The notes beneath the pieces are model-generated. The model was not told the DNA's origin, did not search any database, and saw only the letters and a program-made list of their open reading frames with translations. Made by a program: the position numbers and the translations under genes. Source: Riptortus pedestris (taxonomy: Eukaryota > Arthropoda > Insecta > Hemiptera > Alydidae). From it: a DNA stretch of 64,000 bases. Positions within the stretch are counted from its first letter, which is position 1. Every line of letters begins with the position of its first letter. Below are positions 1 to 64,000 of the stretch, piece by piece. The stretch covers positions 2,140,001-2,204,000 of the forward strand of contig JADPXZ010000007.1 in NCBI GenBank assembly GCA_019009955.1, given 5' to 3'.

Positions 1-902
1 GGGGGTTATAAGGGAAGCCTCCCTTGAAAATTAAAAATAGCGATATTTCCGTTTTCTATTGAGTTGTTTTCGGCGAATTTGACACATAACAAAAGTTGTT
101 TATTTTGTTTATTTAGAGTAACTTTTGTTATATACACTTTTGTCGTATTACCGAAAGTTTAAATGCGGTTTGTTATACACTAAAAAATTACTAGCGGGAA
201 GTCAAACAATATTATTTGCCAAAAAAGACTCAACCGAACTAAATAAAACTCGGTATGTGGTATTAGCAGTGAGGCCTTCATTATAATAAGCCATACCAAA
301 ACATTCTCTATGGACGGGCAGGAGTTGGGGTTATAAGGGAAGCCTGAAAATTTAAAAAATAGGCGGATATTTCGTTTCCTATTTGTTTTTTCTTCGCAAA
401 TATAAACATAACAAAAGATGTTTATTTTGTTATTTAGAGTAAGTAACTTTTGTTTATATTACACTTTTGTCGTATACCTAAGTATAAATGAGTTATACGT
501 TAAAACTTTTAGCGGGACACTAACGGCCTGAACCGATAACAAAAACTCGGCTATGTCAATGTCAATTAGCTTAATTCTTCAATGATTATAAGTTATATTA
601 AAATTTTTTAGGTTTTCGAACCGGGAGAGGGGGGTTTAGGGTTATAAGGGAGGCCTCTCTGAAATAAAAATTCACCATATTTTACATGTATAAGAGACGG
701 GAAATATAAAAATATCGAAGACTGTGAAGCCTTATAGAACAAATAATTCTATTATTAGCAAATCCACGAGAAAGACGGGTATCAATCCTAAACACTGGGA
801 CGGGGAAATGTCAAAATATTGTGCAATGTAAAGCCTGCTAAAAAATACCATCACCATTCAGCCTCAAATCAATTCCCGGGCGAAGCCGGCTATCTCAGCT
901 AG
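1..902 (+). mobile_element. Helitron-like non-autonomous element, 3' portion
   Basis: The right end reads CCCGGGCGAAGCCGG (a short GC hairpin), then CTATCTCAG and CTAG followed by T. A hairpin about 10 bases before a CTRR end inserted next to T is the Helitron 3' signature. The body matches the copies at 5101-6171 and 45916-46892 in the same order. It holds two internal repeats of about 300 bp, each containing the stretch around AAAAGTTGTTTATTTTG. Bases 1 to about 700 carry many extra single bases compared with the other copies, which suggests poor consensus quality. No Rep/helicase coding is visible. The left end lies outside the window. Helitron assignment is inferred from end structure only. 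Confidence 0.6.
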
Positions 903-1113
903 TATATATACTTTAGTACATACCTCTTGTGTTCGTTGTCTCCTGGGGGCAAGATCGACAGATTTTTGAAGGACAGAGATATTTCCGAAGGAAAGGAATG
1001 GAAGACATATTTAAAAAAGAAAAAAAAACAAATAAATTCTCAAAACAGGAATATATTTCAACAACAAAAATTATACATCATCTATATATATATTTTTCTT
1101 TATATATTATCTA

Positions 1114-1163
<50 letters not shown>
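903..1163. repeat. Composite block A with TA microsatellite
   Basis: About 145 bp starting near AAAAACAAATAAATTCTC and ending in a TA run (about 1112-1163) recurs at 6306-6444 and 7590-7732. In those two copies it is followed directly by block B. Here the mariner at 1164-3495 has inserted into the TA run and separated A from B. Confidence 0.75.
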
Positions 1164-1166
<3 letters not shown>

Positions 1167-1821
1167 GGTGCGTCAGTCAATCCTGCATTTTTGAAATGGC
1201 TATGGATACCTAGAAAGTTGGCGGGGCGAGTTGTCAAGGTTACCATTTGTGTTCCCCCACTCAAAGCATTTCAGTCACCATGGAACAGGTGGTCAAAACA
1301 AACTTCGAAGCGTTTTTGCTGTGAAAGCGTTTTTTACCAAACTGGTAAAGCTATGCAACAGCCCAGCGTCGTTTTCATACACATTTTGAAGTTAATCGCA
1401 ATCGGCCAGTGCCTAGTGTAAACTCGATAAAGTCTTGGGTGACCAAATTTTGAAAATATCGGTGTGAAACACGAGGAGAAGAGGTGGCAGTACGAGATAC
1501 CGCTCGAAACTCCCGAGAATGTTGATCGGAGTGAGGGTTGCAGTAGGAAGAAGGTCAGCGCGTCGGCAGAGCGCCGCTCTTGGAATTTCCGGACAGGGTC
1601 CTATTCGAAGGATCCTGAGGTTAGATTTGCGCACCATCAGCCTTACAAAAATTCAAGTGGTTCAGGCATTTGAACAATAACGATTTTGCATGCCCGGCGG
1701 CCAATTCTGTGAAATGTTTTTGGACAGGGTTTGAAGAAAATTGAGGAGTTGTTTTCACAACCTCTGGATGAGTGACGAGGCACATTTTCATCTCTCGGGA
1801 TTTGTGAACAAACAAAACTTC

Positions 1822-2807
1822 CAGTGGTCTCGATCGTCAATGAGAGAAATCGGTAGAGCTGCCAACTAAAATCGGTACATTTGTACCTAAAATCGGTATA
1901 TGACAAAAAAAAAAAAATACAATTTTCAATCAAATTCGCTTATTTAACAAAAAAATCCACTTATTATTAAACTATAATAACATAAAAATCAATTTTCAAC
2001 ATAAAAATATGAGGTTTAACATAAAAATATAATAACGTAAAAATCAGCGTATCTACTTACATCTAACACACTTATTATATTTAATATATCGTATTATGGC
2101 AATTATTAAATTTGCAGCGTCACGTTAAAGAAAGACAAAAACTGGAAATTTAGAGATTTTGAAAGTTAAACAAGTTGTACACCAAAAACGGATATTTAAC
2201 AAATTAAATTATTTTTCATAATGTTTCGGATCGTACTAATATTCTTTGGCCTTAGCTGCAGTCATTTTTAAATTAATTTCTAAGTCATAACAATTAGCAT
2301 CCATGAAAAGTCGTTTTGAATGGAGTAGGCTAGTGATTGACTCAGTAGGCAGGCTATTTCTCTGTTTTGTTTTCATAATATTAATTTGAGAAAATATGCT
2401 CTCAACATTGGCAGATGGATGGGGGAGTGATGAAAGATTAAACATAAAAGTAGTTAACAAGGGAAACATTTGAGTCTCATCGCCACGTTTTAGCAAACTT
2501 ACTTCATCTCAAAATAGTTCTTCGTCATCAGAAAATGTTTTCATATGATCACAATTCCTTAGAATGCGCCACTCTGGACCAATCCGCAATAACTCTGCTC
2601 ATTCATACTTGCTGTAAGGTGATTCCCCGTAACATTGAACATAAATGAAAAGGGTTGCCAACACAAAATTGTGAAGTCGGTAGAAAAATCAGTAGAATTT
2701 CCATGCATTTTCTGAAATCGTGGAAAAATCATTCCATTTCGGTAGTTCGGTAGTACAGAGTCCATTTCGGTAGAGATACCGAAAAATCGGTAGGTTCGAG
2801 ACCACTG
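1822..2807 (-). mobile_element. hAT transposon, internally deleted, nested in the mariner
   Basis: The ends are the inverted repeat CAGTGGTCTCGA, a CAGTG-type hAT terminus. The flanks AAAACTTC at 1814-1821 and 2808-2815 are a perfect 8-bp target duplication. Removing the insert and one duplicate rejoins the mariner frame exactly (the KQNF..RYW region), which proves the nesting order. TCGGTA-type motifs are repeated near both ends, as is common for hAT subterminal binding sites. At 986 bp it is much shorter than an autonomous hAT; only the tail of a transposase remains. Confidence 0.95.
2236..2560 (-). pseudogene. hAT transposase C-terminal dimerisation domain (remnant)
   Basis: The minus frame reads from about EWRILRNCDHM through FPLLTTFMFNLSSLPHPSA and NVESIFSQINIMKTKQRN to an end near AKAKEY. 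The FPLL..LSLPHSSA..ERIFS..N..KTKxRNSL pattern is the hAT-family dimerisation region that follows the last catalytic residue. About 85 residues are open without a stop, with a stop separating the upstream piece. The DDE catalytic core and BED zinc finger expected upstream are absent, so the protein cannot transpose. It is the only coding trace in the nested hAT element. Confidence 0.88.
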
Positions 2808-3492
2808 AAAACTTCAGATACTGGAGTGATCACAATCCTCAGCAACTTCACCAACAAGCTCTCCACTCAGCAAAGGTAACTGTTTGGTGTTACCTCGGGA
2901 ATCATAGGCCCATTTTTTTTCAAAAATGAAAGGGGGCAGTCTGTTACCGTGAATGCAGAACGGTATTCGGAAATGTTAAGGTCATTCTTCATTCGTCAAC
3001 TTCGGTCAACATGCAGTGAATGGTCAAACCTTATTCCAACAAGACGGAGCCACAAGCCACACAGCCCGTCTGAGCATGAATATTCTTAAAGAGATTTTCC
3101 CGAATCGTGTGATATCCCGAAACGGACCGATTCCCTCGCCTCCCCGATCTCACACCATGTGATTTTTTCTTGTGGGGATACCTGAAAAGTAAAGTGTACG
3201 AAGAACGACCTCGTTCAGTTGAAGAACTCGAGGAAAGAATCTGCCTGGAAATCCTGAGAATTCCTCAGCGCATGCTTCATGACGTGATGGACAATTTCAG
3301 AGATCGCCTGAAAGAATGCATTAACCGGGAAGGACGCCATCTGAACGATGTTATTTTTAAACGTTGATTAATTACGCTTATGTTTCGTCTATGCTTGTTA
3401 ATACACAATAAGATTATAATAATAAAATTTTGAAAAATGCATCCGTTTATTTTTCACAGCCATTTCAAAAATGCAGGATTGACTGCCGCACC

Positions 3493-3497
<5 letters not shown>

Positions 3498-3530
<33 letters not shown>

Positions 3531-3766
3531 TTACTTATCGATATTAAATTTATTGCACATTGCTGAAAAGTACAACAGAAATAAATGAATAGTGCGAATG
3601 ATATGTCATCAGTTATATATAAATAAGAATCGTAGGAATTACATAAATTCTACCGAAATAAAAATCTATCAGCTCAACAAATATATTATATTATATACTT
3701 ATTGAATATATATTATATATTAACTATATATATGTAATATATATTTGAATCTAAAAAAAAAAAAAA
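3498..3766. repeat. Composite block B
   Basis: A TA run is followed by about 240 bp beginning CTTACTTATCGATATTAAAT and ending in a poly-A stretch. The same block is at 6446-6697 and 7733-7960, with about 95% identity by eye. It is AT-rich and has no coding potential. Confidence 0.75.
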
Positions 3767-4327
3767 ATAGTTGGTAATTCAAATAAAGGGTTAGAACCGC
3801 CAATATAAATGATAATATTGTCATACCTCTCGGTGGAGACCGTCGTCACTGGCTGATGGTTGAGTACCGCTGGCATTGTGCTATAGATGCGATGGCATCA
3901 TCTTCAAGCCTGTTGATACGCACCTCGTTTGACAGATCTGAATGGCAAGTAAACAGATCTAATAAAACGTTAACAATCCACCACACATAACAATTTACCT
4001 GAACACTAACCTGTTGACAGATCTGAGTGGTAAGTAAACAGATCTCGATTCAAAACGTAAACAACCCACCACACGAAAACAATTTACCTGAACATCAACA
4101 TCCCTCGTGTGACAGATCTTAATGGTAAGTAAACAGATCTGGACTAAACGTAAACAACTAATACGGTGAACAGAGCTTAAAACCCACTCACTGACGGACA
4201 AGCAACTCAGTACACTATCAACAGGTTTGAAGATGATGCCATCGCATCGAAAGCGCTTGCCAGCGGTACTCAACCATCAGCCAATGACGACGGTCTCCAC
4301 CGAGAGGTATGACAATAAAAAAATAGT
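3767..4327. mobile_element. Foldback element with ~100-bp inverted ends and internal triplication
   Basis: The left arm (about 3819-3935: ATTGTCATACCTCTCGG, GGAGACCGTCGTC, CTGATGGTTGAGTACCGC, GATGCGATGGCATCATC) is repeated inverted at about 4212-4312. The copies of block C at 6697 and block B at 6670 run straight through this site, so this is an insertion. The sequence AAAAAATAGTT is present on both sides and probably marks the target duplication. Between the arms are three tandem units of about 80-90 bp. Each holds a pair of AGATCT sites spaced by AATGGTAAGTAAAC-like sequence. No protein is encoded. It resembles foldback or long-TIR MITE elements; the family is not recognised. Confidence 0.75.
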
Positions 4328-5048
4328 TCTTTATTATCCAAGTGACGAAAGTAGATCATTTTCCAACTCGAGTGAAACGTTTAGCCACACGAGCGAAGCG
4401 AGTCTGGTAATTTGACGAGAGTTGTAAATTCTACTTTCGTCACGAGTGTAATATTAAATTTTTTCTGTAATCGTGTAATACATGATCAGATCTAAGCAGA
4501 ATATGAACAAAATTAGGATGTTGTCAAGATTATGGTATGTTGTTGGTAGGTTATAAGCATCGTTGTTGGCAGGTTATAAGCATAGTTATAAAACAACTAG
4601 TGATGATTGTCAAGTAGTGCAGTTATAAACAAGTGCACGTTATAAACAAGGAAGCTAATTATTATTATATTTCAATTTTAAAATATATCGATTATTTCCA
4701 CCAATAAATCATTCACATTTCAATTTATTTTCTTAAAATAAATTCTTACAATGTTAAGAAACATTTAAAAGCATTTAATTTCCAACTTCAATTTTTTTTT
4801 AATTTATACTTATTACTAATTAAGAAGGCAATTCACTTTCTTCACTTGTGAACAAAGTGATTACTTTCTTCACTCTATTGCAAAATGTTTCACTTTCTTC
4901 ACTCATTTCAGTTTAGTAATGTTACCATTATTCAACCATTACAGAAAAAAATTATAATTTATAATAGTAATTATTACCGGAGAGACGGTAATGTTTCAAA
5001 AACAGCGCTAGAGACACTCGAAATAAGTTTGTTGCCGTGTTTAAAACG

Positions 5049-5100
<52 letters not shown>
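4328..5100. repeat. Composite block C and TA microsatellite
   Basis: About 720 bp beginning TTTATTATCCAAGTGACG and ending TTAAAACGT. It recurs at 6700-7425, partly at 7965-8062, and from its middle at 30480-30975. The first 130 bp contain nested inverted repeats: GTGACGAAAGTAGA pairs with TCTACTTTCGTCAC, and CTCGAGTG lies near CACGAGCGAAGCGAG. A TA run at 5050-5100 separates it from the next element. No coding sequence is visible. Confidence 0.8.
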
Positions 5101-8160
<3,060 letters not shown>

Positions 8161-8269
8161 AGGTGTTCGGGTATTGAGTATTTTGGTTTTGAAGTTTCGC
8201 TGGATATGAACTTTTGGTTTCCTCGGGATTTTGTTTATAGAATGAAGAGTTTAGGTATGTATGTGTGTG

Positions 8270-8325
<56 letters not shown>

Positions 8326-8470
8326 TAGAGAGAGAGAGAGAGAGAGGGGGGGGGAGAGAGTGAGTGAGAGAGAGTGTGTGTGAGAGAGAGAGTTTTTCTG
8401 TCACTAGCAAAAATTCCTAATTCATCACGGTCAAACAATTTCCATTTCTCGATTTTTAAAGTAACAAGCT
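8161..8470. repeat. Short unique segment with TA/GA/GT microsatellites
   Basis: A roughly 110-bp unclassified segment (GAGGTGTTCGGGTATTGAG onward) is followed by TA and GA/GT runs to about 8393. Nothing coding is recognised. Confidence 0.6.
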
Positions 8471-8918
8471 ACACAACGTATTTTTGAATTCGCTAACATT
8501 AATAGACTCCAAAAAAATGCAAATATCTCGGTTAATATTCAAGATAGAGAATAAATGTATATAACAATATTTATAGTAAATTTAATTTGCAATAAGATTG
8601 GTTATATACAATTTTTTCATCGGACTCATAATAAGGGAGATATTTAATATTTTCAAACAATATTTGGTATTTGAGCTTGGAATAATGCGGTTTATTATAT
8701 AACAGAGTATTGTTTATGCGACACGAGCAGGAGTGGGGCTTTGCTCGAGGATGAAAACTGAAAAATGCAAATATCTCGGCTAATATTCAAGATAGAGAAT
8801 AAATGTATATAACAATATTTATAGTAAATTTAATTTGCAATAAGATTGGTTATGTACAAAATTTCGATCCGACGCATAATAACGGAGGTATTTCCAATTT
8901 TCGCTATGTATGTTTAGC

Positions 8919-9012
<94 letters not shown>
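8471..9012 (+). repeat. Two copies of quasi-palindromic repeat, subfamily 2
   Basis: Copies at about 8517-8646 and 8764-8893 run from AAATATCTCGGTTAATATTC or a GCTAATATT variant to AACGGAGGTATTT / AAGGGAGATATTT. Both contain AATAAATGTATATAACAAT and TTTAATTTGCAATAAGATTG. They are separated by a spacer with GCGACACGAGCAGGAGTGGG, which recurs at 48155. A TA-GA microsatellite closes the block. Confidence 0.8.
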
Positions 9013-9015
<3 letters not shown>

Positions 9016-9121
9016 AACTCAAGTTTCAAGAAAAAAGCTGAGGAAATTCATAATATATCCAGCGAAATTTCAGTCAAATATTTTGAAACAGAAAACTATG
9101 AATACTCTGATACCTTGATTT

Positions 9122-9179
<58 letters not shown>

Positions 9180-9376
9180 GCTCAAGTGTATATAATTATG
9201 TCTATAATATATATATATTATATATCTCACTTATTTAAAAAAAAAAAAAAATAGAGAGAGAAAATAAAAGAAAAAACAATAAAGAATTTACTAGAGCAAA
9301 CAATTTGCTTAAAAATTATAATAATTGAACTAATCATTTTATTTTATTTAATTAAATTGTTTATATATTAATTTAC

Positions 9377-9416
<40 letters not shown>

Positions 9417-9420
9417 TAAG
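9013..9420. other. AT-rich interval with TA runs
   Basis: Contains TA runs at about 9128-9174 and 9377-9414 and poly-A. No gene, RNA or recognised repeat family is visible. Confidence 0.7.
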
Positions 9421-9580
9421 TCATGTTTAGTCATGCAGAAGTATGGAGGCCGATGGGTTGAACGTTTCCAAGGCAGTCCACTCCCCAACCCTGTAATAAA
9501 AGAATTAATTAATGTAATAAAAAAAATAATATTATTACATAACATAAATGTTAAAAATAAATTAATAGAGATAATATTAT
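9421..9580. other. Exon-like, non-repetitive block of uncertain strand
   Basis: A 54-bp balanced-composition island at about 9437-9490 sits in AT-rich DNA. On the plus strand it is bounded by TCATGCAG and GTAATAAA and reads KYGGRWVERFQGSPLPNP. On the minus strand a good acceptor (TTCTTTTATTACAG) leads into a frame that could follow the phase-0 end of the fusilli exon at 12246 and stops after about 19 codons. I do not recognise either peptide. It could be an exon or a fragment of an unrelated element. Confidence 0.25.
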
Positions 9581-12234
9581 GTACGGCTAATAGGGAGGGC
9601 TTATCTACAGCTGGCCACCCTTTCGGCTGAGGATTTTATGCAGCGAGTCGCTCACTAGATAAATGGAAGCCACGACTCTAGCTCTACCGACTGTACGGCT
9701 AATAGGGAGGGCTTATCTACAGCTGGCCACCCTTTCGGCTGAGGATTTTATGCAGCGAGTCGCTCACTAGATAAATGGAAGCCACGACTCTAGCTCTACC
9801 GACTGTACGGCTAATAGGGAGGGCTTATCTACAGCTGGCCACCCTTTCGGCTGAGGATTTTATGCAGCGAGTCGCTCACTAGATAAATGGAAGCCACGAC
9901 TCTAGCTCTACCGACTGTACGGCTAATAGGGAGGGCTTATCTACAGCTGGGCACCCTTTCGGCTGAGGATTTTATGCAGCGAGTCGCTCACTAGATAAAT
10001 GGAAGCCACGACTCTAGCTCTACCGACTGTACGGCTAATAGGGAGGGCTTATCTACAGCTGGCCACCCTTTCGGCTGAGGATTTTATGCAGCGAGTCGCT
10101 CACTAGATAAATGGAAGCCACGACTCTAGCTCTACCGACTGTACGGCTAATAGGGAGGGCTTATCTACAGCTGGCCACCCTTTCGGCTGAGGATTTTATG
10201 CAGCGAGTCGCTCACTAGATAAATGGAAGCCACGACTCTAGCTCTACCGACTGTACGGCTAATAGGGAGGGCTTATCTACAGCTGGCCACCCTTTCGGCT
10301 GAGGATTTTATGCAGCGAGTCGCTCACTAGATAAATGGAAGCCACGACTCTAGCTCTACCGACTGTACGGCTAATAGGGAGGGCTTATCTACAGCTGGCC
10401 ACCCTTTCGGCTGAGGATTTTATGCAGCGAGTCGCTCACTAGATAAATGGAAGCCACGACTCTAGCTCTACCGACTGTACGGCTAATAGGGAGGGCTTAT
10501 CTACAGCTGGCCACCCTTTCGGCTGAGGATTTTATGCAGCGAGTCGCTCACTAGATAAATGGAAGCCACGACTCTAGCTCTACCGACTGTACGGCTAATA
10601 GGGAGGGCTTATCTACAGCTGGCCACCCTTTCGGCTGAGGATTTTATGCAGCGAGTCGCTCACTAGATAAATGGAAGCCACGACTCTAGCTCTACCGACT
10701 GTACGGCTAATAGGGAGGGCTTATCTACAGCTGGCCACCCTTTCGGCTGAGGATTTTATGCAGCGAGTCGCTCACTAGATAAATGGAAGCCACGACTCTA
10801 GCTCTACCGACTGTACGGCTAATAGGGAGGGCTTATCTACAGCTGGGCACCCTTTCGGCTGAGGATTTTATGCAGCGAGTCGCTCACTAGATAAATGGAA
10901 GCCACGACTCTAGCTCTACCGACTGTACGGCTAATAGGGAGGGCTTATCTACAGCTGGGCACCCTTTCGGCTGGGACTAAGGATTTTATGCAGCGAGTCG
11001 CTCACTAGATAAATGGAAGCCACGACTCTAGCTCTACCGACTGTACGGCTAATAGGGAGGGCTTATCTACAGCTGGGCACCCTTTCGGCTGAGGATTTTA
11101 TGCAGCGAGTCGCTCACTAGATAAATGGAAGCCACGACTCTAGCTCTACCGACTGTACGGCTAATAGGGAGGGCTTATCTACAGCTGGGCACCCTTTCGG
11201 CTGAGGATTTTATGCAGCGAGTCGCTCACTAGATAAATGGAAGCCACGACTCTAGCTCTACCGACTGTACGGCTAATAGGGAGGGCTTATCTACAGCTGG
11301 GCACCCTTTCGGCTGGGACTAAGGATTTTATGCAGCGAGTCGCTCACTAGATAAATGGAAGCCACGACTCTAGCTCTACCGACTGTACGGCTAATAGGGA
11401 GGGCTTATCTACAGCTGGCCACCCTTTCGGCTGAGGATTTTATGCAGCGAGTCGCTCACTAGATAAATGGAAGCCACGACTCTAGCTCTACCGACTGTAC
11501 GGCTAATAGGGAGGGCTTATCTACAGCTGGGCACCCTTTCGGCTCCTAAGGATTTTATGCAGCGAGTCGCTCACTAGATAAATGGAAGCCACGACTCTAG
11601 CTCTACCGACTGTACGGCTAATAGGGAGGGCTTATCTACAGCTGGCCACCCTTTCGGCTGAGGATTTTATGCAGCGAGTCGCTCACTAGATAAATGGAAG
11701 CCACGACTCTAGCTCTACCGACTGTACGGCTAATAGGGAGGGCTTATCTACAGCTGGCCACCCTTTCGGCTGAGGATTTTATGCAGCGAGTCGCTCACTA
11801 GATAAATGGAAGCCACGACTCTAGCTCTACCGACTGTACGGCTAATAGGGAGGGCTTATCTACAGCTGGCCACCCTTTCGGCTGAGGATTTTATGCAGCG
11901 AGTCGCTCACTAGATAAATGGAAGCCACGACTCTAGCTCTACCGACTGTACGGCTAATAGGGAGGGCTTATCTACAGCTGGGCACCCTTTCGGCTGAGGA
12001 TTTTATGCAGCGAGTCGCTCACTAGATAAATGGAAGCCACGACTCTAGCTCTACCGACTGTACGGCTAATAGGGAGGGCTTATCTACAGCTGGCCACCCT
12101 TTCGGCTGGGACTAAGGATTTTATGCAGCGAGTCGCTCACTAGATAAATGGAAGCCACGACTCTAGCTCTACCGACTGTACGGCTAATAGGGAGGGCTTA
12201 TCTACAGCTGGCCACCCTTTCGGCTGAGGATTTT
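9581..12234. repeat. 112-bp tandem satellite, about 24 copies
   Basis: The unit starts GTACGGCTAATAGGGAGGG and repeats every 112 bp (9581, 9693, 9805 and so on) with almost no divergence. Variation is limited to a CTGGCCACC/CTGGGCACC polymorphism and rare variants with GGGACTAAGG or CCTAAGG before TTTTATGCAG (near 10975, 11315, 11545 and 12110). Near-identity means recent amplification. On the minus strand each unit contains CAGTCGGTAGAGC, which resembles a tRNA D-arm/A-box, but no B-box or cloverleaf is evident. The array stops in mid-unit at ATTTTATTCTGCTTACC, about 10 bp from the splice donor of the fusilli exon. Confidence 0.97.
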
Positions 12235-12245
12235 ATTCTGCTTAC

Positions 12246-12415
12246 CTCGATAGGGTAGTCTCCGCACATGATGAGCAGTGGTGCAGGTGGTGGCGGTGAT
12301 ACGGGAGGGCTGCTGTACGGCCAGTACACAGGGAATACAGGAGGCGGCGCTAGTCTAGGCACTAGGTATGGTGCAAGCACACCGCCGTCTGGGCTCCATC
12401 TCAAGCCGTCCGGAC
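12246..12415 (-). CDS. fus: fusilli/ESRP proline-rich C-terminal exon
   Basis: The minus-strand exon is bounded by TTCTGTAG (acceptor) and GAG|GTAAG (donor). It encodes 56 codons plus two leading bases, reading PDGLRWSPDGGVLAPYLV, then PPPVFPVYWPYSSPPVSPPP and LLIMCGDYPIE. The WPY-SPPVSP stretch matches the proline-rich linker after the third RRM in ESRP/fusilli proteins. The two leading bases GT complete a codon with the single G left by the donor at 29462, giving Gly, so the two exons splice in frame across a 17-kb intron. The exon ends in phase 0. The remaining C-terminal exon is not certain in the window. The plus-strand glycine-rich frame over the same bases is a shadow. Confidence 0.85.
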
Positions 12416-13047
12416 CTACAGAACCAATAATATACCAGAATTATATAAAGTGTACAATAGAAAAATCAATGTATATATATAAACATATAGACATGCAGGT
12501 AATTCACACTTTGGAAGAAAATCAGTAAAGATTGGCATATGTAAAAGGATATCACCAGAGTGAGAGGGAGGGAGTGTTAGAGGGAGAGATAGAAGGGGAG
12601 AGAGAGGGGGGCAGGGAGAGTTCGATGGAGATGGGGTAGGTGAGAGGAGAGAGAAAAAGAGAATGGGAGAGGGAGGGGGAGTTAGAGGGAGATAGAAAGA
12701 GAGAGAAGGGAGAGAGAGGTGGATGTGACAGAGGGAGAGAGGGGGGAGTTGGCATGAGAGGGGTGGGTGTGAGAGAGGGAAAGAGGGGGAGGGTGTGAAA
12801 GAGGGAGGGGGTGAGAGAGGGGGGGAGAGAGAGAGAGGGAGAGATAGAGAGAAAGAGAGGGGTGGGTGTGGGAGAGGGAGTGAGAGGGGGGGGTTTGAGA
12901 AAGGGAGGGAGAGAGAGGGGGAGGGTGTGAGAAAGGGAGAGAGAGAGGGGGGGGGGTTAAGAAAGGGAGGGAGAGAGAGGGGGTGGGGGTGAGAGAGGGA
13001 GAGATGGGGTAGGGTGTGAGAGAGGGAGGAAGGGAGTGAGAGAGCTA

Positions 13048-13096
<49 letters not shown>

Positions 13097-13140
13097 GAGT
13101 GAGTGAGTGAGAGAGAGATAGATAGAAAAGGGCAGATCAG
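12416..13140. repeat. Polypurine (GA/GGA) tract
   Basis: A short AT-rich lead (12425-12555) is followed by about 540 bp that is almost entirely G and A on the plus strand, with imperfect units such as GAGAGGGAGGGAGAGAG. It ends in pure GA at about 13052-13093. No gene is present; the frames are low-complexity artefacts. Confidence 0.9.
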
Positions 13141-13870
13141 TATACTGCCTTTCACAGGTAACAACATTAAGGCCCTTAAGGGAAATCTGCTAAACACACA
13201 CACACACACACACAAATATATATATAAAATCTTCAATATAAAAATTTCACCATTTATCAACCCCCCCCCCCCGCCAATTTTCTTCAAATTCAGTCATTAA
13301 TACAACCTCATTAGCAGACATCCCTTAAAGGAAAAACGCTAAAACACACACACACACGCACATAAAAAACCACAATTTTGTTTAAAGATAAAAAACATCT
13401 CCCCAAAATTTGGCGCCCGAACATAAGAGTTATAATTGCCAAGTTTCATTCAGATCAGTGTATTACATCAAAACCAGATATGCTGCTGTGTAAATTTGCC
13501 AAAGCAAGCCAGCAAAACAGAGACAAATGCGAACAGGCTGTGATTTTAATTTATTATTTCTTTATAGCCCCATTTGTGAGTAAGCTGTTGCATTAGAAAA
13601 ATTAAAAAAATTGTAAACGTTTATGACAAACACACATTTACATAATAAACAAAACAACATGCTATTAGCACACATTAAGGCTCAATTGCGTGTGTGTGTG
13701 TGTGTGTTGTGTGTGTGTGTGTGTATATATATATCAAGCTTTAGGGAATATACTCGAGTTAAATTAATAAAAACATCGGACGGCCCTTCTAAGGGCCATT
13801 CTTAAAAAGGTCAAGCATGGGCTGCGTAAATTGAGCTGATTTCCTAGCGTGAAGTTTAACGCGGGGAGAT
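13141..13870. other. Intronic sequence with CA microsatellites and TTAAGG motifs
   Basis: Contains CA runs (13195-13214, 13344-13361), a poly-C run (13261-13272) and a GT run (13690-13723). Two copies of a motif resembling CCCTTAAGGGAAATCTGC (13169, and a variant at 13321) lead into GCTAAA. That motif recurs beside other repeats in the window. No coding exon is recognised. Confidence 0.6.
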
Positions 13871-14268
<398 letters not shown>

Positions 14269-14690
14269 TACAAGAGCTGTAAATCCAACGAGATTTAAAT
14301 AAAGGCGACCTATTGCATCAGCTGTTAATTGCGCGGGAACTTCTATAAAAAAGCCCGCCAAATTTTAATGACCATTTTTTGCGGGAGTTGAATACCTGCC
14401 AGGCTATTCCCGCCCTAAAAAACCAACAAAAATGCAAATATCTCGGTTAATATTCATTCTAGAGAATAAATGTATATAACAATATTTATAGACAATTTAA
14501 TTTGCAATAAGATTGGTTATGTACAATTTTTCGATCCGACGCATAATAACGGAGATATTAAGGGAAATCTGCTAAAATAACTTAATCAAGAAGAGCCCAG
14601 ACAGACACATAAGCGTGCAATATTAGTTTAAGATGACGTGAAATTTTCCAAATAAAATTTAAATTCATGTATCTAATATATAAATTGAGG
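14269..14690 (+). repeat. Quasi-palindromic repeat, subfamily 2, single copy with flanks
   Basis: The copy lies at about 14431-14557, from AAATATCTCGGTTAATATTC to AATAACGGAGATATT, with TTTAATTTGCAATAAGATTG inside. It is followed at once by AAGGGAAATCTGCTAAAA. The flank at 14277-14420 is non-repetitive and not recognised. Confidence 0.8.
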
Positions 14691-17600
14691 TAATTTTAGT
14701 ATATTAGAATGCTCAGCTACTAAGATTTGTGCTATTTGAGGTTGTTTTACGACTACTAGAGTGCTCAATTACTGAGATTTGTGCTGTTTGAGGTTCTTTC
14801 GGCTACTAGAGTGATCAGTTACTAACAGTTCTAGTATATGAGGTGATGTTTGTGGGGCGTATAGTGTTCAGTTACTAAGATTTGTGCTGTTTGAGGTTGT
14901 TTCGGCTACTAGAGTGATCAGTTACTAACAGTTCTAGTATATGAGGTGATGTTTGTGGGGCGTATAGTGTTCAGTTACTAAGATTTGTGCTGTTTGAGGT
15001 TGTTTTACGACTACTAGTGCTCACTTACTAAGATTTGTGCTGTTTGAGGTTGTTTCGGCTACTAGAGTGATCAGTTACTAACAGTTCTAGTATATGAGGT
15101 GATGTTTGTGGGGCGTATAGTGTTCAGTTACTAAGATTTGTGCTTGTTGAGGTTGTTTTACGTCAGTTACTAAGATTGATGCTGTTTGAGGTTGTTTTTC
15201 GGCTACTAGAGTGATCAGTTACTAAGAGTTCTAGTATAAGAGGTGATGTTTGTGGGGCGTATAGTGTTCAGTTACTAAGAATTCTATTTGATGAGGTAAG
15301 GTTTGAGGGCAGAGTGTTCAGTTACTAAGATTTTAGCTATTTGAGGCCGTTACTGCTACTAGAGTGCTCAATTACTAAGAGTTCTATTATTTGAGGTAGT
15401 GTCTGTGGGGTATAATATTCAGTTACTAAGATTTTAGCTATTTGAGGTCGTTTCTGCTACTAGAGTGCTCAATTACTAAGAGTTGTGCTATTTGAGATAA
15501 TCTCTGTGACGCACAGTTATCACAATTACTAACATATCTACCATAGGACCTAATTCTTCTACTAGGTTACTAAGATTTTTGATGTTTAACGTTATCTCTG
15601 TATTTAGAATACTCAGTAACTAAGATCTGAGCCAATTTGAGGTCGTTCTACTACTAGAGTGCTCAGTTACTAACAGTTATACTATTTGAGGTAATCTATG
15701 TGGGGTATAAAGTTCAGTTACTAAGATTTGTGCTATTTGAGGTTGTTTTACGGCTACTAGTGTTCAGTTACTAAGATTTGTACTATTTGAGGTTGTTTTA
15801 CGGCTACTAGAGTGCTCAGTTATACTATTTGAGGTAATCTATGTAGGGTATAAAGTTCAGTTACTAAGATTTGAACCAATTTCAGGTCGTTCTACTACTA
15901 GAGTGCTCAGTTACTAACAGTTCTACTATTTGAGGTAATCTATGTGGGGTATAGTGTTCAGTTACTAAGATTTGTGCTGATTGAGGTTGTTTTTCGGCTA
16001 CTAGAGTGCTCAGTTACTAACAGTTCTAGTATATGAGGTGATGTTTGTGGGGCGTATAGTGTTCAGTTACTAAGATTTGTGCTGTTTGAGGTTGTTTTAC
16101 GACTACTAGTGTTCAATTACTAAGAATTCTAGTATATGAGGTGATGTTTGTGGGGCGTATAGTGTTCAGTTACTAAGATTTGTGCTGTTTGAGGTTGTTT
16201 TACGACTACTAGTGTTCAATTACTAAGAGTTCTAGTATATGAGGTGATGTTTGTGGGGCGTATAGTGTTCAGCTACTAAGATTTGTGCTATTTGAGGTTG
16301 TTTTCGGCTACTAGAGTGTTCTATTACTAAGATTTGTGCTATTTGAGGTTGTTTTCGGCTACTAGAGTTCAATTACTAAGAGTTCTAGTATATGAGGTGA
16401 TGTTTGTGGGGCGTATAGTGTTCAGTTACTAAGATTTGTGCTGTTTGAGGTTGTTTTTCGGCTACTAGAGTGATCAGTTACTAAGAGTTCTACTAAATCA
16501 GGTGATGTTTGTGGGGCGTATAGTGTTCAGTTACTAAGATTTGTGCTGTTTGAGGTTGTTTTTCGGCTACTAGTGTTCAATTACTAAGAGTTCTAGTATA
16601 TGAGGTGATGTTTGTGGGGCGTATAGTGTTCAGCTACTAAGAATTGTTCTATTTGAGGTTGTTTTCGGCTACTAGAGTGTTCAATTACAAAGCTTTGTGC
16701 TAATCGAGATAATCTCTGTGACGCACAGTAATCACAATTACTAACATATCTACCATAGTACCTAATTCCTTCAACTAAGTTACTAAGATTTTTGATGTTT
16801 AACGTTATCTCTGTATTTAGAATACTCAGTAACTAAGATCTGAGCCAATTTGAGGTCGTTCTACTACTAGAGTGCTCAGTTACTAAGATTTGTGCTATTT
16901 GAGATAATCTCTGTGCACAATAATCACAGTTACTAACATATCTACCATAGTACCTACTTCCTTCTACTAAGTTACTAAGATTTTTGATGTTTAACGTTAT
17001 CTCTGTATTTAGAATACTCAGTTACTAAGATTTGAACCAATTTCAGGTCGTTGTATTACTAGAGTGCTCAGTTACTAACAGTTATACTATTTGAGGTAAT
17101 CTATGTAGGGTATAAAGTTCAGTTACTAAGATTTGAACCATTTGAGGGTGTTTTACGGAATACTAGAGTGTTCACAGTTACTAAGAATTTGTACTATTTG
17201 AGGTGATGTTTGTGGGGCGTATAATGTTCAGTTACTAAGATTTGTGCCAATGTTGAGGTTGTTTCGGCCTAATAGAAGTGATCAGTTAATAACAGTTCTA
17301 GTATATGAGGTGATGTTTTGTGGGGCGTATAGTGTTCAGTTACTAAGAGTTTTGTGCTGTTTGAGGTTGTTTTAACGACACTAGTGCCCTCACTTACTAC
17401 GAGTACTACTATTTGAGGTAATTATGCTGTTTGAGGTTGTTTTTCGGCTACTAGAGTGATCAGTTACTAACAGTTTCCTAGTATAAGAGGTGATGTTTTG
17501 TGGGCGTATAGTGTTCAGTTACTAAGATTTGTGCTGTTTGAGGTTGTTTTTCGGCTACTAGAGTGATCAGTTACTAAGAGTTCTAGTAAATCAGGTGATG

Positions 17601-18125
17601 CTTGTGGTGCGTATAGGCTACTAGAGTGATCAGTTACTAAGAGTTCAACTATATGAGGTGATGTTTGTGGGGCGTATAGTGTTGTTACTAAGATTTGTGC
17701 AATTTGAGGTTGTTTTTGGCTACTAGAGTGTTCAATTACTATGATTTGTGCTATTTGAAATAATCATCTGTGACGCACAGTAATCACAATTACTAACATA
17801 TTAGGACCTAATTCATTCTACTAAGTTACTACAAAATTTTATCAATTTGAGGTCATTTTACTACTGTGCTGTCTCGGTTACTAAGAGTTCTACTATTTGA
17901 GGTAAATGTCTGTGGGGTATAATGTTCAGTTACTAATACTTATGCTTTTTGAGGTCATTTTAGCTACTATAGTACTCAGTTACTAAGGGTTACACTGTTA
18001 GAGGTCATTCCTGCAACGAGTGTCCAGTTACTAAGATTTGTGATATTTGAGGTAGCTTGTGCTACTAGAGTGCGCAGTTACTAAGAGTTCTACTATTTGA
18101 GGTAATGTATGTGATGTATTACTAG
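14691..18125 (+). repeat. TTACTAAGA dimer satellite
   Basis: About 3.4 kb is built from half-units of 50-57 bp that each contain CAGTTACTAAGA or CAGTTACTAACA. One half-unit carries TTTGTGCTGTTTGAGGTTG and the other GATGTTTGTGGGGCGTATAG. They alternate as dimers of about 105 bp in the centre and are more degenerate at both ends. From about 17100 to 17900 the units carry many small insertions, unlike the clean part, suggesting lower sequence quality. No coding potential. Confidence 0.92.
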
Positions 18126-19037
18126 TAATTACTTCTATCTCTTTTCCACACACTCTCACTATCATTCTTTCTTCCCTAGTACTTCCCCCTTCTCTCTCTA
18201 TTTCTCTCTTTTCCCCCACTCTCTCTCACTCACTCAATCACCCACCCTCTCTCTCTTCCCTCACTCACTCTCTCTCTCTCTCTCTCTCTCTCCCTTTCTC
18301 CACTTTCCCTAACTCACTCATTCACCCCCCCCTCACCCTCTCTCTCTCTCTCTCTCTCCTCCTCTCCGCTCCCTCCCTCTCTCTCATTCACACATCCCCT
18401 CTCTCTCTCTATTTCTCTCTTTTCCCTTACTCACCCACCCTCTCTATCTTCCCTCACTCTCTCTATTTTTCCCTTTTCCCTTACTCACCCACCCTCTCTA
18501 TCTTCCCTCACTCTCTCTATTTCTCTCTTTTCCCTTACTCACCCACCCTCTCTATCTTCCCTCACTCCCTCTATTTTTCCCTTTTCCCTCACTCACTCAT
18601 TCACCCACCTACTCTCTCTCTTTCTCCCCTTTCCTTTACTCACTCATTCACCCCCCCTCTCCCACCCCTCACTCTCTCTATTTTTCCCTTTTCCCTTACT
18701 CACCGACCCTCTCTATTTTTCCCTTTTCCCTTACTCACCCACCCTCTCTCTCTTCCCTCACTCTCTCTCTTTTCCCTCACTCTCACTCATTCACCCACCC
18801 TCTCTCTCTCTTCCCTCACTCTCTCTATTTCTCTCTTTTCCCTCACTCTCACTCATTCGCCCACCCTCTCTCTCTCTTCCCTCACTCTCTCTATTTTCCC
18901 CCTTTCCCTTACTCACTCATTTACCCACCCACCTTCTTCTACTCTCTCTCTTTTCTCTTCTCTCTCCCCTCCCTCCCTCCCTCTCTCTCTCATTCACACA
19001 TCGCCTCTCTCTCTTCCCTAACTCTCTCTATTTCTCT

Positions 19038-19083
<46 letters not shown>

Positions 19084-19135
19084 ATCTCTCTCTCCCCCCC
19101 TCTCACTCTCCCACTCTCACACACAACGTCTTCTA
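18126..19135. repeat. Polypyrimidine (CT) tract with ~56-bp units
   Basis: Almost purely C and T on the plus strand. The central part repeats a unit containing TTTTCCCTTACTCACCCACC and CTCTCTATCTTCCCTCACTC. No gene. Confidence 0.92.
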
Positions 19136-20710
19136 CTTATCTTCTTAATGTTTAGCAACCATGGGTGTATAAATATATATATAGATATATTTTAATATAT
19201 ATATATATATATATAAAAATTTTCACAACCTCAATAGCTTACCACCATTAGAAAATTTCACGTCACCAAAAAAAAAAATGTAAAACAAACACAAAAAATC
19301 AATATCAAAAATAAAATATAGCCACTCACCATTAAAAGTGTATTCCAAATTATTGAAGGCTGACACCAGCTGAATAACCGCTAAACGTAACACCATTCTT
19401 CAAAATGCATTTTATATTTAAGTGTTTCTACGAACCCGGAAGAAGGTTCATGAATCGGGTTTTAATCAGGGGAAGGTTTAGCGTTTTTTCTCTTGTTTTT
19501 ACAAATAACCAAAATTAATTATAGGAATTAACCGATTGGAAAGGCCCGTCGAATGTGAACTGTAGGTTGATCAAAATTGGAAAGGGTTAACAGCTTTGGA
19601 CTAAATGCGGTTTTATTATATAACAGAGTATTGGGTTTTATCAGGCGACACGGCAGCAGGATGTGGGGCTTTGCTCGAGGATGAAGAACTGAAAAATGCA
19701 AATATCTCGGCTAAAATATATCCAAGATAAGAGAATAAATGTAGCATGAACAATATTTATAGTAAGAATTTAATTTGCAATAAGTCGGTTTCAATAACAT
19801 TTTACTCTCCGGCTTCATAATAACGGAGATATTTGGATTTTGTTATGAATAGCAAAAATAACACTTTAATACTACTTCAAGGAAAAAACGCTAATATCTC
19901 GGTTAATATTTACTTGCGATAGAGAATAAGTGAATATGAACACAACAATTGTAGAGCATTTCATAGTTGCCAACAAGATTGGTTCTATCGTACACATTTT
20001 ACTCTCATCGGTGACTCGATAAATAAGAGAGATATTTGGAAGTTAACAACGTTGGAATACTATGCGATCTGAAACGCTTCTCATAGTGAAGTCGTTAAAC
20101 GAAAATAATGCAAATAGTCGGGGACGTGGTGGGGGTTAATATTCAGATAAGAGAATAAATGAATATACAATATTTTTAGTGACATTTAATTTGCAATCAG
20201 AATGGTTATGGACATTTTTTGATCGGACGCATAATAAGACGGTAAATTATTACGACAAATCTTAACAATATTATAGACCAATTTTCTTCGATATCGCCCT
20301 GTTCGTTTTTAAAACAAATTCAGTGATCTTATTTATCATGGGAATTGTTTGTTGGTTAGCCTCAATCTCGTTTAATATTTACTCTAGAAGAAAAAAGTGC
20401 ATAATAACAACAATTGTAGAGCATCAATAGTTCAACAAGATTGGTATCTATAACATTTTACTCTCAGGCTCATAATAATAACTCGGAGATAAAAAGGAAG
20501 TTAACAAAATATATACCAACGCTTCTCATAGTGAAGTCGTTAAGGGAATAAGACGGTAATTATTTACGACAAATAACAATATCTCGGTTAATATTTACTC
20601 TAGAGAAAAAGTGCATATAACAACAATTGTAGAGCATCAATAGTTCAACAAGATTGGTTCTATAACATTTTACTCTCAGACTCATAATAACGGAGATATT
20701 TCGAAGTTTC
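19136..20710 (+). repeat. Quasi-palindromic repeats, mostly low-quality copies
   Basis: At least five copies lie between about 19690 and 20703. The last (20580-20703) is clean; the rest carry many insertions. Both subfamily 1 (AACAACAATTGTAGAGCATC) and subfamily 2 (TTTAATTTGCAATAAG) occur. The stretch 19136-19690 is AT-rich with a TA run and no recognised feature. Confidence 0.75.
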
Positions 20711-21150
20711 GTTTGAAAAGTATGTTTAGCATCCAATCGGTTAGTTTTAACCAAGGATTAATAGGAATCGGTTGAGAGGTTTTTTAAGGGTAAAAGTGTT
20801 GTTTTTTCGGAATGGTGCAGTCTTTCCCAAAACTATATAAAGCGTTATGTACAAAACGGTTAAATAAATAAATAAATAAAAAAAAGAGTTAACCAATTTA
20901 ACCAAAAATTTGTTTCTGTATGTATATAAAAACAGACCAGCTACCAAAACCCAAAAGCCACCAGACCAACCGCTCTGGAAATTTGACCATTATTAATAAT
21001 AATGTATAATAATAATAAATAAATAAATAAAGTGGATCATAAGAAAAATAAATATATTTAATAAATAATAAATTAATTGATGATTACTTTATTTTTTTTA
21101 ACTCACTGATGCTGAGATGTCTCTGTTAAAAGAATTATGAAAGTATTGGT
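20711..21150. other. AT-rich intronic sequence
   Basis: Contains short A/T-rich simple repeats (AATAAATAAATAAA). No gene or recognised repeat. Confidence 0.6.
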
Positions 21151-22136
21151 TTCTCTCCTGTTGCACCTCCGCTCGCTCCCCCCCCTCTCTCATGCACTCT
21201 CTATATGCACTCTCGGAGGATCATACACTCTCTCCTTCTTATGCACTCTCTCGCTCTCTCTTATGGCACTCTCTCCGCTCTCTCTCTCTAATGCACTCTC
21301 TCATCGCCTCTCTCTTCTCTCTCTCATGCAACTCTCGGTCTTAGCTCTCTCTCGCTCTCTCTCATGCACTCCCTCGCTCTCTCTCATGCACTCTCTCGCT
21401 CTCTCATAGCAACTCTCCTTCTCGTCTCGCTCTCTCTCATGACCCTCTTTTGAGCTCGCTCGATCGATCATAACACTCTCTAGTCGCTCTCTCTCATGCA
21501 CTCTCTCGAGCTCGTTCCTCACTCGGGGGTCTCACACACGACACTCCACTCTACTCTCACACCCTCTCCCTCTTCCTCTCTCACACCCTCTCACTCTCTC
21601 TCACACACCACCCTCTCCCTCACTCTCATACACCCCCCTCCCAGTCTCCTCTCTAAATTGCTCTCATACACCCATTCCTCCCATCTCTCTCATACACCCC
21701 CCGTTCTCTTCAACATCGCTCTCTTGCACTAAGCCCCTCTCTCTCAGCACACTCTCCTTCACTCTCTTCCTCATCGCCCTTCTCTCACACCCCTCTCTCC
21801 CTCTCTCCATCTCTCATATACACCCCCCTCTCCCTCTCTCACAACCTCTCTCTCTCAAATACATCCACCACCCTCTTCAGCCTCCTCTCTCTCATAACAC
21901 CCACTCTCCTACCCTCTTCCTCTCATACACACCCTCTCACTCTATCAACGCCCCTGTCCTCCATCCTCTCTCAGCACACACCCTCTCCCTCTCTCTTCAT
22001 CACCGACCACATACTAGGCCACTCCTTGTCTCCCCCCCCTTGTCTTTTTCTCTCCCTTCCTCTCTATCCATCTCTCTCTGTCCTCCCCTCTCACTTTCTT
22101 ACTCAACACCTCTCATTTTATTTTCCTCCCCTCTCC

Positions 22137-22167
<31 letters not shown>

Positions 22168-22170
22168 CAA
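21151..22170. repeat. Polypyrimidine tract with CTCTCTCATGCACT units
   Basis: CT-rich low complexity with recurring CTCTCTCATGCACTCTCTCG units, and later CTCTCACACACCC-like units. Irregular single-base differences suggest uncorrected reads. Ends in CT then CA microsatellites. Confidence 0.88.
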
Positions 22171-22640
22171 ATAAAAAAGTTGAAAACACCAAATAGAAAA
22201 GAGCACCCATTTTTAATTCACCATATTATTAATACTTTTGACCAATATATTAATTTGTTAGTAGAATAAATGTTATTATCTTTCATTTTAGCTTAGTTAA
22301 ACTATAAATATTCGAGTTACGACAAAAGTGCATATAACAACAATTGTAGAGCATCAATAGTTCAACAAGATTGGTTCTATAACATTTTACTCTCAGGCTC
22401 ATAATAACGGAGATATTTGGAATTTTTGTTATGAATAGCTAAAATAGAACAGGTCTCAGTAACTAACCCTGCGCAACACTTTATTAAAGAAAAACGCTAA
22501 TATCTCAGTTAATATGCATGATAGAGAAAAAGTGCATATAACAACAATTGTAGAGCATCAATAGTTCAACAAGATTGGTTCTATAAGATTTTACTCTCAG
22601 GCTCATAATAACGGAGATACTTACGAATAAAGTCAAAAAA
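22171..22640 (+). repeat. Two quasi-palindromic repeats, subfamily 1
   Basis: A left-truncated copy starts TACGACAAAAGTGCATATAAC (22318-22416), and a full copy lies at about 22498-22619. The truncated start shared with 35226, 40528 and (inverted) 44834 and 50092 suggests a defined alternative end. Confidence 0.85.
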
Positions 22641-23401
22641 AAAAAAGATAAAAGACAAAAAAAACAAGAGACAGCCCAGCACAAGTATAAAAGATTCAGA
22701 CGAAACACATCACAACTCCTAGTCGTACATAATAAAATGAATAAAAATAATAATAATTAACCATATACCACAACTTAAAAATATGAATAAATTAATTAAA
22801 AGGCCCACGTTTGAATAACACAACCAATAGCATAGAAAAACCACACCACGCCCAAAAGACATAAAGAAACGAATAATAAATTAATTAAAAGGCCCACGTT
22901 TGAATAACACAACCAATAGCATAGAAAAACCACACCACGCCCAAAAGACATAAAGAAACGAATAAAGCCCATTTTGAATAATACAAATTTTTTTTTTTTA
23001 TTCAAAATAATAAATCCCAAAAAGAGAAAAAAAATAATAATGTACACCATATTTATTCGCTTATATGTATATATATATGTATATATATATAAAAAATAAA
23101 GTTATTAACTATAAAGAAAAATTAATAAAGGAAGCACTTTAAAACACACTTTTTTAATAAATTGATCGACCCCAAAACCATAAATACATGCAAGTTATGT
23201 CCATAATATATATATATATATGTATATAAAAATAAACATATATATATAAAGTATGTAAATAAAACTTATTACATTAAAATTTATAAGTACATTGATGACT
23301 TATCTTATTATTTATTTTTTTATTTAAGAAAAATAAAGTATAAATTGTCTTTATTTAGTTAAAAAATAAAGAGATCTTAAAAATTAAAATTAAAAAGTTT
23401 T

Positions 23402-23442
<41 letters not shown>

Positions 23443-23480
23443 TTTTATAATATAGTTATTAAGACATTGTTAAGTACAAA
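22641..23480. repeat. AT-rich region with an 89-bp tandem duplication
   Basis: The block from AGGCCCACGTTTGAATAAC to about AAAGAAACGAATAA at 22801-22879 is repeated at 22890-22966, an offset of 89 bp, with no visible changes. The rest is AT-rich with TA runs (23050-23090, 23405-23440). No gene. Confidence 0.8.
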
Positions 23481-25870
23481 AATTATTGGTTCACAACCAT
23501 GAGTAGAGGTACGTCTTGGAATGTCAAAAAAGAGAGAGGGATAGAGAGAGGATTTAAGGATCGGAAGAGCGAGAGGGAGAGAGGGGAGGGAGGAGAAACG
23601 AGGAGAATTTAAAATTCCTCAAATCGAGGAGTTAAATGAAAAATTTAATAATAATAAGCACTAAGTAACAATGAACCGAGAGAGAGAGAAAAAAATTACA
23701 GGGTTGAAAGAGTGTGAGGGGGAGAGAGGAGACGGGTCATCCTCAAGGATTCGAAGGGGGCTAGAATTCGAATTCCTTAAATCGAGGAGACATGCAAAAT
23801 TTACATAAATATATGAACAATATCTGTATCTCGTTAAAAGAATTCCGAATTTAAAAATTCTATCGGAATTCAAAAATATTAATATAGTAAATAATTAATT
23901 AGAATTCTATTCTTTTATAAAGATCGGAATAAATTAAGTAAAATTTTTAAGGAGGTTCAAAATTCAAATCGAGAATTTGGTTCACAACCTTGAATAAAGG
24001 TACGTCTTGGAATGTCAAAAAGAGAGAGATAGAGAGAGGATTTAAGGATCGGAAGAGCGAGATGGAGAGAGGGGAGGGAGGAGAAACGAGGAGAATTTAA
24101 AATTCCTCAAATCGAGGAGGTAAATGAAAAATTTAATAATAATAAGCACTAAGTAACAATGAACCGAAAGAGAGAGGGTTGAAAGAGTGTGAGGGAGAGA
24201 GAAGAGACGGGTCATCCTCGAGGATTCGGAGGGGGGGGGGGGGGCGAGGAGAATTTGAAATCCTTAAATCGAGGAGGAATGAAAAATTTACATATATATG
24301 AACAATATCCGTATCTCGTTAAAAGAATTCTGAATTTAAAAATTCTATCGGAATTCAAAAATATTAATACAGTAAATAATTAATTAGAATTCTATTGTTT
24401 TATAAAGATCGGAATAAATTAAGTAAAATTTTTAAGGAGGTAATTCATATTCGGGAAATATTTTCTCGTTATTTACTACAAAAAAACAAAACAAATGTAA
24501 CAATTGAAAGAGAGAGAAAGAGAATTTAAGGATCGAAAGAGTGAGAGGGAGAGAAGGGAGGGGGAAGAAATGAGGGGAATTCAAAAATTCCTCAAATTGA
24601 GGAGTTAAATGCAAAATTTACATATATATATATATAAAGTTTAAACGGATTATTTAATAATAAAAAATTCAGGGGTGAAAGAGTGAGAGGGATGATGGGC
24701 CATCCTCGAGGATTGAGGGGGCCCTGAGAAGAATTTGAATTCCTCAAATCGAGGAGACTTGATAAATTTAAATATATATTATGTTTAAACAGATTATTTA
24801 ATAATAACAGGCATTAAGTAACGATGAATCGAAAGAGAGAGAAACAATTTAGGGGCTGAAAGAGTGAGAGGGAGAGAGGGGGAGACAAGTCATCCTCGAG
24901 GATTTTGGGAGGAGGGGAAACCGAGGAGAATTTGAATTCCTCAAATCGATGAGAAAAAATGCAAAATTTACATATATATATGAAAAATATTCGTATCTCG
25001 TTAATATAACTTTGAATTTAAAATTCTATCGGAATTCAAATATTACTGTATTAAATAATTAGTTAATTCAAATTCAAATTCAGAAAATATTGTCTTGTTA
25101 TTTACTAAAATAAAAAAAAAAAAAAATGTAACAATGAATTGAAAGAGAGAGAGAGAGAGAGAGGGTAGGGGAGAATTTAAGGATCGAAAGAGCGAGAGAG
25201 AGAGAAGGCAGGGAGGAGAAATAAGAATTCAAAATTCCTCAAATCGAGGAGATAAATGTTAAATTTACATATATTTGAACAATCTCCGTATCTCGTTAAT
25301 ATAATTTTGAATTTTAAAAAAATTCTATCGGAATTCAAAAATATTACTTCAGTTAATAATTAATTAATTCGAATTCAAGTACATTTAATAATAGTAATAA
25401 GCATTAACAAGTTTGGTTTTTTCCGAATAAATTTTTCCGGAAATCGTCCATTTCGACAGATATTTTACGATGAATTCAAATTGCTAATTGTCATTAGTTC
25501 TGTCGATATTATTATAAAAAAATAACCCAAAATTAAGTCTTGGAATGTCAAAAAGAGAGAGAGAGAGAGAAAATTATTTCAGGATCGAAAGAGCGAGAGG
25601 GAAGAAGGAGAAGGAATACGGTTTGAGGAAACCGAGGAGAATTCGAAATTCCTCAAATCGAGGAAAAAAATGCTCAATTTACGTATATTCGTATCTTGTT
25701 AAAAGAATTCCGAATTTAAAAATCCTACCGGAATTCGAAAATATTACTTGTAGTAAACAATTAATTCGAATTCGGTTAAAAATTCCAAAACGGCGTAAAA
25801 AAAATTAATAAAAGTCACAACCTATTTTAAGGCACTCGGAATTCCTGAGAATTCAAATTCGGTTAGACTA
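23481..25870. repeat. AG-rich tandem repeat with EcoRI-like hairpins
   Basis: Two long units of about 490 bp (from GGTACGTCTTGGAATGTCAA near 23510 and 24000) are followed by shorter degraded units near 24480, 24660, 24840, 25130 and 25540. Each joins a GAGAGGGAGAGAGGGGAGGG stretch to ATTCCTCAAATCGAGGAG, in which CCTC and GAGG can pair. Next come GAATTCCGAATTT and CTATCGGAATTC, which can also pair. No coding sequence. Confidence 0.85.
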
Positions 25871-25883
25871 TAATAAATTCAAT

Positions 25884-25933
<50 letters not shown>

Positions 25934-26210
25934 TAATGTTTAATTATTATAGTTAACGTTATTTTCTCGTTATTTATTTATTTATTTAAAACAAATGTAA
26001 CAATCACATGATATTTAATAACAATAAGGCAAGTTAATGGACAGATATTATTTATTCTCGCAGTCTTAACAATTTCGGTTATATTAATTAAAAGAAATAT
26101 TATATATAAACAAATTATTAAACTATTTAGTAAATGCTAATGTTTAAAAATGAAGTAAATAAATTAAAACGGAAAAAATAATCGGGACGAAACGGTTTAA
26201 AAAAAGTTAT
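25871..26210. other. AT-rich sequence with TA run
   Basis: TA run at 25891-25932, otherwise AT-rich. Nothing recognised. Confidence 0.6.
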
Positions 26211-27310
26211 ATTTCGAATGCGAAAATTTGAGAAATTTCCCGAAACTTTACCGGGGCTAAACACTCAAAAATTTGAGCGAGCTATTGAATAATTTTGTTT
26301 TAAATTTTAAAACGATAATAAATTTTGTTCACAATTTTGAATAATAAATTGTGTTTATTTCGAATGCGAAAATTTGGAGAGTTTTCCCCGAAACTTTACC
26401 GGGGCTAAACACTCAAAAATTTGAGCGAACTATTAAATAATTTTGTTTTAATAATTTAAATTTTAAAACCATAATAAATTTTGTACACAATTTTGAATAA
26501 TAAATTGTGTTTATTTCGAATGCGAAAATTTGAAGAATTCTCCTAAATTTTACCGGGGCTAAACACTCAAAAATTTGAGCGAGCTATTGAATAATTTTGT
26601 TTTAAATTTTAAAACGATAATAAATTTTGTTCACAATTTTGAATAATAAATTGTGTTTAAGTCGAATGGGAAAATTTGGAGAATTTTCTCCGAAATTTTA
26701 CCAGGGCTAAACACTCAAAAATTTGAGCGAACTATTGAATAGTTTCGTTTTAATTTTTAATAATTAAAATTTTAAAACCATAATAAATTTTGTTCACAAT
26801 TTTGAATAATAAATTGTGTTTATTTCGAATACGAAAATTTGAAAAGAATTTCCCGAAATTTTACCGTGACTAAAACTCAAAAATTTGAGCGAACTATTGA
26901 ATAATTTTGTTTTAATTTTTCAATAATTTAAATTTTAAAACCATAATAAATTTTGTTCACAATTTTGAATAATAAATTGTGTTTATTTTGAATACGAAAA
27001 TTTGAAGAATTTCCCGAAACTTTACCGGGGCTAAACACTCAAAAATTTGAGCTAACTATTGAATAATTTTGTTTTAATTTTTCAATAGTTTAAATTTTAA
27101 AACCATAATAAATTTTGTTCACAATTTTGAATAATAAATTGTGTTTATTTTGAATACGAAAATTTGAAGAACTTCCCGAAATTTTACCAGGGCTAAACAT
27201 ATAAATTTTGAGCAAACTATTGAATAATTCTGTTTTAATTTTTAAAAATTTAAATTTTAAAACTATCATAAATTTTGTTCAATTTTGAATAATAAATTTA
27301 GCGACACTTG
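26211..27310. repeat. ~150-160-bp tandem repeat, seven copies
   Basis: The landmark ACCGGGGCTAAACACTCAAA recurs near 26251, 26398, 26552, 26700, 26862, 27024 and 27190. Each is followed by AATTTGAGCGAACTATTGAA and AATAAATTGTGTTTATTTCG. Divergence increases to the right. AT-rich and non-coding. Confidence 0.9.
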
Positions 27311-28079
27311 GATCAAATTCAAAATTTTGAGTAATATTTTAGACGTGTTGTCTACGTATTTGAATTTTGGAAAAACGGAATTTTTTTCATTTTTTATTCA
27401 TAACTAATTAACGCTAAAAACTTAATTTAAAATATAACTAAATAAGTTTTAAAATCCTATTATTTATAACTTATAAATTATTGTTTTATATATGTATATA
27501 AAACATTAAGTGCCATAAATGGCGTTATTTTGAACTTTAAAAGTGTTTCTGGACGGTTTTTTGGTTACGAAATTGGTTCAAAAAGGAAAAACGGTTAAGA
27601 GAAATTAATTATTTATATATATAGGAACTAAATGCAAAAGTTATAAAAATTTCACGGTTTTTGTTGAACAAATATAAATATTAATTTGTTAACAAAAATA
27701 TTTCGATAACAATATTTTTTAAAAACGTGTTCAACACGAATTTGAGAAATTTAAACGATATTGGTCAACGAATAGGAATGGTTTGTTTTTTTTGTTTTTT
27801 AATGGAATGTACGAAATAACAGTTTTTGCGATAAACAATAACATTGTAACAAATGCAAAAACAACGGTGTTTTTTTTTTTTTTTATAACAAATGGAATTA
27901 AAAATAACGGAAAAAATGCACATTTTGTGTGCGTGTGTATATATATAAAATCCTAGAAGCATTTTGAGCCGTTTAAATAAATGTGCGCATATGACGTTAG
28001 GGCGATGTTTTTTAAAATGACGTTGTGTCGTTTGGTGTGTGTTTTTTTTTAAACGGATAGTAAGTTGTATATAGGATGG
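27311..28079. other. AT-rich intronic sequence
   Basis: No gene, RNA or repeat family recognised. Poly-T stretches and a short TATATATA run near 27947 only. Confidence 0.6.
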
Positions 28080-29115
28080 TTTGTATGCAGTATATAAGAC
28101 TGCTAGATAATGTGGCCGGTATAAGATAGCCAGATAATGTCTTCAATATAAGATAGTTAGATAATGTGTTCTCTATGATGTGGCCAGATAATGTCTTCTG
28201 TATAAGATAGCTAGATAGCCAGATAATGTATTCTGTATAAGATAACTAGATAGCCAGATAATGTCTTCTACATAAGATAACTAGATAGCCAGATAATGTC
28301 TTCTATATAAGATAACTAGATAGTCAGATAATGTCTTCTATATAAGATAACTAGATAGCCAGATAATGTCTTCTATATAAGATAATGTCTATATACTATG
28401 TACTATATTAAGTACAAGATATCTAGATAATTTGGAGTATATAAGATCGCCAGATAATGTGGAGTATATAAGATAGCCAGATAATATGGTCTATATGAGA
28501 TAGCCAGATAATATGATCTACACAAGTACAAGATAGCCAGATAATGTGGTCTATATAAGACAGCAAGATAATGTTATCTATATGAGATAGACAGATAATG
28601 TGGTCTATGAGATAGCCAGATAATCTGGTCTACATAAGTACAAGATAGCCAGATAATAATGTGGACTGTATAAGATAGCCAGATAATATGATCTATATAA
28701 GTACAAGATAGCCAGATATAATATATCTATATGAGATATATAAGATAGCCAGATAATATGGTCTATATAGCCAAATGTGGACTGTATAAGATAGCCAGAT
28801 AATAATGTGGACTGTATAAGATAGCCAGAAAATAATGTGGACTGTATAATATAGTCAGATAATGTTGTTTGTATATAAGTACAAGATAGCCAGATAATGT
28901 GATCTATATGAGATAAACAGATAATGTGGTCTATACGAGATAGCCAGATAATGTGGTCTACATAAGTACAAGATAGCCAGATAATGCTGTCTATATAAGA
29001 ACAAGATAACCAGATAATGTGTTCTATATATAAGATAGCCAGATAATGTGTTCTATATATAAGATAGCGAGATAATGTGTTCTATGTATAAGAAAATAGC
29101 TAGACATAGTCTATT
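28080..29115 (+). repeat. GATA-motif minisatellite
   Basis: Irregular units of about 30-40 bp built on AGATAGCCAGATAATGTGG and TCTATATAAGATA. Almost every unit carries two or three AGATAA/AGATAG words, the core of GATA-factor sites (WGATAR). It lies just downstream of the fusilli exon at 29462-29711, on the opposite strand, within the inferred intron. Confidence 0.9.
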
Positions 29116-29140
29116 TAGTCAGATATTTAAGTGTTATTGG

Positions 29141-29146
29141 TTTATT
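29141..29146 (-). promoter_or_regulatory. Candidate polyadenylation signal AATAAA
   Basis: AATAAA on the minus strand lies about 107 bp past the stop codon of the read-through frame ending at 29253. It could end a short fusilli isoform. A six-base motif in AT-rich DNA is weak evidence alone; its value is the placement. Confidence 0.35.
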
Positions 29147-29252
29147 AATTAATCAGAGGTTTTATGGTGTGATAATAAAATATGCGCACAAATTATTTAG
29201 TTATTTTTTTGATCGGCTAATATGGCTCTAGGAAATTATATAAATTTGATTG

Positions 29253-29711
29253 CTATATGGGAGGCAATGGCGGGAAATAGGAAAAGCGGGGAAATGAAAC
29301 CGGCAGAGCAAAGTGGATCGGAGGTGGTATTTGTATGATGGCGGGTGGCGGCGGTGGTGGCGGGGGAGGCGGCGGTGGCGGAGGAGGTGGCAAGAAATAG
29401 GGTTTCTTCAGAGGAGGCGGTATGAGGAACAACGGAGGCGGGGGCCTTTTCAGCAGACTACCTGCTGGCGGTTGGATCGTCGGTGTCGGCACAGAAGGTG
29501 GCGGCTGCTGAACGGCGGCGGCGTTGCCACCTGGCGGCGAGACCTGAACGCCGGACAGAACTAGAGACATGTCCTCGCCGGAGCACTGCCACACTTCAAT
29601 ATAGCGCTGCTTCTTCCCGAACGACATGTAGCGGTGGTGGCGGAGGGTGGCGGCAGCCGCCGCCGAGCCCTCGCAGTCCATCTGGATGAACGCCTCGCCG
29701 CTAGGCTGGCC
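29253..29711 (-). CDS. fus: fusilli/ESRP read-through form with proline-rich tail (alternative end)
   Basis: If the donor at 29462/29461 is not used, the frame stays open for about 69 more codons: [23 protein letters not shown], a run of about 16 prolines, [28 protein letters not shown] and a stop. Proline-rich sequence also follows RRM3 in the normal protein, so this may be real alternative coding sequence and a terminal exon. It could equally be intron that happens to be open because of the GGC/GGT-rich tract on the other strand. A plus-strand arginine/tryptophan-rich frame here is a shadow. Confidence 0.4.
29462..29711 (-). CDS. fus: fusilli/ESRP exon: end of RRM3 and start of linker
   Basis: The acceptor is a long T run followed by AG at 29713-29712. 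The exon reads [36 protein letters not shown] and [14 protein letters not shown], then a [20 protein letters not shown] linker. It matches the second half of the third RRM of ESRP1/2 and Drosophila fusilli: the GRPSGDAFIQM RNP1-type strand, a helix with HHRYM, then RYIEVFQCSxEDMxxVL. These proteins bind GU-rich RNA and control epithelial splicing. The CAG|GTAGT donor leaves one base (G), which matches the two-base start of the exon at 12415. GC content is far above the flanks. The first half of RRM3 and everything back to the exon at 33468 are missing across the gap block at 29973. Confidence 0.92.
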
Positions 29712-29713
29712 CT

Positions 29714-29972
29714 AAAAAAAAAAAATTGAAAAATAATTACTAACATATATTGGTAAAAAGGGGTTTAATTTGATATATGTGCCTAGGGAAGGAGGGAGGA
29801 GGGAGAGTGAGAGTGAGAGTGAAAGAGAGAGAGAGGGGAGAGAGAGAGAGAGAGAGAGGGGGGGGAGGGAGAGCGGGGGGAGAGAGAGAGAGAGAGAGGA
29901 GATGAGGGAGGGAGAGCGGTAGGGGAGAAGGAAGAGAGGGAGGGAGGGGGGAGAGAGGTGGGGGGGGGGGGT
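29714..29972. repeat. Polypurine tract next to gap block
   Basis: A short AT-rich segment (to about 29785) is followed by GA/GGA repeats ending in a G run and T at 29972. Frames over this and the next block are artefacts. Confidence 0.9.
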
Positions 29973-30472
29973 CCCCCCCACCCCCCCCCCCCCCCACCCC
30001 CCCCCCCCCCCACCCCCCCCCCCCCCCACCCCCCCCCCCCCCCACCCCCCCCCCCCCCCACCCCCCCCCCCCCCCACCCCCCCCCCCCCCCACCCCCCCC
30101 CCCCCCCACCCCCCCCCCCCCCCACCCCCCCCCCCCCCCACCCCCCCCCCCCCCCACCCCCCCCCCCCCCCACCCCCCCCCCCCCCCACCCCCCCCCCCC
30201 CCCACCCCCCCCCCCCCCCACCCCCCCCCCCCCCCACCCCCCCCCCCCCCCACCCCCCCCCCCCCCCACCCCCCCCCCCCCCCACCCCCCCCCCCCCCCA
30301 CCCCCCCCCCCCCCCACCCCCCCCCCCCCCCACCCCCCCCCCCCCCCACCCCCCCCCCCCCCCACCCCCCCCCCCCCCCACCCCCCCCCCCCCCCACCCC
30401 CCCCCCCCCCCACCCCCCCCCCCCCCCACCCCCCCCCCCCCCCACCCCCCCCCCCCCCCACCCCCCCCCCCA
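29973..30472. other. Artificial-looking 500-bp filler (probable assembly gap)
   Basis: The pattern is seven C, then A every 16 bases with 15 C between, 31 A in all, then eleven C and A. The block at 58792-59291 has exactly the same pattern, phase and length. There is no error or variant in either. A natural minisatellite is not expected to have the same start phase, end phase and round-number length at two loci. It is best read as a 500-base run of unknown sequence written out as a fixed pattern. Sequence continuity across it should not be assumed. Confidence 0.85.
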
Positions 30473-31956
<1,484 letters not shown>

Positions 31957-32695
31957 TTTCTGCATGTCCGATGCAAGTTAGCATATCACATGCATTTGGA
32001 GTGGACTACAATTAATTTATACATAAATAATTTAAAAGTATGACATATATATATATATATATATATAAAGAATTAACAATAACAACATTAAAAGTAAAGT
32101 AAAAACATATAAAGAGAAGATTATTAGTCTTAAAAAGAAAAAGAGAAAAGAAATAATGAATATCCATAAATATTTTAAGTATTGTAGTTGTATCGGCTGT
32201 AATAAGTATTCGACCGATTAATTGTATCGAAAGCATGTTCTGCGAATATTTTAAAAGCGTTATTATATTTTAAAAATAACGTTGTCTTCTTCTATTGGAA
32301 ATTTGCCTTTTTTTTGTTCAATGTCTTGTTTTAGTTTTTGTCGTCGGTTAGTCAGTAGTCTGCGATCGTATATTAAGTGTTTAGCTGTTTGTCGAGTCGA
32401 GTAATCACAGCGGCAAGTATTGTTGTCTTTTATGTTGAATCGTCGGTAGTAAGAATTTAGCCGAGCCGTGTCCCGTTACTAATTGTGCAATGTAAAAGTC
32501 TGTCTGTATGTATTCGATGTCGAAATATGTGTTAATGTTCGGAATGAAAAGTTTTAAATGTCGTCCTTTATTAGTTAATGTCCATCGTTGTCGCCATTTT
32601 TCAGTTAGATGAGCTTTTAACATATATTTTACGTGGGCTTTGGAGATTTTATTGTAACATTCTGGTAATTGGGAATCTTTTGAAGCAGACTTAGC
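31957..32695 (-). mobile_element. 5'-truncated non-LTR retrotransposon (LINE) 3' end
   Basis: The minus strand holds the last ~145 codons of a LINE ORF2 (see pseudogene entry) and then about 300 bp of 3' untranslated sequence ending near 31957. A second copy of only that 3' untranslated part is at 63018-63305 in the same orientation, ending at the same point (GCATCGGACATGCAG on the minus strand). 5' truncation with a shared 3' end is the expected LINE pattern. Confidence 0.8.
32263..32695 (-). pseudogene. LINE ORF2 C-terminal region
   Basis: The minus frame reads SKDSQLPECYNKISKAHVKY, then HLTEKWRQRW, NKGRHLKLFIPNI and FYIAQLVTGHG, and after a one-base shift NSYYRRFNIKDNNTCRC, QTAKHLIYDRRLL, FPIEEDNVIFKI and a stop. 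The RW..S.KGR....IPNI, L(T/S)GHGxFxxYLxRF and C.C....T..HL(I/L) order is the conserved tail of arthropod R1/Jockey-like reverse transcriptase ORFs, ending in the cysteine/histidine knuckle. A frameshift near 32455 breaks it. The reverse transcriptase core is absent. Confidence 0.8.
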
Positions 32696-32699
32696 TTAA

Positions 32700-32721
<22 letters not shown>

Positions 32722-32731
<10 letters not shown>

Positions 32732-33405
32732 GTAACCTCTGTCTGTACATTGATTTTTTTCGCAAATTTTCAGGATAACTTTTCGTTTCACATGTCATAG
32801 ACACCATAACTGCATTTTGTTTCTTTCGTGTATGTTTGTTTGTTTGTTACCTTTTCACGCATAAACGGCTGAACCGAATTTGATGAAACTTGGTATGTAT
32901 ATTACAACTAACCCAACTTAGACTTTAGGCTATATTAATATTCTCTCAGACGAACAGAAGTAGGAGTTATAAGGGAAGGCTGAAATTAAAAATAGCGATA
33001 TTTCGTTTCCTATTGGTTTTTTGGCAAATATAAACATAACAAAAGTTGTTTATTTTGTTATTTAGAGAAATTTGTTCAACAATTCTTTTCAATATGAACT
33101 ACCAGGTACCTCACTTGGAATAATTAAATCAAATTATAATATATTATTATAATATTTTGTCCTTAATAATTTAAATCTATGCATAATGCACAGGAAACGG
33201 GAAATATGACAATATGGAGGGCAGTGAAGTCTTACATAGAAAATTAATTTTATTATTAGCAAATCCACAGCAACGACGGGTATTAACCCTAAACACTGGG
33301 ACGGGTAAATGTCAAAATATTGTGCAAAGTAAAGCCTTGCCAAAAATATACCATCACCATTCAGCCTCAAATGAATTCCCGGGCGAAGCTGGGTATCTGA
33401 GCTAG
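32722..33405 (+). mobile_element. Helitron-like element, short copy in fusilli intron
   Basis: It starts after a TA run with AAAATTGTAACCTCTGTC, has the AACGGCTGAACCGAATTTG segment and only one central repeat, and ends CCCGGGCGAAGCTGG, TATCTGAG, CTAG at 33402-33405 then T. A TA run and 4 further bases separate it from the splice donor of the next fusilli exon. Confidence 0.68.
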
Positions 33406-33463
<58 letters not shown>

Positions 33464-33467
33464 TTAC
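33406..33467. repeat. TA microsatellite abutting a splice donor
   Basis: A TA run reaches to 33461; the donor GTAAGT of the fusilli exon occupies 33462-33467 on the minus strand. Confidence 0.9.
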
Positions 33468-33614
33468 CAGACTTAGCGCCTTGGAGAGCGGAACCCCTGA
33501 CGTTCTGACGGCAGCCTCCGTGAGTCGGGTTTCTTCCTGGACTTCATCGGAGAGGAAACTAATACTAAGATCGACCGAAGTTGGTTTGACAACATATTCT
33601 TGTATACCGAGAAC
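33468..33614 (-). CDS. fus: fusilli/ESRP second coding exon
   Basis: Forty-nine codons lie between TTTCAG and CTG|GTAAGT: VLGIQEYVVKPTSVDLSISF, LSDEVQEETRLTEAAVRTSG, VPLSKALSL. This aligns with the ESRP N-terminal domain segment VGQLHxVLVRPDxLELT..CKEETxL...L..A..L..AL. The exon begins and ends in phase 0, exactly matching the phase-0 end of the start exon at 36346. The next piece of the domain (the FCLCTDGQLHxRQ region in vertebrate proteins) is not found between here and the gap block at 29973-30472. Confidence 0.92.
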
Positions 33615-33639
33615 CTGAAATATAACATTAAAAAACACT

Positions 33640-34145
33640 GTTAGTATTAAAGATAGAGAAAAAGTGCATATAACAACAATTGTAGAGCATCAATAGTTCA
33701 ACAAGATTGGTTCTATAACATTTTACTCTCAGACTCATAATAACGGAGATATTTGGAATTTTAGGAAAAATAAATAGATTAGGTCTGAGATGCTAAACAC
33801 TTTTTAAAAGAAAAACGCTAATATCTCGGTTAATATTTACTCTAGAGAAAAAGTGCATATAACAACAATTGTAGAGCATCAATAGTTCAACAAAATTGGT
33901 TCTATAACATTTTACTCTCAGACTCATAATAACGGAGATATTTTGTTATGAATAGCTAAAATAAAATAATTCGGAGATACTAACCTTGTGCAACATTTTA
34001 TTAAATGAAAACGCTAATATCTCGGTTACTATTTACTCTAGAGAAAAAGTGCATATAACAACAATTGTAGAGCATCAATAGTTCAACAAAATTGGTTCTA
34101 TAACATTTTACTCTCAGACTCATAATAACGGAGATATTTGGAATT
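33640..34145 (+). repeat. Quasi-palindromic repeat array, three forward copies
   Basis: Copies at about 33648-33755, 33817-33943 and 34015-34140. Each runs from AATATCTCGGTTAATATTT (missing in the first) to AATAACGGAGATATT. Spacers contain AGAAAAACGCTAATATC and short AT sequence. Confidence 0.92.
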
Positions 34146-34404
34146 TTTGCTCCTCGTACAAAGTTTACAATCGAACAAACATTATACCAACTGTTAGAGC
34201 TTAATTGTCACGCTCCGTTGGGCCTGTGAGGTCTATAATCATGATTTAGGTTTAAAATCCTTGGAAAATATGGCGGCTAATGACAGACGAGTGAACGGCC
34301 TTGGATAAAAAGAAGACGGGAAATGAAATACGTCCAGCACGCAGGGGCTGCGTGGACTAAGCAGATTTCCCACACGCAAAACCTATTTATTTTAGCTATT
34401 CACT
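34146..34404. other. Non-repetitive spacer between opposing arrays
   Basis: About 260 bp of balanced composition. It includes GGGCTGCGTGGACTAAGCAG near 34345, related to GGGCTGCGTAAATTGAGC at 13819 and GGGCTGCGTAAATAAAGC at 47949. No coding exon is recognised. Confidence 0.5.
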
Positions 34405-34905
34405 ACTATAATTCCAAATATCTCCGTTATTAAGAGTCTGAGAGTAAAATGTTATAGAACCAATCTTGTTGAACTATTGATGCTCTACAATTGTTGTTAT
34501 ATGCACTTTTTCTCTAGAGTAAATATTAACCGAGATATTAGCGTTTTTCCTTGTAAAGTAGTTTAAAGTGTTATTTTAGCTATTCATAACAAGAATTCCA
34601 AATATCTCCGTTATTATGAGCCTGAGAGTAAAATGTTATAGAACCAATCTTGTTGAAAAAGTAATGTTCTACAAATGTTGTTCTATACACTTTTTCTCTA
34701 TCGTAAATATTAACCGAGATATTATTATTTGTCGGAAATAATTACCGTCTTATTCCCTTAACAACTTCACTATGAGAAGCATTGGTATATATTTTGTTAA
34801 CTTCCAAATATCTCCGTTATTATGAGCCTGAGAGTAAAATGTTATAGAACCAATCTTGTTGAGCTATTGATGCTCTACAATTGTTGTTATATGCTCACTT
34901 TTTCG
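34405..34905 (-). repeat. Quasi-palindromic repeat array, three reverse copies
   Basis: Copies at about 34414-34540, 34598-34723 and 34805-34895 run from AAATATCTCCGTTATTA to CCGAGATATTA. With 33640-34145 they form a head-to-head arrangement around the spacer at 34146-34404. Confidence 0.9.
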
Positions 34906-35215
34906 GTAAAAAAAAAAAATATTAATTTTCACAAGGCCAAAAGTTATACCATACCTTCCGAGACTCAGCTATTGTTATATTACATATCGAGGACGTGGGA
35001 ATGGGAATATGAACCATTGTTCGCAATAAACAGAATAATTCATAGGGATATTACAATATTTTATTATTTATACACGATAAAAAGCCAATTTGGTTCTCAA
35101 TTAATTTTGTGGCTATGGGAAAAAAAATGTTGAGACTTTGAGACATGCAATCTCGAGATAAAACACTAAAATTACGGTTATGCAAAACAGGAAAAATTTA
35201 CCGATAACTCGCTTG
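34906..35215. other. Spacer without recognised feature
   Basis: About 300 bp of AT-rich sequence. Nothing coding recognised. Confidence 0.5.
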
Positions 35216-36295
35216 GTGTTAGACCTACGACGAAAGTGCATATAACAACAATTGTAGAGCATCAATAGTTCAACAAGATTGGTTCTATAACATTTTACTC
35301 TCAGGCTCATAATAACGGAGATATTTGGAATGTTAGCTAAAATAAATAGATTAGGTCTGAGATACTAACCTTCTGCAAGACTTTATTAAATAAAAACGCT
35401 AATATCTCGGTTAATATTTACTCTAGAGAAAAAGTGCATATAACAACAATTGTAGAGCATCAATAGTTCAACAAGATTGGTTCTATAACATTTTACTCTC
35501 AGACTCATAATAACGGAGATATTTGAAACTTTAGCTGAAATAAATAGATTAGGTCTGAGATAGTAACCTTGTGCAACACTTTATTAAAGAAAAACGCTAA
35601 TATCTCGGTTAATATTTACTCTAGAGAAAAAGTGCATATAACAACAATTGTAGAGCATCAATAGTTCAACAAGATTGGTTCTATAACATTTTACTCTCAG
35701 GCTCATAATAACGGAGATATTTGGAAGTTAACAAAATATATACCAACGCTTCTCATAGTGAAGTCGTTAAGGGAATAAGACGGTAATTATTTCCGACAAA
35801 TAACAATATCTCGGTTAATATTTACTCTAGAGAAAAAGTGCATATAACAACAATTGTAGAGCATCAATAGTTCAACAAGATTGGTTCTATAACATTTTAT
35901 ACCAACGCTTCTCATAGTGAAGTCGTTAAGGGAATAAGACGGTAATTATTTCCGACAAATAACAATATCTCGGTTAATATTTACTCTAGAGAAAAGGTGT
36001 ATAGAACAACATTTGTAGAACATTACTTTTTCTACAAGATTGGTTCTATAACATTTTACTCTCAGGCTCATAATAACGGAGATATTTGGAAGTTAACAAA
36101 ATATATACCAACGCTTCTCATAGTGAAGTCGTTAAGGGAATAAGACGGTAATTATTTCCGACAAATAACAATATCTCGGTTAATATTCACGATAGAGAAA
36201 AAGTGTATAGAACAACATTTGTAGAACATTACTTTTTCTACAAGATTGGTTCTATAACATTTTACTCTCAGGCTCATAATAACGGAGATATAAAG
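35216..36295 (+). repeat. Quasi-palindromic repeat array, six forward copies
   Basis: Copies start near 35226 (left-truncated), 35400, 35598, 35808 (right-truncated), 35967 and 36174. Two use a variant middle (GAACAACATTTGTAGAACAT). Linkers come in two kinds: one with TAGATTAGGTCTGAGATA, one with ACCAACGCTTCTCATAGTG. The array ends about 50 bp from the donor of the fusilli start exon. Confidence 0.92.
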
Positions 36296-36345
36296 AATTT
36301 TAGTTTCGTACCTCTACTAAATAACAACAAAATATATAACGTTAC

Positions 36346-36474
36346 CTGGTTCCTGTGTAGATCTATTAGTGCGTATCCTAGAAGGACGATGTCCGTCTCG
36401 TCCGACCCCAGTCCGGCCCCTTGGAGCCCAGAAGTCGCGACGAGAAAACAGCAAGCGGTCATCTTCTGTCATAT
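36346..36474 (-). CDS. fus: fusilli/ESRP start exon
   Basis: The acceptor is a T-rich run ending CAG at 36475. After 12 bases the frame opens at ATG 36462 and reads MTACCFLVATSGLQGAGLGS, DETDIVLLGYALIDLHRNQ, then CAG|GTAAC at 36346. It aligns end to end with the first 40 residues of vertebrate ESRP1/2 (MTASPDYLVVLFGxTAGxxG, LGSDExEIVLLVWKVID). An in-frame TGA three codons upstream supports this start. A second ATG at 36472, out of frame, lies just upstream. Acceptor sequence before a start exon implies a further 5' untranslated exon at higher coordinates. Confidence 0.93.
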
Positions 36475-36790
36475 CTGAAAAAAAAAGAAATGCCATGTTT
36501 GATAAAAATCAACAAAAAAAAAACAGGAAAGAGTGGGGGTAATGCAGAAGGAAGCGGAACTTAAAATGCGAATATCTCGGTTAATATTCGTTCTAGAGAA
36601 AAAATGTATATAACAATATTTATAGTAAATTTAATTTGCAATAAGATTGGTTATGTACAATTTTTCGATCCGACGCATAATAACGGAGATATTTGCGAAT
36701 GTATGAAATTCTCTACAGGTAAGATTTCAGCCATTAACGAACTTGATCTTTAGTTTTACATAGAACGTTTAAATATAGAGTTTGGTAATG
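36475..36790 (+). repeat. Quasi-palindromic repeat, subfamily 2, single copy
   Basis: A copy at about 36567-36694, with GAGTGGGGGTAATGC upstream. Nothing else recognised to 36790. Confidence 0.82.
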
Positions 36791-37985
36791 ATAAGATAAG
36801 AATTAGAGAGAGAGGGAGGGAGACAGAGAGAAGAGAGTGTGGGGGAGGAAGAGTGTGGGGGTAGAGAGAGGGGGAAGAGAGTGGGGGAGAGATAGTGAGA
36901 GTGGGAGGAGGGAGACTGAGAGAGGGGTAGGATAGAGTGAGGGGGAGAGAGAGAGGGGGAGAGGGAAGGATGGGAGAGATAGACAAGGAGAGAGAGGGGG
37001 TAGAGAGAGAGGGAAGAGAGTGAGAGACAGAGGGAAGGAGGGGAAGGGAGTGAGAGAGAAGGGAGGGGAGAAGAAGAGTGTGTGAGAGAGATAGTGAGAG
37101 TGGGAGGAGGGAGACTGAGAGAGGGGTAGGATAGAGTGAGGGGGAGAGGGAGGGATGGGAGTGATAGAGAGGGAGAGAGAGGGGGTAGAGAGAGAGGGAG
37201 AGACAGAGGGAAGGAGGGGAAGGGAGTGAGAGATAAGTGCGGCCATAAGAAGAGAGTGTGAGAGAGATAGTGAGAGTGGGAGGAGGTAGACTGAGAGAGG
37301 GCTAGGATAGAGTCAGGGGGAGAGGGAAGGATGGGAGTGATAGAGAGGGAGAGAGCGGGGGTAGAGAGAGAGAAGGAGAGACAGAGGGAAGGAGGGGAAG
37401 GGAGTGAGAGAGAAGGGAGGGAAGAAGGGATATAGAGTGAGAGAGATAGTGAGAGTGGGAGGAGGGAGACTGAGAGAGGGCTAGGATAGAGTGAGGGGGA
37501 GAAAGAGAGGGGGAGAGATGGGGTAGAGAGAGAGAGAGAAGAGAGTGAGAGACAGAGGGAAGGAGTGGAAGAGAGTGAGAGAGATAGTGAGAGTGGGAGG
37601 AGGGTGGATGAGAGAGGGGTAGGATAGAGTGAGGGGAGAGGGAGGGATGGGAGTGATAGAGAGGGAGAGAGCGGGGGTAGAGAGGGAGGGAGAGACAGAG
37701 GGAAGGAGGGGAAGGGAGTGAGAGAAGGGAGGGGAGAAGAGGAGTGTGTGAGAGATAGTGAGAGTGGGAGGCGGGAGAGTGAGAGAGGGCTAGGATAGAG
37801 GGCGGGGGAGAGAGAGGGTGAGAGAGCGGGATGGGAGTGATAGAGAGGGAGAGAGAGGGGGTAGAGAGGGTGATGAAGAGACAGAGGGAAGGAGTGGGAA
37901 GGAGTGCGGAGAAGGGAGGGAGAAGAGGAGTGTGGTGAGAGATATTGATAGTGGGAGGAGGAGGAGAGTGAGAGTGAGGGCTAGG
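36791..37985. repeat. Polypurine tandem repeat, units of ~180 bp
   Basis: The landmark GATAGTGAGAGTGGGAGGAG recurs near 36892, 37088, 37266, 37446, 37584, 37756 and 37940, each followed by GGATAGAGTGAGGGGGAGA-like sequence. Units vary in length. From about 37880 small irregularities increase. Confidence 0.9.
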
Positions 37986-39266
37986 ATTGTTCTATAACAT
38001 TTTTACTCTCATGCTCATAATAACGGAATATTTGGAAATAACAAAATAATATACCCAACCGATCTCATACTGAAGTCCGTTAATGAATAAGACGGTAATT
38101 ATTTCCGACAAATTAACAAAATCTCTCGTTAATATTTACTCTAGAGAAAAATGCAATAACAACATAGTAGAGCATCAATAGTTCAACAATCTTGGTTCTA
38201 AACATTTTACTCTCAGGCTCATAAAAACGGAAGAATTTGGTAAGTTAACAAAATATATACCACGCTCTCATAGTGAAGTCGTTAAGGGAAATAAGACGGT
38301 AATTAAATTCCGACAAATAACAAATATCTCGGTTAATATATTACTCTAAAGAAAAAAAGGTGTTCATATAACAACAATTGTAGAGCATCAATAGTTCAAC
38401 AAATGGTTCTATAACATTTTACTCTCGGGCTCATAAGTAACGGGAGTATTGGTAGTTAAAACCCAAAATTATACCAAAACGCTTCTCATACAGAAGTCGT
38501 TAAGGGAATAAGACGGTAAATATTTCCGACAAATAACAATATCTCGAGTTAATATTTACTCTAGAGAAAAAGTGCATATAACAACAATTGTAAGCATCAA
38601 TAGTTCAACAAGATTGGTTCTATAAATTTTACTCTCAGGCTCATTAATAACGGAGATATTTGGAAGATTTAACCAAAATATTATTACACAACGCCTTCTC
38701 ATAGTGAAGTCGTTTAAGGGAATAAGGAACGGTAATTATTTTCCGACAAATAACAATATCTCGGTTAATATTTACTCTAGAGAAAAAGTGCATATAACAA
38801 ATAATTGTTAGAGCATCAATATTTTCAACATGATTGGTCTATAAACATTTTACTCTCAGGCTCATAATAACGGAGATATTTGGATGTTTACAAAAATATT
38901 ACCAACGCTTTCATAGTGAAGTCGTTAAAGGTAATAGACGGTTAATTATTTCCGGCGAATAAAATATCTCGGTTAATATTTACTCTAGAGGAAAAAAGTG
39001 CATATAAACAATTGTATGAGCATCAATAGTTCAACAAGATTGGTTCTATAACATTTTACTCTCAGGCTCATAATAACGGAGATATTTGGAAGTTAACAAA
39101 ATATATACCAACGCTTCTCATAGTGAAGTCGTTAAGGGAATAAGACGGTAATTATTTCCGACAAATAACAATATCTCGGTTAATATTTACTCTAGAGAAA
39201 AAGTGCATATAACAACAATTGTAGAGCATCAATAGTTCAACAAGATTGGTTCTATAACATTTTACT
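37986..39266 (+). repeat. Quasi-palindromic repeat array, noisy forward copies
   Basis: About seven copies with the CTTCTCATAGTGAAGTCG linker. 37986-39010 has frequent one- to three-base insertions relative to the clean copies at 39011-39266 and elsewhere. The last copy is cut at ACATTTTACTG (39266), where non-repetitive sequence begins. Confidence 0.85.
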
Positions 39267-39415
39267 GTTCTTCTGTCCTTTGCTAGAGTGAGGGAGTGAG
39301 AGAGAGAGGTGAGCGCTGATCCGAGGAGCAGCAGGTGGGTACCCGTTACCTGTCGGGGGTCGCTGAACTCCAAGGCTCCCCGCTACTTTATCACTACCAT
39401 TCAACCCTCTCTCTC
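39267..39415. other. GC-balanced unique block, possible 5' untranslated exon
   Basis: About 110 bp (39310-39400) of balanced sequence between repeats. On the minus strand it contains CGACCCCCGACAG|GTAACG, a good donor. It lies 2.8 kb upstream of the fusilli start exon, which needs an upstream non-coding exon. Some frames are open but none is recognisable protein. Confidence 0.3.
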
Positions 39416-39507
39416 TCTCCCTCACTTTATCGCTCTGTCTCCCTCACATCCCTCTTTATCACTCACATCCCTCTCCCTCTCCCTCTCTCTCTGGAGAGAG
39501 AGAGAGA

Positions 39508-39553
<46 letters not shown>

Positions 39554-40240
39554 GAGGGAGGGAGGAAGAGAGAGAGGGAGGGAGAGAGGGAGAGAGAGAG
39601 GGGGAGAGATGTGAGGGTGACAGAGCGATAAAGTGAGGGAGAGAGAGAGGGAGAGATGTGAGGGTGACAGAGCGATAAAGTGAGGGATGGGAGGGAGTGA
39701 GAGAGAGGGAGGGATGTGAGGGAGAGAGAGCGATAAAGTGAGGGATGGGAGGGAGTGAGAGAGAGGGAGGGACGTGAGGAGAGAGAGCGATACAGTGAGG
39801 GATGGGGGAACGTGAGAATGGGAGGGATGGGGGGGTGAGTGAGTGAGTGAGGAGAGGAGTGAGAGAGACGATACAGGTGAGTGATGGGAGAGAGTGAGAG
39901 AGATGGGAGAAGATGAGAGGAGAGAGAGCGAAGAGTGAGAGAGATGGAGTGAGTGAGGAGAGAGAGAGGAGAGCGAGGAGAGGAAGAGACGAGGGGACGA
40001 AGAGAGATGAGAGAAGAGAGAGAGAGAGAGAGAGACCAGAGAGAGAGAGAGAGTTGATATGAGAGAGGGAGTGAGAGAGAAGAGAGAGAGAGAGAGAGAA
40101 GAGAGAGAGAGATGAGAGAAGTGTTGAGAAGTGAGAGAGAGAGAGAGAGGAGATGAGATAGAGGAAGGGTGAGGAGGTGAGAGAGAGATCGAGAGAGTGA
40201 GAGAGAGAGAGATCGACGATCGAGCTCGCTCTAGTGTGGC
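39416..40240. repeat. GA-rich polypurine tract
   Basis: A short CT-rich lead then GA repeats with ~60-bp imperfect units containing GAGCGATAAAGTGAGGGATG. Serine/leucine-rich minus frames here are artefacts. Confidence 0.92.
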
Positions 40241-40505
40241 TGTCCGGGGCTCTGTTGTTATCTCTCGCTCTCGCTCTCTCGTCTCTCTCTCCTCGATGAG
40301 AGAGAGACCACCCCAAGGCCTCTTAATCACAGCGTGTTTACGTAAAGAGAGAGAGATAGAGAACCTCGGCTAACCTTGTACCAAGTTAGCCACGCCGAAA
40401 TCTTTTTCCTTCTTAGCTCACCATCAATAAGAAATGAACTAGCCACTGGCTGGAAAAATTCATCAACAAATAACCACCGATCCTATCACCCAGATAACCA
40501 AGAGA
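40241..40505. other. Mixed sequence between repeats
   Basis: CT- and GA-rich at first, then about 190 bp of balanced composition (GAACCTCGGCTAACCTTGT onward). No coding exon recognised. Confidence 0.45.
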
Positions 40506-40850
40506 AACAGCAATAACTCTCTTAATATTCCATATACGACAAAATTGCATATAATAACAATTGTAGAGCATCAATAGTTCAACAAGATTGGTTCTATAAC
40601 ATTCTACTCTCAGGCTCATAATAACGGAGATATTTGGAATTTTTGTTATAGAATAGCTTAGGTCTGAGAAAATATAATTGTGCAACACTTTATTAAAGAA
40701 AAACGCAAATATCTCGGTTAATCTTTACTCTAGAGAAAAAGTGCATTATAAACAACAATTGTAGAGCATCAATTGTTCAACAAAAGATTGGTTCTAGAAC
40801 TTTTTACTCTCAGCTCGTCATAACGGAGATATTTGGGGCTTTTGTTATGA
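40506..40850 (+). repeat. Quasi-palindromic repeats, two forward copies
   Basis: A left-truncated copy at about 40528-40632 (start TACGACAAAATTGCATATAA) and a full, slightly noisy one at about 40708-40834. Confidence 0.85.
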
Positions 40851-41335
40851 CACGCAACGGTCATACTCACCTCACTAGAGTCCCCCCAAACAACCCCCCC
40901 CCTTCCTGGCTAAACACGACTTAACAAAAACCTACACTCGCAAAATTGAGTGCTAAAATCCCCCCCAATATTAGACGCTTACCTATAGTACTGACATAGC
41001 TACTATAACATTAGTTACATAGGCTACTAGAGTTGTAGTCCTTGGTGGCAATATTAGTCCTTCTCTTCTAGTAATCCATTCCATCAACAACTACTAGATC
41101 TACTACTACTAGCCAGAAACACCAAACTACTTCCAACACTCTCAGTACTACAAAATAGGGCCCACAAACGACCAACACAACACACCACCCAACCTCTCTC
41201 CACCACCACTCACACCTCCACCACTCCCGCCCCCCACCACCCCCCACATTGTACTATGACCCTCATACAATAGTCCTAAAGTTGTTACCTTGTGTACCAC
41301 CATAAATAAAACTACTTTTTAAAAAAGAATACGAA
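40851..41335. other. Unclassified C-rich and CTACTA-rich stretch
   Basis: About 480 bp with CCACC-rich segments and CTACTACTA repeats. Composition differs from both sides and the stretch lies in a low-quality region. No gene recognised. Confidence 0.45.
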
Positions 41336-41865
41336 ACACTCAATATCTACGGTTAATATTTACGATAGAGAAAAATTGCATATAACAACAATTGTAGAGC
41401 ATCAATAGTTCCTACAAGATTGGTTCTATAACATTTTACCTCTCAGACTACATAATAACCCCTTAGGAGATAATTACTGGAATTGTTGCCCATTGCGAAT
41501 GGGCTAAATAACATTAGTTCTGAGATGCTAACAATATTAAACCACACCACGTTAATATCTCGGTTAATATTTACTCTAGAGAAAAAATGTACCATATAAC
41601 CCCAACAATTGTAGAAAAAGCATCAATAGTTCAAAACAAGATTTTGGTTCTATTAATCATTTTAAACTTACTCAGGCTCATAATAACGGAGATATTTGGA
41701 ATGTTGTCGTGTAGCTATTTAGAGCCGCAATAGTTTTAATTGCCTTCGGGAAAGTTGGTAACTGGCATAATGTTTTGTGACGTGTTAAGATTAAGAAATT
41801 GGCGGGTGTTGGAGTGGGAAGGCGGGAAATATCAGCTGATTACTCTTAGCGCATTTCCCTTATAT
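41336..41865 (+). repeat. Two noisy quasi-palindromic repeats and spacer
   Basis: Copies at about 41342-41475 and 41551-41700 with many insertions (for example extra CCCC and AAAA). 41701-41865 is a spacer with TTAGCGCATTTCCCTTA at its right end, related to the AAGGGAAATCTGCTAAAA motif. Confidence 0.78.
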
Positions 41866-43333
41866 GTATATCTATATATATCTATATATATATAAAATTG
41901 TAACCTCTGTCTGTACATTGATTTTTTTCGTGAAATTTCACGATAACTTTTTCGTTTCACATGTCATAGACACCATAACTGCATTTTGTTTCTTTCGTGT
42001 ATGTTTGTTTGTTTGTTTGGTTACCTTTTTTACGCATAAACGGCTGCCTGAACCGAATTTTATGAAACTTGGTATGTATATTACAACTAACCCAACTTAG
42101 ACATTAAGGCTATATTAAAAATTCTCGGAGATGAACAGGAGTGGGGGTTTATAAGGGAGGCACTGAAATTAAAAATAAGCGATATTTCGTTTCCCCTATT
42201 GGGTTTTTCTCGGCAAATTATGAACATAACAAAAGTTGTTTATTTTGTTATTTAGAGTAACTTTGGTTATATAACATTTTTTTTCGTTATACCGAATATT
42301 TATAAACGAGATATACGCTAAAACCTTATAGCGGACAGTGAACAGTTTAAAATTTGACTCAAAAAGGACTCAACCAAACCTAAATAAAACTCGGTATGTG
42401 GTATTAGCACTAACAACTTCTTTATAATAATCCATACCAACAATTTCTGAGGGGACGGGCAGGAGTGGGGGTTGTAGGAGAGGCCTGAATATTTAAAAAA
42501 TAGGGCTGTATATTCGTTTTCAATAGGCGTTTTCTTCAAATATGCACATGGCCAAACAGTAGTTGTATTTTTCTATTTAAAGTAACACTTTTGTTATATT
42601 CACTTTATGTCGTATAGAAAAGTAAAAACGTGATATACACTAAAATCTTAAAGCGGGAGCCAACCAATTTTGTTGGGCACTAAACGATTTGAACCGAAAT
42701 CTTAGCAAATACTCGGTATGTCAATTAGCATTAATTCCTTCCACGAATTATAAAGCTATATTAAAAATTTTTAGGTCCAAACGGGAAGTGGGGATTATAA
42801 AAAGAGGCATGAAAAAGCGAGAAGTCTAATGCTCGGGAGCGGAAGATGGACGGGGAGCCTTATACAGTTAATTGAGTTTACATTATTTCCCGTCTGGCAT
42901 TGCTGGAAGTGGATGTTCCAGTGAGATTCACTAATACAAATATAATCTTACGTGCAAAACTTTGGGCCTAAACTATTTGAGCGCGGGTTGGCTTTTGAAT
43001 AAGAAAATATATGATATTTAATTGTAATAAATGCTACCCATGATTATTGAGTTTTGAGTTATTTGTAAAAAAAACGGTGAGTCATTAAAGTTGTAGTAGA
43101 AGGATTAATTAGGAACAGATTTTCATTTAATCCTTCCAAAACTAATAAATTTTCTATTCTATTAAACACCAAAACTTACTCTTCAGGGTTAGGCTATTTT
43201 CGGAAAATTATTTGCTTCGTGGGTGGAGGGAAGTTGTAATTGTACACATTGAAAAAAGTCTTACATATCAAAATACCATCATTAGTAGCAGTCAACAATA
43301 ATTTCCCGGGCATCGCCGGGTATCTTGAGCTAG
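41866..43333 (+). mobile_element. Helitron-like element, long copy
   Basis: After CTATATATATATA it starts AAAATTGTAACCTCTGTC and keeps the order leader, central repeats, unique 3' part, then CCCGGGCATCGCCGGG, TATCTTGAG and CTAG (43330-43333) followed by T. The hairpin stem is conserved while its loop differs from other copies. The central part (to about 42800) is insertion-rich, the 3' part is clean. Confidence 0.65.
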
Positions 43334-43404
<71 letters not shown>

Positions 43405-43555
43405 ATAAACTGAATGTTTTCTTATTCGTTTATATTTGCGCTCTCTAGCGAATTTATTCATTAGACGAAATATATAAATTGTTGTTTCCCACCAAAAGTA
43501 TGGCTTCACATTTCCCGCGTAACCTAGCGGTTTACAACATGATTCTCTTCAAATA
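43334..43555. repeat. TA microsatellite and short spacer
   Basis: TA run to about 43400 directly after the Helitron-like end, then about 150 bp unclassified. Confidence 0.85.
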
Positions 43556-44850
43556 ATCCCAAATATCTCCGTTATTATGAGCCTGAGAGTAAAATGTTAT
43601 AGAACCAATCTTGTTGGAACTATTGATGCTCTACAATTGTTGTTAAATGCCTTTTTTCTTTGAGCGTAAATATTAACCAAGATATTAGCGTTTTTCTTTA
43701 AAAAAGTGTTCGCACAAGGTTACTATAAGGGGTACTCAGGCATTAAGCTATTTGTGTCAAAAAAAATTTCAAATATCTCCGTTATTATGAGCCTGAGAGT
43801 AAAATGTTATAGAACCAATCTTGTTGAACTATTGATGCTCTACAATTGTTGTTATATGCACTTTTTCTCTAGAGTAAATATTAACCGAGATATTAGCGTT
43901 TTTCTTTAATAAAGCATTGCACAAGGTTAGTATCTCAGCCCTAAGGTATTTGTGTCAAAAATTCCAAATATCTCCGTTATTATGAGCCTGAGAGTAAAAT
44001 GTTATAGAACCAATCTTGTTGAACTATTGATGCTCTACAATTGTTGTTATATGCACTTTTTCTCTAGAGTAAATATTAACCGAGATATTAGCGTTTTTCT
44101 TTAAAAAAGTGTTGCACAAGGTTACTATCTCAGGCTTAAGCTATTTGTGTCAAAAATTCCAAATATCTCCGTTATTATGAGCCTGAGAGTAAAATGTTAT
44201 AGAACCAATCTTGTTGAACTATTGATGCTCTACAATTGTTGTTATATGCACTTTTTCTCTAGAGTAAATATTAACAGAGATATTAGCGTTTTTCTTTAAA
44301 AAAGTGTTGCACAAGGTTACTATCTCAGGCTTAAGCTATTTGTGTCAAAAATTCCAAATATCTCCGTTATTATGAGCCTGAGAGTAAAATGTTATAGAAC
44401 CAATCTTGTTGACCTATTTATGCTCTACAATTGTTGTTATATGCACTTTTTCTCTAGAGTAAATATTAACCGAGATATTAGCGTTTTTCTTTAATAAAGT
44501 GTTGCACAAGGTTCGCATCTCAGACCTATATTATTTTAGCTATTTATAACAAAAATTCCAAATATCTCCGTTATTATGAGCCTGAGAGTAAAATGTTATA
44601 GAACCAATCTTGTTGAACTATTGATGCTCTACAATTGTTGTTATATGCACTTTTTCTCTAGAGTAAATATTAACCGAGATATTAGCAATTTTCCTAAAAA
44701 GTAGTTTAAAGTGTTATTTTAGCTATTTATAACAAAATGATCAAATATCTCCGTTATTATGAGCCTGAGAGTAAAATGTTATAGAACCAATCTTGTTGAA
44801 CTATTGATGCTCTACAATTGTTGTTATATGCACTTTTATCGCAACTCGAT
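43556..44850 (-). repeat. Quasi-palindromic repeat array, seven reverse copies
   Basis: AAATATCTCCGTTATTATG starts at about 43561, 43771, 43966, 44161, 44356, 44560 and 44743, so the main spacing is 195 bp. The central units share a linker with CTATCTCAGGCTTAAGC. The last is truncated at GCACTTTTATCGCAACTCG. Confidence 0.95.
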
Positions 44851-45145
44851 TATTAAGCGGGTTATAGTCATTTCTGCTCAGAAATATTCTCTGATCTAGA
44901 TAAAAAAAAAAAATCCCGCACTAATACGCAGGGATATTTATAATGTCTAGAGAGAGAGAGAGAGAGGTATACAAGTCAACGACCCACCGAAACTAAACCA
45001 GTTTTTGAATACCACTTTCTAAAAGCTGCGTCTGTGAATGTTTAGAATAATATGCAGTAGCTAAGCCCCCTTCGGAAATACCCAGGCCAAAATGTCTGCT
45101 AACAACAATGGCTTCATTAAAACTAATACATATTCTCTATTTATA
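44851..45145. other. Spacer without recognised gene
   Basis: Balanced stretch at about 44985-45130 including AAAATGTCTGCTAACAACAA. A short plus frame follows that ATG but resembles nothing known. Confidence 0.4.
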
Positions 45146-45775
45146 GGTCATTATCTCGGTTAATATTAGCGATAGAGAAAAAGTGCATATAACAACAATT
45201 GTAGAGCATCAATAGTTCAACAAGATTGGTTCTATAACATTTTACTCTCAGGCTCATAATAACGGAGATATTTGGAATTTTTGTTAAGAATAGCTAAAAT
45301 ATTAAGCTTGTGCAACACTTTATTAAAGAAAAACGCTAATATCTCGGTTAATATTTACTCTAGAGAAAAAGTGCATATAACAACAATTGTAGAGCATCAA
45401 TAGTTCAACAAGATTGGTTCTATAACATTTTACTCTCAGGCTCATAATAACGGAGATATTTGGAATTTTTGTTACGAATAGCTTAGGTCTGAGATACTAA
45501 CCTTGTGGAACACATTATTAAAGAAAAACGCTAATATCTCGGTTAATATTTACGATAGAGAAAAAGTGCATATAACAACAATTGTAGAGCATCAATAGTT
45601 CAACAAGATTGGTTCTATAACATTTTACTCTCAGGCTCATAATAACGGAGATATTTGGACCAATAGCTTAGGACTGAGATACCAGCCTTGTGCAACACTT
45701 TATTAAAGAAAAACGCTAATATCTCGGTTAATATTTACTCTAGAGAAAAAGTGCATATACAACAATTGTAGAGAA
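45146..45775 (+). repeat. Quasi-palindromic repeat array, four forward copies
   Basis: Copies near 45150, 45338, 45532 and 45717, the last cut after GCATATACAACAATTGTAG. Linkers contain TTGTGCAACACTTTATTAAA and AGGTCTGAGATAC. Confidence 0.93.
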
Positions 45776-45915
45776 ACAACTCAGGGTTAAAATGTATTCG
45801 TTAGAGTCATCGCACATCAATAGTGAGAGAGAGATTTCTACCTTCGAGGTCGGCTTGAATATTAAACCCATGAGAAAATATTAAGATACACGTGGAACGT
45901 TAACTCATAACAAAG
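45776..45915. other. Short unclassified spacer
   Basis: No feature recognised. Confidence 0.4.
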
Positions 45916-46892
45916 TAAATATATAAAATTGCTACCTCTGTCTGTACATTGATTTTTTTCGCGAAATTTCACGATAACTTTTCGTTTTACATGTCATAGG
46001 ACACCATAACTGCATTTTGTTTGTTTTGTGTCTGTTTGTTTGTTTGTTTGTTACCTTTTCACGCATAAACGGCTGAACCGAATTTTATGAAACTTGGTAT
46101 GTATATTACTACTGACCCAACTTAGACTTTAGGCTATACTAATATTCTCTGAGACGAACAGGAGTGGGAGTTTATAAGGGATGCCTGAAATTAAAAATAG
46201 CGATAGTTCGTTTCCTATTGGTTTTTCAGCAAATATGAACATAATAAAAGTTGTTTATTTTGTTATGTAGAGTAACTTTTGTTATATACACTTTTATAAT
46301 TACAATTATAAACGAGATATACGCTAAAACCTATAGCGGAAGTGAACAATTTTATTTGGGACAAAAGACCCAACCGAATTAAATAAAACTCGGTATGAAA
46401 ATTAGCACTAATGCTTTCATTATAATAAGCCATACCAACATTTCTAGGGACAGGCAGGAGTGGGGGTTGTAAGGGAGGCCTGAAATTAATAATAGCGATA
46501 TTTCGTTTCCTATTGCATTTTCGGCAAATATGCACATAACAAAAGTTGTTTATTTTGTTATTTAGAGAAATTTGCTCAACACTTCTTTTCAATATGAACT
46601 ACCAGGTACCTCACCTGAAAAAATTAATTCAAATGTATGTCAATATTTTCTCGTTAATAGCTGAAATCTATGCATAAGGCACAGGAGACGGGAAATATGA
46701 CAATTTGGACGACAGTGAAGTCTTACGTAAAAAATTAATTTTATTATTAACAAATCCCAACGACGGGTATTAACCCTAAACACTGGGACGGGTAAATGTC
46801 AAAATATTGTGCAAAGTAAAGCCTTGCCAAAAATATACCATCACCATTCAGCCTCAAATCAATTCCCGGGCGAAGCCGGCTATCTCAGCTAG
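45916..46892 (+). mobile_element. Helitron-like element
   Basis: Starts ATATAAAATTGCTACCTC, with CGCATAAACGGCTGAACCG and two central repeats; ends CCCGGGCGAAGCCGG, CTATCTCAG, CTAG (46889-46892), T. This copy is clean and close to the 5101 and 32722 copies. Confidence 0.68.
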
Positions 46893-47129
46893 TATATATA
46901 TATACTGCCAGCACTCCACTACATAATATGTTGTACACGATTTTTAAAAATCGTCGAGAATTATTTGAGCTACGCGCGTTATCAGCTGGTTTCACTGATA
47001 TCTCTTATCACTCCTTATCTAATTTACTACGACAGAAGTGATTTTTTTTATAGTAACAGGTATGAAAATATGTCGCTGTCTCTCTCTTCAATATTGACGT
47101 GATGTTGACTCGATTTTAGCGGATTTCCC
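46893..47129. other. Unclassified spacer
   Basis: About 230 bp, non-repetitive, ending TTTAGCGGATTTCCCTTAAGG, the inverted form of the AAGGGAAATCTGCTAAAA boundary motif. Confidence 0.5.
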
Positions 47130-47800
47130 TTAAGGAGATATTTGGAAATTTTGTTACGAATAGCTAAAATAGATTAGTTCTGAGATAGTAACCTTGTGCA
47201 ACACTTTATTGAAAGAAAAAGGCTAATATCTCGGTTAATATTTACTCTAGAGAAAAAGTGCATATAACAACAATTGTAGAGCATTAATAGTTCAACAAGA
47301 TTGGTTCTATAACATTTTACTCTCAGGCTCATAATAACGGAGATATTTGGCAAAAAACAAAATATATACGCAACGTTTCCTTAGCGAAGTCGTTAAGGGA
47401 ATAAGACGAAATTATTTCGACAATAACAAATCTCGGGTTAATATTTACTCCTAGAAAAAAGAGTGCAATAAAACAACAATTGTAGTGCATCAATATTCAA
47501 CAGATTGGTTCTATAACAATTTACTCTCAGCAGGCTCATAATAAACGGAGATAATTTGGAATTTTTTTGGTTTACGAAAACAGCTAAAATAGATCAGTTT
47601 CGCTGGATACTAACCTTGTACAGGACTTTTAACAGAAAACGCTAATTATCAGGGGGGTCAACGGTTAATAATTCCGATAGAGGTAAAAAGTTTGCATATA
47701 ACAAAAATTTGTAGAGGCGATTCAATAGTTCAACAAGATTGGTTCTATAACATTTTACTCTCAGGCTCATAATAACGGAGATATTTGGAATTATAGCTAA
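47130..47800 (+). repeat. Quasi-palindromic repeats, forward, partly noisy
   Basis: A clean copy at about 47226-47346, noisy copies at about 47430-47555 and 47640-47785. Confidence 0.82.
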
Positions 47801-48210
47801 AGCGGAAGTACCTGACCTTAACAATTGTATTTATAACATGACCTTAATTGTAAGCTGAGTAAATATTATTCCGATACTCAATGGAATCTGACACGAAGGC
47901 ATTTATACTCAGTTTCATTCAAAACGGGAAGAAGAGTATGTGACTCAAGGGCTGCGTAAATAAAGCATATTTCGCAGCGTGAAGTTCTGAACGATAGATA
48001 AATCTACAAACTGCTAAACACTCAACACGACCGCAGCAATATTACAGCGAATAAATACATGATGCTAATGAGAAATATTTCAATAATAAAGGTCTCTTGA
48101 AAACAATATTTGGTATTTAAGCTTGGAATAATGCGGTTTATTATATAACAGAGTATTGTTTATGCGACACGAGCAGGAGTGGGGCTTTGCTCGAGGATGA
48201 AAACTGAAAA
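47801..48210. other. Spacer with GGGCTGCGTAAA motif
   Basis: Contains GGGCTGCGTAAATAAAGC at 47949. From about 48105 there is a segment shared with 8660-8755 (GCGGTTTATTATATAACAGA, GCGACACGAGCAGGAGTGGG). Confidence 0.6.
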
Positions 48211-48735
48211 ATGCAAATATCTCGGTTAATATTCATTCTAGAGAATAAATGTATATAACAATATTTATAGTAAATTTAATTTGCAATAAGATTGGTTATG
48301 TACAACTTTTCGATCCGACGCACAATAACGGAGATAATTCGATTCTTGTCTCAAGAAGGACTTCATCAATATTTTTCACAGTTGCTACCAGTTGATTTTC
48401 GACCTAAAAACGCTAATATCTCGGTTATTATTCATTCTAGAGAATAAATGTATATAACAATATTTATAGTAAATTAAATTTGCAATAAGATTGGTTATGT
48501 ACAATTTTTCGATCCGGCAAATAACAACGGAGATATTTCGATTCTTGTCTCAAGAAGGACTTCACCGATATCTTGAAAGTAGCTACCAAGTTGATTTTCG
48601 ACAGAAAAATGCAAATATCTCGGTTAATATTCAAGATAGAGAATAAATGTATATAACAATATTTATAGTAAATTTAATTTGCAATAAGATTGGTTATGTA
48701 CAATTTTTCGATCCGACGCATAATAACGGAGATAT
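48211..48735 (+). repeat. Quasi-palindromic repeat array, subfamily 2, three copies
   Basis: Copies near 48216-48334, 48413-48536 and 48610-48733 with TTTAATTTGCAATAAGATTG and CGATCCGACGCATAATAACG. The linker of the first two includes TCTTGTCTCAAGAAGGACTT. Spacing is about 197 bp, close to the spacing of subfamily 1 arrays. Confidence 0.93.
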
Positions 48736-48835
48736 ATGAATAATTTTGAAAGGAACTCAATTTCGTCAACTCGTGTTTATGGTCGATGGACTTTAATGGA
48801 ATTTTTCATTTAAGAGAAATCTGCTAATACCCAAA

Positions 48836-48903
<68 letters not shown>

Positions 48904-49085
48904 ATAGCTTCAAGTATTCTTGCTGAAATGATAAGACGTTTCTGAGTGTAAGTTATCTTACTGATATCAAAGCTACAGAATGGATTAAAGTACACTTAGG
49001 ATTAGTACATTCAAACTCAGGTTTATATCAAACAATAATATTCTGCCTTAAATCTTTCTTGGTTAGCGAGTTATAAGTGTTATTA
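48736..49085. other. TA microsatellite and unclassified spacer
   Basis: AAGAGAAATCTGCTAATACC at 48813 precedes a TA run (48840-48900). The rest is AT-rich with no recognised feature. Confidence 0.6.
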
Positions 49086-49605
49086 AATCGGTTAATATTT
49101 ACTCTAGAGAAAAAGTGCATATAACAACAATTGTAGAGCATCAATAGTTCAACAAGATTGGTTCTATAACATTTTACTCTCAGGCTCATAATAACGGAGA
49201 TATTTGGAATTTTGGAACAACAGTCCTAAAGTGTTACCTTGTGCAACACCTTAAACTACTTTTTTTTAAAGAAAAACGCTAATATCTCGGTTAATATTTA
49301 CTCTAGAGAAAAAGTGCATATAACAACAATTGTAGAGCATCAATAGTTCAACAAGATTGGTTCTATAACATTTTACTCTCAGGCTCATAATAACGGAGAT
49401 ATTTGGAATTTTGGAACAACAGTCCTAAAGTGTTACCTTGTGCAACACCTTAAACTACTTTTTTTTAAAGAAAAACGCTAATATCTCGGTTAATATTTAC
49501 TCTAGAGAAAAAGTGCATATAACAACAATTGTAGAGCATCAATAGTTCAACAAGATTGGTTCTATAACATTTTACTCTCAGGCTCATAATAACGGAGATA
49601 TTTGA
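49086..49605 (+). repeat. Quasi-palindromic repeat array with perfect 199-bp duplication
   Basis: Three copies (about 49087, 49281 and 49480). The unit from TTGGAACAACAGTCC through the next repeat appears twice without visible change at a 199-bp offset, so the array expanded very recently. Confidence 0.95.
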
Positions 49606-49898
49606 AACTTTCGTTACGAATCGCAAAATAGATTAGAATATAATTAATTATTTTTAGGAAACCGCTGTTATTTATTTATGAACAGCTTAAAATTTAGGAG
49701 TATTCCTAATATCACCAGAAGTCTAAAGTAGTTTTAAAGTATCTTTAGTCTTGCCCTGAAGAAGAAAAAATATATAATTCTCCAAATATAGGCATCAACT
49801 AAAATTTGTTCACTAACATTGACAAAAACTCCAAGAAACAATAATAGGTTATATATTAATATAACCTGGTCAAAAACATCAACAGAATTATATATATA
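49606..49898. other. AT-rich spacer
   Basis: No gene or repeat recognised. Confidence 0.5.
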
Positions 49899-50110
49899 CT
49901 AGCTGAGATAGCTGGCTTCGCCCGGGAATTGATTTGAGGCTGAATGGTGATGGTATTTTTTTGGCAAGGCTTTACTTTGCACAATATTTTGACATTTACC
50001 CGTCCCAGTGTTTAGGGTTAATACCCGTCGTTGGCATTTGTTAATAATAAAATTAATTTTTTATGTAAGTCTTCACTGTCGTCCAAATTGTCATATGCAC
50101 TTTTGTCGTA
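49899..50110 (-). mobile_element. Helitron-like 3' end, reverse orientation
   Basis: Begins ACTAGCTGAGATAGCTGG and CTTCGCCCGGGAATTG, the inverted 3' end, and runs about 190 bp into the body. It then joins TATGCACTTTTGTCGTAGC, the shared inner boundary of truncated quasi-palindromic repeats. Confidence 0.7.
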
Positions 50111-50840
50111 GCTACAATATTAAGCCAGTTAAATTCTGGAATTCCCGCTAAAATCCCCAATTTGATGGCGCCCCTTTTGTAAAACCAAGCGTCAGTTTTA
50201 TTGCGGGCCTTTACCTGTCGGCGGCTACAACAAGCTTTATTCTGCGTATATGTCTCTGTATAAATATTAAAGAAAAACGCTAATATCTCGGTTAATATTT
50301 GTGATAGAGAAAAAGTGCATATAACAACAATTGTAGAGCATCATAGTTTTCCAAACAAGAAAAATTGGTTTTCCTAATAACATTTTACAGTTGGCATATA
50401 ACAACCCATTTTAAAAGAGCATCCAAATAGTTTCCAAACAAGAATTTGGTTTCTACTATAACAATAAACATTTTACTCCTTCTCAGGGACCTCATAATAA
50501 AACGGAGATATTATGCGGAATTTATACTTTTTGTGTTTGTTTTTCCCCAGATTTGGAAAAACAAAATAAAAATAATTTCCTTTCCCATTTATTTTGAAAG
50601 AGTTTTCCACAAACTAAAATTGGAAGGACGTATTTATTTTGTTTTGAGCCGCTTTGCAAAAGAGCCGGGGAAAATTTAATTATCGGACAGTAAAATTCTT
50701 TTTTTATTACCTCTTTATTTCCCTTTTGCTTCCAAGTCAATAAATACTTCGCTCGGTTTTTTATATTCCTTAAAACTTGGAATAAATTTCCCAAGTTCAT
50801 CCTTAGTTATATGTATAAAATTGCAGATTTAAATCATTAA
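50111..50840. repeat. Unclassified spacer and one noisy quasi-palindromic copy
   Basis: 50111-50270 is non-repetitive. A very noisy forward copy spans about 50282-50515. 50516-50840 is AT-rich with no recognised gene; the two opposed small frames there resemble nothing. Confidence 0.55.
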
Positions 50841-52340
50841 TATTCTCAGTTATTATGAGCCTGAGAGTAAAATGTTATAGAACCAATCTTGTTGAACTAT
50901 TGATGCTCTACAATTGTTGTTATATGCACTTTTTCTCTAGAGTAAATATTAACCGAGATATTAGCGTTTTTCTTTAAAAAAAGTAGTTTAAGGTGTTGTA
51001 ACACTATAGCTATTATTTCAAAATTCCAAATATCTCCGTTATTATGAGCCTGAGAGTAAAATGTTATAGAACCAATCTTGTTGAACTATTGATGCTCTAC
51101 AATTGTTGTTATATGCACTTTTTCTCTAGAGTAAATATTAACCGAGATATTAGCGTTTTTCCTTGTAAAGTAGTTTAAAGTGTTATTTTAGCTATTCATA
51201 ACAAAAATTCCAAATATCTCCGTTATTATGAGCCTGAGAGTAAAATGTTATAGAACCAATCTTGTTGAACTATTGATGCTCTACAATTGTTGTTATATGC
51301 ACTTTTTCTCTAGAGTAAATATTAACCGAGATATTAGCGTTTTTCTTTAAAAAAGCGTTCCAGTAGCTTAGTATCTGAGACCTAATCTATTTATTTCAGC
51401 TAACATTCCAAATATCTCCGTTATTATGAGCCTGAGAGTAAAATGTTATAGAACCAATCTTGTCGAACTATTGATGCTCTACAATTGTTGTTATATGCAC
51501 TTTTTCTCTATCGTAAATATTAACCGAGATATTAGCGTTTTTCTTTAAAAAAGCGTTCCAGTAGCTTAGTATCTGAGACCTAATCTATTTATTTCAGCTA
51601 ACATTCCAAATATCTCCGTTATTATGAGCCTGAGAGTAAAATGTTATAGAACCAATCTTGTTGAACTATTGATGCTCTACAATTGTTGTTATATGCACTT
51701 TTTCTCTAGAGTAAATATTAACCGAGATATTAGCGTTTTTCTTTAAAAAAGCGTTCCAGTAGCTTAGTATCTGAGACCTAATCTATTTATTTCAGCTAAC
51801 ATTCCAAATATCTCCGTTATTATGAGCCTGAGAGTAAAATGTTATAGAACCAATCTTGTTGAACTATTGATGTTCTACAATTGTTGTTATATGCACTTTT
51901 TCTCTAGAGTAAATATTAACCGAGATATTAGCGTTTTTCTATAAAAAAGCGTTCCAGTAGCTTAGTATCTGAGACCTAATCTATTTATTTCAGCTAACAT
52001 TCCAAATATCTCCGTTATTATGAGCCTGAGAGTAAAATGTTATAGAACCAATCTTGTCGAACTATTGATGCTCTACAATTGTTGTTATATGCACTTTTTC
52101 TCTATCGTAAATATTAACCGAGATATTAGCGTTTTTCTTTAATAAAGTGTTCCACTTGGTTAGTATCTGAGACCTAATCTATTTATTTCAGCTAACATTC
52201 CAAATATCTCCGTTATTATGAGCCTGAGAGTAAAATGTTATAGAACCAATCTTGTTGAACTATTGATGCTCTACAATTGTTGTTATATGCACTTTTTCTC
52301 TAGAGTAAATATTAACCGAGATATTAGCGTTTTTATTTAA
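50841..52340 (-). repeat. Quasi-palindromic repeat array, eight reverse copies
   Basis: Copies begin near 50845, 51027, 51213, 51410, 51605, 51803, 52001 and 52197. The last five share a linker with GTAGCTTAGTATCTGAGACC and CTATTTATTTCAGC, giving a uniform 195-198 bp unit. Confidence 0.96.
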
Positions 52341-52785
52341 TTTAACGAGTTGCACAAGGTAAGTATTTCAGACCTATTCTATTTTAGCTAATCATAACAA
52401 AAAATTTAAAATATGTGAAGGATTTTAATGTTTGAAATTTCAATCAAGAAATAAATAATAATAATAATAAAACATAAACATTATTAATATAATAAATGAA
52501 AGAAAATAAAATAAATTGATTTGTACAATCACTCATTAATTAAGTAGATTGATTCAATCAAAGTTAGTTAGATAACAGTGTGATTACAGCTGTGATTGAA
52601 TATGATTGAATTCGGTAAATCAATAATAATTGCTAATCAAGCCTTCTGATTAAGATTGACTTCTATTCCGAACTAACAAAATGATATTAGCGTTTTATGA
52701 AGTAACTAATCCTGGGACTAAAAAATTTTGATTGAAAGATTTTGGAAAAAAAGTCTGTGGTTACCGTTTTTTTTGTTGAGATATT
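52341..52785. other. AT-rich lead into the GATTGAA satellite
   Basis: Simple AAT repeats and scattered TTGATTG words; no gene. Confidence 0.55.
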
Positions 52786-55700
52786 TTGAGAAATTGTTGA
52801 GATTTTCAACAAGAATTTGTTGAGAAACGGAGGAGAAACATGTTCTCATTTTGCAACGGACATTAAGACATATAACATTGAAGAATATACTACTCAATCA
52901 AAAGAGTTTTGTTACAATCACCTAAGAGAGAGATCTAATAAATCACGTTTTTCTTAAAAGTAAATGTTGATTGAAATTCAACAACATTAACCACGGAAAA
53001 TTAACAAATATTGACGAATACAAGTAATTGTAAACATACAAAACCTCTTTTGATTGAATCAAGGTATTTAATTAAACACACAGACAATGATTTAATTGGA
53101 AAAGCCTCGATTGATTGAATATTATTATTTATTGATTGAAAGATCACACAATAAAATCAGTTAAGTCTAAATATATAATATATTTAAAAATGATTGAATT
53201 AATTTTTTTTATGGACATTCTAGACCAAGATTAAGTGTCATTGACTAATTTAAACTAGTTTTGATTGAAAAAGAAAAAAAAATCTCAACAATCCTTCGAT
53301 GATTGAATGAAGCTACTTTAATCAAACATTGATTGAACAAATCAAATTTGCGAGACTGTTGAGAGTTCCTCGACAAGAACTTAATAAAACTAGCTTTGAT
53401 TAAAAGAAATTCAACAATCCTTAATTTGATGATTGAATCAAACCAACAAATCAATTTTTATCAATATTAATATCGGAAGTTAATTTGAACCCAAGAATTA
53501 GCGTTTTTTTTACAAAAATCCCTAGTTCGCTAATAAAACTACTTTTGATTGAAAACAAAGTTCTCAATAAACCTTAATTCAATGATTGAATGAAGCTACA
53601 TTAATCAAACATTGATTGAACAAATCAAATTTGCGAGACTGTTGAGAGTTCCTCGACAAGAACTTAATAAAACTAGCTTTGATTAAAAGAAATTCAACAA
53701 TCCTTAATTTGATGATTGAATCAAACCAACAAATCAATTTTTATCAATATTAATATCGGAAGTTAATTTGAACCCAAGAATTAGCGTTTTTTTTACAAAA
53801 ATCCCTAGTTCGCTAATAAAACTACTTTTGATTGAAAACAAAGTTCTCAATAAACCTTAATTCAATGATTGAATGAAGCTACATTAATCAAACATTGATT
53901 GAACAAATCAAATCTTTTCAAAATTGTTGAGAGTTCCTCAACAAGAACTTATTAATACTAGCTAATGATGCTATTTTATGTAGTGTTAGTTGTTGATTGA
54001 AGGATTTTATTGTTCAATCCTTCAATCAACAAATAATAATATTAATATCGGAAGTTAATTTGTACACAAGAATTAGCGTTTTTCGCCAAATTAGAGTTAA
54101 TAAAACTAGTTTTGATTGAAAAACAAAATATTCTCAAGAATCCTTCAATGATTGAATGAAGCTACTTTAATCAAACAGTGATTGAACAAATCAAATTTGC
54201 GATAATTGTTGGAGAGTTCCTAATAAAACTGGCTTTGATTGAAAGAAATTCAATAATCCTTAATTTGATGATTGAATCAAGCCATTAAATCCATTTTTAT
54301 TATGTTATACTATTATCTGTATAATATTGCTATTTTATGTGTAGTTATTTGTTGATTGAAGGATTTTATTGTTCAATCCTTCAATCAACAAATTATAATA
54401 TTAATATAACCCAAGAATTAGCGTTTTTTGCCAAATCAAAGTTAATAAAACTAGTTTTGATTGAAAGAAATTCAATAATTCGATGATTGAATCAAGCTAC
54501 TCTAATCAAACATTGATTGAACAAAATCAAATTTGCAAAAATTGAAAAGTTCCTAATAAAATTTGATTATAATCCTTAATTTGGATTGAATCAAACCACC
54601 AAATTAATTTTTATTATGTTATACTATTATCTGTATAATATTTCTATTTTATGTGTTGTTATTTGTTGATTGAATGATTTTACTGTTCAATCCTTCAATC
54701 AACAAATAATAATATTAATATAACCCAAGAATTAGCGTTTTTCGCCAAATCTAAGTTAATTAAACTACTTTTGATTGAAAACTAAATTCTCAATAATCCT
54801 TCGATGATTGAATGTAGCTACATTAGTCAAACATTGATTGAACTTAATCAAATTTGTGAAAATTGTTGGAGAGTTCCTAATAAAATTTGCTTTGATTGTA
54901 AGAAATTCAATAATCCTTAATTTGATGATTGAATCAAGCCACCAAATCCATTTTTATTATGTTATACTATTATCTGTATAATATTGCTATTTTATGTGTT
55001 GTTATTTGTTGATTGAATGATTTTATTGTTCAATCCTTCAATCAACAATTGATTAATAAGTTAATTTAAATAACCATGATGAATAATTCTTAATCAACAA
55101 TTGAAATTAGAAATATTAAATAATGTAATCTTGATCAATTCTTATTGAAAAATGATTGAAAGAAATTCAATAATTCTTAATTCGATGATTGAGCTACTTT
55201 AATCAAATATTGATTGAACAAATAAAATTTTGCTAAAATTGTCAATAGTTCCTCAGCAAGAACTTAATAATACTAGCTAATAATGCTATTTTAGGTGTTA
55301 TTTGTTGATTGAAGGATTTTATTGTTCTATCATTCAATCAACAAATAATAATATTAATAACAAAAGTTAATTTGAACCCAAAAATTAGCGTTTATTTGCA
55401 AAAATCTCTATTTTGTAAATAAAACTAGTTTTGATTGAAAAACAAAATTCTCAACCATCCTTCAATGATTGAATGTAGCTACATTAATCAAACATTGATT
55501 GAACAAATAAAATCTTTCCAAAATTCTTGAGAGTTCCTCAGGAAGAACAATAATACTAGCTAATAATGCTATTTTATGTAGTGTTATTTGTTGATTGAAG
55601 TATTTTATTGTTCAATCCTTCAATCAACAAATAATAATATTAATATCGGAAGTTAATTTGAACCCAATATTTAGCGTTTTTCGCCAAATCGAAGTCAATA

Positions 55701-57060
55701 AAACTACTTTTGATTGAAAACTAAATTCTCAATAATCCTTCGATGATCGACTGTAGCTACAATAATCAAACATTGATTGAACAAATCAAATTTTGCGAAA
55801 ATTGTTGGAGAGTTCCTCAACGAGAACTTAATAAAACTAGCTTTGATTGAAAGAAATTCAATAATCCTTAATTTGATGATTGAATCAAGCCATTAAATCA
55901 ATTTTTATTATAATATACTATTATATGTACATAGAATGTTATTTTATGTGTTGTTATTTGTTGATTGAATGATTATTGTTCAATCCTTCAATCAACAAAT
56001 AATAATATTAATATCGAAAATTAATTTGAACCCAATATTTAGCGTTTATGCCAAATTAAAGTTAATAATACTAGTTTTGATTGAAAGAAATTCAATAATC
56101 CTTAATTCGATGATTGAGCTACTTTAATCAAATATTGATTGAACTTAATCAAATTTTGCGAAAATTTGGGAATAATTCTTAATTCGATGATTGAGCTACT
56201 TTAATCAAACTGTGATTGAACAAATTAAATCTTTCCAAAATTGTTGAGAGTTCCTCAACAAGAACTTAATAATACTAGCTAATATTGCTATTTTATTTGT
56301 TGTTATTTGTTGATTGAATGATTTTATTGTTCAATCCTTCAATCAACAAATAATAATATTAGTAACGAAAGTTAATTTGAACCCAAAAAACAGCGTTTTT
56401 TTTGCAAAAATCTCTATTTTATGATTGAAAGAAATTCAATAATTCTTAATTCGATGATTGAACGTAGCTACTTTAATCAAACATTGATTGAACTTAATCA
56501 AATTTGCGAAAATTGTTGGAGAGTTCCTAATAAAACTAGCTTTGATTGAAAGAAATTCAATAATACTTAATTTGATGATTGAATCAATCGACCAAATCCA
56601 TTTTTATTATGTTATACTATTATCTGTATAATATTGTTATTTGTTGATTGAAGTATTTTATTGTTCAATCCTTCAATCAACAAATAATAATATTAATATC
56701 GGAAGTTAATTTGAACCCAAAAATTAGCGTTTTTTTGCAAAAATCTCTATTTTATGATTGAAAGAAATTCAATAATTCTTAATTCGATGATTGAACGTAG
56801 CTACTTTAATCAAACATTGATTGAACAAAATCAAATCTTGCGAAAATTGTTTAAGAGCTCCCCTCAACAAGAACTTGTCGAGAGGGACGGACAGAGAGGA
56901 GAAGAAACATGTGCTCCTTTTTCAACGGATAATTCTCTCTCTCTCTCTCAAGAAAAAGAGGAATTCCATACAAAAAACCTACAGAGTTTTGTTGAAGGCT
57001 TTGTTGGCGAGCAACAAAGTTTGTTGTGTGTGAAAATATTGTTTAGCTAAATTAACTTTT
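52786..57060. repeat. GATTGAA satellite with perfect hairpins
   Basis: About 4.3 kb of ~300-350-bp units rich in TGATTGAA and TTCAATCAA. About nine units contain TTTGTTGATTGAAGGATT or a one-base variant, a short loop, and AATCCTTCAATCAACAAA, an 18-bp hairpin (near 53990, 54345, 54660, 55005, 55305, 55590, 55960, 56310 and 56640). Most units also carry AATTAGCGTTTTT. A 283-bp direct duplication (53320-53600 against 53603-53885) is almost unchanged. Both ends carry a related ~70-bp segment with GAGAAACATGTTCTC or GAAACATGTGCTCC. No coding sequence. Confidence 0.93.
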
Positions 57061-57715
57061 GTTGAGAGTTTGTTGTAAGCTGTGACTTACCTTAAAAAAA
57101 ATTCTTCTAATGCATCATGGTTCCGGCGTTTCGAACTTGTTGATTCTTCAGGAATTCTTGTTGAAGCTCCTTATTGTTCTTGTTGGTGTTGTTTCCTTCA
57201 ACAAAAAAACACACGAGACACTTTTGAGATATAACCCGGTTTTTTTGGTGGAAAACTGGTGAGTTTTTGAGTTACGGTTTGAGTTATTTTTTTTTGCGCG
57301 GATGAGATTTTGAGTTTGTAGTTTGTTATTGAGCGTTATTTTGTTGAGTTATCTTTGTTGGTTTGTATGTGTGTGTGTGTTACTGTTGTTTCTTGATGTT
57401 TCTCTCTCTCTCTCACCTGGACTAACTACAGGTATGGCGGATAGTAGCCCTTTGCGCATGCTCGACGCGCAAGTAATTTCACCTTGATCCCCCCTCTCTC
57501 TCTGTCTTTTTTCAACTGAAGCGACCCCTGTATGGCTCTCTCTCTCTCTCTTTGAGAGAGGGGTGTATGGGTCTGTCTTTGTCTGGCTAATGGCCTCTCT
57601 CTCTCTCTCACCTGGGCACAGGTAGAGAGGGGAGGGAGGAGTGGAGCCGATTTTAGAAGGAGAGGGAGGATGGACCGTTAAGGCTGAGGGAGAGGGTTAG
57701 CGCATTTCGTTATGG
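57061..57715. promoter_or_regulatory. Mixed region with a GC-rich island, possible Gale promoter or 5' exon
   Basis: 57061-57400 is T/G-rich and unclassified. 57405-57500 contains GCGCATGCTCGACGCGCAAG, which resembles an NRF-1/ewg-type site. Two copies of CTCTCTCTCTCACCTGG follow CT runs. It is the only GC-rich unique block upstream of Gale, whose start exon needs an upstream non-coding exon. The second gap block lies between, so the link is uncertain. Confidence 0.25.
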
Positions 57716-62741
<5,026 letters not shown>

Positions 62742-62860
62742 ATGGTGGCAAACCTGTTCCTGAATCATTGATAAGAGCTCAGACGATAACCGGGAAATCG
62801 CTCACTTTCAAAAAAGTTGATCTGTTGGACTTAGACGCTCTGACTAATGTATTCAATGAG
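62742..62860 (+). CDS. Gale: UDP-glucose 4-epimerase, second coding exon
   Basis: The exon starts with two bases that complete the codon left by the first exon (G|AT, Asp), then reads GGKPVPESLIRAQTITGKS, LTFKKVDLLDLDALTNVFNE and donor GTAAAT at 62861. It aligns with the animal GALE segment [28 protein letters not shown]; D70 in KKVDLLD corresponds to the aspartate that contacts the NAD adenine. Together the two exons give 83 residues with no break, about a quarter of the usual ~345. The following exon with the AALKAVGES region is not in the window. Codon use and length are normal, with no sign of decay. Confidence 0.96.
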
Positions 62861-62873
62861 GTAAATATACTCT

Positions 62874-62930
<57 letters not shown>

Positions 62931-63017
62931 TATTATAGTGGAGTTGTGTGTATGTGAGTGAACTGTTCCTAAAACGGCTGGAGCGATTTGAATGAATTGT
63001 ATGCAATTTGGGTGACA
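62861..63017. repeat. TA microsatellite and Helitron-like leader fragment
   Basis: A TA run (62880-62928) is followed by GTGAGTGAACTGTTCC, AACGGCTGGAGCGATTTG and AATGAATTGTATGC. The same leader recurs at 63395-63450. It parallels the AACGGCTGAACCG leader of the other Helitron-like copies. Confidence 0.6.
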
Positions 63018-63305
63018 TTCCTGCATGTCCGATGCAAGTTAGCATATCAGATGCATTTGGAGTGGACTACAATTAATTTATACATAGATTATTTCAAAAC
63101 TATGACATATATATACAATAAAGAATTAACAATAACAACGTTAAATTAATGTAAATAACATATAAAGAGAAGATTATTAGTCTTAAAAAAAAAGAAAAAA
63201 AAATTATTGAATATCCATAAATATTTTAAGTATAGTAGTTGTATCGGCTGCAATAAATATTCAACCAATTAATTGTATCGAAAGCATGTTCTGCAAATAT
63301 TTTAA
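63018..63305 (-). mobile_element. LINE 3' untranslated fragment
   Basis: About 90% identical by eye to 31957-32245 in the same orientation, with no coding part: a strongly 5'-truncated copy of the same non-LTR family. It is followed by a TA run (63314-63372). Confidence 0.75.
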
Positions 63306-63307
63306 TA

Positions 63308-63372
<65 letters not shown>

Positions 63373-63376
<4 letters not shown>

Positions 63377-64000
63377 CTAGTGTAGACGTGTAAGTGAGTG
63401 AACTGTTCCTAAACGGCTGGAGCGATTTGAATGAATTGTATGCGTTTGGGTGACGCCGTGGATGGTTTAGATTCACAAATCAGCCCAAGGCAGATGGAGG
63501 TAGGAGTGGCGCTACCAACGGACGACTCAAATTAAATAGAGCCATATTTCGGTTCCTAGCCTTTTTCCGGCAAATAAGAACAGGTTAAAAGTTGTTTCAT
63601 TTGTCATTTAGAGTAACTTTTGTTATATTCACTTTTGTCGTATAACAAAGTATAAACGAGATATACACTAAAAACTAAAGCGGGAGCCAACAATTTTATC
63701 GAGCGCTAACGATTGAACCGAACTTAACAAAACTCTATATGTGAATTAGCATTAATTCTTCCACGATTATAAGCTATATTAAATTTTTTAGGTTCGAACG
63801 GGAGTGGCGGTTATAACGGAGGCCTGAATAAAAAATTCGCGATATTTCATTTTCTATTTGTTTTTAGGCAAACGTGCACCGTAACAAAAGTTGTTTTTTG
63901 TGTTATTAAAAGTAGCTTTTGTTTTAAACATAATATTATTAAATTTAATATCCTAATCACTTGAAATATCATCCAGGACAATGTCTGTCAGGTCCGCTAG
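63373..64000 (+). mobile_element. Helitron-like element, second type, cut by window end
   Basis: The leader has CTGTTCCTAAACGGCTGGAG, then central-repeat sequence with TTAGAGTAACTTTTGTTAT, CACTTTTGTCGTATAAC and ACGAGATATACACTAAAA, clearly homologous to the copies at 5101 and 45916. It lies in Gale intron 2. The 3' end is outside the window. 63940-64000 is unclassified. Confidence 0.6.

Follow-up and report, generated by a model that had tools for sequence, protein, structure and literature searches.

A stretch of Riptortus pedestris DNA (assembly GCA_019009955.1, contig JADPXZ010000007.1, positions 2,140,001 to 2,204,000 of the forward strand; 64,000 nt, hereafter the window) carries many copies of a repeat that pairs with itself, and the question it raises is whether the self-pairing persists because the folded form matters, as a first-pass annotation suggested, or for some other reason. 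The repeats are a real, somewhat unusual family: a single self-complementary core of about 123 bases adjoins several spacers that are unrelated, and it recurs within a transposon-like element. A profile search located 74 core loci in the window, among them every copy listed in the first-pass annotation, whose forward unit is called S1 here and whose subfamilies 2 and 3 are called S2 and S3. S4 is a subfamily added in the follow-up, and S1f is the consensus of four array-first units. The search profile turned symmetric during iteration, and its matches on both strands are not counted as evidence of symmetry. Copies of S1 are spread over 33637-52327 in homogenised arrays of head-to-tail tandem units, with intact units of 184 to 206 bp (n = 18). 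The arrays and single cores, with edges read by eye and approximate, are as follows.

8519..8894, + strand: S2 pair, spacer C containing GGAGTGGGG; cores 8519-8645 and 8767-8894
14434..14560, + strand: single S2 core
19698..19836, + strand: core that, by eye, is S2 in its left half and flank and S1 in its right half; indel-rich patch
20365..20703, + strand: S1 copies split by a B spacer
22308..22622, + strand: S1 array opening with a left arm of S1f type
31474..31874, + strand: S3 pair, spacer E; copies 31474-31569 and 31685-31813
33637..34144, + strand: S1 tandem array, three cores, spacer A
34414..34911, - strand: S1/S1b tandem array in opposite orientation, with one spacer of A type and one B
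35202..36291, + strand: S1/S1b array, A and B spacers; left arm of first unit diverged (S1f)
36569..36696, + strand: single S2 core
37983..39268, + strand: S1 array, B spacers, indel-rich copies
40495..41699, + strand: S1 copies, partly indel-rich; the one at 40512 comes first and has a diverged left arm (S1f)
43559..44865, - strand: S1 array, seven cores
45151..45778, + strand: S1 array opposite 43559-44865, final core truncated
43963-44328 with 45294-45659: inverted pair, 366 nt, 95%
47133..47788, + strand: S1 copies, partly indel-rich, with A spacers and, by eye, B spacers
48105..48737, + strand: S2 array in which spacer C (by eye) is followed by D; S2 copies 48213-48737
49082..49640, + strand: S1 array, three cores
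50844..52410, - strand: S1 array, eight cores

The core measures 123 bp in each subfamily, as do 72 of the 86 strand-wise matches that include both ends. Among S1-type copies, this length is found in 33 of 40 outside indel-rich patches (the other seven measure 75, 86, 117, 119, 124, 124 and 125) and in 1 of 14 inside them. The six 123-bp subfamily cores align without gaps, and S4, with bounds placed at its matching motifs, is 56 to 59% identical to the other subfamilies at register 0, as against 24 to 40% at twelve other registers tried. S4 lies 54 substitutions from S1, and the length of 123 has held through about 43% divergence. Two single S4 copies are 123 bp long and one is 120; a fourth, measured as 105 from a false end match, aligns gap-free to a 123-bp copy. 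Forward and reverse identities of S4 to the other subfamilies are about equal, and both orientations were run in the pairing tests. The left arm of S3 is slightly closer to S2 and its right arm to S1, small differences from which S3 may be judged a recombinant.

The 123 bp correspond to 41 codons, with hardly any stops in frame 0 of either strand (0 to 2 per subfamily for the two strands together, a count that 0 to 12 shuffles in 500 matched, the subfamilies being related and not independent), a pattern that would suit a former peptide repeat. Such a coding relic is barely credible: differences are not enriched at third positions (13, 10 and 5 by codon position for S1 versus S2), four peptides matched no Pfam family over the cut-off, and one reading frame gave no protein candidate. 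Nor did the repeat match any RNA family at gathering score, or a bacterial-code scan find a tRNA. No relatives appeared in viral and prokaryotic contig collections, a result that says little about other animals; four collection stretches, one viral and three from genome_contigs, scored 10 to 25 against the cores in the inner alignment, below the 33 to 47 found between S4 and the other subfamilies, and 11 further viral-collection stretches were judged unrelated by eye.

The whole unit had been described as an imperfect palindrome. This description fits the 123-bp core, but the symmetry stops short of the spacers, all 18 of which proved non-palindromic when tested; about 10 further bases on either side of the core also pair in part. 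The terminal inverted repeats are as claimed (15 of 18 end bases pair), and these mirror-image ends are among the best-conserved parts of the core. The flanks immediately outside it (GAAAAATGC, TGGAATTTT) are also common to the subfamilies (by eye). When each consensus with 14-base flanks (for S3, the single full copy) was compared with its own reverse complement, the palindromy score was matched by none of 500 dinucleotide shuffles for S1, S1b, S2 and S4, by 1 for S3, and by 22 for S1f. The RNA folds of the S1, S1b, S2 and S4 consensuses (z = -3.6, -5.3, -4.4 and -4.7) were likewise reached by 0 of 200 shuffles each. The hairpin-capable element proposed earlier is real, and so is the retained self-pairing. 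The RNA fold of S3 (z = -1.1) is no better than shuffled (29 of 200 shuffles reach it), and the fold of S1f (z = -1.1) was reached by 22 of 200. As DNA, S3 folds somewhat better than shuffles (3 of 200).

Taken singly, 48 of the 63 copies that reach 110 bp exceed the best of 30 shuffles: 37 of 47 of S1 type, 3 of 3 S1b, 7 of 7 S2, the one S3 copy, and, as trimmed for that test, 0 of 5 S4. The lowest folding energy of the 63 belongs to the S2 core at 36569-36696 (RNA of 36561-36705, -46.3 kcal/mol). As RNA, both strands fold better than shuffles (z = -3.9 and -2.3 for S1; -7.5 and -4.3 for S2 at 36561-36705), and facing arrays form inverted pairs of 317 to 366 nt with 92 to 96% identity. Both observations would suit a source of hairpin small RNA, in which the transcribed core, with its imperfect 61-base arms, or the facing arrays would yield diced double-stranded RNA. 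We regard this role as very unlikely: G-T and A-C mismatches (respectively 2 and 4 in S1, 1 and 1 in S1b, 4 and 1 in S2, 0 and 4 in S3, 3 and 4 in S1f) indicate no consistent strand preference, and for individual copies of S4 and S1f the gain in folding over shuffles is slight or nil.

Across the 54 substitutions between S4 and S1, the number of Watson-Crick pairs remains at 38 of 61, versus 20.7 expected under random placement of substitutions, but this null was set aside as too easy, conserved mirror positions alone yielding the signal, and was replaced by a comparison of own with swapped arms. Arms pair at 38 of 61 positions within S1 and 43 within S2, and at 37 for the S1 left arm with the S2 right and 36 for the S2 left with the S1 right. 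Pairing across subfamilies nearly equals pairing within them because the two arms are anciently related, and shared ancestry of the core's halves can account for most of the self-pairing. Own arms pair slightly above swapped arms for S1/S1b, S2 and S4, but not for S3.

Only two-sided changes can show upkeep of pairing. S1 and S2 differ by five such changes, three of which are compensatory (P = 0.03), and the excess recurs for S1b versus S4 (P = 0.01; 0.02 with S4 flipped), for S2 versus S4 (P = 0.02; 0.06 flipped) and, more weakly, for S1 versus S4 (P = 0.07; 0.08 flipped). It is lacking between S1 and S1b, and absent or negative in comparisons with S3. The idea that the folded form matters keeps the modest two-sided excess in S1/S1b, S2 and S4 but is a weak step given the near equality of swapped arms and the behaviour of S3; selection on the fold is only partly supported. 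One rival is an ordinary old palindrome, the arms of an inverted duplication since decayed, whose leftover pairing is functionless and whose cores are alike through recent copying. The near equality of own and swapped arms agrees with it, as does the persistence of S3 and S1f with weaker pairing (35 and 34 of 61), whereas the compensatory excess and a length retained across so much divergence do not, and we consider it possible but doubtful.

Also at odds with an old palindrome, units resemble one another more closely in the core than in the spacer that goes with it. In a comparison without length or end filter, which took all 54 S1-type loci, 38 of them with a following spacer, and excluded 20 S2-, S3- or S4-type or mixed loci, core identity exceeded spacer identity in 658 of 703 unit pairs and was lower in 42. 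Over these pairs, identity was 0.952 with 5.9% gap columns in the core and 0.810 with 22.3% gap columns in the spacer. The core was also more alike in 417 of 435 pairs outside indel-rich patches, in 287 of 300 pairs with A spacers only, and in 144 of 153 pairs of a filtered set of 38 of the 74 loci, picked for 123 bases and matching ends, so that their uniform length and freedom from indels do not count as a finding.

At least four mutually unrelated spacer kinds (A, B, D and a C/E/F group) lie beside the core in the window. Representatives of A, B and D, one each, are unrelated to each other or to C, E and F (every alignment was reached by at least 11 of 300 shuffles), and no relation emerged between the S1 spacers and that of the S4 unit when alignments were set against shuffles. 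The spacers of S2, S3 and S4 have a common stretch with GGAGTGGGG, and the C-F and C-E alignments were reached by 0 of 300 shuffles. The core at 20578-20700, with a B spacer at its left, is identical at 123 of 123 positions to that at 35401-35523, which has A spacers. Identical cores beside unrelated spacers, together with the lack of any palindromic spacer among those tested, indicate that the core acts as an exchange module, although similar cores would also be expected from selection or from the recent spread of one core variant. A further, unlikely reading makes the palindrome itself the unit of spread, protein-free and with a fixed length and mirror symmetry, copied into unrelated spacers and a mobile carrier by hairpin-driven strand exchange with core replacing core; its symmetry would then persist because symmetric copies alone exchange well.

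The S4 cores sit in a dispersed, non-coding element of about 1 kb, represented in the window by the following copies.

1..904, + strand: second copy, 5' part lost at window edge, indel-rich
5101..6173, + strand: element with two S4 cores (5372-5494 and 5670-5792), units 298 bp apart, 3' CTAG then T
32722..33407, + strand: third copy, internal deletion, one partial S4 core
41884..42814, + strand: fourth copy (5' part), indel-rich
45916..46904, + strand: fifth copy, with S4 cores at about 46202-46320 and, partial, 46497-46563
49889..50096, - strand: element 3' end alone, fused (by eye) to an S1f-type left arm
63502..63930, + strand: related stretch, 75% to the element, S4-type core 63544-63664

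Canonical Helitrons end in 3' CTRR, with a hairpin of 16 to 20 nt about 11 bp before this end, begin with 5' TC, and insert between A and T without duplication, according to the portions available of PMC4038834 and PMC4067079. As in Lep1 and canonical Helitrons described there, the element ends in CTAG (5 of 5 aligned copies) followed by T (5 of 5, though both sides are often TA repeats); a sixth, more distant 3' end did not align cleanly. Unlike them, it has no shared 5' TC start, the four aligned 5' ends reading ATATATAAAATTG, and it carries repeated units with a palindromic core. Its 3' hairpin is weak, a CCGG...CCGG-type stem of 4 to 5 bp spanning 14 to 16 nt in four of five copies and absent in the fifth, and its stability does not exceed that of shuffles (for the five copies, between 32 and 158 of 200 shuffles fold at least as well). 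By these termini, the element would be Helitron-like only in part.

The first-pass annotation had also offered a foldback transposon remnant. Were the whole core a pair of terminal inverted repeats moved by a transposase, as in a MITE, the spacers would be old insertion sites amplified along with it, consistent with the well-conserved mirror-image ends and with unrelated spacers adjoining one core. At 14 elements, however, no target-site duplication rose above chance (longest shared words of 4 to 7 bp, which 26 or more of 300 random pairs equalled, with approximate edges), and the flanks immediately outside the core are, by eye, common to the subfamilies, making transposition of this kind quite improbable.

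The reading that we favor, at about an even chance, is that these are satellite-like tandem arrays sharing a homogenised 123-bp imperfect palindrome with a dispersed element, through carriage followed by exchange at the core. An element of rolling-circle type would first have spread copies through the genome, and the free arrays (S1, S2 and S3) would then have been enlarged by unequal exchange. The core would be a preferred DNA-level site of strand exchange or template switching, by way of a single-stranded hairpin or cruciform, and exchange at the palindrome would keep cores alike while letting them swap spacers. Constraint on two arm motifs that mirror each other (aATatcTC..TTa.taT with AtA.AAC.A), a putative symmetric protein site, might contribute as well. 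Against this reading, no array was found between complete element ends in the 64-kb window, and the spacers of S1 and of the S4 unit look unrelated; the missing 5' TC, the weak 3' hairpin and the poor folding of single S4 copies also count against it.

Several known repeats share parts of this arrangement, compared here with the available portions of each source. The oyster repeats Cg_HINE and Cg170/HindIII are Helentron-borne and satellite-like; as here, they form short dispersed arrays in rolling-circle elements, with monomers mostly of 140 to 180 bp and element-linked spread, but their palindrome is part of the element's 3' end and not of the monomer (PMC7492417), whereas here the monomer core is palindromic and its spacers are unrelated. 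In the clam satellite phBglII400, array junctions fall at palindromes of 12 and 10 bp (PMC5139131), which is comparable to the exchange proposed here, where the location of junctions is a proposal only. Long inverted segments also occur within the monomers of the insect satellite TmSat2 of Tribolium madens, whose arrays run in both orientations, and of the T. brevicornis and Trichogramma brassicae satellites cited with it; those segments span 80 to 470 bp in monomers of 385 to 1061 bp, and the T. madens arrays occupy putative (peri)centromeric megabase regions (PMC13081366), in contrast to a 123-bp core in short dispersed arrays. The grasshopper satellites LmiSat02-176 and OdeSat17-176 likewise have Helitron homology, although the portion of PMC8822648 available describes no whole-core palindrome. 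'Unknown 6' of Calliphora vicina, compared by description only, is a dispersed insect repeat, palindromic over 465 of 488 bp and first flagged as a Helitron fragment; it is longer, and its halves are 92% identical (PMC3630058). Among the papers listed in a literature search, no title or abstract opening described the same arrangement; judged by title, none of the 20 listed of 56 papers containing a 9-base string, and none of three containing a 12- to 13-base string, deals with a repeat of this kind.

Satellite-like repeats linked to rolling-circle transposons are already known, and why parts of them stay alike is an open question. The homogenised part of this family has a defined length and mirror symmetry, so that the palindrome can be cleanly tested as the place where junctions and conversion tracts start and stop.

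A profile search of the window recovered 74 repeat loci, their orientation set by a one-strand model, with copies present at the places where the first-pass annotation had reported repeats. Intact units of subfamily S1, each an imperfectly palindromic core plus a spacer, are 184 to 206 bp long (n = 18). Opposed S1 arrays adjoin and face each other at 34414-36291, 43559-45778 and 49082-52410, the first two giving inverted pairs of 317 nt and 366 nt, respectively. Copies at 1-910, 19698-20500, 37983-39200, 40700-42800, 47430-47800 and 50280-50500 carry many insertions of 1 to 3 bases, and their neighbors are clean; these indel-rich patches may reflect a poorly polished assembly rather than decay. 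In character the window seems to be animal DNA. Microsatellites are abundant, a mariner-like element whose ends are inverted and whose transposase reading frames are broken is visible by eye at about 1170-3500 (one typed piece had no Pfam match), and the best Pfam match of a gene start near 61.4 kb is NAD-dependent epimerase, which we take to be UDP-glucose 4-epimerase. Other features of the window are as follows.

9580-12236: 23.5 tandem copies of a 112-bp unit, at 97%
29253-29711, minus strand: putative exon
29973-30471: array of the 16-mer CCCCCCCACCCCCCCC, 499 bp at 100%
about 58800-59350: array of the same 16-mer, seen in translations only

The 16-mer arrays may be an assembly artifact. 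The exon is probable and presumably resembles ESRP/fusilli splicing factors, and the piece tried against Pfam had no match.

The core varies little in length. Trimmed to AATATCTCGG...GGAGATATT, the S1, S1b and S2 consensuses are each 123 bp, as are the single full S3 copy, the consensus of four first units of arrays with a diverged left arm (S1f), and the consensus of S4, a group added here and bounded instead at its matching motifs. All six align with one another without gaps. At register 0, S4 has 69 to 73 of 123 bases in common with the other subfamilies (shuffle mean, 37 to 39; maximum, 59 in 5,000), as against 24 to 40% identity at twelve alternative registers. Among individual S1-type loci, 33 of 40 outside the indel-rich patches measure 123 bp (the remaining seven, 75 to 125 bp), compared with 1 of 14 inside them, and the three readable S4 copies measure 123, 123 and 120 bp. 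In each of the six subfamilies, frame 0 has 0 to 2 stops over the two strands together (matched by 0 to 12 of 500 shuffles), but despite this near absence of stops, its substitutions show no coding-like pattern.

Copies are most alike in the core. In an unfiltered alignment to it of the full set of 54 S1-type loci, the 38 followed by a spacer gave 703 pairs with an identity of 0.952 in the core (5.9% gap columns) and 0.810 in the spacer (22.3% gap columns), the core being higher in 658 pairs, lower in 42 and equal in 3. The core also exceeded the spacer in 417 of 435 pairs outside indel-rich patches, in 287 of 300 with A spacers alone, and in 144 of 153 in a filtered set. Moreover, the core at 20578, with a B spacer on its left, is identical (123/123) to that at 35401, which has an A spacer. 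Because cores are more alike than spacers and identical cores lie beside both A and B, it is the core rather than the whole unit that is kept alike. With one representative per spacer type, A, B and D (the last from an S2 array) showed no relation to each other or to the spacers of S2 (C), S3 (E) and S4 (F), which have a stretch with GGAGTGGGG in common; the scores of C against E and against F were each matched by 0 of 300 shuffles, and that of E against F by 28 of 300 forward and 2 of 300 reversed.

S4 cores occur in units 298 bp apart within a dispersed element that is clearest at 5101-6173. Further copies or parts of this element are as follows.

1-910
32716-33424
41884-42814
45916-46904
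49889-50096
63502-63930

The 5' ends of four copies and the 3' ends of five could be aligned and compared with the Helitron end definitions in parts of PMC4038834 and PMC4067079. The 3' ends read CTAG, as expected of a Helitron, and a T follows them; the 3' hairpin is doubtful, with a 4- to 5-bp stem possible in the GC-rich stretch of 4 of 5 copies at a stability not above that of shuffles, and the 5' TC is absent from the four aligned 5' ends. At 49889-50140 (minus strand), the element's 3' end appears by eye to be joined without a gap to a left arm of S1f type, possibly an old link between element and arrays.

That the repeat is palindromic, as first proposed, holds up well. Watson-Crick pairs number 38 in S1, 42 in S1b, 43 in S2, 35 in S3, 34 in S1f and 38 in S4, out of 61, and sliding one arm by 1 to 5 bases leaves only 12 to 26. 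The self-match was equaled by 0 of 500 dinucleotide shuffles in S1, S1b, S2 and S4, by 1 in S3 and by 22 in S1f. RNA folding gave z scores of -3.64 for S1, -5.34 for S1b, -4.41 for S2, -4.68 for S4, -1.08 for S3 and -1.12 for S1f, and DNA folding of six copies gave -1.3 to -5.8. Single copies surpassed the best of 30 shuffles in 48 of 63 cases, and in 0 of 5 for S4 as trimmed in that test. None of 18 spacers was palindromic; in 200 shuffles, each spacer's score was matched 64 times or more.

The further proposal, that pairing kept through divergence means that the folded form matters, is only partly supported. The paired state is retained far above random placement of substitutions, except from S1 to S1f and from S1b to S1, and pairing among changed pairs exceeds shuffled values in most comparisons whose end point is S1, S2 or S4 (S2 to S1 is an exception) and never when it is S3. 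Both tests are generous, since conserved positions are common to both arms. In a fairer test, each left arm was paired with its own right arm or with that of another subfamily, and its own paired slightly better. Sign-flip P values, from mutually dependent comparisons, were 0.03 for S1/S2 and S1b/S2, and (S4 flipped in parentheses) 0.01 (0.02) for S1b/S4, 0.02 (0.06) for S2/S4 and 0.07 (0.08) for S1/S4. There was no such excess between S1 and S1b (P = 1.0) or between S3 and S1 (0.63), S1b (0.75), S4 (0.49; 0.50 flipped) or S2 (1.0). An alignment of 24 sequences (22 distinct), composed solely of S1, S1b, S2 and S3 copies, agrees with the slight own-arm advantage; in it, 3 of 31 pairs have two-sided changes, every one in the inner helix, and nearly all come from S2 copies.

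There are hints that S3 is a recombinant, as its left arm is closest to S2 (77%, versus 75% for S1b and 70% for S1) and its right arm most resembles S1 and S1b (82%, versus 77% for S2). By eye, 19698-19836, within an indel-rich patch, has a left half of S2 type and a right half of S1 type. At core positions 21 to 23, TCTAGAG and GATAGAG variants are both present in S1 and in S2, a polymorphism that could stem from exchange between subfamilies.

The family thus combines a symmetric core of steady length with changing spacers, and a dispersed element also has the core. Most likely, rolling-circle transposition would carry core copies, arrays would then grow, and core would replace core through exchange, for which hairpins in single-stranded DNA are the likely trigger; the palindrome is a putative starting point of that exchange. 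Within a single window, homogenization, selection and recent spread are indistinguishable in appearance. Several of these features have published precedents: satellites can ride in rolling-circle elements (PMC7492417), array junctions can fall in palindromes (PMC5139131), and long dyads lie inside insect satellites (PMC13081366). Transposon-linked satellite-like repeats are a known kind, within which what is new in this family is its palindromic core of steady length.
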